Of a stretch of 64,000 nucleotides of DNA, positions 1 to 64,000 are shown piece after piece; the stretch's first letter is position 1; each line of letters starts with the position of its first letter. The stretch spans positions 6,758,001 to 6,822,000 of the forward strand of contig OZ005702.1 of assembly GCA_963930775.1 (NCBI GenBank), in the 5' to 3' direction. The position numbers and the translations under genes are program-made. The notes under the pieces were generated by a model. It saw only the letters and a list, made by a program, of their open reading frames with translations. It searched no databases and was not told the origin of the DNA. Origin of the DNA: Cliona cf. orientalis (taxonomy: Eukaryota; Porifera; Demospongiae; Clionaida; Clionaidae).

Positions 1-1861
1 TTCCCTCTGGGCAGAAGTCACTGTTTCATGGCTACACGTTCATGTTGACACAGAAGCCTAAGGAAGACGGAAGATCAGGTGAGAAAACTGCAATATAAAT
101 AATTAACCAGGCTAGAATAACTACATATGCCTGCTATACTGACGTGTACTGTAATGAGGGTACACTCTAACACGTGTGCACCACATTTGCACATAATATT
201 ATGTCTGGCAGTCCCGTGTAGAAAACGAACATTCGTTCCTATCACATTTTGACCACTATTTCTACTTTACATGATTGTAACTCGGCTGTTGAATCTCCCA
301 GAAAGCTCAAATTTAGGCTTTAGTAACTTAAATATATATCTGCTAGGGGTGGGCCAACTTCTGGCTTCAACTGTCAAAGCATAGTATTAAGAGAGCTAAT
401 TGAATTAAACTAATTAAAAATGGAATAATGTTTTCTACATGGGACTGCCACATTCATTGTACTTGCTCTCTGTGCTTGCCCTCACTCGCATATGCACACC
501 TTCACTACTAGCCACCCCTCCCATCGTGCCAATCAACAGAGATGCTATTGCTCAGCAGCTGATGAACAGGAGGGGCAAAGTTGTCGACAACTATGATCAA
601 GATACTATGGTAATACATTATAAAACACATTATAATATCAGGGGCTTTTAGACTGCTAAAAATATGCAATCTCTCATATACCTTGGATATTATGCACAGG
701 TATTCCGTGGACGATTTTTCGTGCTCTCAGACACTTGCTGTAGGACTCACAAGTACCTGATTAGGTTGGCACTGGGTGTGCCATGTGTACGGTACAGCTG
801 GATCAGAGACTACATCGAAGAGGTATGTTTAGTAGCTAAGCTCTCCTTATTTTGTAAGCCAGCCTGGATTTATTGATGACTGAATCTCATAGTAGAAGCG
901 ATTAAAAGGGGTTAAGGCCATGAAATTTGTTACACCGTATAGCCAGAAATATTGGCAGGAATTAAATTTTGCGGTTGAGCCCAAAATCGCTATTGCAAGA
1001 ATATTGGCGGATTTAAATTTGGCGGTTCGGTACGGGACTGCCATATATATGCATGCAAGTAGGAAATTTTGGCGGACTTTAATTTGGCGGTTGTAATATA
1101 GACTGCCAAATTTTCCGGCTATACGGTATATTCATAAGCTATCCCATTTGAGGCAATTAAAAGTATTATTACTAATGAATATCTAACGTTCACCCTTTTC
1201 CTACCCTAGGGAAGGGTATTGGATCATAGTGGCTATGTACTTCCAGCTGGTCATGACCAGTCCAATGCAATACCATGGTACGTGCACATAGACAATTAAC
1301 AATGTCATATTATGATTGTGAGACGATATATTATTTTTAGGAGTCCAAGGGATAGCACGTGTATTATGGAAGGCATCACAGTACATGTGTTTAGTACTGA
1401 TGAAAAATTCAAGGTACAGTATTCATCTTTGCAATTGTATATTAATCAAGAAAACCAATTAATATTGATAGGCGTGTGTATACAATTATTATTTATTCGC
1501 TCTATTGTTACAGGACCACTGGAATGCCATCCTCCGTGCTGCGAATGCTAAGACATGCTCAAGGCTTCCTTCGTCTAACCAGATAGCAAGATCAAAATCT
1601 GGTAAATGGAAGTGGTTATGAATACCTAAAAATTAATAGTTGTAATATTTTCATTGCCATGGCGTCCTGTACTTTGAGAAAAATAGAGAGTTGGAAACTT
1701 AAAATTTAAAGGGGCAGGCTGAGATGGACATTTTCCTAGTATTACGTGTATGAGATGGGTTACATTTAAAGGCAGGTCTTGTGATCGATTTGCTCCTTTT
1801 GTCCCTGTAGGAATTACTACAATAAATGCCCTTGATTGTGTACTTAGGTTGAGCCTATGAC

Positions 1862-1895
<34 letters not shown>

Positions 1896-2158
1896 AGGAA
1901 ATCTTGAAATAAATGGTGTATGATTGATTGCTTTACACTAACTAAAAATGTGATATTGTGTTATGATATCTTGTTGCATTTTCTTTAGCTGCTGAGCTGT
2001 GTGGTACAGTGGTGGTATCTGAGTTGCGCTACGTGACCAAAAGTTTGGTTCACCAGGTGTCCAACACTGGTATGAAACTGGTCAATACAGAGTGGATAGT
2101 CCAATCACTCATCCACGGCAAAGCGAGGACGGATTACAAGAGGTTTAGTCTCAACTGA
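1..2158 (+). CDS. TP53BP1: TP53BP1-like protein, C-terminal tandem BRCT region (5' end outside window)
   Basis: Exons 1..78, 512..609, 700..822, 1210..1277, 1341..1413, 1514..1601 and 1989..2158 join in one frame with GT-AG borders, giving about 231 residues and stop TGA at 2156-2158. The product follows the tandem BRCT module of vertebrate 53BP1 end to end: HGYTFMLTQ (human LGYAFLLTM), CCRTHKYLIRLALGVPCV (human HCRTRKYFLCLASGIPCV), GYVLPAGH and NTEWIVQSLI near the C-terminus. In 53BP1 this module docks on phosphorylated H2AX and p53 at DNA breaks. The Arg (742-744) and Lys (751-753) correspond to human R1811 and K1814 as I recall them, so phospho-H2AX binding looks retained. The Tudor and N-terminal parts would lie upstream. 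Intron 3 carries a MITE and the last intron a poly-C run. Family assignment is strong; exon borders are predictions. Confidence 0.88.
934..1128. repeat. MITE family 1, copy a (intronic)
   Basis: About 195 bp bounded by inverted ends ACCGTATAGCC.GAAAT and ATTTTCCGGCTATACGGT, with internal 'TTTGGCGG' blocks repeated in both orientations. It lies in intron 3 of the TP53BP1-like gene. A longer, better preserved copy is at 62072-62296. No transposase is encoded, so it is a non-autonomous DNA element. Confidence 0.8.
1863..1893. repeat. Poly-C run, 31 bp
   Basis: Uninterrupted cytosine homopolymer in the last intron of the TP53BP1-like gene. Similar runs, read as G, occur at 12813, 21102, 23700 and 47527. 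Length may be unreliable in an assembly. Confidence 0.9.
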
Positions 2159-3001
2159 TTTGTATTCCATTGGTACTGTTTTCCATAGACATTACTTTTT
2201 GCCCAAGTTTCAAATTTTTTTCATCTATCACTTATCAATATTTATCACTCCTTCTTTGATTAACCCTCAATAATGCTTTCAGTTATTTACCAACTGTTGG
2301 CTTAGTGTGTTTCATTTCATGCTAATTCATTCAAAAAAAAAAAGCTAAAAATAATTGTAACATTTCCGCATTGCTAGGCGCAGTTTTCTTATAGGTGCAT
2401 CATAATATTCTCTACTAAGTGCATGCTCCTTCAAAATTGATAAGCACTTTCTATTGGGCATAATAATTTCATGTGTTATAGTATGCAAGTGGACCTTGAC
2501 CTCAATATCTGCATGATAATTTTGCTTGTGTAGTTGACTCTGGAGTGTGGCATGAAAAACTAGTCACAGGTGATCAATTCACACCTTAATCCAGACGTAA
2601 TTTGTGTGTACTTTCAGTTTCCTCTCATCCAGCTGTAAACCGTGACAATGCTGTCGATACTGTGAGCATTGTTTCACCTAAATATCAAGATGTATGATTG
2701 TAATGTATCAATTATACTTTTTCTGGGAGAGGTATAGAAATGACTGTTATGGCATTCCAATACCAACAGTTTAAATAAACATAGCTCAAGGTCTGGTGCA
2801 TAGTAGCTAATGGTGGTTATGGTAGTGGAGTACTGGTCAAACATGATAATATTATTAAAATAATGTTGATGTTAATGATGGTAAGAATAACTTGATGAGA
2901 AGTAAACAAGCAGCTGTACGTTTGACAAAGGCCAGTTAGCTGTTTGTACTGATCAAAGACAAGTCGTCAATCGATCGGCCTGATATTGTGCCAAAACTGC
3001 A
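2159..3001. other. Intergenic: 3' flank of TP53BP1-like gene and 5' flank of the 3002 gene
   Basis: No coding exon is supported. An AATAAA at 2774-2779 is the best visible polyadenylation signal for the upstream gene, implying a 3' UTR of about 0.6 kb. The rest is AT-rich and must include the promoter of the next gene, but no clear core element stands out. Confidence 0.5.
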
Positions 3002-4741
3002 ATGCCGTATGTTGCTAACAAAATAATATATTTTATGCTAATTTGTGCACGTCTTGATGCGAGTGGAGCTCGAGGAGACAAGGAATGCCAACCATGGTTC
3101 TCTTATAATGCAGCCACGGGGAACTGTGAGTGTACTGGTGTGCATAATATTATGATCTCTTGCATAGGGCAAGATGTCTACCTGGCGTTTGGTTATTGTG
3201 CCACATATGATCAAGAATCACACTTGACGTTTATAGCCGATTGTCCTTATTTTCAATCACGTAGGTTCAGCAGTAGTATCACACAACCGGGATCTTTACT
3301 ACTTCCGAATAACTATTCTGTGTTAAACAGCTTTATGTGTGATCCAATGAACAGGACAGGGTTTGTCTGTAGTGACTGTGTGGACCATTACGGACCATCC
3401 CCCACATCTTATGGCTACGAGTGCTCCAAGTGTGCCAATAGCTGGCAGGGTATACTGATGTATCTACTTATGGAGTTTCTGCCCGTGACTTTATTTTACC
3501 TGGTGATACTGATTTTTCAAATTGATTTAATTACGCCACCGATACCTTGCTTCATAATGTACAGCCAGTTGGTGTACAGTGGCCTCCACTACTGTGCCAT
3601 GGACTCACCTTCCGCACATCAAGTGATGTTTACTGATGATTTTACTTTGAGGCTAGGCACTAAAATTCTACTAACGTTCTGTGGTATAATGAACCTTGAT
3701 TTTTTCAAATACTTTTTCCCCGCATTTTGTGTAAGCAGTAATCTGAAAGTAGTGCACATTGTCGCTCTTGGTTACTTGAAAGCATTTTACCCACTGATTC
3801 TCATATTGTTGACATGGATTTGTGTAAAACTCCATGATAACAATTTTACGCTGTTGGTATACGTGTGGAAACCATTCCACAAATGCTTTGTACAACTTCG
3901 GAAAGGATGGAACACTAAAAATGACATCATCAATGTATTTTGCTCATTCATGCTCCTATCATACGGAAAATATTTGTATCTAACTGTTCTTATGCTTGAA
4001 TGTCAATGTCTTTCTGTAATTTCAGAAGGTCGAGTTTGTCGTCAGTACCTTGACCCTAACATTGGTTGCTGGCATGCTCAACACTTGCTTTATGCTATCC
4101 CTGCTCTTGTAATTGCATTCATTTTTAACATTATTCCAACCTTTTTACTAATGCTATATCCTTTCAAAGTGTTTCGTCTGCTGTTACAACAGTGTAAGCT
4201 GGATACTCTTGCCCTCTTTAATTTCACTGACAAATTTTATTGCTATTACAAAGATGGCATTAGACTCAAGCCAGATCTGAGGTGGTGCTCAAGTCTCTAC
4301 CTTTTCCTAATGGTAGTGGCATTCTCACTCTATATTGTGACACGCCATTTGATTGGGATGTCTGATTACTGGTTCTCGAAAGGAATCTTGTTTTGGACGT
4401 CGGGCTTAATCATAGTTGCGATTAAACCTTACGAAAAGGGGTACATGAACATTCTCGACTCCTTGCTACTGGCTCACCTTGGCATTCTCTGTAGTATCAT
4501 GTCTTTACCTACCCAGGAGTACTTTGGCTCTAACTATGTTCTAGTTGTGCAAGTGCTGTGCATTCTTCCATTTGCCGTACTAATATTGTACCTAGGAAAG
4601 CGGATGAGTGTTGCGAGCTATCGTATGCTTAAAGGTGTTTATCGACATTGCAAAAGGTGGGCCAAGTCCCTGCCATTGTCAGTTGAGCGACAGCTTCTTA
4701 CTCATCCTGGCAGCACTAACGTTAGTTATGGAACATGCTAA
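3002..4741 (+). CDS. Intronless multi-span membrane protein with short Cys-rich ectodomain (unknown function)
   Basis: Single open frame of 579 residues. A hydrophobic N-terminus (about residues 5-20) is a probable signal peptide. A Cys-rich ectodomain of about 120 residues ends in C-x2-C...GYECSKC (about 113-144), then the first membrane span begins near residue 150. About eight to ten hydrophobic segments follow, with a basic tail. The order 'Cys-rich knot, GYxCxxC, membrane bundle' matches the C-terminal half of the proteins at 31075 and 36255 (there LCGRCKDNYSLAIGSSHC, then membrane spans), so I infer a short relative lacking their beta-helix domain. I do not recognise a characterised family. 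It could be a receptor or channel; no catalytic motif is seen. The absence of introns contrasts with the spliced genes on both sides. Confidence 0.8.
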   Translation: MPYVANKIIYFMLICARLDASGARGDKECQPWFSYNAATGNCECTGVHNIMISCIGQDVYLAFGYCATYDQESHLTFIADCPYFQSRRFSSSITQPGSLLLPNNYSVLNSFMCDPMNRTGFVCSDCVDHYGPSPTSYGYECSKCANSWQGILMYLLMEFLPVTLFYLVILIFQIDLITPPIPCFIMYSQLVYSGLHYCAMDSPSAHQVMFTDDFTLRLGTKILLTFCGIMNLDFFKYFFPAFCVSSNLKVVHIVALGYLKAFYPLILILLTWICVKLHDNNFTLLVYVWKPFHKCFVQLRKGWNTKNDIINVFCSFMLLSYGKYLYLTVLMLECQCLSVISEGRVCRQYLDPNIGCWHAQHLLYAIPALVIAFIFNIIPTFLLMLYPFKVFRLLLQQCKLDTLALFNFTDKFYCYYKDGIRLKPDLRWCSSLYLFLMVVAFSLYIVTRHLIGMSDYWFSKGILFWTSGLIIVAIKPYEKGYMNILDSLLLAHLGILCSIMSLPTQEYFGSNYVLVVQVLCILPFAVLILYLGKRMSVASYRMLKGVYRHCKRWAKSLPLSVERQLLTHPGSTNVSYGTC

Positions 4742-4967
4742 CATTGGTAACACATCTTCATAAATTTGACCTTTCATTAGAACAATAATAATAATATTGT
4801 GCATTTAAGTTGAGTACTACAACAGTTGGTGCATTTGGCCAAAAACAAATACCATTATAAACATATTGCAGTGATTGACAATTTTGTTACACTTGCATAG
4901 CTAATAATAATTGGTGTGACAGTCAGTTTAGGTATAATAGTGTGATGCTGTGCAATTTATGGCCAAC

Positions 4968-4973
4968 AATAAA
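4968..4973 (+). promoter_or_regulatory. Polyadenylation signal AATAAA
   Basis: Canonical hexamer 227 bp after the stop of the gene at 3002-4741, in an AT-rich flank. It lies between two convergent genes whose stop codons are only 372 bp apart. Confidence 0.55.
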
Positions 4974-5113
4974 CTTTGCAATATCAATGGTTTTTTTGTA
5001 ACTTGATTTTTTTTATACTTCTGTACAAGTACCTTTTTGATTCTGCAAAGAAAAAAATAATGCAATTTTGTGTGACCTACTTAGTACCAAGAATTTAATG
5101 TTTATATGGTGGC

Positions 5114-8100
5114 CTAGTGTACCTCGTTGAGTGCATTGATTTTCTCTTTCAGTTGTGCAATGATGGCGTCCTTCTCAGTGATTGATTTTTCCAGAGTGGC
5201 TATCTTTTCTGCATCCTTGGCGCTGGAGTTGGAGTCGGATGGTAGTGTGCCTGGCTTTTTTATCGTAGAAACACTCCTCCTTCCTTTGGGATCTTTCCAA
5301 AGTAGAACCATCTGAAAAACCAAGTATATACCAAAAATTACCTATAGTGTCTCTGATAAGTGATTAAAATGAAGCATATAGAATTTTTTATAGAAACATC
5401 AGTTTATGGACATAAATGTAGGGAGTTTTTGTCCTCGAGTATATAGTAATGTATCATGATTAGTTCACTGTGAATATTAATTATTTTGTGATGCTAACCT
5501 TTGGAATGAACATTAGAGCAAGGAAGATTGTTGTCAAAGAAAATACACCAAACGTTATGATCCCAGTCCCAATATTGATGTAGGTCCTTAGAGAGAATGT
5601 CACCAATGCCAAGGCCACAATTATGATGCTAGAAATGTAGATGATTGCGGCAACAAATTTCGAGTCCCTTAAGCCTGGTAATTTGACCTTTCTAGTCTGA
5701 AACGCTAGCACTAGTCCAATAATTTGCAGAATGGCTAGATAAGCGAACATAAACATTTCCCAGTAGAAAGTTGGAGAAGATGCAGCATAGCAAACCAGCA
5801 CATGATTGCTTTCCTTCACTCCTGAAGGCTGCACGTATGTGATTTAAAAAATACAATTCTTAAATCTTTATCAGATTTTACACTATTACTTGCGTACATT
5901 TATTCCAAGTGGGTTTTCTGTATCTTGCTCTGTTGTTACATTGTCTCTCAGGTATGGAATAGCCTCTCCTAGCAGAAGCAGGCAAGTGACAATTCCCGAG
6001 AGGGCCAATACAATTCCAATCAGGTGCCAGTCATTTAGTATCTGGGTATTATCATAATTTGCAAAGATTAGTTGGCTTGTTAAAACAATGGGGTGTGAAA
6101 TCATGACAATCACACCTTTTTATTTGGTTGAGGATTATTGAAGATGTGATAAACTCGCCACATTTTTGCTAGAACTGTTCCAAAGGCTAGTGTGTATCCC
6201 ACATTAAAACACCATCGCTCAAGCTGTTCATGAGACAATTAAAAATTTTCACAGTAGCTACAATAATTACTGATTTTGGTTAACTTACCACACAACGTAG
6301 GAGTACTAGGATCTTCGACTTAGTTGGCAGCAAGTAAAAATAAATCGAAAGATACATTAGCATGGTACCAATTATTATGAAGTAGTTGAGGTTTGGGCTA
6401 GTAAGTCTCACTGTCCTGTATGCACGAGAAATTATAAAATTAATCACTAGGAAATTTTTTTTTTTTTTATTATCCATCAAATTTTACCTTCTCTTTCTGA
6501 ATATGATGTTGAAAATGAGGCAAGCAAAGCCAAACAGTATGCCTGCTATTGCCAGAATGTCAAAGATAATGACGAGTTCCAGGTGGAAGGTATTGACAAT
6601 AATCACAGGTGTGCCATCTTGTGGGACTCCAACTGTGAAAAATTTTATGATTACATACTAAAAAGTGCACAATTGGAGATTTCATATTATTAGCTCACGT
6701 GGGTACATGTCATTGTCATCAAAGCCAGGAACGAAACTGAATGAATAGTTGTCCAACTCATCTAACACAGCAAATTGCTTGCGTACTATATTTCTACCTA
6801 CAAAGTATGACATTACGCAATAATAAATAGCCCAGATTTCTTTGTCCAGACACTAAGGAAGTTTCTGCAATTAAGAAATGTATCTTAACCTTCTCGTTGG
6901 TACTGCAAGACCTTGACAGTGTTATAGATGCGTGTTCCATTTTTGTCAAATCTAACATTGCCCTATGATGGTTGCAACCAAATAATATTTTGATAATCTT
7001 ATTAAATTTAATTAATACTCACAGTTAGTCCTGAGAAGTTGGTTGCTTGTAGACTCCATTGAATTAGACATCCCATCAGCTCATTACTGTATGTGAACTG
7101 GTGCAGTGGCACCAGTGAGCCTGAAGCATTCTGGCATATAGTTTGACTGATATCTCCAGTATTGACCATAGTCATTGTTCGATTTAGTGCAAAGCCCAGT
7201 GCCCACAGTCCATCATAGAGTCTGCTCCCTCGAGTAATGGTAGCATAGCCACCCTCCCGCCCCCTTCTCTGATATTCAGCTTCAAACTCCACCAGAGACT
7301 ATAATATAATAATTTTTTTATTATGAAAAACTTGTTATTATTACTATTGAAATTACTACTGCTTGTATTGTTACATGGAGTTCATGAACTGAATATTGTA
7401 TTTTGTATTTTGGCTGTGGCTACGATAAGCTCAGTGACTTGAATTAAACACCAATTGTTTTCCCATAAAACTACAGTAGCTTTATAATATACTTTGTGCT
7501 TACTTTTCCTGTGTCTGTAATGGCATTGTTATCATCGGGGACAGGCCGCCATTGAAAGGACAGTGATCTCTCTATGAAACTCCCTAACTCTTCATCTGTA
7601 CAGTCTACATAGACGTGTGATCTATCATATGTCCACCAGCGTGGTGGAAACCAGTCATAGGTCATGAACACGTATTGCGGATAGGTATAGTTCTGCTTAT
7701 GTGCCTGTAAACAATGATAATCATTAAATTAATAAGCTATTACAAAAGAATGCATACTTACAAAGCAGATGATTTTTCTTGTGATTCCAGAGTAAGAATT
7801 GAGAAAGAAGACTCGGTAGTCATCCTCCTATGTAAAAAAAATTATTTGAGCTCATTAAGTTTGTGTTTGAGGGAGGGTATAGTGGATTACAAGTGAGACA
7901 TAACTCATGCTGTCTGGGTATATAGCTACTTACAAACAAGTCTCTTATTGCATCAGCTGGATCTTCTGTTGTCTTGAATGTGCGGCTCTCTACAGTAATG
8001 CCAGCTGGTTCCAGTTCACTTCGAAATGTTGCTTCAGCCTGACAATTAAAAAGGGATGTCAAACTCTGGCTATTAAAATACCTTAGCTTGGTAACTTTTT

Positions 8101-8432
8101 GCGGGTACATACTAATATTTATATTTTTTTGCAGATTAGGCCCAGAACACATTATGCTCTTAGTGTGCCATTTTTGCAAAATTTTAAATTTGCCTCATAG
8201 CCACATCCCTACACCTATATTGGTTCATACTCATAATGTGGCTAGTTAGTTTACCACAGTAAAGAGGCTCTCATCCTGTGTTAGTAGAGCAATTCTTTTC
8301 CAATTGAAGTGGTCCAGAGTGGCATGTAGAGCAGGGGCTGCAACTGGCAAGTCATTCCTGAAATAGTTGGGAAATCTGCTTCTGTCATTTAATGCAGCAA
8401 GTGTTGATGCATAGGATATCTGTGTGTATGTA

Positions 8433-8471
<39 letters not shown>

Positions 8472-10843
8472 ATTTATAATTTCCCAGCAACCAAAGCTTT
8501 TATGTGTGCAGATAATCAATAACAAAAAGTCTGCTAATTAAAAATTAATAATATTATAATTTGTGCACCCAACTAATGCTGTGCAACTCTGAGTATGCAG
8601 TTACATTATCTGTATGTATTTTGTTGGTATGCATTGTGGTATGTGCTTTATGATAACTGAAATTTGATTGTCATAATAATAATATTCTTTTGGCCAAGAA
8701 TGAACTTTAACTCACTTTGATCAATTAACGTTAATTTTATTAGTGATAACTCCACTTAAAGATTACTAAATCGTGTTAGTCTGGGACCACCACTGTATAG
8801 GCTATGATAATTATACATAAGAATTATTTATTAGTCTGGTTATGAGGTGGACTAGTGGGCTCCACGTGTTGACACCGGCAGTCTACTGTGTAGTGGGAAA
8901 CTTTCAAGGAGAAAACCTTCACCCACGAAAGATTTCTCCACAAAATTTTTTGGCATGCCACACCCATCTAAGTGATCAGATTACCATTCCGTGAAAGTTT
9001 TCTCAGCAAAATGCTCCCTTCCTACCGATCCGCGAAAGTTATTCTCCTCACGTGGTAGCTACTAGGCTACTACTAAAATTTCCCTAAAGGAAGTATACAA
9101 TATCATATTTCATATGAAAGGCAATAGCTATAGTGAATACTAACTCCCCCCTTAGTAGCTAGACTGACATTCCAACCGAACAGCTGAACTGGGTGACGCC
9201 GCCTCAGGAGATAGCTAATTAATTTAACCATGCAAAGGTTAATTGAGGAGTGACCAGTATAGGTTGAGGTTAATTTTCTACTTGAGCCATATCAGATGTT
9301 CCACTAATGTCATTAAACACTGCCTGCTTGTGTGGGCACACTCACACACAGACAAACAGTAAACACTGCTGCATGCATGGGTAGTAAGCAGAAACAACTT
9401 TAGAAATTATCATGAACTTTGTGTACTAGACTGCATGAGAGAAGACTTTTCAGGTGTGCCTTATATAAAATTTAATAATGATTTTCACCTGCTCTTTGGT
9501 AGGCAATGCTACACTATACAAGTAATCTACACTAATTAAATTATCGTGGTTAGTTTATGAACATGATTTGACTATGGATGCTCTACTGGAGAAGGGGCCC
9601 AGGTGTTAGTCACCTTAGATGCTGACATAGCCACATACCACTAATAGTATCCCCAACTATCATCAAAAGACACATGCATTGATCACTTCTGTATTGAAAA
9701 CCTTTGAACATCACATAATATGCAGTAAGGCATATATTGTAAGGTTTACATACACCAACCTGGTGGGTGAACTGTGTTATTGTATACACCATTTGCTTTT
9801 TATGCTCAACTACCTGTGAAATATTCCATTGATGGCTGATTTCGGCAACCGGTTCGGTGGCTATTGAGCATCCACACCCAACCACTGCAAGCTTCACCGG
9901 ATCTGATTGAATTCCATCGAAAAAAGCGTCTAGAGATCGCCCACGGTGACACTAAAGAGAGATGATATTGCAATTAACCGCATGAACTCACAAACACATG
10001 CACCCCAACCCACATGTCATGATACAATTATCATGGAGTAGACTGATCTTTGACCCCTATAGTATGACCATCCATCCATGGCTAGTGATGTAGTAAAAAA
10101 ATTAATGCCATGCCATATTAGCAGCCACTGATAGTACACAACCACTTAGCCGCTCCACTAGGCACTCCCAGTACGTTACTGAAATAATATGGGAAACACG
10201 TGGTGCAGGATAAAACTATAGTTTGTTGTTCTTAGTTTCTAGCTTGCTATACAGCTTGACAGTTGGCATGCAATGGTTGTATAATATGTGTAGACTAGCT
10301 ACCCTTTAGCATATGCAAAAGACATCATGATCACAAACTGATATATCTCTAACTTAAGTCCCATCCTAAATATTTCCTTTTTCATCCAACTCAAAAAACT
10401 TACACTTTATTGCTTGCAGTACCGCTAACGATGATCAAGCACAATGTAATGTCAGTGAGTAGACTTCTGTTATTATACTTCTGTGGGGTTTGCACTAGCT
10501 GAAAAGCTTGCCTGATTTGGCATTCAAACATCTCCACAGTGTGCACTATCTCGTTTGCAATAGTTAGCGCTATTATTAGTGGTTCTAATCATCTCACCTG
10601 TGAATCTCTCACTCTGTCATAAGTCAGCTTGTAGCCTGGAAGCATGTCAGGAGCATTATTGATGTCCTCAAGTGCCATTTCAGCAGCTGGTATGACTGCA
10701 GATGAGTTAAAGCCAGACTGACCAAATGAGACAATGAATAGAAAGTTTATTTCGTGGACTGCTTCAGTGCTGGCATCAGTTTGAAGAACTAGTAAGCAGA
10801 CATGCAGTAGCAGGATCTGGACTGTAGCGTATCTTGGCTTCAT
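5114..10843 (-). CDS. GABA-B-type class C GPCR, paralogue 1
   Basis: Fifteen exons on the minus strand join in frame: 10598..10843, 9814..9951, 8255..8419, 7934..8038, 7762..7827, 7504..7704, 7023..7298, 6890..6962, 6699..6797, 6488..6632, 6289..6415, 6116..6223, 5898..6041, 5499..5828, 5114..5311; about 806 residues. Start ATG at 10843 was chosen because MKPRYATVQILLL begins a signal peptide and matches paralogue 2. Domains: Venus-flytrap domain (VIPAAEMALEDIN; VVGCGCSIATEPVAEI; YDGLWALGFALN), seven membrane spans from exon 10 (FDILAIAGILFGFACL) to exon 14 (TTIFLALMFIPK), and a C-terminal coiled coil in exon 15 (AEKIATLEKSITEKDAIIAQ) like the GABA-B dimerisation helix. Of the residues I recall as contacting GABA in human GABBR1, the first Ser is kept, Tyr366 is Phe and Glu465 is Arg. 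It probably couples to G proteins as a dimer; the ligand is unlikely to be GABA. Confidence 0.92.
8421..8470. repeat. (TG)n microsatellite beside a splice acceptor
   Basis: Fifty bases of TG with a few TATG units, starting two bases from the first base of exon 3 (8419) of the GABA-B-like gene. On the coding strand it forms the (CA)n stretch in the polypyrimidine position just before the acceptor AG, so its length could affect splicing. Confidence 0.85.
8471..9813. other. Long intron of GABA-B-like gene 1
   Basis: 1.3 kb between exons 2 and 3, the longest intron of this gene. Only AT-rich sequence is seen, plus a stretch near 8870-9070 where a short GTGAAAG-type motif recurs several times in both orientations. 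No exon or RNA gene is supported. Confidence 0.4.
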
Positions 10844-12126
10844 GGTCCTAGTCCAAGTACCTATATACAGTAATAAGTTGTTGTTTGGAAAAGGGTAGCT
10901 ATTAATTTTGAGTATATACTTACCCATTTTTCTGTTTGACAGGCTAGATGATTCTCAGACACCGGTAAGGCACATGCTCTTGTGCTGACTCATGTTTTTA
11001 TAGCTTTTGCATGCATACAGGATGTAGTGGTTTCCTGTGGTCAAATGTTAATGTTATTTCTCTGATGCATGCATCTGGTGACCCTTTACCATAAAGTTAG
11101 TAAGTAGACTACGTGATAATATTATTATTACATCCCTCTTTTCAGAAACAGTAAGGGTGAAATTTAGCACAGATACAGGTGACTATGGTAAATGGTTCTA
11201 AGTTTGTCATCTGTTTTCATTTTCAAGTTACGTCACTTTAAAGCATTTGACCATTACATAACATTGCATAATTTAAGTACCGGTATGCTACTTACATACA
11301 TAGTGACCCTTTACCATAATAATTACATCCCCAGTATAAATTTACTTTTTTGCGGTTATTAGGTAATTATGTTGTAATTATGATGTAACCTATGTCGTCA
11401 TAGCGCTAAAATTCAGAGCCTTTACAGAACACTTCTGAGACCTGAAAATCCACAGAATCATATTATATTAACTTACACACATATCCAGCGAATACATTAA
11501 AAGCTGAGTGCTACTTTCTCCGACAAGTAATACCAGCCGAACTTCACGCGTTCTCTTGGCTGACGTAATCCTGTGGATAAATAAAGCTAGCCTTGCGCTA
11601 TTTATAGCACGCGTCATGCCACGACCGATCTGAAGTTCGGAAGCTGTACTGTGCTGTCAAGTTCATCTCCTTTGATTGAAGCATCGAAACTCGAAGTCGA
11701 AAGTTGATCTTAGACTCCATCTCTGCGATTGAGGCCCCAGCATCGATGTGTGTATTGACGACCTTTACCACATGCACCATTAGAACTATACAGCCACTGG
11801 GGATGTGGTCAAGGGTTCATAATAATATACAATGAAGCTACTAGGGATGTGGTAATCGTTTCATAATACTAATAATACAACATACAACACATGTACACTG
11901 TCATAATAGTAAAAAAAATGTATGTATCCTGTAAACACATGCATCTCATACCAAAAATGCAAATGTCATGTCGGTAGCTACATTGTTGCCTATAGCTATA
12001 GCCACTACGTATACGGTTCTTGCTCAATGTTTCAATGGATTACTCTTCACTGGATGTTTCCTTCTTGTTCTAAGTATAATGTAATACAAAATAAGTATTT
12101 TGTCCAACAACTTTAGTGTACTTGTT
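10844..12126. other. Intergenic between the two GABA-B-like genes, with a possible decayed element
   Basis: Contains the promoter and 5' UTR of gene 1 and the 3' flank of gene 2. Between about 11307 and 11817 the flanks are partly inverted (GACCCTTTACC...CATCCCCAGT against ACTGGGGATGTGGTCAAGGGTTC), suggesting an old inverted-repeat element. A 60-codon minus-strand frame inside it (11598-11780) matches nothing I know. Confidence 0.4.
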
Positions 12127-15100
12127 TTATGCCGGACCTACCCCTTTCAAGACACTGATCTCTTCTCTCAATTGTGCTATCAGGCCGTCCTTTTGAGAGA
12201 TCGTTTTCTCTAGTGATACAATCCTCAGCGATTCCTTTTTACAGGACTTTTGTTGTGCTTGCAAGTGTCCATTTGAAGGCACTGTAGTCACTGTCTCCCC
12301 TTCAGGATCCTTCCACAGTAGTACCATCTACAATGAAATTAAATTCAATAGTGATCAGCTATAAATGTGATATTTATGAAGTCAAAATCAAATTGTAGCC
12401 GGTAATTAATGATGCAAATATGATCCTGACCTGATCGTGATACACTGGTACATACATTTTCGTGATTGCTGGACGGTACGGATGGGAAGGGCTGGGAGGT
12501 CAGGGAATGGGTTGTAAATGGTTATTATAGCAGTGTTAGTCTCTAGGATTTGTCTATACGTTGATTATACGGATGGGAGGTCTGAGGCTGGATTGCGAAT
12601 GGTTAGCAGGATCAGTGTCTAGAATTTGTCTATAGAGTTGAAATAACGGCTGCCAGCAGCGACAACGGTGGTGGCTGAGTTCTTGGGCTCTTTTGTGTGG
12701 AATGTAATGGAGTGGGTTCAAATTTTGCTATACACTTTGATTTTTTCCCTGTCGATTCTTTTCCAAGTTTTGGCAGTGGCGTTTGTGTTAGGTCACATTT
12801 CAGGGGCTGATCGGGGGGGGGGGGGGGGGGGGGGGGGGCTAGCCACCCCCTTTCATCAGTTCTTTTATGCAACATAGTATAGGAGATGTCCATCATTATT
12901 AACCAGCCACCCCCCTTGCACCAGTATGGTTTACTATGGGTAGCCACCCCATCAGCTACCTTCCATGCAAATTTTCTGGATCAGCGCCTGCATTTGCATC
13001 GTAACATCATTCTCACCTTCGGAATGAATATCAGAGCGAGGAAAATGGTAGTTAGAATGAAGATTCCAAATACGCTTATTCCAGTCCCAATATTGATGTA
13101 TGTTCTCAGGGAGAATGTCACCAATGCCAAGGCCATGAGTATGATGCTGGAAATGTAGATGATTGCAGCGACAAATTTTGAGTCTTTTAATCCTTGCAAT
13201 TTCACTTTTCTTGTCTGGAATGCTAGCACTAAGCCAATGATTTGAAGAACAGCCAGATAGGCAAAGATGAGGATTTCCCAAAAGAAAGTTGGAGATGATG
13301 CTTTGAAGCACACCAGCACATAGTTCTCCTCCCTCACTCCAAGATCCTACATGGGAACACACAGCATGCAATGAAGGATCAAAAATCAATTGCCATGGAC
13401 TCATGCATTCCATATTTCAAATGGTGAGTACCCTGTAATTTATTTACGATAATATATCACTAAAAACATTTACTTTGCTCTCTGCCTTTAGAAGCAAAAT
13501 AATTATGTATGCATGATGTTGGGGAGGGGGAATTACATAATTAATTTTGATGGCTATTAAATTTTACACTTATTGTTTGTGGACTTTCTGAGTCTCGTTC
13601 CTGGGGCACACTATCCCTCAGTGGTGGAATCACAACTCCTAGAAAGAGTATGAATACATCGATTCCAGTGACGGCGAGCAGGATACCAACTAAATGCCAA
13701 TCTGTAAGTATCTACAGGATTAGAGAAATCATTGATATAATGAAGTGACCAACTATGAGAAAAGGGACCATTTGGGACTTCATGTTTGTAGTATGTAGCT
13801 TGTACTAGTATGAATAGAGTATATAATGTATATTCTGTAGGTGTATCCGCTGTATGTTGATGTCAATATGCTGATACAAGTATACTCCCTACTACATTTG
13901 TAGAAAGCAAGTTGGACATTCTCATGATAAAAAATTGATCTTGTTTCCTAACATGAAAGGTCCCTTTTCTCATAGCATGAGCAGGTCACATAATATGTAA
14001 CGTTGTGCTCATGTGAGACAGAATGACGCTTACCTTTTTATTTGGTTGTGGATTATTAAAGATATGATAGACTCGCCACATTTTCACAAACACTGTTCCA
14101 AAGGCGAGTGTATAGCCGATGTTGAAAAACCACCGCTGTAGCTGTATAGCAATAGATTTAGTACAATAATAAAGTTTCAACACTGTACGGTACTATGGCT
14201 TGCTATAATAATGTATTAGCCTACATACCACACAGCGTGCATGAATGACTGCTTCTGATCTTGTAGGTAGAAGATAGAAGCCGATTGAAATGTACATGAG
14301 TATAGCGCCAGCGATGATGAAATAGTTGAGATTTGGACTTGAAAGCCTCACCGTCCTACAGTGTGACTACAGTGTTAAAAAAGGTTAATTTATACTTATT
14401 AGTCTCACTTTCTGTTTCTGAATATAACATTGAATAGCAAGCAAGCAACGGCAAACACTATTCCAAATATCACAAGAATATCAAAAATGACGACAAGCTC
14501 CAGTTTGAAGGTGTTTATGATGCTGGTGGGTGTGCCATCAGGAGGAATGCCATCTATATATAGAAGAATGCGTAGTACTACAATCCAATTAAGACAGATT
14601 AGCTCATTTTACCAGGGTAGAGGTCTTCGTCTCTCATGTTAGATGCAAAACTGAAGGAGTAGTTATCTGAAATATCCAGTATGGCAAATCTCGTGCGCAC
14701 AATGTCCATTCCTGTGTGTGTGTATGTGTATATATCGGTACTACATGTATACATAATAATATTATGTGTGTGAGTGATTGTATAGTGTGCATGACAATCA
14801 TGCATGTGCATGCATGTGAAAATGTGGTGCATACATACTGGTACCTTTTCGTTGATATTGCAAAACTCTGACATTGGGATAGATACGAGTTCCATTCTCA
14901 TTAAATCTGACATTTCCCTAATTGTGATGCAGAGAATGTTTGTTATGCATGTTTACAATGAAAAAAATTGATCTCACTGTTAGTCCTGAGAAGTTTGTTG
15001 CTTGTAGACTCCATTGAATTAGACATCCCATCCGCTCATTACTGTATGTGAAGTTTTCCAGTGGCACCAGTGAGCCTGAAGCATTCTGGCATCTAGTTTG

Positions 15101-18100
15101 ACTGATATCTCCGTTATTGACCATAGTCATTGTACGATTCAGTGCAAAGCCCAGTGCCCACAATCCATCATAGAGTCGGATACCATGAGTAATGGTATTG
15201 TAGCCACCCTCTCTACCTCTTCTCTCATATTCAGCTTCAAATTCCACCAAAGACTGCACATTGTTATGAAGGTCTAGATAAAATCTTTGTGAGGGAGAAA
15301 TTACATTTTTTTATACAGTCCTCAAGCACACTGGTATGCAAATAACAAGCCTACCTACCCTTGAGAACTAGCGTGGCTGTATTGAGCAAACAGTCTATCA
15401 CTAGATACCGTCCAAAAATTATTTTATTGTCTATAATGTTATATGATGGCTCTCTCCCTATGAAGTTACCTTTCCAGTATCTGTTGTAACATTGTCATAA
15501 TCAGGAACGGGTCTCCATTGAAATGATAATGATCTCTCAATGAAATTTGTTAAATCTTCGTCTGTACAGTCTACTTGAATTTGTGATCGTCCATAGGTCC
15601 ACCATTTTGGTGGAAACCAATCATATGCCATGAAGACGTATCTCGGAAATGTAAAGTTTTGGCGCTGTGCCTGCATAATATTATGTGATAGTGGAGAGTT
15701 GTTCACTAAAGCAATTAACCTGGAATAATAATAAGCATATTACTTACATAGCAAATGATTCTCCTTGCAAGTCCAGAAAAAGAGTTGAGAAAGAAAACGC
15801 GATAGTCTTGACCCTGCAATTAAGTCATGCACAAACAAACACTTAGAATAATAATTATTTCAAAGCATAATTCCATATTATACTTATTGGATAGCTAAGT
15901 ACTTTCTGTTTCGAGACATAAATATCTTGGCAACCATTCATAACAGAAGCCATAATGATTAGTAACAATAATATTATTGTGATGGATATGTGAGGTGTCA
16001 GTTAAGGCCCTTACTTGCACATTACGAGCTGGCTGACTACCTGAATGCACCTCTACTCCCCAGAATGCATCACTATAATAATTCTAGACGGACTAATTCA
16101 AGGCAATTTGTTCAACACTGAGCCAGAACAACTCAGTTTCAGAGTCTTTTTTCCGGACACAATAAAGAAATGGAATTTACTCCCTGCAGAAGCTTTGGCA
16201 GTACAATCTTTACCAAGTTTCAAGAAATATATCTTGCAATATTAATTTTTGTAGTTGCCCTTTCCCTGGCTACCTACTAGAGTTAGCTTTGCTATTTATG
16301 TATGCGTCTGTATGTAATAATGCAGGAATTGTTATAGAAAAAAAATGTCAATTAATACCTTGACTAGATTTGAAGCAATGGTATACATCAATGCTTATTT
16401 TCTCACCGATTTGAATGCATACTGCAAACAGATAACTCTGTACATGACTTGCATGTATACAGTATATAGTTAACTGCTTACTGCTCCTATACATATGATA
16501 GTTGAATAACTGAAGGGCTGAGAACCAGAGTGGCGTATTATAACCCACAAATGTTGAGTTAGCCCCCCTCATCTTGAAAACATGTTTAAAATGCATTTCA
16601 TGAGCTATAGAAAATTCACATTTTTGAAACTTTGAGTGATTTGGCAGAGTAGGGTGTTTGGTTTTTAGTCCATTTTTGAGCTTTTTTACACAATTTTCCG
16701 CATTCAATTTGGGGTTAGGCCACTCTGGTTCTCGACCCTTTAGTTACTATATATCAGCTAAACTAACAGTTGAGTAACTATCAGCTAAACCTACAGTTTA
16801 GTTAACTGTTATGTAATTATAAGCTGTCTTGTAAACTGTTAGTTTAGGAAACTGTCACTGGACCAAAATTGAGATTTCCTACATGTTCTGTTTTCCAAAA
16901 TGTGATATTTCCTCACATTAACTACACATAACTAGCAGAGGATAGGGCGATATTTCATGCAAATGAGTGAAATGTGTAGAAAATCTTACCCTATCCTACA
17001 GATTTCCTGCATGTAGTAAATTTAAACTTTTTGTATAGTGTATCATGTACAGATTTAGCCGCTTCCTGCTTAACTGTTTGTTTGCAGTGTAGCTAATATG
17101 GATGGGACACCAAATTATGGTAACCAACTTCAAATTCTACTAGCTATATTATTATAGAGCACCACAGACTTGGTATGTCTACAATAATTATTATCATGAG
17201 TATCTATGTCGATAGACTACCTGTGTGTATATACTAGAGCACCACATGTCCAACAAACTGTATGTACTATGATCATAGTTGTACTATGTGTACCTGAGAT
17301 GATTCCACCCGTTCTGACTACTGTGACTGAAACGTAGTTAGGATTTAGGTAATCTAGGAGTGGGTGGTACCTTAGACGACTTCCACCCGCAGAGAGTGGG
17401 TAAAAATCATCAAACTTAAAGGGTACTATTTGGTATTGTGGCTATGGTTTCGTGCCTTCAGTGTGTAGTTTTTTTCAATATTATTTGACTATGGATTCTC
17501 TAGGCTACTGGAGAATGCATATCATGGTCTTATGTTATAGTAACATTAGATACTGTTATGTACTATTGTACCATAATAATTATGGCTGTGAAACTATAAA
17601 CTATCGTGGTTATCTTACAAACAAGTCTCTTATAGCACCGACTGGATCTTCTGTTGTCTTGAATGTGCGGCTCACAACAGTAATGCCAGCTGGTTCCAGT
17701 TCACTTCGGAATGTAGACTCAGCCTGTAGAATCATAAAATTTAAGCCTTTGGTAACTATGCACAGCTATTCATGTCTGAATTCTATTGATAGCAACATGC
17801 ATCGACAATCTCAATAATAATTATTATTATGATAATACTATACTAATGCATTTACCACAGTGAAGAGGCTCTCATCCTGTGTTAACAGGGCAACCCTTCT
17901 CCATCCAAAGTGATCCAGTGTAGAGCGCAGGGCAGGGGCTGCAATTGGCAGATTGTTCCTGAAGTATCTTCGAAATCTTGACCTGTCACTTAAAGCAGCC
18001 AGCGTTGATGCGTAGGATATCTATAGAATCACATTAAGGGACATGTCTAAAGATTGTTGAAACTCTGCAACGAGACATACCAGTAGTTGGCTACTCGTGA

Positions 18101-19248
18101 TATTAGGATAAACAGAGTACTAGAAAGTGAGGCTTGTGAGCCAATTCTTACTCAATATGTACAGAACTGGTTGGCAAATAGTAATGAGAAAGGAAGCTAA
18201 TTTGAATGCAAAGGAGTAGCTAACAGACATGTAACTACATACTCATGCTGCCCTGTCTAACATTACACGATTATTTGCGTATAATTGTAGGGTCAAGAAC
18301 CAGAGTGGCCTAACCCCAAATTGAATGGGGGAAATTGTCTAAAAAGCTCAAAAGTGGACTAAAAACCAAACACTCTTCTCCACCAAATCACTCAAATTTT
18401 CAAAAATATGAATTTTCTGTTGTTCATGAAATGCATTTTAAACATGCTTTCAAGATTAGCTGGGGGGCTAACTCAACATTTGTGGGTTAGGCCACTTTGG
18501 TTCTGAGCCCTTCAATTATAATAGTCTGCTGAGAAGAATAATTACACTGCCTATAATTATTATACATGCAGCTGGCAGGTTAGTGGCATGGACTGGAGAG
18601 GCTTCATTGGTTTAGATGGTATTGTAGTGGTTGCACTAGTGTGTTTTGTCTACTTGGCAACCATTGAAAATGATGAAACCCACCAATCCTTCTACTGGCC
18701 ATGGGTCAATGTCTAGCTCTGCTGTCATCAGCAGTTTTCTGCTTTTGAAGTGGCCGTGGATAATGAGTTGAAAATTGAATGCATCATATAAGTTACAGGA
18801 AGGGGAATCACAAATAATTTGACCAACTACACAATGATATTCGATCTATTTTAAGACAATGCTGGTCAAGTGTGAATGTAACTAGATAGGTAATTTTGCT
18901 ATTGAAAAACTCTATTACTGAAAGTATAATGTACCCTACTCTAAGTTTGAATGTCATCTGTATGCATATATTATACTATGTATGGTACATGTAGCTCTCT
19001 ATAATCCAGTATAGCCATGGAATTCTAGATCAATGGCAATTATTATGGAAAGAAGTCCCTCATACCTTACTAAGGATTCAATCATGAGTCGAGTATAGAT
19101 CACACACAAGGAGTGCTACTATGTCAACTATAGTGCTGATAGCAGACATTCCATTGCCAATTATCAAGTGTATGTTGTAGTTGATGGCAGCTGATCAGGA
19201 ACAACCCACACCTACCCAACTACCTGCCCACACACACATATCACATTC

Positions 19249-19309
<61 letters not shown>

Positions 19310-20779
19310 CATACTGTCAGATAACTATTTTGTTGGCAGTTGACCTCTGTTCATCATTAGCCTACTTTATGATGACCCACCCCCCTTCCCATAGCCAGCT
19401 AGCCAGCAAATAAACTTTGGTTGCTAGGCAACTACCAATAGACAATAGTATAGAGTTTCAATATAAATGGTTCATGCTACTGTGTAGTATTATAGAACAT
19501 TTTGAATGGCTCTTTCATTGCTGGGAAATGCAATGAGCTCTCTTCCCATACTACGGCTAATTGTCTGTAGATCAATGAAAACTTTATACCCTAATTACCT
19601 GAGAAATATTCCATCGGTGACTGATCTCTGCAACTGGCTCGGTAGCTGGTGAGCATCCACAACCCACTACAGCTAATTTCACCGGACCTGACTGAATTCC
19701 ATCAAAGAATGCATCCAATGATCGACCACGATTGCACTGCAGAATAATCAATACACTATTATTATGCAATGGTGAACACTAATAGGTAATCATCAAATAT
19801 AAGAGCCAGATTACATGCTCACAACTTCGGCTCTATCAGATTTAATGCACATGAACATTTTTTGGCATGCAACAGTTTGTGGTGTTCATTACGTATCTAT
19901 GATACTGGGGAATCAACCCCTGTCATGATTGTCCATAACAATATCAATTGTGGGCACTACATTCGGTCCAAGTACAGCTTAATACGCTTTTGAAGTTGAA
20001 GGTACTTCCATTTAGATCACCATGAGTATAGTAAATAATGCTGATGCGTGCATGTGTGTACGACATTGCATGATATTTTTAACAGAGAAGGGCTGATGCG
20101 CTCATGATAGTCACAACACTAGGCACATGTAAGGTCACACCTTCCTAGCAGTATAACAATTGAACAGTGTTACACAATGTCCTGTAGATTTACTTAATAT
20201 TCAATAGATATCAGTGTACCATAATGGCACTGAGGGCTCACTGAAGCTAATGCTTAGTCTATCAAGCTAGACTTCCTTACGTACTATGACATTGTATGGT
20301 AGCCACTAGCAATAATAAAAATAATATTATTATGACTAGGAGGGGTCTGTAGCTTGACAGATGTTTATATAATGCATGCACAGTCGCCTGAGATTGAAGG
20401 GTATGACTACGCTACACCTATAGCTGAGTTTACATTTTAATATGACATTGTTTATAAAATTATTATCAGATTCTAGATTAGGCCAGCGGCCCTATTGCAA
20501 AGAACTAGTACTTGTATGCAGAAATAACAAATTATAAATACTTAAACTGACCTGGGAGTCTCTCACTCGATCATAGGTCAGCCTGTAACCTGGCAATATC
20601 CCAGCGTTGTTGATGTCTTCCAGTGCTATTTCAGCAGCTGGTATGACTCCAGATGAGTTGAAACCAGACTGACCAAATGAGACAACGAATAAAATATTGA
20701 GTTCTTCCACCTCTTCAGAAGTTTGAAAAAGAGCAAGTGAGCAGAGACAGAACAGCACTGCTGTTTGGATTGGCCTCAT
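12127..20779 (-). CDS. GABA-B-type class C GPCR, paralogue 2
   Basis: Fifteen exons: 20552..20779, 19599..19736, 17856..18020, 17619..17723, 15748..15813, 15470..15670, 14978..15253, 14845..14917, 14613..14711, 14409..14553, 14229..14355, 14034..14141, 13568..13711, 13017..13346, 12127..12327; about 801 residues. All 13 internal exons have exactly the lengths of paralogue 1; only first and last differ. Start ATG at 20779 opens a signal peptide (MRPIQTAVLFCLCSLALF). Domains as in paralogue 1: Venus-flytrap (GVIPAAEIALEDIN, YDGLWALGFALN), seven spans, and C-terminal coiled coil (RIVSLEKTISQKDGLIAQL). The position of GABBR1 Glu465 is His and that of Tyr366 is Phe. Introns are longer here, swollen by two copies of one MITE, a LINE fragment and a CA repeat. 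The first intron (19737-20551) shows nothing else. Same-strand neighbours suggest a tandem duplication, and the coiled coils a possible heterodimer. Confidence 0.92.
12813..12838. repeat. Poly-G run, 26 bp
   Basis: Homopolymer in the last intron of GABA-B-like gene 2, flanked by CACCCCC blocks downstream. It could form a G-quadruplex or be length-variable. Confidence 0.9.
16045..16245 (+). pseudogene. LINE fragment: C-terminal tail of a reverse transcriptase ORF
   Basis: The frame ends with SFRVFFPDTIKKWNLLP...SLPSFKKYI and a stop. This is the pattern ('FFPR.I..WN.LP......S..SFK') that closes ORF2 of many non-LTR retrotransposons, and it matches the tail of the element at 24032-25457. Only about 65 codons remain. 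It sits in an intron of GABA-B-like gene 2 in the opposite orientation to that gene. Confidence 0.65.
16513..16740 (+). repeat. MITE family 2, copy A
   Basis: About 230 bp with inverted ends: AAGGGCTGAGAACCAGAGTG at the left and the near complement CACTCTGGTTCTCGACCCTT at the right. It lies in the intron between exons 4 and 5 of GABA-B-like gene 2. The body matches copy B at 18288-18512 in the opposite orientation. Confidence 0.85.
18288..18512 (-). repeat. MITE family 2, copy B (inverted relative to copy A)
   Basis: Begins TAGGGTCAAGAACCAGAGTG and ends GCCACTTTGGTTCTGAGCCC. Its interior is the reverse complement of copy A with scattered differences. It lies in the intron between exons 2 and 3 of GABA-B-like gene 2. 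Confidence 0.85.
19251..19307. repeat. (CA)n microsatellite
   Basis: Perfect CA dinucleotide array of about 57 bp in an intron of GABA-B-like gene 2, preceded by a shorter interrupted CA stretch. Confidence 0.95.
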
Positions 20780-21101
20780 GATAATTCAAAGTTCACTAGA
20801 AAAAGTATTATCACAAATTCACGGTGAACTTGTAACTCGTTAGTACTACTTCATAGATTTGTGCTTACACTGTGAGGATCTCAGCACTACCAAGTTCTCG
20901 AGTCAGCTGAAATGACTCATGCAAGTACTTCCTCTCGCCAGCGACACATTACCGCATTTGTAGTCATCCAACCGCAACACCACCCACGCATGTTTGTATC
21001 GATGACTTCCGGCCGATCGATCTGTTCTGTGGCCAAGCATAACATAGACCTGAGTTCAGGCCAGCCCACTTATCTGCTAGCGCTGTTGCAGCAATTTTTC
21101 C

Positions 21102-21129
21102 GGGGGGGGGGGGGGGGGGGGGGGGGGGG
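21102..21129. repeat. Poly-G run, 28 bp (unit 1)
   Basis: Follows GCAATTTTTCC and precedes TGGCTGCAC, the same context as the run at 23700-23716 in duplication unit 2. The run therefore existed before the duplication and has since changed length. Confidence 0.9.
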
Positions 21130-21783
21130 TGGCTGCACGAATTAAACAGTATCACGTGTCCTAATCACGTATACGTACGTATGCACGTGGCAAGCAGTGA
21201 TCCAGTGTCACTGGCCAGGAAGGTGATATGCCAGGATGATCATCACAACTAGTACTGGGGCTTAGCACTTACTGTTAATTATTACACCTTTGTGGCATGG
21301 AATTTCTATCACTGTAAGTGGCATCATAATTCTGCCTGGGATCCTCTATGAGTTTATTTATAGGAACCACACAATTTCATGCACTCAGTAACAACATTCT
21401 ATGATTTGCAATAGATGTGAGCCAGTAATACTAAAACGTTAAATGCTCGGTATACATGATTATTATTATTATTTCGACTATATATATATATATAGGTGAC
21501 CCGTCACCGTGCTTGGCTGCGCCATGCCAGTTACTGGAGAATCTACTTGAAAGCCTTGTCATCATAGCTACAGCTACAGCTACTGCAACTGAGAATGATA
21601 TCACTTAATGGTAAGAAATGCTTTAATCAATGTATGCAATAGAATGTTATTCAACATGGGTGAGGAATGGAATGATATATAGCATTGCGTGTAGAGTATG
21701 GTAACTGTAATCATGATCATATATAGTGTAATAATAATTATAGATTGGTCTAGCTAGCAGTTGTCAAGTTATTTCATATTGGA

Positions 21784-23064
21784 TTAGTTAGGAGGTCTAT
21801 CCAGCGATATAGAGGCCTCACAAGAGGTATTGGCGACCATGTATGCTGATAGATATGTAGACTGACTGCGTCCATATGGGCAGCATGGATTGGAAGGGTC
21901 ACTGGGGATATTCACCATGATAGTACCTTCTTCGCACATCTTCACAACATCTCCGATATGAGTGCTCGTGCGTCCATAGCTTCCAGGGCTCGAAACAAGG
22001 GAAGAATATGATCGAAGAATGACTGTGTCTGACTCATGTGCATAGTTGCAGTTCTTGTTAATAATGAGTTCGTGCCGGACATATTTTAAGGCATCGGTTG
22101 TGGTAGTTCTCTCAGATTGGAAGAAGACATGGCTTGAGACTTGATAGTAGCCACAGGTAGGGACGGTAAGCTTCCTGGTTTTGTGGCTAAAGAACATTCC
22201 ACCATCGACGAATGCTCCACTCCTATTAGCACACACCCAAGAAGACTGATAGCCAGAAACTGTAAGGGAATATGAAATACAAATGTTGAGTTTGTCACTG
22301 TGATATTACATAATTCCTAATGAGATACATGGGATTGCTATATAGCTATGTTTGATCACTCAGTGACACGCACCTCGGGGAATATTTTGGCTCCCTGGCT
22401 CATCTTTGGTCCATTTGAACCCCCGTCCAGCAATACGAGCAGCTGGGTATGTCTGCAGAATTAAAGATTAATATCAAAATCTTGAAAGCTTCACATAAAT
22501 AAAACTATTAGTTTTGTGTTAGTGCTTGCTCACCTTGTTTGACATTTCAGAATAACAGCCTTGGAGTGGCACATCTATAAATATCAGAAATGAGAATTTA
22601 ATGAAACTGTAGTGTTCATGCTATTTGGGTAGCTGTGCATTACCATTGATAATTTGCCTTTTAGCAACAACAGTCTTCGGTGCAGCTTCCTGTAATAATA
22701 CAATACAAATAGCATGAGTTTGCAGATGAAGTGAGCAAAAGCCTGTGAGATATTAGCTAATGAATTTCATGCGGAGTCTTACATTCATAAATTGCTGATC
22801 ACTCTCCTCCATATTGAATTCAGCTGGGTCGCCAAGATGCTTTCTATCATATTCGGATGTTTGTGTGTGAACCTTCAGAGTTAATAGTCCAACAGCAATA
22901 GCTACTACTGCACAAATTGCAATGATTGCCAGTATCCCAGCAAGAATAATAATCACTTTGTATCTTCTTGGTATAGTGGAGGATGTATCGAGATTGGACT
23001 TTATCGTTCTGCCAGCCTCTAGATTGCTAGCGGAATTGGTGTTTTGAGCTGTCTGCTTATTCAT
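21784..23064 (-). CDS. TNF-superfamily-like type II membrane ligand, copy 1
   Basis: Exons 22783..23064, 22644..22689, 22534..22574, 22374..22452 and 21784..22259 join in frame to about 307 residues. There is no signal peptide. A cytoplasmic N-terminus of about 35 residues is followed by one membrane anchor (VIIILAGILAIIAICAVVAI), a stalk, and a C-terminal TNF homology domain. Diagnostic strands: YPAARIAGRGFKW (TNF family 'PAAHL.G....L.W'), CGYYQVSSHVFFQ (GLYFVYSQVYF), YVRHELIINKN, STHIGDVVKM and STYLSAYMV at the end ('TFFGLYKL'-type last strand). Ligands of this family trimerise and bind Cys-rich receptors. A conserved VAKRQ in the 46-nt second exon may be a convertase site. The ectodomain is unusually Cys-rich (eight Cys). 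About 310 residues is normal for the family. The nearly identical copy is at 25779. Confidence 0.88.
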
Positions 23065-23583
23065 GTCTATTTTAAATATGAAGATTGTGTTCTTGTTAGA
23101 TGCTTTAGATTATTAATTTTCTTGTTCATGTCAATTTTAAATTGAGTGGCACCTTTTATAGCTTTTGACTTCTTGGCCGTGAAAATAACCTACATTAGAT
23201 TTGATTAGGCAGGGGCTCTAACTTGAATGAGCATAGAGCATCCCCTTTGGTTTCACTTGTTTTTCTCATGAACAAAGTGGATCAAACAAGGATGTTTACT
23301 AACTATAGGTGCAGTTTCTAAATAGTGAGTGAAAGGATGTTATATATCCCTTATACTTATCACATTGGCTATTGTTCCCACTGATAGCTAAGTGGTAGAT
23401 GTCAACAAGAAAAACATATACAATTATGCTGGCTCTATGTAGTTAGACACTTTCAGTTATGGTTATATTTTTGGACTGGATATCTACCATTAGGCCGAAT
23501 GAATTACGTATTGTGATCCAAAGCAACTCGGGTAATCTTCAGTGATCAGATTATCACAGATATCTGTTAGCATTGTCACTAAA
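23065..23583. other. 5' flank of TNF-like gene 1
   Basis: About 520 bp, nearly identical to 27073-27592 upstream of copy 2, including CATCCCCTTTGGTTTCACTTG. The promoter was duplicated together with the gene, so similar expression is likely. No exon is seen. Confidence 0.5.
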
Positions 23584-23699
23584 TATCCAACCGCAACACC
23601 ACCCACGCATGTTTGTATCGATGACTTACGGCCGATTGATCTGTCTAAGCAAGGAGTGGCCAAGCAAACTTGCTTATCTGCTGTTACAGCAATTTTTCC

Positions 23700-23716
23700 G
23701 GGGGGGGGGGGGGGGG
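23700..23716. repeat. Poly-G run, 17 bp (unit 2)
   Basis: Counterpart of the 28-bp run at 21102 in unit 1, here shorter, in the same flanks. Confidence 0.9.
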
Positions 23717-24031
23717 AGTGGCTGCACCAATTAAACCGTATCACGTGTCCTATAACGCCCATGGTGGTAGCTACAGCAAGCAATGATGCCAGGCTCAGCG
23801 ACTGTCTCTGAATGCCGGGAAGGTGATATGCCAGGATGATCATCACAACTGGGGCTTACCCCTATTTGTTAATTATTACACCTTTGTGGCATAAAATTTC
23901 TATCACTGTAAGTGGCATCATAATTCTGCCTGGGATCCTCTATGAGTTTATTTATAGAAACCACACAATTTCATGCACTCAGTAACAACATTCTATGATT
24001 TGCAATAGGTGTGAGCCAGTAATATTAAAAC

Positions 24032-25457
24032 ATGTTGTTTTTTTTTATATATGATATATTTATGCATAAATGCAAAGGATACAATGAATAGTGCAAAAAA
24101 AAAAAATACTAGTACAAAGCATGTACCCATTATAACTTAAAGTAGTTAGTGTAATTATAATAATAATAGCTATTAGTTAGTGACATGATGCAGCAAGTGA
24201 TATTTGAACGAGGCAGTTGAGGAACTTGAAGTTATGTGAGGTGGGAGAGAGTTCCAAGATGAAATTACACGGGGGAAGAAAGAGTTTTGGAGCAAATTTG
24301 TACGAGACTGAGGTACCACGAACGTGTTGGTTGACTGTGAGCGTGTGAAATATGTTGTGGTATAGGGTACAAGGGGAGCATTTGGAAAGACACAGTCTTC
24401 ATTGACGATTTTATAGAGAAGGCCAAGGCCAAGACAGTTTCTCCGTGTCTTAAGCTCAGGCAGGTTACACTTTTCAATGAGGTCAAGGTATGGTACATCC
24501 CACTGCTTTGTGCATACTCTGAGAGCAAATTTTTGCACGTTTTCTAGTTTACATATGTCCTTGACAAGTTCAGGACTCCACACAGGAGCAGCATATTCCA
24601 AGTGCGGTCTTACTATGGTTGTATAGAGTTTAGTTAGAACTTCAGGGTTTGACCATCAGTAAAATTGTCGATATAGCATCCCAATTATCTTTCTAGTTTT
24701 GGCTACAATTTTGTCAATGTGTGGCGTCCATGAAAGATTGGCAGAAAGTACAACTCCCAGGTATTTGTATTCAAATACTCTTTCAAGTGGTTGACCATAG
24801 AGGTGCAGCATAGGCATCTGGTTCCCCTTCGTTCTGCTTCTCAAGATTAGCATAACTTTACATTTGCAGAATTCAAGCGGAGATCGTTTTCAGCCACCCA
24901 CCTTCCAATGTTATCAATCCCTTGTTGGACATTAATGAAATCTAGTGGGCAGTTGATCACTCTGTACAATAGCATGTCATCTGCATAGAGAGTAGTGTGA
25001 TTTCCATCTAGAGCAGTGGACTGGATGGAGTCATTGATGTACATTAAGAAAAGGAGAGGGCCAAGAACTGACCCTTGGGGAACTCCTGAGGTAGCATTAC
25101 ATGCAGATGATTTTTCTCCATTTAGGACAACATATTGTTTCCTGTTCATCAGGTATGAACATATCCATCTTAGGATGTACGGGTCCAGATCAAAAATCCT
25201 TAGTTTATCTAGAAGGGGCCTATGGGGTACTGAGTCGAAGGCCTTCTGTAAATCAAAAAATACTGCACATACTTTACTGCCTTGATCAAGGGCTCTACGC
25301 CAGTTGTAGGTGACGTCAGCAAGGGCTGCTACCGTGGACTTTTTTGGGCTGGAAGCCCCACTGCTGCAGTGCAATAGGGTGATGTTCGTTCAGGTGATTG
25401 AAAATTAGGCTGTGAATGTGTTTCTCTAGCATTTTGCTCACGATTGGAAGCAGAGAA
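24032..25457 (-). mobile_element. 5'-truncated non-LTR retrotransposon (reverse transcriptase remnant)
   Basis: Reading leftward from 25457 the frames encode a reverse transcriptase starting at TEISLLPIVSKMLEKHIHS. Next come FFDLQKAFDSVPH, GVPQGSVLGPLLFLMYINDS and the YADD box (YADDMLLY), then the C-terminal tail HLEYAAPVW-type region (MEYAAPVWSPEL) and SFFPRVISSWNSLPP with stop at 24173. Frame changes occur near 25345 (in an A6 run) and 24850, and an in-frame stop near 24653, so it is dead. The 3' end carries a poly-A-like tract (T run at 24033-24043). Endonuclease and the 5' half are missing. The clade looks like Jockey/CR1/L2-type but cannot be fixed. Compared with unit 1, it replaces a 9-bp site (GTTAAATGC, near 21440). 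Confidence 0.9.
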
Positions 25458-25778
25458 ATCTCGGTATACATGATCATAATATTTCGACTATATATATATA
25501 GGTGACCTGTCACCATGCTTGGCTGCGCCATACCAATTACTGGAGAATCTACTTGAAAGGTTGTCATCATAGCTACAGCTACTGCAACTGAGAATGATAT
25601 CACTTAATGGTAAGTAATGCTTTAATCAATGTATGCAATAGAATGTTATTCAATATGGGTGAGGAATGGAATGATATAATATAGCATTGCGTGCAGAGTA
25701 TGGTAACTGTAATCATGATCATATATAGTGTAATATAGATTGGTCTAGCTAGCAGTTGTCAAGTTATTTCATATCGGA

Positions 25779-27072
25779 TTAGTTAGGAGGTCTATCCAGC
25801 GATATAGAGGCCTCACAAGAGGTATTGGCGACCATGTATGCTGATAGATATGTAGACTGACTGCGTCCATATGGGCAGCATGGATTGGAAGGGTCACTGG
25901 GGATATTCACCATGATAGTACCTTCTTCGCACATCTTCACAACATCTCCGATATGAGTGCTCGTGCGTCCATAGCTTCCAGGGCTCGAAACAAGGGAAGA
26001 ATATGATCGAAGAACGACTGTGTCTGACTCGTGTGCATAGTTGCAGTTCTTGTTAATAATGAGTTCGTGACGGACATATTTTAAGGCATCGATTGTGGTA
26101 GTTCTCTCAGATTGGAAGAAGACATGGCTTGAGACTTGATAGTAGCCACAGGTAGGGACGCTAAGCTTCCTGGTTTTGTGGCTAAAGAACATTCCACCAT
26201 CGACAAATGCTCCACTTCTGTTAGCACACACCCAAGAAGATTGATAGCCAGAAACTGTAAGAGAATATGAAACACAAGTGTTGGATAACTAGAGTTTGGC
26301 ACTGTGATATTACGTAATTCCTTTTGAAGGAGGTACATGCATGTATATGATTGCTATGCTTGATCATTACACGCACCTCGGGGAATATTTTGGCTCCCTG
26401 GCTCATCTTTGGTCCATTTGAAGCCCCGTCCAGCAATACGAGCAGCTGGGTATGTCTGCAAAATTAAAATATTGATCTATTGAAAGCTTCATATACTTAG
26501 AACTATTAGTTTTGTGATAGTACTTGCTCACCTTATTTGACTTTTCAGAATAACAGCCTTGGAGTGGTACATCTATAAGTATCAGAAAATGAGAATTTAA
26601 TGAAACTGTAGTGTTCATGCTATTTGGGAAGCTGTGCATTACCATTGATAGTTTGCCTTTTAGCAATAACAGTCTTCGGTGCAGCTTCCTGTAATAATAC
26701 AATACAAGTAGCATGAGTTTGCAGATGAAGTGAGCAACAGCCTGTGATATATTATTAGCTAATGAATTTCATGCGAAGTCTTACGTTCATAACTAGCTGA
26801 TCATTTTCCTCCATATTGAATTCAGCTGGGTCACCAAGATGCTTTCTATCATATTCGGATGTTTGTGACACTGTGTGAATCTTCAGAATTAATAGTCCAA
26901 CAGCAATCGCTACTATTGCACAAATCGCAATGATTGCCAGTACCCCAGCAAGAATAATAATCACTTTATATCTTCTTGGTATAGTGGAGGATGTATCGAG
27001 ATTGGACTTTGTCGTTCTACCAGCCTCTAGATTGCTTGCTGAATCAGTGTTTTGAGCTGCCTGCTTATTCAT
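25779..27072 (-). CDS. TNF-superfamily-like type II membrane ligand, copy 2
   Basis: Exons 26785..27072, 26643..26688, 26532..26572, 26377..26455 and 25779..26254 give about 309 residues. It is nearly identical to copy 1; exon 5 differs at only a few residues. Exon 1 is 6 nt longer, inserting two residues after the membrane anchor (HTVSQTSEY against HTQTSEY). Same domain order: short cytoplasmic tail, anchor VIIILAGVLAIIAICAIVAI, stalk with VAKRQ, then TNF homology domain (YPAARIAG, CGYYQVSSHVFFQ, STHIGDVVKM, STYLSAYMV). Reading frame and splice sites are intact, so both copies are probably functional. The LINE at 24032-25457 lies about 320 bp beyond its stop and could affect its 3' end but not its coding sequence. 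Confidence 0.88.
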
Positions 27073-27592
27073 GTCTATTTTAAATATGGAGATTGTGTTC
27101 TTGTTAGATGCTTTAGATTATTAGTTTTCTTGTTCATGTCAGTTTTAAATTGAGTGGCACCTTTATAGCTTTTGATTTCTTGGCTGTGAAAATAACCTAC
27201 ATTAGATTTGATTAGGCAGGGGCTCTAACTTGAATGAGCATAGAGCATCCCCTTTGGTTTCACTTGTTTTTCTCAGGAACAAAGTGGATCAAACAAGGAT
27301 GTTTACTAACTATAGGTGCAGTTTTCTAAACAGTGAGTGAAAGGATGTTATATATCCCTTATACTTATCACATTGGCTATTGTTCCCACTGATAATTTAA
27401 GTGGTAGATGTCAACAAGCAAAACACATAAAATTATGCTGGCTCTATGTAGTTAGACACTTTCAGTTATGGTTATATTTTTGGACTGGATATCCACCATT
27501 AGGCCGAATGAATTACGTATTGTGATCCAAAGCAACTCGGGTAATCTTCGGGGATCAGATTATCACAGCTATCCGTTAGCATTGTCACTAAA

Positions 27593-28307
27593 CAAAGCCT
27601 ATATAGTGTTTATGCTGTATGTGCGTGACGCAATACAAGTCTTAGAGAGGTTGTGGATTGAAGGATCAATTATCTGAGGGATTGTTTCGGGTAACTTCAA
27701 ATACGTATGGGAAATTTAAATCTTTAAGTGGACCAATATTTCTGACAGTTAATTACTTCCCCCACACCGCCACTGCCAACCAATGAAATTTAAGCTTCTT
27801 CCCCACCCACTTCTCCTCATGACTCTGCACAATTACAGCCACTGGGGGCTTGCGGGTTCTCAGTTATTCCCCTCCTATAACACTATTATAGTAGTATAAT
27901 AATATGTAGTACATCCTTTTGTTTCTTTACATGCTCTTGTGACGGATATTATAATCGGATCTGCTCAAAATTATATGAATGCATATCAGTTAGTAGCTAA
28001 TGTATCTTATGACCGATGCCAAGAAGTAGTTGAAGACATCGTGCATGCGATCGAGGGTTTAAATTAGTACGATTACAAGACTGTAATATTGCTTATAGCT
28101 AGTCTAAGAGTGAGCTCGCATATGCAGGTACAGTAGACGGCTATGAACCTACAGCCACAATCAGATCATATCTAAGACTTGTTCATTTATTATGTTGAAA
28201 AAAACTTTATGCATGTGCATAGAATGGTATGAACATAATATTATTACCATGGATTAGAAAAAAAAAGTATAATAAGATTAGTCATTGTTCATTTTAACAG
28301 TTGTTAA
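27593..28307. other. Intergenic between TNF-like genes 2 and 3
   Basis: About 0.7 kb outside the duplication. It holds AT-rich sequence and a C-rich patch near 27760-27810, and no supported exon. It is part of the 3' flank of TNF-like gene 3. Confidence 0.4.
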
Positions 28308-29568
28308 TTAGGGAGGAGTGTTCGTTGATATAGAGGCCTCACAAGAGGTATTGGTGACCATGTACGCCGATAGATATGTAGACTGACTGCGTCCATATGG
28401 GCAGCATGGATTGGACTCCTTTGGAATATTCACCATAATAGTACCATACTTGCACATCTTGACGACATCTCCGATATGAGTACTCGTGCGTCCATAGCCT
28501 GTAGAGGTCGAAATAAGGGAAGAATATGATCGAAGAACGACTATGTCTGACTCATGTGCGTAGTCGCAGTTCTTGTTGATGATAACTTCATGGCGGACAT
28601 ATCTTGGAGCATTGGATGAGTCAGCTCCGTCAGATTGGAAGTAGACTTGGCTTGAGATTTGATAGTAGCCACAGGTAGGAACAGTGAGCCTTTTTTCCTT
28701 GAGGCTAAAGTGCATTCCACCATCGACAAATGCTCCACTCTGGTTGGCACACACCCAAACTGTCTGGTAGCCAGGTTCTATAATAATATCGGTATCAGAT
28801 TCAAAAGAGTTTAAAAAGGGTACCAATAATATTATTATTTAGCTTGTTTGCTATTAGCAAATTGACCTATTCGAGTATCTTTATTCCCTAGCTCATCTGT
28901 AGTCCACTTAAAGCCCTTTCCTGCAATTCGAGCAGCTGGATATGTCTGCATAGAAAAGTAATATAACTACATTTCGTGATCAATGTTCAATGATGCTTAC
29001 CTCACTTGACTTTTCGGACCAGCAGCCTGATTGACCTGATGTTAGAAGCATTATTAAATTTTATTAATGAAACTAGCTATAACACTATTATGATAATGGC
29101 ATTACAATTATGGCCATGTACCTGTGCTGGTCTGTCTTTTAGCCACAGTTCTGAAGTCAGCATCCTAAATAAATAATCATGATAGTATGAGGTGTGGGTA
29201 AAGTATGCATGCTTAAGCTTGGTCTAGCAAACTGTTACATGTACAGTAGCTACTACTAAGTGTAATACTAGCTATGTGCTTACATCCATAAGCTGCTGGC
29301 TTTCCTCCATTTCAATATCTAGTAGATCCTCCTCCTCGTAGTTTAGGCCATAATTTTCTGACAGTTGTTCCGTGTGAACCTTTTTAAGTGATTGTGACGT
29401 TCCAACAGCAACAGCTACCACTGTGCAAACGGCAACGGTAACGATTACACCAGCTATAATTAGAACCAGTTTGGATTTTCTTGGAGTTGAAAAATTGGAC
29501 TTTGTTGCACAGCCAGCTTCCAGTAGATTGCCTGCTGAATCAGCATTGTTAATGGTCTGCCTGTTCAT
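28308..29568 (-). CDS. TNF-superfamily-like type II membrane ligand, copy 3 (diverged)
   Basis: Exons 29284..29568, 29122..29164, 29001..29035, 28867..28945 and 28308..28777 join to about 303 residues with the same phases as copies 1 and 2. Anchor LVLIIAGVIVTVAVCTVVAV follows a cytoplasmic tail of about 33 residues. The stalk is acidic (YEEEDLLDIEMEE). TNF homology strands are YPAARIAGKGFKW, CGYYQISSQVYFQ (closer to the family consensus than copies 1/2), STHIGDVVKM and STYLSAYMV. Exon 2 again carries VAKRQ, here preceded by Arg (RTVAKRQ), a better furin-like site. The final exon is the most conserved part; the N-terminal half has diverged. It predates the copy 1/2 duplication. Confidence 0.87.
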
Positions 29569-31074
29569 AGCTAGTTGCTAATGAAGAATTGAAGATTGCT
29601 GAGTTCTTGCCAACTGCCTTGGACGATGCTGCTTCAAATGCTTGACATTCGTGTCAGGTTTAGATTTGACTTCCATTTATATAGTAGCTTGCTTTGCTGA
29701 CTTCAGTCTGAAAAAGAACCTACTTTAGATTTGATTAGGTGGGGGGAGGGGGGGGGTACTAGCTACGTTGGGCTCTTTCCCTTTTGCTTGCATTTTTTTT
29801 TCTTAAGAACAATAGTATCGGTATATACCTGGCCATGATATGAATAAGCTAAGGTGTTTGTTAATAGTTTATGGAAATCATTTTGTCATCCCAAAACACC
29901 TCATTGTGCTGAGCTATTGTGTACCACGCCTGATAATTTGTACATAAACATGAACACCCATACATGTTGCCGTAAGCTTGATGTGGTAATTGAGGGCTTA
30001 TTTCACTTTTGGTGAAACATTTGTGTCCGGTTTTGTATGTCAATATGAGATGACATAATCTTAGTGGCAGACATGTTTCATAAAGACTTGGGAAAAAAAT
30101 GGGAACCAAAACTATAGATTAATTATCTCTCTAGTCAGTTTGTGCTGGCATAAAAATAAACATTATTATCAAGTGCTGCTACTCTTTCCAAATTCAGTGA
30201 TTACCACTCCTATACGTTAGCTTTATAATCAATAGAGTATAATGGAAGGGATTGTGAAGTGACAGTTTCTATTTCTCCTATTATTGCTATGGAAATGAAA
30301 TCAATATTCATAATATTTATTATGTGCACTATTATTCAGATTGGCTATGGTTAATGAACTAGGTAATAAAAAATAGGTGGGCACTTGTGTTTACTATTAT
30401 ATCATTCAAAGTCATGATTCTGAAGTAAATCTGATATGATATTATCTCAGATTTCTAGAAAAAGTGTGATTTTATGTGACAGAACCACGAGGGTGAAATC
30501 CGTGGATTAATCTGGTCACACAACTCTTTTTAAGTTATGAAATTATTGGCTACATATACGCTTCTTATGATTACCAGTTATAATAATATATTCAGCATCC
30601 ATCATTATTACATTTGCTGTCCAATATTATGCTACAGTACGGCTATAATTTAATTTAAGGTGCCAGTTGCATACCATTACCATTCTGAGACTGCCATATT
30701 CATAGTAACTTCAGTAATGAGCATTCCTGATTATATAATATTATAGCCTGCATGGATCAACACTTAATTATGTAAATAATTACTAGCTGCTACATCTACT
30801 ACATACAAAACTGAATTAAGGATCATGACATTGACTTTTAGCAGTAACTGTAGCTGTGTGATACATTGTGCAATAATTATGAGAATCAAAGTTTACTATA
30901 ACGTCTATTATGTTTACTTCACTAACTAAACTATTACCTTTACATAGTTTTTGGGTGCATACTTGATTAGTTGTCTTAACTATCTATGTATCCACTGCAT
31001 ACCTATGTGTTGCATAAAGTATTATAGAGAAAAAAAAAAGGTATTTAATGTACGTGAATGTCCACCAGCTAAGT
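29569..31074. other. Intergenic, 5' flank of TNF-like gene 3
   Basis: 1.5 kb of AT-rich sequence with a short G-rich patch at 29742-29756. No supported gene. The plus-strand frame across the right end is antisense to the next gene. Confidence 0.4.
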
Positions 31075-34023
31075 TTAGTTCAAAACTGAGTCACGATATC
31101 GTACATACCCTTTATCATAGGTATCAGATTCATCCTTAATCATATCTGTTTCCATTTGAAACAAATGCAGGGCCCTCTCTGCCTTATTACAGTATTTCTT
31201 GAGCTTCCATGAAATCAGATTCCATATGATTATAGCACAAAACGTAAGAAATGCTATCCCAATAGAGAAAGAAAGTAGAATTTCCTGTTTATCACTTTCT
31301 TGCTTGAGATGCAGCGTTCCAGCCGTTAAGAGAATAAGATTAACGTAGAAAGAACTTTCCATTAATGTTGTGGCATTTCTCTTATAGACCCTCATAAAAT
31401 TAAGATAGCAGAGCATTAATGCAATGATCAAACACAACATTAGCAAGCTTAAGGTGGGATAAATACTTAAAAGAAGAGAAGATATCAAAAGTAGTGTCCC
31501 TTGAGCCAGCAATAGCACTCCAAACCAGTAGTGGTGATTATCTTTGAATGGTGCAAAGTAAGCGTCATAAACAGGTTTGAATTTCGCTATCAGTTTCAGT
31601 GGACGATAATGGTCTATCCTTCTCAGCCACTGCATGGAAAACAGGATAAGAGTGTAGGGTATCCACAGAAAAATCAAGCAAGCTAAAACAAGAAGTAGGA
31701 GGAAAATGTGGGGATATTTTCCATACTCATAATTACCATCAAGTGTCCATACTATTGATACAGAGGAAGATTTAATTTCCGAAGTATAAATCTTAATTTG
31801 CGTGAGCTGTAGACCTGCTATGATAATACAAAGAAGCTTAGTAAAGGATAAGGCAAGAAGTGTAGCTAATGTTGGAACAGATCGATTTCCAAATAGATTA
31901 GAGAGCTTAGAAGAGAATTTTAAACCGATGAAAAATAGAGCTGCAGTATACAAAGGGAAGATAAACTGCAGCCATGTCTTACTGAACATGTCCAGACCTT
32001 GGTAGAAACAGGCTTCAATCCCAAAGTCAAGATTTAGCCAGGCAATAAATGGCTTAAGCACAAGCAGTGCTTTGTGTTTCTCAGTTGATGGGAAAAACAT
32101 GCTTTGGTAAGCCCAGACAACGTTTGCATAAAAGATCAATCCATTAACTGTGCCCTGAGTGACAGTGAGGTTGAGAGTACTGATCACGAACACTAGTAGT
32201 GGCCCAATAGCAGCAAAAAATATTAATAAGGCTAAGTTGTTGCTATTTGGGCAATGGATGCAGTGAGAAGAGCCAATAGCCAGGCTGTAGTTATCTTTGC
32301 ATCTACCACACAGTTTTCCTGCACGGTTGAAATTACACTGGGTGTCAGGATTACGTTGTATATCAATATTTATTTTTATGTTTTTACAATAACCAAACGG
32401 ACATCTTCTAGTTGTGACGATTCTGTTCCCTGCAATTGTATTAATGGCGTTAATCCAACTTGTAGAATTCCATGATACGTAACCATTTCCATTCTTCAGT
32501 GTACAGCGGATGTTCTCAAAATCAGGGTGGCAGTCACACCGCAGTGGATTTTCCAGAAGGACAAACCCAGGAGGACAAGGAAGAAAGGTAATATTCAACA
32601 TCACTGGTGTATTGAGTAATACTTGATAGATAACTCTATCGGTTTTATACTTTTCAATGGCACTAATAACTGTTTGTGTAGATGTTGTGAAAGCAGCTTT
32701 CTGTTTTGTATTGGTGATAAGGTAAACATTTACAGTACTGGAGTATTTGCTTCCATAGAAACAGTATGTCAAATTAGTACATACTCTGTTTTCAGTTATC
32801 ATTTGTTCTGTAATTACCTCAGAAAAATGATGACACTGTTGAAGGATAGACCTATTGAAGTGGGAATAAACAGTTCCAACTGTAGTTCCAAAGTCCCCAC
32901 CTACAATAACAATGGGGATCATAAAATGTTCTCCAGGGTAAACATGTACTTCATAAAATATGTGCTCAATGTCTGCACACTGTGGTTCATGGCTGCTGCA
33001 CAGGCATACTCGAGCTGGTTTACTAGAAATAGCAGAGAGAGTATTTAGTGATGGCTGAAATTTAAAATTTGCACGAGGAGAATTAGAAATTTCATAGCTT
33101 GACCAACCACAGGTTGAAATTTTGTCGCACACTTCACTTCGAAATGCTGCTGTACAACTGCTTTTCAAAGATGCCCCGTAAATGTGATCACCTCCCTTTT
33201 CAGCAGTATTGTCAATAAAGTTTAAACTATAATTTGAGTCAACTTGTTCAATACTATAGAAGCAGAATGAATTATATCCCTCACTGCTAACATAGAGATC
33301 AGCATTATCTACAAATATTGCTCCACCAAATTCTGAGGCACTATTGTTTAGAAACAATACATTGGCATTTTCCACAATTTTTATTCTAGATCCTCGCAAA
33401 TTCAAAGCTCCACCTGTTTCTCCAGTATTGTTAGAAAATTCCACAATTCCTGCAAATATTATGAAGCTCGAATATGAGACAACAGCAGAATGAGTACAAT
33501 TTTTGATCTCACAGTCTTTTACAAAAAGACTAACGTCAGTCAATATCACTAGAGAGTTTATTAACGTACAATTTTCAACAATTATGGTTGTGCGGGTGTA
33601 TACGTTACTGGTTCCGTATACATTAAGGGAGGACTCTTCTGCTGTAAAATTATTTAAATTAGTGTTTTTGATGTCTGATAGGATCAAGTGGATCCGTTTC
33701 AACACTACATTTTCCTTGTCCCCATTGCCCGACAATATTAAACTATTTTGGTTTGCAATGTGTAGGTGACCATCTGTCGTATTGCTAGGAGTATGATAAC
33801 CCTCTTCCAAGATAGCTGCAATACTGATATTTTTTTTGAAATTATGCTGAATACAAAGGATATTATCCAAGCTTGCTCGTATCAGACAATCAGTAGGATC
33901 ACTTAAATGACCTTCAATCCCACTTTTGATACAAATACCCTTATCACTAGACGAGCAGATTTCAAAGATCATCAACAATAGTGAAAAAAGGATAGTGACC
34001 AGCTTCTTGTCTTTTTTGTCCAT
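31075..34023 (-). CDS. Intronless beta-helix / multi-span membrane protein, paralogue 1
   Basis: One open frame of 982 residues: N-terminal hydrophobic signal (LVTILFSLLLMIFEIC), then about 570 extracellular residues with many N-glycosylation sites. Residues about 80-290 contain beta-helix-type repeats of the polymorphic-membrane-protein kind: FSNNTGETGGAL (196-207), FLNNSASEFGGAIF (224-237) and FIDNTAEKGGDHI. A Cys-rich module follows (PPGFVLLENPLRCDCHPDF; RAGKLCGRCKDNYSLAIGSS, about 567-586). From about 597 there are roughly nine hydrophobic spans and a charged tail. The last 400 residues are the part most conserved with the paralogue at 36255; the membrane bundle also resembles the protein at 3002. 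I know of no assigned function. A surface receptor is plausible from the architecture alone, and no enzymatic motif is seen. Confidence 0.85.
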   Translation of the reverse strand: MDKKDKKLVTILFSLLLMIFEICSSSDKGICIKSGIEGHLSDPTDCLIRASLDNILCIQHNFKKNISIAAILEEGYHTPSNTTDGHLHIANQNSLILSGNGDKENVVLKRIHLILSDIKNTNLNNFTAEESSLNVYGTSNVYTRTTIIVENCTLINSLVILTDVSLFVKDCEIKNCTHSAVVSYSSFIIFAGIVEFSNNTGETGGALNLRGSRIKIVENANVLFLNNSASEFGGAIFVDNADLYVSSEGYNSFCFYSIEQVDSNYSLNFIDNTAEKGGDHIYGASLKSSCTAAFRSEVCDKISTCGWSSYEISNSPRANFKFQPSLNTLSAISSKPARVCLCSSHEPQCADIEHIFYEVHVYPGEHFMIPIVIVGGDFGTTVGTVYSHFNRSILQQCHHFSEVITEQMITENRVCTNLTYCFYGSKYSSTVNVYLITNTKQKAAFTTSTQTVISAIEKYKTDRVIYQVLLNTPVMLNITFLPCPPGFVLLENPLRCDCHPDFENIRCTLKNGNGYVSWNSTSWINAINTIAGNRIVTTRRCPFGYCKNIKINIDIQRNPDTQCNFNRAGKLCGRCKDNYSLAIGSSHCIHCPNSNNLALLIFFAAIGPLLVFVISTLNLTVTQGTVNGLIFYANVVWAYQSMFFPSTEKHKALLVLKPFIAWLNLDFGIEACFYQGLDMFSKTWLQFIFPLYTAALFFIGLKFSSKLSNLFGNRSVPTLATLLALSFTKLLCIIIAGLQLTQIKIYTSEIKSSSVSIVWTLDGNYEYGKYPHIFLLLLVLACLIFLWIPYTLILFSMQWLRRIDHYRPLKLIAKFKPVYDAYFAPFKDNHHYWFGVLLLAQGTLLLISSLLLSIYPTLSLLMLCLIIALMLCYLNFMRVYKRNATTLMESSFYVNLILLTAGTLHLKQESDKQEILLSFSIGIAFLTFCAIIIWNLISWKLKKYCNKAERALHLFQMETDMIKDESDTYDKGYVRYRDSVLN

Positions 34024-34834
34024 GTTCTGTGGTTACAGATGATGTATGATAGCTAAGTTACTACTATTATTATACGTCGAGTAAACACAATGTGATCACT
34101 TGGTACAGCGTAATTTGCTACTAATTTGATGCAGCAGTATCTGATTCATTCATTGCTTTTATAGGATAGCTACATACACAAAATAATATAGCTAATCATG
34201 CAGGTTACCGGTGTAATGAAGTTGCTTATTATTGTAGCATTTTATAGTCTATAGCTTATCCTTTTGTGAAAGTGCGATCAATGTAAACGTCTATACAGAC
34301 ATCTGTATAGACCTTTCTTTTGTACAATCAATAATGATTACTCAGTCTGTTGACTTGACTGCTGAATGTATTTAACTGTAATCTTATTTTTATGAAAAGT
34401 GTGATCAATATAAATATCTATTCAGATGTCCTTAATAGCCTATAATATTATTATTATCATCAACTAATAGGTGTGCAACAGCATCAAGCATATATACAAT
34501 CAGCATAAAATGATGCTTGTTTTGATACAATGAGTATTGACCTATTAACTTGAGTGCTGAATATCCTCAGATTACTTTCAGTGTCCTTTTATTATTATAC
34601 CCAAAGGACTATTTATTGACCAATCCTTTTGTGATGTGTGTGTCACTTGGATTGATTCACTGTCACCAGTGTTATCAAAAACTATGTAGCTATAATAATA
34701 TTATTCTATCGACATAGGAGTCTGTGTATGTACATTATAAAATTAATATCTAGAGTACACAGTACTTATAGTGTATGCATGTGCAAATGTGCTATGGATA
34801 ATCTTTAATTTGCACTGGTTATTCGCATGGTTTA
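34024..34834. other. 5' flank of the 31075 gene
   Basis: About 0.8 kb, AT-rich. A stretch reading 'TGTGAAAGTGCGATCAATGTAAA...CTATACAGACATCTG' recurs in diverged form 120 bp later (near 34272 and 34392), a weak tandem repeat. Nothing else is seen. Confidence 0.4.
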
Positions 34835-35881
34835 CAGTGGAACCCCTCTAAAACGGACACCATTGGGACCAACGATTTTGTCCGTTGTAATGAGGTGTCC
34901 TTAGCTCAGGGGTTAGTGGTTGACCATGGCCCTCCTACAATCACAGCCAGCTATGATAAAGGACTAGCTACATAACTTTGGACGATGAAAAAGACCGTAT
35001 GGATGAGAGACCTGTCAACTGATAGCTCCTAGGCAAGAATTGGATACATATTATTTAGGCTTTACTCTAGCTACTGGTCGCTGAAAATGACTGATTTTAA
35101 TGGTGAGTGTGGCTAACTGGCCGTTATGCGAGATTATTCACTAATTGTACAGGCTCGAATGGGACCAAGTACTGATAAGTGTCCGTTATACAGAATAGCA
35201 GGATGTTTGCTATTGAGGGGGTTTGAATATACAGTCGAGCCTCCGTTAACGGACCCTCCGAGAAGCGGACAACCTCTCTACAGCGGACAAGTGCCGTGTT
35301 CCGATTGAATTTAGCATAGTTATAGTACATTAGCAACCTCCGAGAAGCGGACGCTTCTCGATTCCGGACAGCGGACAAGATCAAGCTCCCAACGTGACTT
35401 TTCAATGCAAAACGGCCTCTAAAATTAATAGCGGACATCCGGAAACCACGCCCTTAAATTATCGATGCCACACCCACCTTTGCCGCAATCTAGCGGTCGC
35501 GATATTATGCTGCATGCGCGATAATAATATTAGCCTTGAATCCAGATAACGATTTTGGAGTAGCCAGTACTTCAGAAACAGCCTGTGTATGTTGATACTG
35601 AAAACAGAACACACCAACCACTTGATTATCATCTCTACTGGTCTTATCATGCATTTCAGTGCATTTACTAAGTAATACAATCAAAATGGGTTGAAAAATC
35701 ATGAGCCTCCGAGATAGGGACAACCTCCGAGCAAAGGACAAAAGGCCCGTTCCCAAAGCGTCCTTTGTTCGGAGGCTCGACTGTATTGAAATCTATGGAA
35801 ATACAATCTGGATATTCAGAATTGTCCATTGTATTGCAGGTGCCCGCCATTGAGACATGTCCATTAAGCGGGGTTCCACTG
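34835..35881. mobile_element. Tigger-like non-autonomous DNA element (outer)
   Basis: Inverted ends CAGTGGAACCCCTCTAAAAC and AAGCGGGGTTCCACTG, flanked on both sides by TA. The CAGTGGAACCCC start is typical of pogo/Tigger-type elements of invertebrates as I recall them. No transposase frame survives. A second element is inserted inside it at 35232-35783. Confidence 0.8.
35232..35783. mobile_element. Tigger-like non-autonomous DNA element (nested)
   Basis: Inverted ends CAGTCGAGCCTCCG and CGGAGGCTCGACTG with TA on both sides. Internal motifs such as CCTCCGAGAAGCGGAC repeat near both ends. It is inserted in the larger related element, so it is the younger of the two. Confidence 0.85.
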
Positions 35882-36254
35882 TAAAATTTAATATCATTTG
35901 CAACTATTCTTGTTACAGTAGTGCCCAACTTGCAGTATATATTTTAGCATGGATAGAAAATAATGTAGTAAAACATAAACAAAAAGGTTACACACTATAT
36001 TACACACTCATCGATGGCTACTTTATAAACAGCATATATGGTACTTCGTGTAGCTAGCTATTGTAAATAATATTATAGTTCTAATTTTGAATCATGTATT
36101 GCTAGCAGTAATGGCAGCTGTATGAGGTTCTATATGTTATGCAATTATAAGAATTTTACATCTAATAGTCTATAATATCTAAATTTGCTTCAAATGTTAC
36201 AGAACTGAAATTAATGTACGCATGTGTCTGTGAATGCATGTGCACCGGCTAAGT

Positions 36255-39200
36255 TTAGTTCAAAATTGAATCACGATATCGTACATACCCTTTATCATAG
36301 GTATCAGATTCATCCTTAATCATATCAATGCTTTCCATTTGAAACAAATGCGGGGTTCTCTCTGCCTTATTGCAGCATTTCTTGAACATCCATGAAATCA
36401 GATTCCATATGATTATAGCACAAAACGTAAGAAATGCTATCCCAATAGAGAAGGAAAGCAGAATTTCCTGTTTATTATTTTCTTGCTCGAGATATAGCGT
36501 TCCGGCCGTTAAGAGAATGAGGTTTATGTAGAAAGAACTTTCCATTAATGTTGTGGCATTTCTCTTATAGACCCTCATAAAATTAAGATAGTAGAGCATT
36601 AATGCAACGATCAAACACAACATTAGCAAGCTTAAGATGGGACAGACACTTAATAAAAGAGAAGATATCAATAGTAGCGTCCCTTGAGCAATTAATAGCA
36701 CCCCAAACCAGTAGTGGTGATTATCTTTGAATGGTGCAAAGTAAGCATCGTAAACAGGCTTGAATTTCGCTATCAGTTTCAGTGGACGATAATGGTCTAT
36801 CCTTCTTAGCCACTGCATGGAAAACAGGATAAGAGTGTAGGGTATCCACAGAAAAATCAAGCAAGCCAGAGCTGCAAACAAGAGAAAGCCGTGGGGATAT
36901 TTACCATATTTAAGGTTGCCGTCTAGTGCCCATACCAGAGTCATGGAGGTAGACTTCAATGATGCAGAAGTATATGTCTTTATTTGTGCTAACTGAAGAC
37001 CAGCAATGATTGTGCGAAGGAGCTTGGTGAGTGATAAAGCAAGAAGTGTAGCTAATGTTGGCACAGATCGATTTCCAAATAGCTTAGAGAACCTAGAAGA
37101 AAATCTTAAACCAATGAAAAATAGAGCCACGGTATACATAGGAAAGATAAACTGCAGCCATGTCTTACTGAACATATCTAAGTCTCGATAGAAACAGGAT
37201 TTAATCCCAAAGTCAAGATTTAGCCAGGCAATAAATGGTTTGAATAAATACTTAAATAGTGCATAAGATTCCTCCATAGTTGATGGAATATATACATTTT
37301 GGTAAGCCCATACAATATTCGCATAAAAGATTAGTCCATTTACTGTACCTTGTGTGACCGTGAGATTAAAAACACTAATAATCAATACTAGAAGTGGCCC
37401 AAAGGCAGCAAAGAATATTAATAATGCTAACCTGTTATTATTTGGGCAGGAGATGCAGTGAGAAGAGCCAATGGTCAGGCTGTAGTTATCCCGGCACTCA
37501 CCGCATAATATTCCTGCACGATTGAAGGCACACTGAGCATCAGGATTGCTTTGTAGATTGATATCTGTCTTTTCATTTTCGCAATAGCTGAAAGGACATC
37601 GCTTATTTGTGATTATTTCATTTTTCTCATTTGTATTAATCCAACGTCTAGAAGTCCATGAAATAAAACCTTTTCCATTTCTCAGTATACAGCTAAAGTT
37701 CTCAAGTTTAAAGTGATCATGACAGTCACACCGCAGTGGATTTTTCTTCAGGACAAACCCAGGAGGACAAGGAAGAAAGGTAATGTTCAGTACAATTGGA
37801 GTGTAGAGTAATACTTGCTTAATATCTCCATTAGTGATATCATAAGTTTCAATAGCTTCTTTGATTCTTTGCCTAAAATTGGGCTCTGGTTTTCTAAACT
37901 CATCATTCGCGCTAAGATACATTATTAGTGTACTAACACTTTTGTTGCTGTAAAAGCAAAATGTCAAGTTTGTACACATATTGTTTTGGGTGATCACTTG
38001 TTGACGCATGGTGTGGTTATCACCATGTGAATTGATACATTGTTGAAAACTATCAATTTGATAGTGTGCACGAACTATTCCTATGGTAGCACCAAAATCT
38101 CCACCTACAATCACCATAGGGATGTTGAAGTATTCACCCGGATAAACTGAAATTTCACGAAATGTTTGATTTAAGTCTGCACATCGTGGTTGGTAATTGC
38201 CATTGCAAAGACATACTCGCGTTGGGCTACTGGACACAGGAGAGAGAGACTGAGTGTTCAGTCGGGAATGGAATGAAAAACCACCACGAGTCCGAATGTC
38301 ATTACTTGTCCAGCTGCAATTGGATTCAGAAATACCACCACAGGAGTCATTTCGAAATGCTACTGTACAGCTGTTGTTCAAAGTCGCTCCATAAATATGA
38401 TCACCTCCCATTTCAGCAAAATTTTCAATAAAGTTAAGACTGTAATCAGACTCAACTTGCTCAATACTATAGAAACAGAATGAATTATATCCCTCACTGC
38501 TAACATAATAATCAGCATTGTCTATGAATATTGCTCCTCCATATATTGTTGCACTGTTGTTCAGAAAAGTAATATTGGTGTTTTTGGTAACTTTAATTCT
38601 TGATCCTCGCAAACTTAAAGCCCCACCATATTCTCCAACATTATCAGAGAATATCACAACTCCTTTCAATACCATAAAACTTGAGTAAGAGACAATAGCT
38701 GATTTCTTGCACCTTTTGAATTCACAGTCCTTTATCAAAAGAACCACATCAGTTAGTATTATGTTGGAATTATCGACTGTACAATTTGTAATAGTTATGA
38801 TCGAACGACAAATAGGATTGCTAGCTCCATAGACGTTGATAGATGATTGTTCAGCTGTGAAGTTACTGAAATTTGTTTTCTTGACTTCTGAAAGGACTAC
38901 ACTGATTCCTGTCAATATTACATTTTCTTTGGAACTATTGCCAAGTAGTAATACGGAATCATGCCTTGCAATGTGTAACTTTCCCTCGGTGGTTGATCCT
39001 GGAGCATGATGCCCTTGTTGGATTATCACACTAATGTTGCCATAAGACGGAAAATAATGTTGGAAGCACAGAATGTCATCCAGTGACATGCAAAAGTATA
39101 ACTCCTGTTGAAATGACTGGTTCTGAATATTTTTGCTATAATCAATATTATTGGTAAGATTCGTAACTATATTACCAGCTTTTGTACAGATCATGTTGCT

Positions 39201-39356
39201 AACTGAAGGACTGGTTTCCGTGAGTACCATCAAAGCCAATAATAATGTGATGACATTAAATTTTGTGTCCTGGATTAGTATCTTCTGCATAGCCATGATG
39301 AAAGTCTCTGTCAAAAATTGATTTAGCTCCGCTTCCAGTCTTATGCATGCGGGCAT
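36255..39356 (-). CDS. Intronless beta-helix / multi-span membrane protein, paralogue 2
   Basis: One open frame of up to 1033 residues. The first ATG (39356) precedes a non-hydrophobic stretch; ATGs at codons 21 and 23 (39296, 39290) sit directly before the signal-like VITLLLALMVL, so the true start is probably there. Layout equals paralogue 1: beta-helix-type repeats (FSDNVGEYGGALSL, FLNNSATIYGGAIF, FIENFAEMGGDHI), Cys-rich module (RAGILCGECRDNYSLTIGSS), about nine membrane spans and the same C-terminus (DTYDKGYVRYRDS). The last 400 residues are almost identical to paralogue 1, while the ectodomain has clearly diverged, as expected if the outside faces variable partners. The 3' flank (GGCTAAGTTTAGTTCAAAA) is also shared, pointing to tandem duplication of the whole gene. 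Confidence 0.85.
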   Translation of the reverse strand: MPACIRLEAELNQFLTETFIMAMQKILIQDTKFNVITLLLALMVLTETSPSVSNMICTKAGNIVTNLTNNIDYSKNIQNQSFQQELYFCMSLDDILCFQHYFPSYGNISVIIQQGHHAPGSTTEGKLHIARHDSVLLLGNSSKENVILTGISVVLSEVKKTNFSNFTAEQSSINVYGASNPICRSIITITNCTVDNSNIILTDVVLLIKDCEFKRCKKSAIVSYSSFMVLKGVVIFSDNVGEYGGALSLRGSRIKVTKNTNITFLNNSATIYGGAIFIDNADYYVSSEGYNSFCFYSIEQVESDYSLNFIENFAEMGGDHIYGATLNNSCTVAFRNDSCGGISESNCSWTSNDIRTRGGFSFHSRLNTQSLSPVSSSPTRVCLCNGNYQPRCADLNQTFREISVYPGEYFNIPMVIVGGDFGATIGIVRAHYQIDSFQQCINSHGDNHTMRQQVITQNNMCTNLTFCFYSNKSVSTLIMYLSANDEFRKPEPNFRQRIKEAIETYDITNGDIKQVLLYTPIVLNITFLPCPPGFVLKKNPLRCDCHDHFKLENFSCILRNGKGFISWTSRRWINTNEKNEIITNKRCPFSYCENEKTDINLQSNPDAQCAFNRAGILCGECRDNYSLTIGSSHCISCPNNNRLALLIFFAAFGPLLVLIISVFNLTVTQGTVNGLIFYANIVWAYQNVYIPSTMEESYALFKYLFKPFIAWLNLDFGIKSCFYRDLDMFSKTWLQFIFPMYTVALFFIGLRFSSRFSKLFGNRSVPTLATLLALSLTKLLRTIIAGLQLAQIKTYTSASLKSTSMTLVWALDGNLKYGKYPHGFLLFAALACLIFLWIPYTLILFSMQWLRRIDHYRPLKLIAKFKPVYDAYFAPFKDNHHYWFGVLLIAQGTLLLISSLLLSVCPILSLLMLCLIVALMLYYLNFMRVYKRNATTLMESSFYINLILLTAGTLYLEQENNKQEILLSFSIGIAFLTFCAIIIWNLISWMFKKCCNKAERTPHLFQMESIDMIKDESDTYDKGYVRYRDSILN

Positions 39357-40076
39357 GCAGGCATGTTTTATAGTTGCTACTTATTATTTGTTTGTGAAAC
39401 ATGTTCCTAATCACAAAGAGATGCATAATAATTTCACAGTACTGTATCTATGCCGCTCAAATGGTGTTATTTGTAAGCACTAGCTGCATAGTAATTGTTG
39501 CTGTCTAAAAGGCTGAGTGTAGAAGCTACTTACAAAAACATAACACTTACTATTGCTTATTTGCATAAACAAGTGCATAATACCTGATCGATGATGCTGA
39601 TTGCAGCCCCAATTAGTCAACACTGTCATGTCTGATTCAATAGGTGTTTGAAAATCAGTTGTATATGTATTAGGTCTAGCTAACTATCACTTTCAATGTA
39701 TCAGATAAAAAGAATAGTAGTGTAGCAATAACACACCTCTAAAGAAGCACACGATGAGTGATATGTGGTTTGCTCCTGGAATGGTTTGCATGAAGATTAA
39801 TAACATGACATTGTACCATCCTTATACAATTTACACTGAAAATCATAATAATACATACATACATTTCACGATTGAAAATATATAGAAAATTGTTTACATA
39901 AGGTTTCAAATTAATAGCTTGTCAATGATGATCTAAACAGAGCTCATAGAGCATGAAGTTTATGTTATTCACAGTAACTATAATTATTATGCATAGTCAT
40001 TGACAATATACTACTGTAGTACCAGGAGTCTGTAAGCCCTTGATACGAAGCAATATGACAATAGAAATGTGAATAA
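39357..40076. other. Intergenic between beta-helix gene 2 and the TRAF-like gene
   Basis: 0.7 kb, AT-rich, with a palindromic GCATGC cluster at 39346-39364 just upstream of the longest frame. No exon supported. Confidence 0.4.
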
Positions 40077-41423
40077 TTATATGTTCTCCATACTAACTTG
40101 AAATTTAAGGGAATCATTCTGTATAAAATTCGGTAGGGATTCATGAGAAATGAATTTGGCTATTCCAAAAGTGTTTGCAGACCTAATTCCTGTCGTCAAC
40201 CTATTCCCCGCACTGGACGTGTCACTGAAATGAACGAATGATACTTTATCGTCCTTGCTATGGTCTTTATTCACCAGCTTGATCTGTAGGCTTTCTTTAA
40301 ATGGCCACTTCAGTTGGTCATCGAACTCTCCCTTCATCAAACTAAATGACGCCGATACGTATTGACCCTTTCCCTCACCCAGACCATTGGCACAAATTGA
40401 CAAGCATAGCTTATATCCCATTGGTCCAGTGTAGAATGGCGGAGAGTACCATATGGTGCCGTCTTTCTTCTTCTGCTTGAAGTTTGTCATTGTGAAGGTG
40501 ATTGCGCATGGTAAGGGTGTGCTAATGAGTTGCATTTGTTGTTCAAGGTCTATCTTTTCAACCTGCTGCCTCAGTTGTTTGTTCTCTTGTTCTAATTTCA
40601 CAATTCTTAACAAAGCTCTTCTGTGACTTTCCTTCAGATCTTCATGCTTTGCTGTGAGTTCTTCATGGCTTTGCGTAAGCTGTTTGTGACTTGCTGCCTG
40701 TAACAAAACGTGGTGCACTATACTGTCTACATAGTGTGCTTCCATCTCTTTACGTGCTAGCCTTTCCTTACAGCCAATGTGTTCAAAGTCACAGTCAATG
40801 ATAGTTAAGGGGCAGTCAGAAGCGATGTGGTTTACAAGGTTCTGACGTTGAAGTGTTTCACCGCACTTGTTTGTGCATAGTACTGGATAGCAATCACAGA
40901 CTGGCCAGTGATCGTAGACTACACTATCGTATCTTGAACCAAAATTTTGGCAGTATTCACAGCTGAAAGGTCGTTTGAGACAGACATTATCTTGGTGATT
41001 TTCAATATCAGACCGTTGGAAGACTTCAGAACAGTGATTGCATTTAATCTGAGAAATTTTACATCCCTGAAGCTGATTTCTCTGTGTTGGGTTTAAGTTG
41101 AGGTGGTTATCAAGTTCTCTTAGCTCTCCCACCCACTCACAGCCTTGCTTGGTGTTGGGGCATTGTACCTTGAAGTCATAGAGAGACTTCTTTAGTCTCT
41201 TATCTTCAAACTTATTGAATTGCTTATTACAACAGGGGCACGGTTTGTTGTCCCTCTCGACACAGTCAATGCACTGTTTACAAAAGGCATATCCACAGCA
41301 AGTTGTCTGGTAAGGATCTCGAAGGATCTGTAAGCAAACTGGACATTCACTTTGTAATGACCTTGGTGGCTCTTCTACAAACTGACACTCGAATCCACTT
41401 TTATGTTCTTCAATCAGAGACAT
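40077..41423 (-). CDS. TRAF-like protein: RING, TRAF zinc fingers, coiled coil, MATH
   Basis: Intronless, 448 residues. RING at about 27-65 (C27-P-V-C30, CCGYAFCKQC, C62-P-C-C65). TRAF-type zinc fingers occupy about 85-230 (CPNTKQGCEWVGELRELDNH; CEYCQNFG; CDFEHIGCKERLARKEMEAH). A coiled coil at about 245-300 (RIVKLEQENKQLRQQVEKI) and a MATH/TRAF-C domain to the end (FTMTNFKQKKKDGTIWYSPP, PMGYKLCLSICANG) follow. TRAFs bind TNF-receptor or IL-1/Toll adaptor tails and use the RING as a ubiquitin ligase to signal towards NF-kB and MAPK. The canonical RING histidine (CGH.FC) is Tyr here (CGYAFC), which may weaken zinc binding or ligase activity. Length is a little under vertebrate TRAF2/6. Start ATG at 41423 precedes the RING by a usual short leader. 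Confidence 0.93.
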   Translation of the reverse strand: MSLIEEHKSGFECQFVEEPPRSLQSECPVCLQILRDPYQTTCCGYAFCKQCIDCVERDNKPCPCCNKQFNKFEDKRLKKSLYDFKVQCPNTKQGCEWVGELRELDNHLNLNPTQRNQLQGCKISQIKCNHCSEVFQRSDIENHQDNVCLKRPFSCEYCQNFGSRYDSVVYDHWPVCDCYPVLCTNKCGETLQRQNLVNHIASDCPLTIIDCDFEHIGCKERLARKEMEAHYVDSIVHHVLLQAASHKQLTQSHEELTAKHEDLKESHRRALLRIVKLEQENKQLRQQVEKIDLEQQMQLISTPLPCAITFTMTNFKQKKKDGTIWYSPPFYTGPMGYKLCLSICANGLGEGKGQYVSASFSLMKGEFDDQLKWPFKESLQIKLVNKDHSKDDKVSFVHFSDTSSAGNRLTTGIRSANTFGIAKFISHESLPNFIQNDSLKFQVSMENI

Positions 41424-42762
41424 GATTCAATATAACCATACATATGGTAGCTGTATTCTCTTTAATAGTAGCTACGTATAAAGCCCTTAGGCTAGTTCCG
41501 GTGGTTGACTCGTGTCTATCATGTGACCATGTAAGGTTAAACAACCTTCATTGTTTACTATGATAATAGTACATGGATAAAATACCTGAGGTTCCAGCCC
41601 ACTCACCACAATAATATTGTAGCTCATTCCCAGATCCCATTCTGTGGGTCTGGGCCACAACTCATTGATGACTCTACAATATGAATCACTTGAAAGTATG
41701 ATGATAGAATACTTCAGCATGTTGAAGAGCAGCTGTAGCTATCAATAAAGAAACATGAAAGTGCACTAAAATTGCTTGTATCTGAACTAATGTTACTGAA
41801 GCCTTAATTCACTGTACTATATGAATCAAATATATACTTGCAGATACAGAGTAAAGCACTAGTTGTCATGTTAAGTTATTCCTATAGAGCTTCACTAACA
41901 TGAAGTCCTAATTTTATACTCGGTTTTCATTCCCATGGAGGCCAACTTTCAATGTTAGTCAATGTATATAGCCATATGGAAAGTAAGGTGGCATTTATGA
42001 ACAGATTTCATCTGACACTATATTATACTGGTGCATCAGTATTCTTTATTACAATATATATTTCTCTAGATCTTACCTATTGCTTTGAGGATGACAGCAC
42101 TGACTGGAAGTATATTGTATATAGAATGATGATAAGTGAAAAGAGATAAATTGATGGTAATTTCAGTTGAAAGGCATAGTATGGATGTAGACTCGGAGGA
42201 TAGATTTCAATGGAATACAGGGGAAGGCTATCATCATTTTGTATTCATATATAAGCTTCTTTGTAGCTTCATAACTTCTATGCTCCATAGCATTACTAAG
42301 CTAGTATTAAAACATGAAATCACTATTCTCAAAGTTGGATTATCTAGGGACCAAATGATGTTGTCAAACATGGTCCAAATTTCGATTCTGTGAGAGAAGA
42401 AATGATTATAATCTCATGTTAATCAGGCTTGGGAATAATATTATGGTGCTTCAACTATACAAAGAAAATTTTGGAGTTTGTGAAAACAAGCAAATGCCAT
42501 GAGACAACTTATTTTGCATCAGAGCTAGCTAATTGAAAACAATCGTCGAATGACATAAACCTTTCTTCAAGGCTTGAATAATAACATACAGTAGTGTATA
42601 TTAATTGCCTATCACCTTCAGAAGTAGCAAATGTGTTGCATAAGGGGCTATTTACCCTCATGGCCAAAGCTAAAATCCTGAAACATACTATTAGAGTATA
42701 ATTATATATCCCTCATCCATATATTTTTTTACTGATAATTTTTTGCTAAATATTTGTATTAA
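41424..42762. other. Intergenic, nothing recognised
   Basis: 1.3 kb between the TRAF-like and transporter genes. Short open frames at 41952-42149 and 42136-42393 have no recognisable domain and unsupported composition. Confidence 0.4.
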
Positions 42763-44433
42763 TTAGGTGTCTCTTGAGTAGTATGCTTCCGCAAATACGT
42801 GTTCATTCGGCAAGATATCTTCTCTTTTTCTTGTTTTGTAGCATCTCATTACCACAGCTGCAATTACAATCATGATCACTGTGCAAGTCATTCTTGTGAT
42901 TAAGTACCAAAATCCACAGCTCAAAGTATCATTTCCCCAAGCTAATGATCGAGCTTTGAACGGTAGTGATAGTGATTGAGAAACCAGGACAAAAATACCA
43001 CTCAATCCATAAAATATACCAACGACTAAGCCTTTCATTGTATAAGGGATTTGAGCGCAATAAAACTCTATGCTGCCAATGTAGAAGAATAGAACTGACG
43101 ATATAGAGAGAAATTCCAATAGAAATATCCACCTGCTGTCAAGAGTGCGATTTAGAGGTCCACTGTGACTATCATAAAATATGCAAGGAACTACTGTAAC
43201 AGTGCTATTATTGCTCAAATGCACATTGAGGTCTTGTCGTGTGTAAGTCAGCAGTGCCACCAATATCAGGTACCTAAAGAAGTACAACAGAACTCCTATA
43301 ATGCATTTCCAATAGCTGTTGAACCCAGGTAAGCATCGACTAAAGAGTGGGTAAATTAAAATCTCATTTAGGGGTATTAAAACGGTTCCTGCGATAAAGT
43401 AGAAGTTGTAATACACGTAGCTTGATAAATGAGAATCGTCAAATCGAAGCATATTTTGGAAATAAATCTTTGTGGATTCATACTGTTCATCCGTTGTACC
43501 AAGGAGTGCAGCAACAACTAAAACAATGAAAAGTACTCGAAATAGAGTTTTAACATCTTCCACTTGCTCTGTTGTAAATGGACCACCATACTTTTTCTTT
43601 CCTAAGTCGATACGAGAAGGAATCTTATCTTCCCAGTAAGTAAAGGCACTTCTCTGTCTTGGTTGCTTGTTCTTAACAGCATAGGTAATAACTTTGTGCA
43701 CCATTTTGAACGTATTTCTTGCACTTGGTTCCCTAATTAGAACATTTCTACAGAGCAGGTTCGTACTCATTGCTACACTAAGATTTGCACAAACGAGTAG
43801 GGAGAGACTCAGTAACTTGTACCGATCTATGGAGACATAATACAGGGTGAGACTTGCTGTAACCTGACCGCTGATATAAGTCCAAACGTACCAAATAATG
43901 AATACTTTGACCTCATCTGAAGATGCGTCTACAAGTTGATCCACTCCAAATTGTATTACATTAGCTTGAAATCCTCCACACCCAATGCCTAACGGAATCA
44001 AAAAGATCAAAACTAGCTTTAAATATGGGCCATTCTGCAACTCTAACAATTGAATAATGACCAAACCTCCTGCTAGCAGCATTGAGCCTATCCACATTGT
44101 CCACATACTCCACTGGACTATTTTGTAGCGTCCATAGCTTACATCAGCAAGCCACCCAGCTACTGGTATTAAGAGAACTCCAATACTCAATGCAATGTAG
44201 TATACCAAGCTGCTGTATGTTGTAGTTGCAGCATATCTGATGAAATAGACCAGATTTGTCGCCAAGAAAGACCAAACCAAAATCAAGATAGCTCCTTTGT
44301 TATAGATGGTTCTCCTTCGATATCGTGGCTTGAATATTTCCTTTAACCATACTTTATAATAGCTTATTGATGACTTCTCTACTGAATTCAGCATTGGCAA
44401 TTCTGATTCTCTCTTTATCATAGTTGTGTACAT
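42763..44433 (-). CDS. POT/PTR2-family (SLC15-type) transporter
   Basis: Intronless, 556 residues, about twelve hydrophobic spans: an MFS transporter of the proton-coupled oligopeptide type. Family signatures: NKGAILILVWSF in the first span, ADVSYGRYKIVQWSM (POT signature 'aD..lGry.ti'), then LGIGCGGFQANVIQFGVDQL (POT 'GtGgikpn...fg.DQ') and EFYCAQIPYTMKG ('E..y.qaP..mk'). A hydrophilic loop of about 65 residues sits mid-protein. Relatives move di/tripeptides, histidine or nitrate; the first-span ExxER proton motif is not obvious (FIRYAATT follows instead), so coupling may differ. Substrate cannot be named. Decayed fragments of the same gene lie at 55390-55806, 59578-59612 and 60565-60660, showing past partial duplications. 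Start ATG 44433 is the first in frame; a second at residue 6 is possible. Confidence 0.88.
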   Translation of the reverse strand: MYTTMIKRESELPMLNSVEKSSISYYKVWLKEIFKPRYRRRTIYNKGAILILVWSFLATNLVYFIRYAATTTYSSLVYYIALSIGVLLIPVAGWLADVSYGRYKIVQWSMWTMWIGSMLLAGGLVIIQLLELQNGPYLKLVLIFLIPLGIGCGGFQANVIQFGVDQLVDASSDEVKVFIIWYVWTYISGQVTASLTLYYVSIDRYKLLSLSLLVCANLSVAMSTNLLCRNVLIREPSARNTFKMVHKVITYAVKNKQPRQRSAFTYWEDKIPSRIDLGKKKYGGPFTTEQVEDVKTLFRVLFIVLVVAALLGTTDEQYESTKIYFQNMLRFDDSHLSSYVYYNFYFIAGTVLIPLNEILIYPLFSRCLPGFNSYWKCIIGVLLYFFRYLILVALLTYTRQDLNVHLSNNSTVTVVPCIFYDSHSGPLNRTLDSRWIFLLEFLSISSVLFFYIGSIEFYCAQIPYTMKGLVVGIFYGLSGIFVLVSQSLSLPFKARSLAWGNDTLSCGFWYLITRMTCTVIMIVIAAVVMRCYKTRKREDILPNEHVFAEAYYSRDT

Positions 44434-44914
44434 GTATCACAACTCCTAGTAGTCAGTATATACGTCTAGCCAACTCATAAATTTTGATTGCTTACACATT
44501 TACCTCAGGAACTCTCAGATAGGCACATAAAAATTAGTAGGTCTTGCCCTGTTGATTGCTATTATAGTTTCTCGTGATAGTGAAAGGAAACAATTCCGCG
44601 GCTAGCCAAATCAGAGAATTATCAAACTTCAAAGCGGTGTATACAAATTGTCAATAGGTTTCAATCATTTTCAGTAACACCTTGTATTGGGCATAATTAT
44701 GAGCAGTAATTTCCCCTAATAGTTACTGGAGATCGCCAGCAAACATATTTCAACATAGTGCATATTCCATACAACATTTGTATACAGGTGTGTTCATTAC
44801 TTGTATTCCCACTATAATAATATAATATAGCAGTACAATTAATGTGGAGTCCGAGTCTGACCACTGGGCCAGTACCTATGAAGTCAGCTGTACGATGGAG
44901 CAGTATCATAGAGT
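44434..44914. other. 5' flank of the transporter gene
   Basis: About 0.5 kb of AT-rich sequence up to the CpG-rich repeat. No exon or clear core promoter element is seen. Confidence 0.4.
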
Positions 44915-45480
44915 CGGTAGACTCTATAAGTAGGGATGGCCTGGATAGTCCATATATGTAATACATTACAAAAATCCAAATATCTCAGAACAGGTAACTT
45001 TGTGAAATTTCTAAGTGTCAAAATCAGAATCTACAGCAAAGTATCTATCTAACAAGACCAAGATCATCCATCAATTCAATTGTATATGCCAGAATCAGAT
45101 GTTCAATAAAATAGCCATTTGTCAAGGTTTCTTTCTTCTTTCTTTCTCATTTCCACGTCTAACTCTGGACCTCTCACCTTAGTTCTCATATAAATCCACT
45201 CTATTTTGTAGCGCGCAGTGCAGTGGCACGCTAGTTTGTCGTTATCTCGACAGTTACGTAATAGTGGGTGTGTAAGGTTAAGGCACATTAACGATTAATG
45301 GGTGTGTCTGATACGCCATCTTTTATATAATGCGCATGCTCGGAATGTGTTGCCATGGTGAAGTCATGTGACAGCGCCTGGCCGCGCCCTAGGCGATCGC
45401 GAGCTAGCCGCTACTAGCGCTGCGCTCGCGCTGGATTGATCATGGATATGAAGGTGAAAGGCTCGAGGAGCGGTAAGGCG
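44915..45480 (-). repeat. CpG-rich repeat R5, copy a
   Basis: Matches 57375-57935 in inverted orientation along most of its length. One end carries TATAAGTAGGGATGG; the other is GC/CpG-rich (GCGATCGCGAGC) within otherwise AT-rich DNA. On the minus strand it encodes a short frame end, EHLILAYTIELMDDLG plus LVR and stop (about 45058-45130), that is also present in copy b. It could be an unclassified transposon end or a duplicated promoter plus first exon. Confidence 0.7.
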
Positions 45481-45497
45481 CTAGGGGGAACAGAAAC

Positions 45498-46133
45498 AAG
45501 TATAAAAACAATTGAATAAATTGAAGCATGAAGTAGGGATGGCAGGATAAAAAAGTACACAAACAAGAGATAATTGTATCTACTAGACATCCCTGCGCTT
45601 GCTTTTTGAGGGGTACAAAAATAATGAAAACTGATAAATTAAATTAAACTTGAACCATTATGACAACTAGGGAACAACCTGAATATCTCCCACATACCGC
45701 ACAGTGCCACTCAACAAACACGTTGTGTGACATTACTAGGTGCATAATAGTCGAGAAAAGCAAGCGTAGGGATGTATAGTAGATACAATTATCTCTTGTT
45801 TGTGTACTTTTTTATCCTGCCATCCCTACTTCATGCTTCAATTTAGGCCAAGCAAAATTGATTATTAGTTTCTCATCCTATGTTCAGGAACTTCCCCAGG
45901 CGGGAGGGTGGCTTTTTATTTTATTTTTTGTCATGAATATCATTAAATGTCATCATGAATTTCATTAAAAAGTGGGCGAGTCTATGACGTAATGCCTCGA
46001 GCATTTTTTAATGATAGTTTTAATGATATTCATGAATTAAAATGTGGTCAGGCAGAGGAAAAACTAGAGGCGGGCGGGGATGAGAAACTAATATTCAATT
46101 TTATTTGGCCTTATTCAATTGTTTTTATACTTT
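45498..46133. repeat. Foldback element with long inverted arms, copy 1 (interrupted)
   Basis: The left arm from AAGTATAAAAACAATTGAAT through GAAGTAGGGATGGC to GATAATTGTATCTACTA is repeated inverted at 45762-45842. The last part of the right arm (TTCAATTGTTTTTATACTT) resumes only at 46114, after a MITE at 45846-46110. Arms are roughly 100 bp. Relatives are at 56351-56720 and 60778-60870. Confidence 0.85.
45846..46110. mobile_element. MITE family 4 (TTA target), copy a, nested in the foldback element
   Basis: Inverted ends GGCCAAGCAAAATTGATTAT and ATATTCAATTTTATTTGGCC, both followed inward by the TTAGTTTCTCATCC motif. TTA is duplicated on each side (45843-45845, 46111-46113). Removing it restores a continuous right arm of the foldback element. 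A relative with the same ends and target is at 57949-58361. Confidence 0.88.
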
Positions 46134-46930
46134 CAAATATTGCCCTGGTGGTGGCTTTGATCTATGTTGTATACGTAGGTGTATATAGGATACAAGGATT
46201 TATTAATATAGGATAGCCAAGGCCAATATTGAAAGCTTAAATAATAGTATGCAGTAGAAGATCTCGCATTAGCAATGCCCTTTGACCTTTAAGTGGGCAT
46301 TAAAAAGCTTTGATGTGGTTTTACTCTGCCAAAAACCACATGCACCCACCCACTATAGGCCTTCTTCTGTATATGTACGTACCACATGGGCTAAGTTTGC
46401 ATACATGATGTTGTGTATTAGGGGGAAATCTGCTAGTGGTTTGTTTACTACCTATGGAATCCAAAAGATGCTGCTAAGCCTCTCTTCCGATCCCTCGCTT
46501 CATGCATGCACATTCAGTTGCTATTGGGGGACAGCAAAGATTGTCATTGAAGTTAATAATTATGATCACAAAAATCCACATCCACCTTTAGGTAATCACT
46601 GATTGCATTGTATGCATAGTAATACAAAATAAGGCAGCTTAAGTACAAGCACTGATAGTTAGGAAAGATCAGTAGCTTTTGTCCTACCAGCCCTGCATCA
46701 AGACGGGTATTCCCTTAGTATTGACTGGGAACAATAGGTTTCAGACAAAACACTCTTCCCAAAAAATGCCATGCATGCATTCCTGAGAATTAATATCACA
46801 AAGATCTGACATACACAACAGCGGTGGTTGTGTGACTATACTCACTGTGACACATGCCAGTGTTGATAGCGTCACTACAGTTTCTTAAGCTGTTGTGATT
46901 CCCATGACATTGTAATCCTTTTGCACACAT

Positions 46931-46977
<47 letters not shown>

Positions 46978-47130
46978 CAGACTCAAAGTATACATTAAAC
47001 ATTGATCAGCAACAAATTTTTGAGTTTGGATTTTGTATTGCTTAGCTATGAGGATGGGCACTATGATAATAAATTTTCCTAGTATTAATTTTGTTATAGT
47101 TACATACCCTTAATTGGGGTACTGGTTGAA
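46134..47130. repeat. Segmental duplication, copy 1
   Basis: Blocks of this segment recur in the same order and orientation at 55846-59420: ATATTGCCC..GTGGTGGCTTTGAT at the start, GGGGGAAATCTGCTAGTGG, CTTCCGATCCCTCGCTTC, CCAGCCCTGCATC, and TACATACCCTTAATTGGGGT near the end. In copy 2 the blocks are pushed apart by inserted elements. No gene is recognised inside; the frames here are not conserved between copies. Confidence 0.8.
46932..46973. repeat. (CA)n microsatellite
   Basis: About 42 bp of perfect CA. The counterpart in the second duplication copy (near 59253) is much shorter, so the array expanded or contracted after duplication. Confidence 0.95.
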
Positions 47131-48953
47131 TGCATCTAGTTGTTTGGCCTAGGTATGATCCCCTTTCATTATCCTGTGATCACCCATTGCTATTCCTCTA
47201 GTAGACAACAATTTGTCTATAAAAATTGGTTGCTATATATATATAGGCACTGCCAACAAAACTGCATACATTATTCAGTATGATGCTGTAATCATCCCTT
47301 TAGTTCAGTTGCAACTAGAGCTCTGTAGAGCACATACCCTGCGTACGCATTGCACAATTTATTATTATAGATTTACTTTCGGTGCATGGCTATAATTAAT
47401 TTTTGTAAACTTGAGAGAAATAATGGAAATGTTCCGTGGCATTTGATGGTCGGTAATGGTCGTCACACGGAAATGTAAGGATCCCAGGTATAAGCCCCCT
47501 CCCCCTTTTGTCCAGTCCTATATAGCGGGGGGGGGGGGGGGGGGGGGGCGTAATCACGGGATTCTACGGTATATAATATTATATCCTACATGTAGAGTGA
47601 CATGATATAAACTAATCATGGTTATCTATAAATTAAAATTAATAATAATTGACAACGACAGGCGGTGTCAGCAATAGTCGCAAATCGATTTAATATTGAC
47701 ATCGATTAGTCCGTCGACCCTGTACCGTACGCATAACTGGGACTATGTTTATAAACTGTCATGACTGTCAACAGCTCAGGGATCCGGAGCTTCAGCATAT
47801 TCCTGTCAGTCTGTGGTGTCACCAGTTTGGAATTCCAGCAAGGCTCAACTTATGTAAGGAACACTGCACATGTACTACCCGGTACTATTAAAGTATAAGT
47901 GTTTGAGCATGAACTTTAATAGGCCTATACACTGTGTCACGGTGTCTGTACTGCATCATGACATTGTGGGCGTGTACGTGTGTGCGTGCATATATGTGTG
48001 CATGTGTATCATGGGATGTGTATGTGTGTACGTACGTATGTCAACTTTAAAAAAAATGGCTCCATCGATGCATGCAGCAGAACCACTACGATTACCTACT
48101 GTTACGCTTACACCTGGTGTTATCAAAGCCTTACTCTCTTATACTGCACATATGCCCTGCCAGTACAGTCGTGTCAGTGCATAGCTCCCCTGCTGCCTAT
48201 TCAGCATGATGCTCACGAGTTGCATAACAATATCTATGGAGGGTCTTTCAAAAAAAAAATCTCCATTACAGAACTAAAGGTGACCCATACCAGGCTGCAC
48301 CAGATGAGCATAATAATATTATTACATGTGTGCATACACCTGGTACTTACTGAATTGTTTTTTGAATTTGGATAGTTTGAGTCGTTGTACATGTGTAGCG
48401 CATGTGAGGATGCATACATGTATCCAAATGCATGTATAGTTACAAGACATGAAGCATATTTTGCATATACGAACATTTAACAAAAAAATTTATGATAGTA
48501 CATGCATTGGAGTGATGTAGGACAGCTATACTATAGCTTCTGGCATTGATGACGCATGACCTCCAGGGCCACTGTACAAACATAACACGCTGACTGTTTT
48601 TGTACACAGTGCTTATTAATAATATTATTATATGCTTAATGTATGTATGCAGGTATTTAATGCAGAAGTTCATTTTAATGATGAGTAATTAAACGTTTTG
48701 GGACGAGTCATTGATTCTACCTTACTGAGCAACAATTTACCTTATTAGGTCATAAGGAAGACATCTATTGTACACATAGCTAACAAGGACCTGGTTATAA
48801 AAGAGTTTGCAAGTTTAACTGTCTTTAGTTGTGTTATTGCTGAACTGCAGTACGACTAACTTAATAAGTTGTGGAGGCTTCTTAGCACTAAAAATATTGA
48901 GCAATGCTATAGTTCTATTTCCGTTATAAGTATTTAATTTTACTTGTGCAACA
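47131..48953. other. Intergenic with 22-bp poly-G run
   Basis: 1.8 kb without a supported gene. Poly-G at 47527-47548. At 47318-47345 'AGAGCTCTGTAGAGCACATACC' matches the edge of the CpG-rich element at 58530. A TGTG/CATG-rich patch lies at 47970-48045. The last 100 bp form the promoter and 5' UTR of the next gene. Confidence 0.45.
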
Positions 48954-51900
48954 ATGGTTCTGAACAGCTTCATCTTCATTTCATTACTGACACTTATACC
49001 ATGTGGATTCAGTAGCAGCTCAGACGTTCAATTTGGAGGTTGCCAGCCAGAAAATCAGACATGTGCTGAATGCTACTATAGACTAAGGGTTTCACTCTTA
49101 AAATCGGATAGAAACATTCGCCAGCTTTTTGTAGCTTTTTACCCTCCGAGATATGAGTTACCAGAATTTGTCACTGTCACATACTGCTTCGATGAGAATT
49201 GCAACAGAAAAAAAATGTGGTACTGGTCACAGAAATCATCCTATTTGTTTTTTCCTCTGCAAACATTCGAATACCTATCACTGTATTTCAGCCAACCTAT
49301 GAAATATATTACCCAAAATGTAACATTATTCCTGGATGAGGAGTGCTATGAAGCTGACAATCATATGTTCAATCTCTTAACACAAAGGGTGAGATAATAA
49401 ATTCAGAAAAATTAATTGAACATGGGGAGCACCTGCGGGTATATTTTTATACTGGCACGCAGAATGGGTTGAAACTAGAAATTTGACCTTAGGGAATTTT
49501 GATTCACACATTAGAATTAAAGTTACCACAAAGTTGTCCCATAATTTAGCGAAGCTACGCACACGCATAAATGTGACGACCTTTACCAAATAGTTTGGCC
49601 AAAATTGGAGTACAGGCTACCTGCTTGCATCATGTTGCATTATGTATCCAACTCAAATTTCTGGACAACACATGTATTTTTCTGCTCCTTGAAAAAGGAA
49701 TTATAATTATCCTGTATGCGCGCATGTGCAACAAGGGGTAAGCAATTGGTTTGTCTGTCGTCCTGCATAGAAATATAAAAACGGGTGGACAAGAAACTAA
49801 TAATATGATTTGATTACTAGCATAATTCTCAAATGCTTACACACACCTATTAAGCTCCGTTACTGAAAATACGCTTATGCCATGACATAGTTCCTATGTT
49901 GAGATTTGCTGATTTTTGTGTTGACAGAATCTGATGACAGATGACAGCAGGTGGTCATTATATATTGTGGCATTTTGAGGGTGTGGCTGGTATTTCAAGG
50001 TAATAATGAAGGCAGAAGCAGTAGGTTGAAACAGATGCGGGCGGTGACGAGAAACTAACATTCAAGTTTGTGTGGCCTTATAGCTAGAGGCAGCAACTCG
50101 TTAAGGGTTGATCAATGAGCTGGTACCCATTTTTCAAATCCGAACACATGTAAAATTGAAATGTCTGCACTCTACAATGGTATAACTGAGTCTCCTCATA
50201 TTTCAACTTGAGCATAATGGGCTGCACTTCTGGAGCATTATTGGGGATTTTTCGAGCATTAATTAATTTGAGAATAGCATTATAGGCAAAAAATTAAAAT
50301 AATTTAATAAAACAACTATGTATGGGGACAGCAATGATATTAATATTTAGCATACAATTCTTAGATAATGCAATTATGTATGTATAATTTCAATTGTTAT
50401 ATCCAGCTAAAAAATTTCATACAAGGAGCAAGTATTGATCCAAGAATCAATGACAACTATTTCGTCAGAGCTGAAGAAGAAAATCAGCATTTCCTTGACA
50501 CACTTACGGCCAGATACATTTTATCATTTTATATTGTAGGACCTGTATCGGCAATTATTATTACCGCTATTGTGCTTGTCACTCACTTTTACACTCAACA
50601 ATGGGAAACAAACCTAAAGGAGGTAGCTGCTGCAACAACCAATGTCAACAAGTATACTCACTCCAAGATTTTCAGCTTTGCTCTCACTACCCTCTTTGTT
50701 AACATGCACAATTGATTCTTAGTTGCATAGCACTGAGTAAAATTAAAGACGGAATGATCCATGAGCCTTATGTGGATTCACTTCCCTACATTGTCTTTGG
50801 TTTTGACCTTTTTGGATTTCTATTCTCAGTGTTTCTTATGATAGTTAGCTCGTGTTGCTACTGTCTCAAAAGAAACTCACATTTAGAATACATCTTTCTA
50901 GCTGCTTCTTCAGTTGGCCCAATTATTAGCATCATAATTCATATTCCATACATGGCTATTGCTTATCTCAATGATGCCACCTATGCCACGAGTATACTTA
51001 TTTTCTACTTGATCACAACTTTTATCGTTTTTGGTACTTTCAATTCAACCTTCGATGCTTATAAAAGTGCTGTCATCCATTTTCAGCCTAATGGAGGTCA
51101 GAATGATCTGCAGGGGTTTCAAGGATGCCTTCGAAACACCATATTATGTTTCCAACGCAATAGAAAATGGATATGTTTAATAGCAATCTTAGTGGTTACT
51201 GTCTTAACTTTAACATTGACTGTAATGACTGCTACGATGCTAGTAATAATACCAATTACTAAAGCAGTTACTGATGCATCAAACCGTTTGATGGGATTCT
51301 ACCAAATTGTTGCTATTTTGGTAGGGGCCTACTTTGTGTACTGGAAATTTTACAAGAATCAGCCATCAATTGATTCAGTGATCAGTGAAAGACAAGGGCG
51401 TTTCCAAAATCAAGCACGATTGCTAACAGAATGGGATACACTGTCTAAAGAAGAAAGAGTGAAAGAATTCTATGCCAAATTTACAGATATTATCATGAAT
51501 TATATACCGTCAACAGGTGAAAACCAGCAGCAGCAGATAGCCAACCAACTACTGCAGATAGTCCATCAACAACTGAAGATAGCCTCTCAGACGCTGGAGG
51601 AGGCCATGCAGGGTCACTGTACAAGCAGCTAACCTAAATCTACCCAATAACCCAGCCATCACACAGCTGTTGGGCGACAATGATCGTCTGCGCAATGCCA
51701 ACCAGCATCTGCAGGCAGCCAATGAACAGCTACGGGCAGTAGTCATGCAGCAGTCAACTGACCAACAGCTGCTAGTGATCAAAGAGCAGGTGCTGCAGGC
51801 TGCCAACCTGCAACTGCAGGCAGCTAATCGGCATATACAAGCAGGAAATCAGCAGCAACGGATAGCTAACCTGAACCAGGATGTGGTGGCTAACTCACAA

Positions 51901-52128
51901 TTATCCAACGAGGAATTTCGCCAACAGCTGAGAAATAGAAGCCAGGAGCATCAGAATGCAGCAACCCAACAGCGGAATTCAGCCAATCAAATGCGAAATA
52001 CGCTGGCAGAAGGTAACCAGCTGCAGAATGCCAATGTGCTAGAGGCGCCCAACAATCAGCTGGATACAGCCAATGATCATCTGCATGCAGCTAATGGACA
52101 GCTGGCAGAAATAGTAGGACCAGGATGA
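48954..52128 (+). CDS. Multi-span membrane protein of unknown family, paralogue A (frame interrupted)
   Basis: Exon 1 48954..49388 (145 codons) splices in phase 0 to exon 2 from 50407, exactly as in paralogue B at 61603. Exon 1 encodes a signal peptide and a Cys-containing ectodomain (CQPENQTCAECY, YCFDENCN). Exon 2 encodes a membrane-proximal segment (FIQGASIDPRI), about five to seven membrane spans and a cytoplasmic tail. Relative to paralogue B one nucleotide is missing near 50712 (ATGCACAATTG), so the frame stops at 50713-50715 and continues in another frame to 51632. A second frame change near 51600 would be needed to reach the Q/N-rich repeat tail (HLQAANEQL-type units) ending at 52128. 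Either a young pseudogene or assembly errors. No known family is recognised. Confidence 0.6.
49389..50406. other. Intron of paralogue A with MITE debris
   Basis: About 1 kb. At 50033-50087 GACGAGAAACTAACATTC...TGTGGCCTTATAG matches the right end of MITE family 4. The left end was not found, so it is a solo end. Confidence 0.45.
51500..52128 (+). repeat. Imperfect coding minisatellite (Q/N/A-rich coiled-coil repeat)
   Basis: Degenerate units of about 21-24 bp built around CAGCTGCAGGCAGCCAA, translated as N-x-(Q/H)-L-Q-A-A. The frame stays open for over 150 codons despite unit variation, so selection on a heptad-like helix is plausible. Absent from paralogue B. Confidence 0.6.
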
Positions 52129-52817
52129 GGAGGAGGAGGAGGCATACTTATTTTATTGTGTTTAATTTGTTCTGTATTAAAAATTTTGCGTGTTTCGTGT
52201 GCATGCTTTGCATATTTATGCATGGACAATTAACATTTGTGTTCTGCATTTTATTGTGTTCAATGTGTCCCTTGTGTTTCATAATTGCCGAGCGCATTAG
52301 CGCAAGGCATAATAATCCCGTTCGCTGTTGAGTTATGATTATTATAATTACTTTTTGTTTCTGATTACCAGTTATTAACTTCCGATTACTACTTATTATG
52401 ATTACTTTTTGTTTCCGATAACCAGTTGTTTTAGCTAATTGTTTTTTTTCTAATTATCCTGATTTTCTCACTAAATCTTGAACCTAAGCTTACTTTCTTC
52501 AACTCTACGTGATGACTATGCGGCATGAAAGACCTCACCCATGCATGAACCACCGCAAGTTCTTCACTGCCGTTTGTGTCCCAAAAGTTTGGCGTTCTCT
52601 GGAACTGCTTAGTACTTTGCATTTTCTAATTTTACACTCTTTTATAGCAAATGCGCACATGCGCTGTACCTCTTCACAGTCAATTACAAAACATGTACTG
52701 GCACCTTTAGCAATGCAACGTGCACACGTTCTTATAACTGCTGTAGCTAGCTATAGCATGAAGCTAGAGGAGGCTGTCGAAAGTGTTAATTACTGCAGGC
52801 ACAAGAGGTAAAAAGAA
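52129..52817. other. 3' flank of paralogue A
   Basis: Includes two direct copies of TACTTTTTGTTTC.GAT.ACCAGTT (about 52348 and 52402). The ATTAAA near 52177 is a possible polyadenylation signal. No gene is supported. Confidence 0.4.
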
Positions 52818-53610
52818 AACTCTAGGAGCATGTGAGCTACCCAAAGGGCGGCGAAGGAGCATCTGACTGCATGAGTATCAGATGTGTTAGGTGAAGTTCA
52901 TTAGCTTCGCTTTACCTTATATGGAGTGAGCAGTGATAGCACCACCCATACTACATATATTATTATATATATAGTAACATACCGGTAGTCTACAACCACA
53001 TACACTACGGACTAAGGGGCCTTGTCCAAAGTCCTTGTGGAAAAATTAACGTCATTATGACGTTAACATTTTACCCCCCTCCCCCCCCTCTCTTAACGTC
53101 ACAGCATTTCAGCATAGATTCAGTACTGAAACTCTGATTCTGCTCCATTTAGCCTACACAGTCGATATTCACTTGTATTCTACAGTGCTAGCTATGTCTT
53201 CATGGATTCATTGCATACCTGTGCTTCTTTAACAGTTTCTTGCTTGCCTGTAGCTACATGCACACTTTCAGCTAGGTAGTGCTGTCACAAAAATGCAAAT
53301 TTTGACACTGCTGGAGGTGTGCCCAGACTTGTTCAACCACAAGAATGCATAATCACAATTAAAGCTAAAATCTGCTGACAATGCAGTTGTAAAACGTCAT
53401 GGACCAAGACCCCCTCCCCCCCTAACGTCATAATGACGTTAATTTTTCCACAAGGACTTTGGACAAGCCCCCTAAGTCAATCAGCTAGTGCTACTTATAC
53501 AAAAGTAATCTGCACTATGCACTTTGCCTAACACATGCTATAGCCAAACTAACAGTAGTTGGATCGATGCTCCTTTGTCACCTCTCGGGTGGCTCATAAT
53601 ATGCTCTTGA
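52818..53610. mobile_element. Old inverted-repeat element (outer), interrupted
   Basis: GAGCTACCCAAAGGGCGGCG...GGAGCATC near 52834 and the imperfect complement GATGCTCCTTTGTCACCTCTCGGGTGGCTC at 53570-53599 form inverted flanks. TGTGTTAGGTGAAG and CTTTGCCTAACACA pair inside them. A younger element is nested at 53014-53475. Confidence 0.5.
53014..53475. mobile_element. MITE with about 50-bp terminal inverted repeats (nested)
   Basis: Left end TAAGGGGCCTTGTCCAAAGT continuing through TTGTGGAAAAATTAACGTCA; the right end is its complement up to GGACAAGCCCCCTAA. The arms pair almost perfectly over about 50 bp. The interior has C-rich runs and no frame. Confidence 0.9.
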
Positions 53611-53959
53611 CATAGGCATTAATGCTATTAGTTGTAGCCACATAATTAAAATGATTACATTATTAGCCCAAAAATTTTGGAAACTAGGGCAGATAGGTGT
53701 AAGCTTGGGCTATAGCTATTAAATTTGGTTACTAGTTATCTAAACAATAATTTATAATGATTGTGGTTATCCGGTATTTAATTTATTGTGGTTAATAATT
53801 ACATCTGAACCTTAATTCCTCAGATCTAATCATCGTTATTATTATAAATTGCCAAACCAATAAATCAATAATAATTATTGATGTATCACATCTGATTCAG
53901 CAATCATACCACATGATCATTAATATGCTCCTCGTATTATTGAGTTCCTATGAATCTTC

Positions 53960-54256
53960 TTACTTACGAAGATCTAGAGAACCTCAGCCATTAAATTTTG
54001 TGAGCCAAGATCGATCCTCCCATTTACTGGTATGTTCTTTCTTCAAAACAGCCCAGCGCAGCATAGCTCTGGAGAACACCAAGCTAAAGAGAGACGTTAT
54101 GCTTCAAATAATAGTGAATGCAAACTATGCACTTTGAAAATGAAGCCATCCGTTATTGCTAAGTTTTACGAAGGTAGCTATGGCCGAAGAACTGGCATTG
54201 ATTTTGATGAAGATGATATGGGAATGATCGCAAAGCCAATTTCAAGAGATAGCTAG
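53960..54256 (+). other. Short open frame of doubtful status
   Basis: Frame ending KFYEGSYGRRTGIDFDEDD...SRDS and a stop at 54254-54256, with a C-x2-C pair (ECKLCTLK) before it. It has no recognised domain, and upstream stops limit it to about 100 codons. It may be the remains of a gene or transposon ORF that continued into 54560-55196 before an element inserted between them. Confidence 0.25.
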
Positions 54257-54374
54257 ATGCTTTTTATTTTGAATTTCCAACACGTCATTGTCACAGCCGC
54301 ACGTGAAGAACACAAGCACGCACAAAGCGCATTCCAGCAACCACGGTGGCAGCGAAAGTAATTCCATAAAACAT

Positions 54375-54559
54375 TAAAATTAAACGCGCAATATAATTAT
54401 GACAATGTACCACCAACCACCAAGTGCATACAAGTGAGCGTTGGTAAATGGAGCTGCAATCATCATAAACTGAAGATCAGCAAAGTGTATATAAAAACTC
54501 CTGGACCACTTGGTGGTTGGTGGTACATTGTCATAATTATATTGCGCGTTTAATTTTAG
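54375..54559. mobile_element. MITE with about 50-bp perfect inverted arms
   Basis: Starts TAAAATTAAACGCGCAATAT and runs through GACAATGTACCACC to CACCAAGTG; the right arm is its exact complement, ending CGCGTTTAATTTTA. About 185 bp in total. The very high arm identity indicates a recent insertion. Confidence 0.92.
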
Positions 54560-55196
54560 TGATGCTCCTGGGGACCTAGCTTACCCAAGACTTGCTAAAA
54601 GTAAGGGCTCGGCTCCAATTGATGCACACCGTGGTAGACCAAGTTCTCCACTACCTGCTCCATCGATTGAACCTCCCCTATCGCTGATTGAGTCATCTAG
54701 TATACTACCACCAACAGCTGAGCTACTTCCAAGCGATGAACACCATGATAGAGCAAGTAACTCATCACCATCAACTGAACCTCCCTCATTAGCATCACCA
54801 TCTCCATCCAAGTCTACAACTACTGAGCTATCTCCACACTCTCAGGACGGTCTAGATCTGTCCAAATGTCAAGATGTTAGGTACGAAAATCGTGACTACA
54901 TACCTGGAGTGAGCTACAAATCAGTGGATGGTGAAGAAGGGTGGACGCCAGTGATTAGGAGGAAAAGAAAGACAGTGAAATTACGTAGAAGTTCAGAGAG
55001 TGAGAGCAGTTCAAGTGGCAGTGAAGTGGATGTATCATGTTCGAGAAAGGTGGAATATGAGACGCGCAATGAAATTCCTGGACTGAGTATCTACCGCAGA
55101 GGACCAGTTGAATGGACTCCAATTCAAGCTGCTACATGTACTAATCCTGTAGAACCTATTGCTGCCAGGACTAGATCAAAAACTTTCCAATCTTAG
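54560..55196 (+). CDS. Ser/Pro-rich open frame, possible exon or transposon ORF end (unrecognised)
   Basis: Open for about 212 codons to a stop at 55194-55196, with no obvious start. The first half is low complexity (SPLPAPSIEPPLSLIESSS; PSPSKSTTTELSPHS). The second half has GWTPVIRRKRKTVKLRRSS, an acidic/Ser run (SESESSSSGSE) and a basic end (ARTRSKTFQS). A TTTTAG at the MITE edge (54554-54559) could act as splice acceptor. Composition and location in element-rich DNA fit the tail of a retroelement polyprotein as well as a host gene exon. No conserved domain is recognised and no function is proposed. Confidence 0.35.
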
Positions 55197-55273
55197 AAGG
55201 CTCTAATCTCTTAGTATTTTATCAAGGCTGCTATAATTCTAGCAGTCCTTCAGCTATTATGCTGTAAAGTATT

Positions 55274-55296
55274 AATAATAATAATAATAATAATAA
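55274..55296. repeat. (AAT)n microsatellite
   Basis: Short perfect AAT array just after the Ser/Pro-rich frame. Confidence 0.85.
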
Positions 55297-55389
55297 ATTT
55301 TTCTGCAACTATTGTTGACATGACATTGCCTCCAGCAGCATAATCAGTATATAACACTAGTAATAGGACCAGAAATCATGCAGTCTCTT

Positions 55390-55806
55390 ATACTCCAAAC
55401 TTGTATAACATTAGCTTGAAATCCTCCACACCCAATGCAATGGCTAATAGAATCAAAAAGATCTAAATTAGCTTAAAGTAAGGGCCATTTTGTAACTCTC
55501 AGTAACAATTGAATAACGACCAAATCTCCCGCTAGCAGTATTGAGCTGATCCACACTGTCCACATGCTCCATTGGACTATTTTGTAGCGTCCATAGCTAA
55601 CATCAGCAAGCCACCCAGCTACTGGTATTAAAAGAACTCCAATACTCAATGCGATGTAGTATACCAAGCTGCTGTATGCTGTAGTTGCAGCATATCTGAT
55701 GAAATAGACCAGATTTGTCGTCAAGAAAGACCAAACCAAAATCAAGATAGCTCCCTTGTTGTAGATGGTTCTCCTTCGATATCGTGGATTGAAAATTTCC
55801 TTTACC
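55390..55806 (-). pseudogene. Fragment of the POT/PTR2-type transporter gene
   Basis: On the minus strand, from 55806 leftward, it encodes VKEIFNPRYRRRTIYNKG...LADVSYGRYKIVQWSM, matching spans 1-4 of the transporter at 42763-44433 almost residue for residue (FKPRYRRR there). The frame breaks near 55500 (QLLLRVTKWPLL instead of QLLELQNGPYL). Homology continues without frame to 55390, where it corresponds to the ANVIQFGVDQL region. The rest of the gene and the start codon are missing. It abuts the second copy of the segmental duplication. Confidence 0.9.
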
Positions 55807-56350
55807 TGTGAAATCAGCCGTACCACAGGGAGGGCAATATCAAATATTGCCCTTGTGGTGGCTTTGATCCATATTATTGTATACATAGGTACGTGGGATA
55901 CAAGTAGGATACCTAAGGCCAATATTGAAAGCTTAAATAATAGCATGCAGTAGGTAGCTATAGGTCTCGTGTTAGCAATGTCCTTTGACCTTTAAGTGTG
56001 TGTTAAAAGGCTTTGATGTGGTTTTACTCTACCAAAAACACACCCACCCGCTGTAGGCCTTCTTCTGCATGTATGTACCACATATTATTTGCATGCATGA
56101 CATTGTGTACATGGGGGGAAATCTGCTAGTGGTTTGTTTGCTATCAGATTCTATGGAATCCAAAAAATGCTGCTATTTAGTCAACTGGTCACCTAAAACC
56201 ACAATAGAGTGGGTCAAATATGCTTAAGAAAAAATGATGGTATGATTCTTAGGGCAAGTATTAACTATTGAGGTATTGCTTGCGGGATCAGGTTAAAGTG
56301 GCATAAGCAGATGTGATGGGAGCTAGATTTTCCAGTGAAGATCATAATAT

Positions 56351-56720
56351 ACAAGTATAAAAAACAATTGAATAAAATTGAAGGATGAAGTAGGGATGGC
56401 AGTGCCAAAAAATACACAAACAAGATTCGTAGGGATAATGTATCACATCCACTATACATCCCTACGCTTGCTTTTCTCATACACATCTGATTCAGCATGT
56501 AATTTAAAAGTGTCACTACCTGGGTATACAGTATTGATTTTCCATTCCTGCATGCATGTGGCCCATATATAATATTATGTGTGTGCACGGCTACTCAAAA
56601 ATAAGCGTAGGGATGTATAGTGGATGTGATACATTATCCTACGAATCTTGTTTGTGTATTTTTTGGCACTGCCATCCCTACTTCATCCTTCAATTTTATT
56701 CAATTGTTTTTTATACTTGT
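56351..56720. mobile_element. Foldback element with about 125-bp inverted arms, copy 2
   Basis: Left arm ACAAGTATAAAAAACAATTG... through GAAGTAGGGATGGCAGTGCC to CATCCCTACGCTTG; the right arm (56597-56720) is its complement, ending CAATTGTTTTTTATACTTGT. The central loop is about 120 bp. It is uninterrupted, unlike copy 1 at 45498. Confidence 0.9.
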
Positions 56721-57374
56721 TACTGTTCTTTTTTTAGTGCCCTCAGGGCCTGTTAGTTATCAATTTTCATCAATGCCACCTAGTTAACTAATCTCGTGGG
56801 GACAGAGGCTGGGCATGAGACTATACATATACCATGGCGACCAGTTTGCCTATTCCTTGTTTAAGATTAAAAATTTAATGCATGGAACTAGCTACTTCAA
56901 ACTTTTTTTCTGGACTTATATAGCTCATCCAACTGTGCTCCAGCAATAAATACAATATTACTATAGGGAAGCAAGTACACCATGTTTGTGTGATCTTAGC
57001 CTTTGCATGAGTCAGGCAGCTATGGTACCCCAACACACTGTGAGTTCAAACTTGAATACTCCTGTAAGTGCAAATCCCAGGCAGTCTTTGATAGCTTGCT
57101 AGGATGTAGTCTTTTGCATCACACACTATTGAACGTGCATCAGGGGGGTTCTCGAGACAGCTCAGGTAACTAGCTGACCTGCGAATGAAGCCACGCCCCT
57201 CGTTATCTCGATCCTGAAGCTGGCTGACTCAACCGGCAAACCATGCAAACCGTGAAAGAAGGCTGTTTTGAGCCACTGAAGTAGCTACGAAAAAAATTCT
57301 GTTTCAGGAGTATATTTTATAGGCCAGTAAGCTTACTGTTTGTAAGTAACCACTATGATCGACAGTTCACTGAG

Positions 57375-57935
57375 CTGATCAGCTGAGTGCTCGGCTCGAT
57401 CCGGCGAGCAGGTCCTAGATCTTGATCGATCCTGGCTGCGCCGGCGCACGCGCACCACTTTCATCGGTCACATGACTTCACCATGGCAACACCAAATGAG
57501 CATGCGCATTATATGACAAAATGGCTAATTGGACACACCCACTCGCAAAACGCGCGCTGTACACACCCACAATTAAATCGCTATCCTGATAACACAAAAC
57601 GAGCGTGCCACAGACGTGCGCGCTCCAAAATGGAGTGGATTTATACTCGAACTAAGGTGAGCGGTCATGGTAGTCTTGAGTTAGCCCAGGAAAACAGAAA
57701 GAAAGAAAGAAAGAAGATAGAAAGATTGACAAATGGCTATTTTTTTGAACATCTGGTTCTGGCATATACAATTGAGTTGATGGATGATCTTGGTCTTGTT
57801 AGATAGATAATTTGCTGTAGATTCTGATTTTGACACTTAGAAATCTCACAAAGTTACCTGTTTTGAGATATTTGGATTTTTGTAATGTATTATATATATG
57901 GAGTATCCGTGCCATCCCTACTTATAGAGTCTACC
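57375..57935 (+). repeat. CpG-rich repeat R5, copy b (inverted to copy a)
   Basis: GC-rich head (GGCTGCGCCGGCGCACGCGC), then an ATG frame from 57483 to the stop at 57804-57806 ending EHLVLAYTIELMDDLG plus LVR. Copy a has the same frame end with I for V. ACTAAG|GTGAGC at 57651-57662 resembles a splice donor in both copies. The tail has CCATCCCTACTTATAGAG. Confidence 0.7.
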
Positions 57936-57948
57936 GACTCTATGATTA

Positions 57949-58361
57949 GGCCACTCCAAATGAGAACATAGTTTCCCGTCCACCGCCCGCCTCTTTCTGA
58001 TGCTACCGCTTCGTTTGACCATTATATCCATTATTTATGGTTGTAGCTAGCTAGGAGCAATACTGCTTCATGAATTTGAAGCTAGCAACCAACGGTGATG
58101 TGTCTACTTACGTTGCTTTCATGATAGTAATGCTCCTTCTTGTCAAGGTGCTGCTATCAGCGCACACTAGCTAGCGGTAGCACTGGCTAGCTGTCCATGC
58201 TCTCCTTGTATGCACGTGCACAATTGTGGGATAAAGAATTTTAATTATATTCATTGTGTTCATAATGATATTCATAATAATGGTTAATGGTAATGGGCGC
58301 CCGCCCGCATGTAAAATGCAGGAAGCCAGGACGGGAAACTATATTCTCATTTGGAGTGGCC
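57949..58361. mobile_element. MITE family 4 (TTA target), copy b
   Basis: Ends GGCCACTCCAAATGAGAACA and its complement TTCTCATTTGGAGTGGCC, with TTA at 57946-57948 and 58362-58364. Internal CGTCC...GGACG motifs pair near the ends. Same terminal GGCC and target as copy a at 45846. Confidence 0.9.
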
Positions 58362-58550
58362 TTATAGCCTCTCTTCCGATCCCTCGCTTCATGCATGCAC
58401 ATTCAGTTGCTACTGGGGGACAGCAAAGATTGTCGTTGAATTTAATAATAATTAATTTATTATTATTATGATCACAAAAGTCCACATCCACCTTTAGGTA
58501 TAATCACCGATTGCATTGTAATAAAAAACTAGAGCTCTGTAGAGCACATA

Positions 58551-58937
58551 CCCCGCGCGCCATGTAGCCACTCTAGCGTAGTATTGCAACACTATGAGGG
58601 ACACATATAGCGGTTTCATGACGTGACGACCCTTTCCAACACAGTGCTTGAGCATGCGCAGTCGCATCCGCATACTATTATGCTAAAAGAGTGGGTGTGG
58701 TCGATAAACCACAGGCATGCTGAACAGAAAATGCACGATTTGTAGAACTAGTAAGCCTTTTTGAGAAATTCGAAGCGCGTGCAAACCATTTTTTCACCGA
58801 TATCTACCGATTGGTTATGCTTATAGCACGCACAGACGCCTAGAACTCGAGATCTGGCGATTTTCGTGCCGACGACGACAACGACAACAGACGTACAAAC
58901 CGATTGCTTTACCCCTAGCGCATGCGCGCGGGGTAAT
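58551..58937. repeat. CpG-rich inverted-repeat element
   Basis: About 390 bp bounded by CCCCGCGCGCCATG and CATGCGCGCGGGG, inside the second copy of the segmental duplication and absent from the first. It is much richer in CpG than the surrounding DNA. A truncated edge (AGAGCTCTGTAGAGCACATACC) occurs at 47318. Confidence 0.65.
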
Positions 58938-59577
58938 AAGGCGACTTAAAGTACAGTTAGGGAAAATCAGTAGCTTTTATCTTACCAGCCCTGCATCCGA
59001 TTGAAGAGGGATATTCCCTTAGTATTGATTGGGAACAATAGAATTTAGACAAAAGACTCTTCCCAAAAAACCTCATGCATTCCTGATAATTAATATCATG
59101 AAGATCTGACATACACGACGGCAGTGGTTATGTGACCACTCACTGTGACACTGTCACATACCATTGTTGATAGCATCGCTATATATACTTTCATGAGTTA
59201 CGTAGTTTACGTAGTTTTTGTGGTTCCCATACAATCCTTTTGCACACATGCACACACACACATACTCCCTGATGATAACTAGGCAAAATAGACTCAAAGT
59301 ATACATTACACACTGATTGGCAACAATTTTTTTTTTATGCTCACAACAACAATGACAACGACACGACCGATTACTTTACCCCTTGCGTAATTAAGTTATA
59401 GCTACATACCCTTAATTGGGGTAGGTGGGATACAAGGATTAATAATAGGATAAATCCCACAAAATAATAATTATTGCTCAAAAGTTTGGGGGGGGGGGGG
59501 GGAGGGAGGGTGGGGGGAAGCCCAACCATCTATACCAAACCGTGATTGACCTCATGATCATCTGATGCATCTAGCTA

Positions 59578-59612
59578 TATAAGTTCTCCAAACTGTACTA
59601 CATTAACTTGAA
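59578..59612 (-). pseudogene. Tiny transporter-gene relic
   Basis: TTCTCCAAACTGTACTACAT and TAACTTGAAATC match ATCCACTCCAAATTGTATTACATTAGC at 43941-43967 of the transporter gene with several substitutions. It is only about 35 bp, so support is modest. Confidence 0.45.
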
Positions 59613-59639
59613 ATCTTCTATCATTATTTTAACCATAAT

Positions 59640-60141
59640 TGTTGGTTATCTCAGTTTCATGCCTTGTTCTAGATCATTAATCAAGAAAACCTGGTCTGAA
59701 TATTCCAGATTCCAAATTGTAAACAACTCTTAAGTTCAGGAACATTAGTTAATGCAGAGGAGTCAAAAGTAACTTTAATAATGCGTGTACCTCAAATTAA
59801 TCATAAGAAAACCTCATGGTCTGAATGTTCCTGATTCCAAATTGTAAACAACTTAATGAGCTCGTAAAGTTCAGGAACATTAGTTAATGCAGAGGAGTCA
59901 AAAGTAACTGTAATAATGCATGCACCTCAGATTATATATTATACTTGTGTCAAATAATTCAACGGGTCATTAGGAGTAACTCACCTCCTCCGTATTTGCC
60001 ATGGTTACTGCATGCATGACTCTAATTATCTGTTCCAGTAACCATGGCAAATACAGAGGAGGGTGAATTATTTCTAATGACCTGTTGAATGCTAATGCTA
60101 ATGATTATTGATCTAGAACAAGGAATGAAACTGAGGTAACC
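59640..60141. mobile_element. Composite palindromic element with internal tandem repeat and hairpin
   Basis: Outer arms GTTATCTCAGTTTCATGCCT...GATCATTAATC (59643-59680) and their complement (60103-60140). Inside are two direct copies of about 125 bp (about 59670-59790 and 59799-59930; each has CCAAATTGTAAACAACTTAA-type and GCAGAGGAGTCAAAAGTAAC blocks). A second hairpin of about 140 bp follows (59959-60097; ATTTGCCATGGTTACTG / CAGTAACCATGGCAAAT). No frame. Confidence 0.85.
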
Positions 60142-60146
60142 ACCTG

Positions 60147-60325
60147 AGAATTAATATCATGAAGATCTGACATACACAACAGCAGTGGTTATATTATATT
60201 GATAGCATAACTACTCACTGTGACACATGCCAGTGTTGATAGCGTCACTATAGTTTCATAGGTTGGTTTACCTTGTGGTTCCCATACAATCCTTTTGCAC
60301 ACACACATGCACTCCCTGATATCGT
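60147..60325. repeat. Third copy of a segmental-duplication block
   Basis: GAGAATTAATATCA.GAAGATCTGACATACAC through CAGTGTTGATAGC to CCTTTTGCACACA repeats 46785-46930 and 59085-59260. Confidence 0.8.
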
Positions 60326-60564
60326 CCAACCTGTATGCATGGATCACATAATGTAACCAAGTATATTATTATAACCGCTTCTGCTATGATGCACGATAGC
60401 AGTATCACATCATTATAGTTTCATAAGCTGGTTATCCATGCAGTACACATGCACACATTTATGACATAATAGTGTAAAATAATTATGCATACCAGTAATT
60501 AAAAATTAATGTCCCACTTTTATCATGCAGAGTAGGTTAGACAGTCTGCTACCATAACTAAGAA

Positions 60565-60660
60565 TTGAGTAATGGCCAACCCTCGAGCTCCCACTAGCAG
60601 TACTGTACTCATCCACATTGTCCACATACTGGCCTGAACAGCTACGTCCATGATAGCTCA
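60565..60660 (-). pseudogene. Decayed transporter-gene fragment
   Basis: TAATGGCCAACCCTCGAGCTCC, then ATCCACATTGTCCACATACT and ACGTCCATGATAGCTCA follow 44052-44145 of the transporter gene (spans 3-4) with small deletions. No frame remains. Confidence 0.7.
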
Positions 60661-60777
60661 GAGTAGCTAGCACTCCGCTCATAAGCTTTGGCTACATTTA
60701 CAACTTCGGTTACCCACAACATAGATGGCGCCAGCAGGGGGAATGCCCCCTCCCCCCTAACAAACCTGAAAACACCT

Positions 60778-60870
60778 CAAGCATAGGGATGTATAGCTAG
60801 TGGATGTGATACATTATCCCTACAAATCTTTAAATTTTTGCTTGGCACTGCCATCTCTACTTCAATCTTT
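60778..60870. repeat. Foldback element, single arm
   Basis: CATAGGGATGTATAGCTAGTGG...GATACATTATCC and GGCACTGCCATCTCTACTTC match one arm of the element at 56351-56720. The opposite arm is missing. Confidence 0.75.
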
Positions 60871-60997
60871 CCTGTTGCACCTTGTTGCCATATGAAATCC
60901 ATGCATGCGTACATTTTTTGCATATTGCAAACCTAACTGAATGTAAACTGTGGCATTCACGTGCACATTGGTTGATAGAAGCAATTTGGTTATAAGA

Positions 60998-61086
60998 TGT
61001 CACCACAATTGTTATGGAACATAATGGTGTCACCACAATTATTATGAAACACAATGGTGTTCCCACAATTGTTGTGAAACACAATG
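60998..61086. repeat. 30-bp minisatellite, three units
   Basis: Three consecutive units of TGTCACCACAATTGTTATGG AACATAATGG with few changes. A 30-bp period makes both strands read open for ten-codon repeats, which explains the minus-strand frame at this site. Confidence 0.9.
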
Positions 61087-61602
61087 GGTCTGTTTGTTAG
61101 TCCTTGGGCTAAGAACACAATGTCATGACACTCACAGCTAATCAGTGATCTTCACACAACACTACACCAGACTGAGTTTATATTGCAGCCAAATAGTGGC
61201 TGTGATAAGGAAAATAGAAGATAAATCAACCCTATCTATCACAAATGGGACTGACCCAACTATGCATGACTATAGTCCAAATCATATAAAGGGGTAGACT
61301 TTCTTGTCAAATTTAGTTGCCTTGTGCTGCTGCAATCTGACATATCCCAAATTATCAAGGTAAGCACACTATCTATAATGGCACCATGCAATGATTTGTA
61401 GCCTTTATTAAAGATTATAATATAATAATATGTTAGGTAGAAATTCCAGGAGAAATTAGTATGTCCTCATATAACTAAGGTAGAAAATCTTTAGAAGAAA
61501 GTATAGAGACATTAAGTTAGAGATAAAGTGATTAGCTAAACGGGTAGAGGGTGGGAGGATGATAATTATTAACATTTCAGACAATTATTAAATTTTTTCA
61601 GA

Positions 61603-63540
61603 ATGGACCATATCCTTTTGCTGATTTTTCTGACTCTTCTGCACTATAATGGCGTGAGTGCTGACTTAGATGTTGAATATGGTATCTGTCAGCCAGAGAA
61701 CCAAACATGCGCGGAATGTTATCGTAAATTAAAGGAATCACTTCTTAGGACTGACAAAAATATTCTCTCTCTCTCGTCTGCATTTTTCCCTCCAAAAGAC
61801 AATCTTCCTGAATTTGTCATTGTCACTTACTGTTTTGATGAAGAAATCTGCAGCAAAACAAGAGTATGGTATTGGACACATGATTCTTCCTACTTGTTTT
61901 TTCCAATAAAAACGTTTCAATATCTATCATTGTTTTTTGGTAAACCAGCTACATTCTTTTCTCGAAATTTGACATTAAATTTGGATATGGAATGCTACAA
62001 TGCTTCTCATGATCTGCTCAATCTTTTAACACAAAGGGTAAGTATTGTATGAGCTTAACATCTAATGATATATACCGTATAGCCGGAAATATTGGCGGGC
62101 ATTAAATTTGGCGGTTGAGCCCAAAATCGCTAATGATAGAATATTGGCGGATTTAAACTTGGCGGTTCGGTACGGGATCGCCATACGTATATATGCGAGT
62201 AGGAAATTTTGGCGGATTTTAATTTGGCGGTTGTAATAATAGACCGCCAAACCGCCAAATTTAATTCCCCGCCAAAATTTCCGGCTATACGGTATAGAGA
62301 AATGTCACAAGTTAACCATAATTTCCTGTTGAGGTCAAGCTTGACCACAAGATAACATTTATCTTTCTCTCATATTATGTAGCTCAAAAATTTTGTACAA
62401 GGAGCAAGTATTGATCCAGTAATTGACCAAAATTACTTTGCTAGAGCTGAAGAGAATGATCAGGATGACCTGAGTACACCTAGAGCTCGATACATCTTAT
62501 CATTTAATATAGTTGGCATAGTGTTTGTTGTCATAATCATCATTGCTCTGCTACTCATATACCTCAATACAAAGCGATGGGACACCATACTAGAAAGTAA
62601 AGTTGAAACAGGAAAAGTCAATAAGTATACCCAATCCAAGATATTCAGCATTGCTGCTACCAGTTTCTTCGTCAACGTATATGCAGTAATACTTGATAGC
62701 ATTGCTCTCTATACAATTATTGATGAGCATGTGATAATAAATGAACACTATGTTAATGCTCTTCCATATTATGTCACTGTTATAGACAGTGTTGGAGCCT
62801 TATTCTGGATGGGCTGTTGGATAGGAAGCCTGTGCTCTTACTGCTGTGAAAAGGGACAAGAATACAAGTGTCTAGCCTTATCGACACTTGGCCCAGTCCT
62901 TAGCTTAGCAGTTCACCTACCATACATTGCCATTGCTTACCTAAACGATGCCTCATACGCCACAAGTATCTTTATCTACTACACTATCACAGTCTTTGTG
63001 ATATTTGGTATTTTGGATTTGACCTATGGCACTTGTCAAGGAGCCATTATCGATGCAAAATTTCAAGATCAACAAAAGAAAGGTTGTTATCACTGTTGCC
63101 CAAAGAAGGAAAAGAACAGGAGACGCACATTCATAATTATAATTCCACTATTTACTCTTCTACTGCTTATATTTGCTGGTATGATCACAGCAGCACTGGT
63201 GATTATTCCAATCAGTAAAGCCTTCAGTGATGTACCTAACCGCCTATTAGGATTCTACCAAACTGCTATTATTCTTATTGGAGCCTACCTTGTATATCGC
63301 AATTTTTTCAAGAAAAAGCCGACACTTGATTTAGTAGTAAAGGAAAGAAAAGAAATGATCCCAACTGATACAGTTGATAGTTCTGAAAAATGGGATCAGT
63401 TATCAAGGGATGAAAAAGTGGAACAATTTTATACAAGATTTGTGGACATTATAGCCAACTATCCAATAAATAAGCAAGTGGAAGCTGCAGAGCCGAATGA
63501 TCCAGATGATGCCGAAGACCCACTTTTGTCACAGCAGTAG
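61603..63540 (+). CDS. Multi-span membrane protein of unknown family, paralogue B (intact)
   Basis: Exons 61603..62037 and 62383..63540 join in phase 0 to about 530 residues. Signal peptide (ILLLIFLTLLHYNGVSA), then an ectodomain with CQPENQTCAECY (about 30-41), YCFDEEIC and several N-glycosylation sites. The first membrane span follows FVQGASIDPVI at the start of exon 2. Further spans: FSIAATSFFVNVYAVIL, VIDSVGALFWMGCWIGSLC, TLGPVLSLAVHLPYIAIAY, SIFIYYTITVFVIFGI, IIIIPLFTLLLLIFAGMI and GFYQTAIILIGAYLVY. The acidic tail ends DPDDAEDPLLSQQ, where DPLLSQQ resembles a dileucine sorting motif. No family is recognised; a receptor-like topology is inferred. The 345-bp intron holds a MITE. Paralogue A at 48954 is its broken relative with the same exon 1 length and intron position. 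Confidence 0.85.
62072..62296. mobile_element. MITE family 1, copy b (intronic)
   Basis: Perfect 20-bp inverted ends TATACCGTATAGCCGGAAAT / ATTTCCGGCTATACGGTATA, the outermost TA probably being the target duplication. Internal GGCGG blocks occur in both orientations. It occupies most of the intron of paralogue B. Confidence 0.92.
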
Positions 63541-64000
63541 AAGAGCGATCACATCATACCACAGTGTGTAATGATTAATGATCTGACTATAATTATATGC
63601 ACCCTTTATAGCAATTATCTAAAGTAAGAGAGAAAGAATGTCAATTAATTATTTAGCTAGCTAGCTAGCTAGCTAGCTACTTTAAGACTGCCACTTCGTG
63701 CAAGACCTATACAATTAGCGCACATTCCCTGTATAAACTCATTCTGTTACAGTACTGTTTGTGTTATTTATAATACTGAATCAGATATTATATTATAGTA
63801 CTAGGAATGACTTAGTATAGTAATACGTAGAATAACTGTGGTGGTTCCAATTAAAGTAACCACTCAATTGTGTCATCCAGTACAAATATTGTTGTCAATA
63901 TGAACCACTTCACGATATCTAGGTACTGAAACGATTCATATTATTAAGCCTATTGAATCCTTTATTTGACGAAAAAATGGCTTCAGTGATCTTCGATTCA
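63541..64000. other. 3' flank of paralogue B, with (AGCT)n array
   Basis: No gene seen to the window edge. A self-complementary TAGC tetranucleotide array lies at 63654-63679. No canonical AATAAA follows the stop within 300 bp. Confidence 0.5.

Follow-up and report, generated by a model that had tools for sequence, protein, structure and literature searches.

TNF signalling components have been described from sponges before. A TNF superfamily member and a putative receptor were reported from the demosponge Chondrosia reniformis (Pozzolini 2016, as cited in PMC7674686 and PMC9820676), and excerpts of PMC9820676 say that the intracellular region of that receptor differs from that of higher animals. 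Published work on the origin of the family already includes sponges among the animals having TNF (PMC7674686, excerpt). Among other described systems, the EDA ligand is cleaved by furin (PMC13367198, excerpt), and the tunicate TNFSF has reached up to 14 genes through frequent independent tandem duplications (PMC12843592, excerpt). Titles and abstract openings among the literature matches listed contained no description of a TNF cluster in a sponge.

The window analyzed here is a stretch of 64,000 nucleotides, and its minus strand carries three intact predicted TNF-like genes between 21784 and 29568, in the order g3, g2, g1 along the direction of transcription. The g1 gene (21784-23064; 307 residues) consists of exons at 22783-23064, 22644-22689, 22534-22574, 22374-22452, and 21784-22259; g2 (25779-27072; 309 residues) of exons at 26785-27072, 26643-26688, 26532-26572, 26377-26455, and 25779-26254; and g3 (28308-29568; 303 residues) of exons at 29284-29568, 29122-29164, 29001-29035, 28867-28945, and 28308-28777. 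A sequence-only reading of this DNA had described three 5-exon genes with matching phases, and this is borne out: all four introns of each gene are bounded by GT and AG, the coding sequences are open, and the exons start in phases 0, 0, 1, 0, and 1. The models are based on the sequence and on comparison among seven paralogues, which form two clusters, g1-g3 on contig C14 and c1-c4 on contig C18 at 533189-542211. The family extends beyond the three genes first noted. Exon count and phases are common to all seven genes. A genome scan with the Pfam TNF model gave six matches and missed c4.

Exon 1 (g1, 22783-23064; g2, 26785-27072; g3, 29284-29568) is predicted to encode a cytosolic tail, a signal anchor (residues 38-58 in g1 and g2, 35-55 in g3), and the start of a stalk. 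Kyte-Doolittle means over a 21-residue window reach 3.29 in the anchors of both g1 and g2 (next best 0.36) and 3.0 in that of g3 (next best 0.57). One such segment (mean 3.0-3.3, residues 35-58) preceded by basic residues gives g1-g3 the hydropathy of type II membrane proteins, as had been proposed, and the pattern recurs in six of the seven paralogues, the exception being c2. Exon 2 (g1, 22644-22689; g2, 26643-26688; g3, 29122-29164) contains a dibasic stalk site, VAKR/Q in g1 and g3 and IAKR/Q in g2, which is seen in the seven-paralogue alignment and may be a convertase cleavage site. The basic site is conserved as KR in six of the seven genes and as RAAR in c4; within the C18 cluster, c1 has I-S-K-R and both c2 and c3 have RAKR. 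The furin patterns R-x-x-R and R-x-K-R were not found in the stalks of g1-g3, which read V/I-A-K-R. EDA, BAFF, APRIL, and TWEAK are TNF ligands released by furin.

The TNF homology domain is encoded by exons 4 and 5 (g1, 21784-22452; g2, 25779-26455; g3, 28308-28945), with PAARIAG..W in exon 4 of g1 and the remainder in exon 5. Of the strand motifs singled out in the sequence-only reading, PAARIAG, THIGDVVKM, and TYLSAYMV occur in all three genes, whereas GYYQVSSHVFFQ is present in g1 and g2 and is replaced by GYYQISSQVYFQ in g3. Six cysteines in the domain region and one in the stalk are invariant among the seven paralogues. Near the C-terminus, C-C-P-Y-G is exact in five genes, with GCPYG in c2 and CCPTG in c4. 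Of three tyrosines of the TNF-alpha trimer core, only the one within TYLSAYMV appears, when compared by eye, to be kept in g1-g3.

Profile searches were performed in both directions. Against Pfam TNF (PF00229, cut-off 23 bits), all three translations scored over the cut-off, with E values of 3.7e-7 for g1 (last-exon frame), 3.7e-6 for g2, and 1.7e-9 for g3. When the domains of the seven paralogues were scanned at E<=10, TNF was matched in every one (best 9.5e-10) and no other family was listed. A profile of the seven sequences retrieved 58 distinct PDB matches at E<=1, every one a TNF ligand and the best being TRAIL (2.6e-5); g3 alone matched lymphotoxin-alpha/TNF-beta (2.0e-4). The exon 5 part of the g3 domain was also modelled, giving an all-beta fold of low confidence (best of five models, mean pLDDT 48.1 and pTM 0.44; the other four, mean pLDDT 28-32). 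Of the 50 rows displayed in each search with this low-confidence model, TNF ligands filled 40 for Foldseek, whose top three rows were Wnt/Wntless complexes and 10 of whose rows were other proteins, and 49 for VIA-align. The proposed identity of g1-g3 as TNF ligands is thus supported at the level of sequence profiles and weakly by the fold model.

The host is very probably a siliceous sponge, and probably a demosponge, judging from its predicted silicateins. A search for cathepsin-L-like proteins with serine replacing the catalytic cysteine found three silicatein-like loci with CGASYAF on contig C12, and the reversed control gave no matches; a fourth match, on C19, keeps the cysteine. The best PDB match of the silicatein-like L038 is Silicatein alpha (7.7e-27), ahead of cathepsin L (2.5e-22). 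These three genes support the sponge host that had been suspected.

Comparison of the region against itself with blastn delimited two tandem duplication units, unit 1 (20966-23583) holding g1 and unit 2 (23585-27592) holding g2. Positions 21441-23583 match 25456-27592 at 92.7% identity, and 20966-21437 match 23585-24031 at 80.3%. Unit 2 is interrupted by a retrotransposon fragment without counterpart in unit 1 (24032-25455, minus strand), which includes a reverse transcriptase frame at 24847-25389 (RVT_1, E 2.7e-24) and separate neighbouring frames at 24656-24889 and 24173-24655. The coding sequences of g1 and g2 show 19 synonymous and 16 nonsynonymous differences (dN/dS 0.24; Fisher p 3.6e-5). 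The ratio is 0.34 between g1 and g3 and ranges from 0.17 to 0.40 across five full-length comparisons, and dS in the two cross-cluster comparisons (1.9 and 2.6) is close to saturation. On these sequence comparisons, g1 and g2 arose by tandem duplication and evolve under purifying selection. Their split is the only recent one, but the description of g3 as the oldest copy needs slight correction: in the tree g3 is the sister of the g1/g2 ancestor, and both sides are therefore equally old. The TNF domain showed less synonymous divergence than the N-terminal part did, both for g1/g3 (41.5/125.7 against 46.6/75.7 sites; p 1.3e-4 on rounded counts) and for g1/g2 (7/126.5 against 12/83.5 sites; p 0.047), which could reflect gene conversion or poor N-terminal alignment. 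A pattern search for further relatives gave 53 matches in a collection of viral contigs and 12 in a collection of genome contigs, none of which tblastn confirmed.

One TNFR-like receptor candidate, L011 (contig C2, position 499202), is a single-frame protein with a signal-like start, one CRD, a TM segment, and a short tail, the signal and TM being judged by eye. The nearest PDB match of its CRD is EDAR (E 0.009); hmmscan did not match TNFR in L011 at E<=10 and recognized no death domain there. A genome search with TNFR_c6 gave 16 matches, none over the Pfam cut-off, and eight of these were inspected (L011, L009, L010, L012, L014, L016, L017, and L018). As TNF receptors, L009, L012, and L014 were rejected as belonging to long frames of cysteine-rich repeats on contigs C12 and C7, L017 as a large cysteine-rich frame, and L010 for a stop inside the match and printed frames holding nothing CRD-like. 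L016 and L018 each have a short CRD-like frame set in similar sequence.

The same genome also contains at least 150 matches to zf-TRAF and at least 150 to the death domain (in each case 150 were scored, from 504 and 1292 candidates, respectively), together with 43 caspase-family matches, fragments counted. Rel homology was found as three exon matches at a single C19 locus, one with internal stops. A TRAF gene lies in the window at 40077-41426, 10.5 kb from g3, where 0.02-0.07 zf-TRAF matches are expected per 32-kb stretch (150 to 504 matches in 216.8 Mb). Functional linkage of this gene with the TNF cluster is not claimed: the comparison is post hoc, and the one zf-TRAF on the C18-cluster contig among the 150 matches listed is ∼500 kb from that cluster.

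C1q-domain-like proteins have the same jelly-roll trimer fold, and g1-g3 could in principle be such proteins, with a lectin-like or matrix role, and not TNF ligands. C1q-family chains do occur in the structure searches (Cbln4 three times and C1QTNF5 once among Foldseek's 50 rows, zebrafish C1qA at VIA-align rank 27 of 50), but C1q was not listed for any of the seven paralogue domains, the PDB profile matches were uniformly TNF ligands, and the type II topology comes without collagen repeats, making a C1q identity very improbable. The absence of C1q-model matches in the genome at E<=0.01 says little because the model found nothing in control genomes either. The high identity of g1 and g2, 92.7% across 2.1 kb and 94-97% in the first two introns and the adjacent flanks, would also be expected if the assembly had set two haplotypes of one gene side by side, leaving a true cluster of two genes. 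However, identity falls to 84.2% in intron 3 and to 82.6% in intron 4, the far 3' flank is 89.1% identical with 53 gap columns, synonymous divergence is 0.096, and the 1.4-kb insert is confined to one unit. This divergence and the one-unit insert appear large for two alleles, depending on how heterozygous this sponge is, and we regard such a doubling as quite unlikely.

A different question is whether proteins of TNF fold might act here through non-TNFR receptors, for example by serving in adhesion or allorecognition. For seven ligand genes with a cysteine-rich domain there is a single convincing CRD receptor, which scores under the Pfam cut-off, among the eight of 16 weak matches inspected. 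Nevertheless, a six-frame search can easily overlook CRDs, which are short and frequently interrupted by introns, TRAF matches are many in the same genome, and a putative TNFR has been reported from Chondrosia (Pozzolini 2016, cited in PMC7674686); we consider this explanation unlikely. A broader and rather doubtful proposal is that a sponge has a TNF system of seven cysteine-rich ligands in two clusters, with only a handful of CRD receptors that all lack a death domain, and with coupling to a very large TRAF set. If true, either TNF signalling was TRAF-coupled first and direct death-domain receptors came later, or the ligands use non-TNFR receptors.

We consider it highly probable that g1-g3 are functional genes for TNF-superfamily ligands in a siliceous demosponge, belonging to a family of at least seven. 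Their products would span the plasma membrane and expose the TNF domain on the outer side, would assemble as trimers, and might be released by cutting of the stalk. The ligands would then cluster a CRD receptor without a death domain, whose signal TRAF adaptors may relay to NF-kB or kinases. The family probably expanded by tandem duplication, g1 and g2 being the youngest pair.

These genes tell us less about how TNF signalling began than had been hoped, because the Chondrosia TNF and putative receptor were already reported (excerpts of PMC7674686 and PMC9820676), and the gene set does not by itself shift the origin of the family. It does provide TNF ligand genes from a probable demosponge on multi-megabase contigs, complete with their exon structure, their paralogues, and a candidate receptor, and opens the question of TNF signalling before death-domain receptors to simple binding and expression studies.

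Like the Chondrosia protein, the products of the genes described here are TNF superfamily members from a probable demosponge that also has a putative receptor. By description, the two cases differ in number: the title of that report names one ligand, whereas the present family has seven genes, divided between two clusters and alike in exon plan. Human TRAIL (TNFSF10) and lymphotoxin-alpha are the best PDB sequence matches, yet the similarity is weak, and the sponge genes differ from them by the six invariant domain cysteines, the stalk cysteine, and the C-C-P-Y-G stretch. EDA/EDAR of cnidarians and vertebrates likewise pairs a type II ligand carrying a basic stalk site with a receptor to which the L011 CRD is nearest; unlike that system, the sponge ligands have no collagen stalk, R-x-x-R is missing in g1-g3, and a death domain was not found in L011. 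The tunicate TNFSF also grew by tandem duplication, but in a chordate lineage and as a separate expansion. Taken together, g1-g3 and c1-c4 add a well-supported set of new members to a family already known and do not constitute a new type of system.

The three TNF-like ligand genes of the window (copies 1, 2 and 3) lie on the minus strand within 21784-29568, belong to the TNF family and encode proteins of 307, 309 and 303 aa, respectively. Exon models agree with the sequence-only reading, which had described three 5-exon genes with matching phases: GT-AG borders delimit every intron, and the exons of each gene begin in phases 0,0,1,0,1. The TNF motifs named in that reading were also found, one of them as a slight variant in copy 3 (GYYQISSQVYFQ). 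Close to the N-terminus, each protein contains a single strongly hydrophobic segment (mean 3.0-3.3, with no value above 0.57 in the rest of the chain) that follows basic residues, in keeping with the proposed type II membrane proteins, a topology read from hydropathy rather than from a topology prediction.

The window corresponds to C14:6758001-6822000 in a genome of 216.8 Mb and 149 contigs. A protein search of this genome with the copy 3 domain recovered seven genes, together with one weak match on contig C7 (E 0.035) that carries two internal stops. The four paralogues are located on contig C18: c1 (533189-534600, +), c2 (536484-537711, +), c3 (538643-540328, +) and c4 (540621-542211, -), all with the exon number and phases of the window genes. 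The Pfam TNF model detected six of the seven, missing c4. In trees the window trio forms a group (93/97, domain only; 91/96, full length) within which copy 1 pairs with copy 2 (89/88 and 99/99, respectively); c2 and c4 have long branches. The genes are under selection, with dN/dS of 0.17-0.40 in five full-length comparisons, of which both cross-cluster ones have dS near saturation (1.9 and 2.6). Among copies 1-3 the TNF domain shows less synonymous divergence than the N-terminal part does, which may reflect gene conversion or misalignment.

Copies 1 and 2 sit inside a tandem duplication (21441-23583 versus 25456-27592, 92.7% identity), with a further matching pair at 20966-21437 and 23585-24031 (80.3%). 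Exons 4, 5 and 1 are 98.7%, 98.1% and 92.9% identical, and introns 1 to 4 are 95.7%, 97.1%, 84.2% and 82.6% identical. Because introns 1 and 2 and the near flanks (93.8% and 96.7%) are 93.8-97.1% identical, a sharp contrast with adjacent exons is confined to introns 3 and 4. A retrotransposon fragment at 24032-25455 (reverse transcriptase, E 2.7e-24) is present only in the second unit and was therefore most likely inserted after the duplication. Long G runs occupy corresponding places of the two units (21102-21129 and 23700-23716).

All seven genes encode a basic site in exon 2. The R-x-x-R pattern is satisfied only in c2-c4 (RAKR in c2 and c3; RAAR in c4, a few residues ahead of the aligned lysine), since the site reads VAKR or IAKR in copies 1-3 and ISKR in c1. 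Six cysteines in the exon 4-5 region are invariant across the family, as is one further cysteine in the stalk. The c2 product begins with a signal-peptide-like segment in place of the cytosolic tail and type II anchor, which suggests, from its sequence, a directly secreted ligand.

Other minus-strand genes and open frames occupy the window. A TRAF-like single-frame gene (40077-41426), 10.5 kb from the TNF cluster, matches MATH and the TRAF zinc fingers above the cut-off but RING below it; the linkage may be due to chance, as zf-TRAF matches in the genome number at least 150, from the 150 scored among 504 candidates. Two frames without stops, one of 985 aa (31075-34032) and one of 1041 aa (36255-39380), are related to each other, contain several hydrophobic stretches and look like a duplicated receptor-like gene; the former, the one scanned, matches a Chlamydia_PMP repeat. 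A POT-family transporter frame lies at 42763-44436 (PTR2, E 9.7e-18).

The suggestion that the host is a sponge is supported by silicatein-like loci. A silicatein active-site pattern matched four times (reversed control, zero), with serine in three loci on C12 and cysteine in one on C19, and the translations are cathepsin-L-like. One (L037) contains Pfam Peptidase_C1 in two segments, and the best PDB match of another (L038) is Silicatein alpha (7.7e-27). The serine-type loci and the latter match thus make a siliceous demosponge likely.

TNFR_c6 gave 16 genomic matches, none at the Pfam cut-off; the six-frame search is blind to intron-split receptors, so these few matches do not establish receptor scarcity. 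One of them (E 0.08), at C2:499202, is the receptor candidate L011, whose frame has no interruption. Judged by eye, it has a signal-like start followed by one cysteine-rich domain (CRD), more cysteine-rich sequence, a membrane-spanning stretch and a tail with MTSV as its last residues. Its best PDB match by phmmer is EDAR (E 0.009); neither a TNFR nor a death domain was matched by Pfam at E≤10, and a search for a second copy found none. Elsewhere, a short CRD-like frame at C4:7762037, 8079689 and 8114420 may be a dispersed repeat, because two of these loci (L016 and L018) have much sequence in common. Two very long open frames, one around C12:4171166 (8551 aa) and one around C7:4859375 (9355 aa), consist, in the portions read, of a cysteine-rich repeat. 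The genome also contains at least 150 death-domain matches (150 scored of 1292 candidates), 43 caspase-family matches, counting fragments, and three Rel-homology exon matches, one with stops, at a single C19 locus.

We infer trimerization, cleavage, the receptor and the pathway: in the best reading, trimeric ligands, membrane-anchored or shed, would cluster a CRD receptor whose signal would pass through TRAFs. Sponge TNF ligands have been published previously, according to passages of PMC7674686 and PMC9820676 that cite them; added here are a TNF-ligand set of seven genes in two clusters with a common exon plan, and a receptor candidate. Excerpts of PMC4979521 describe two CRD proteins in Amphimedon, neither with a death domain, which agrees in kind with the receptor search here.
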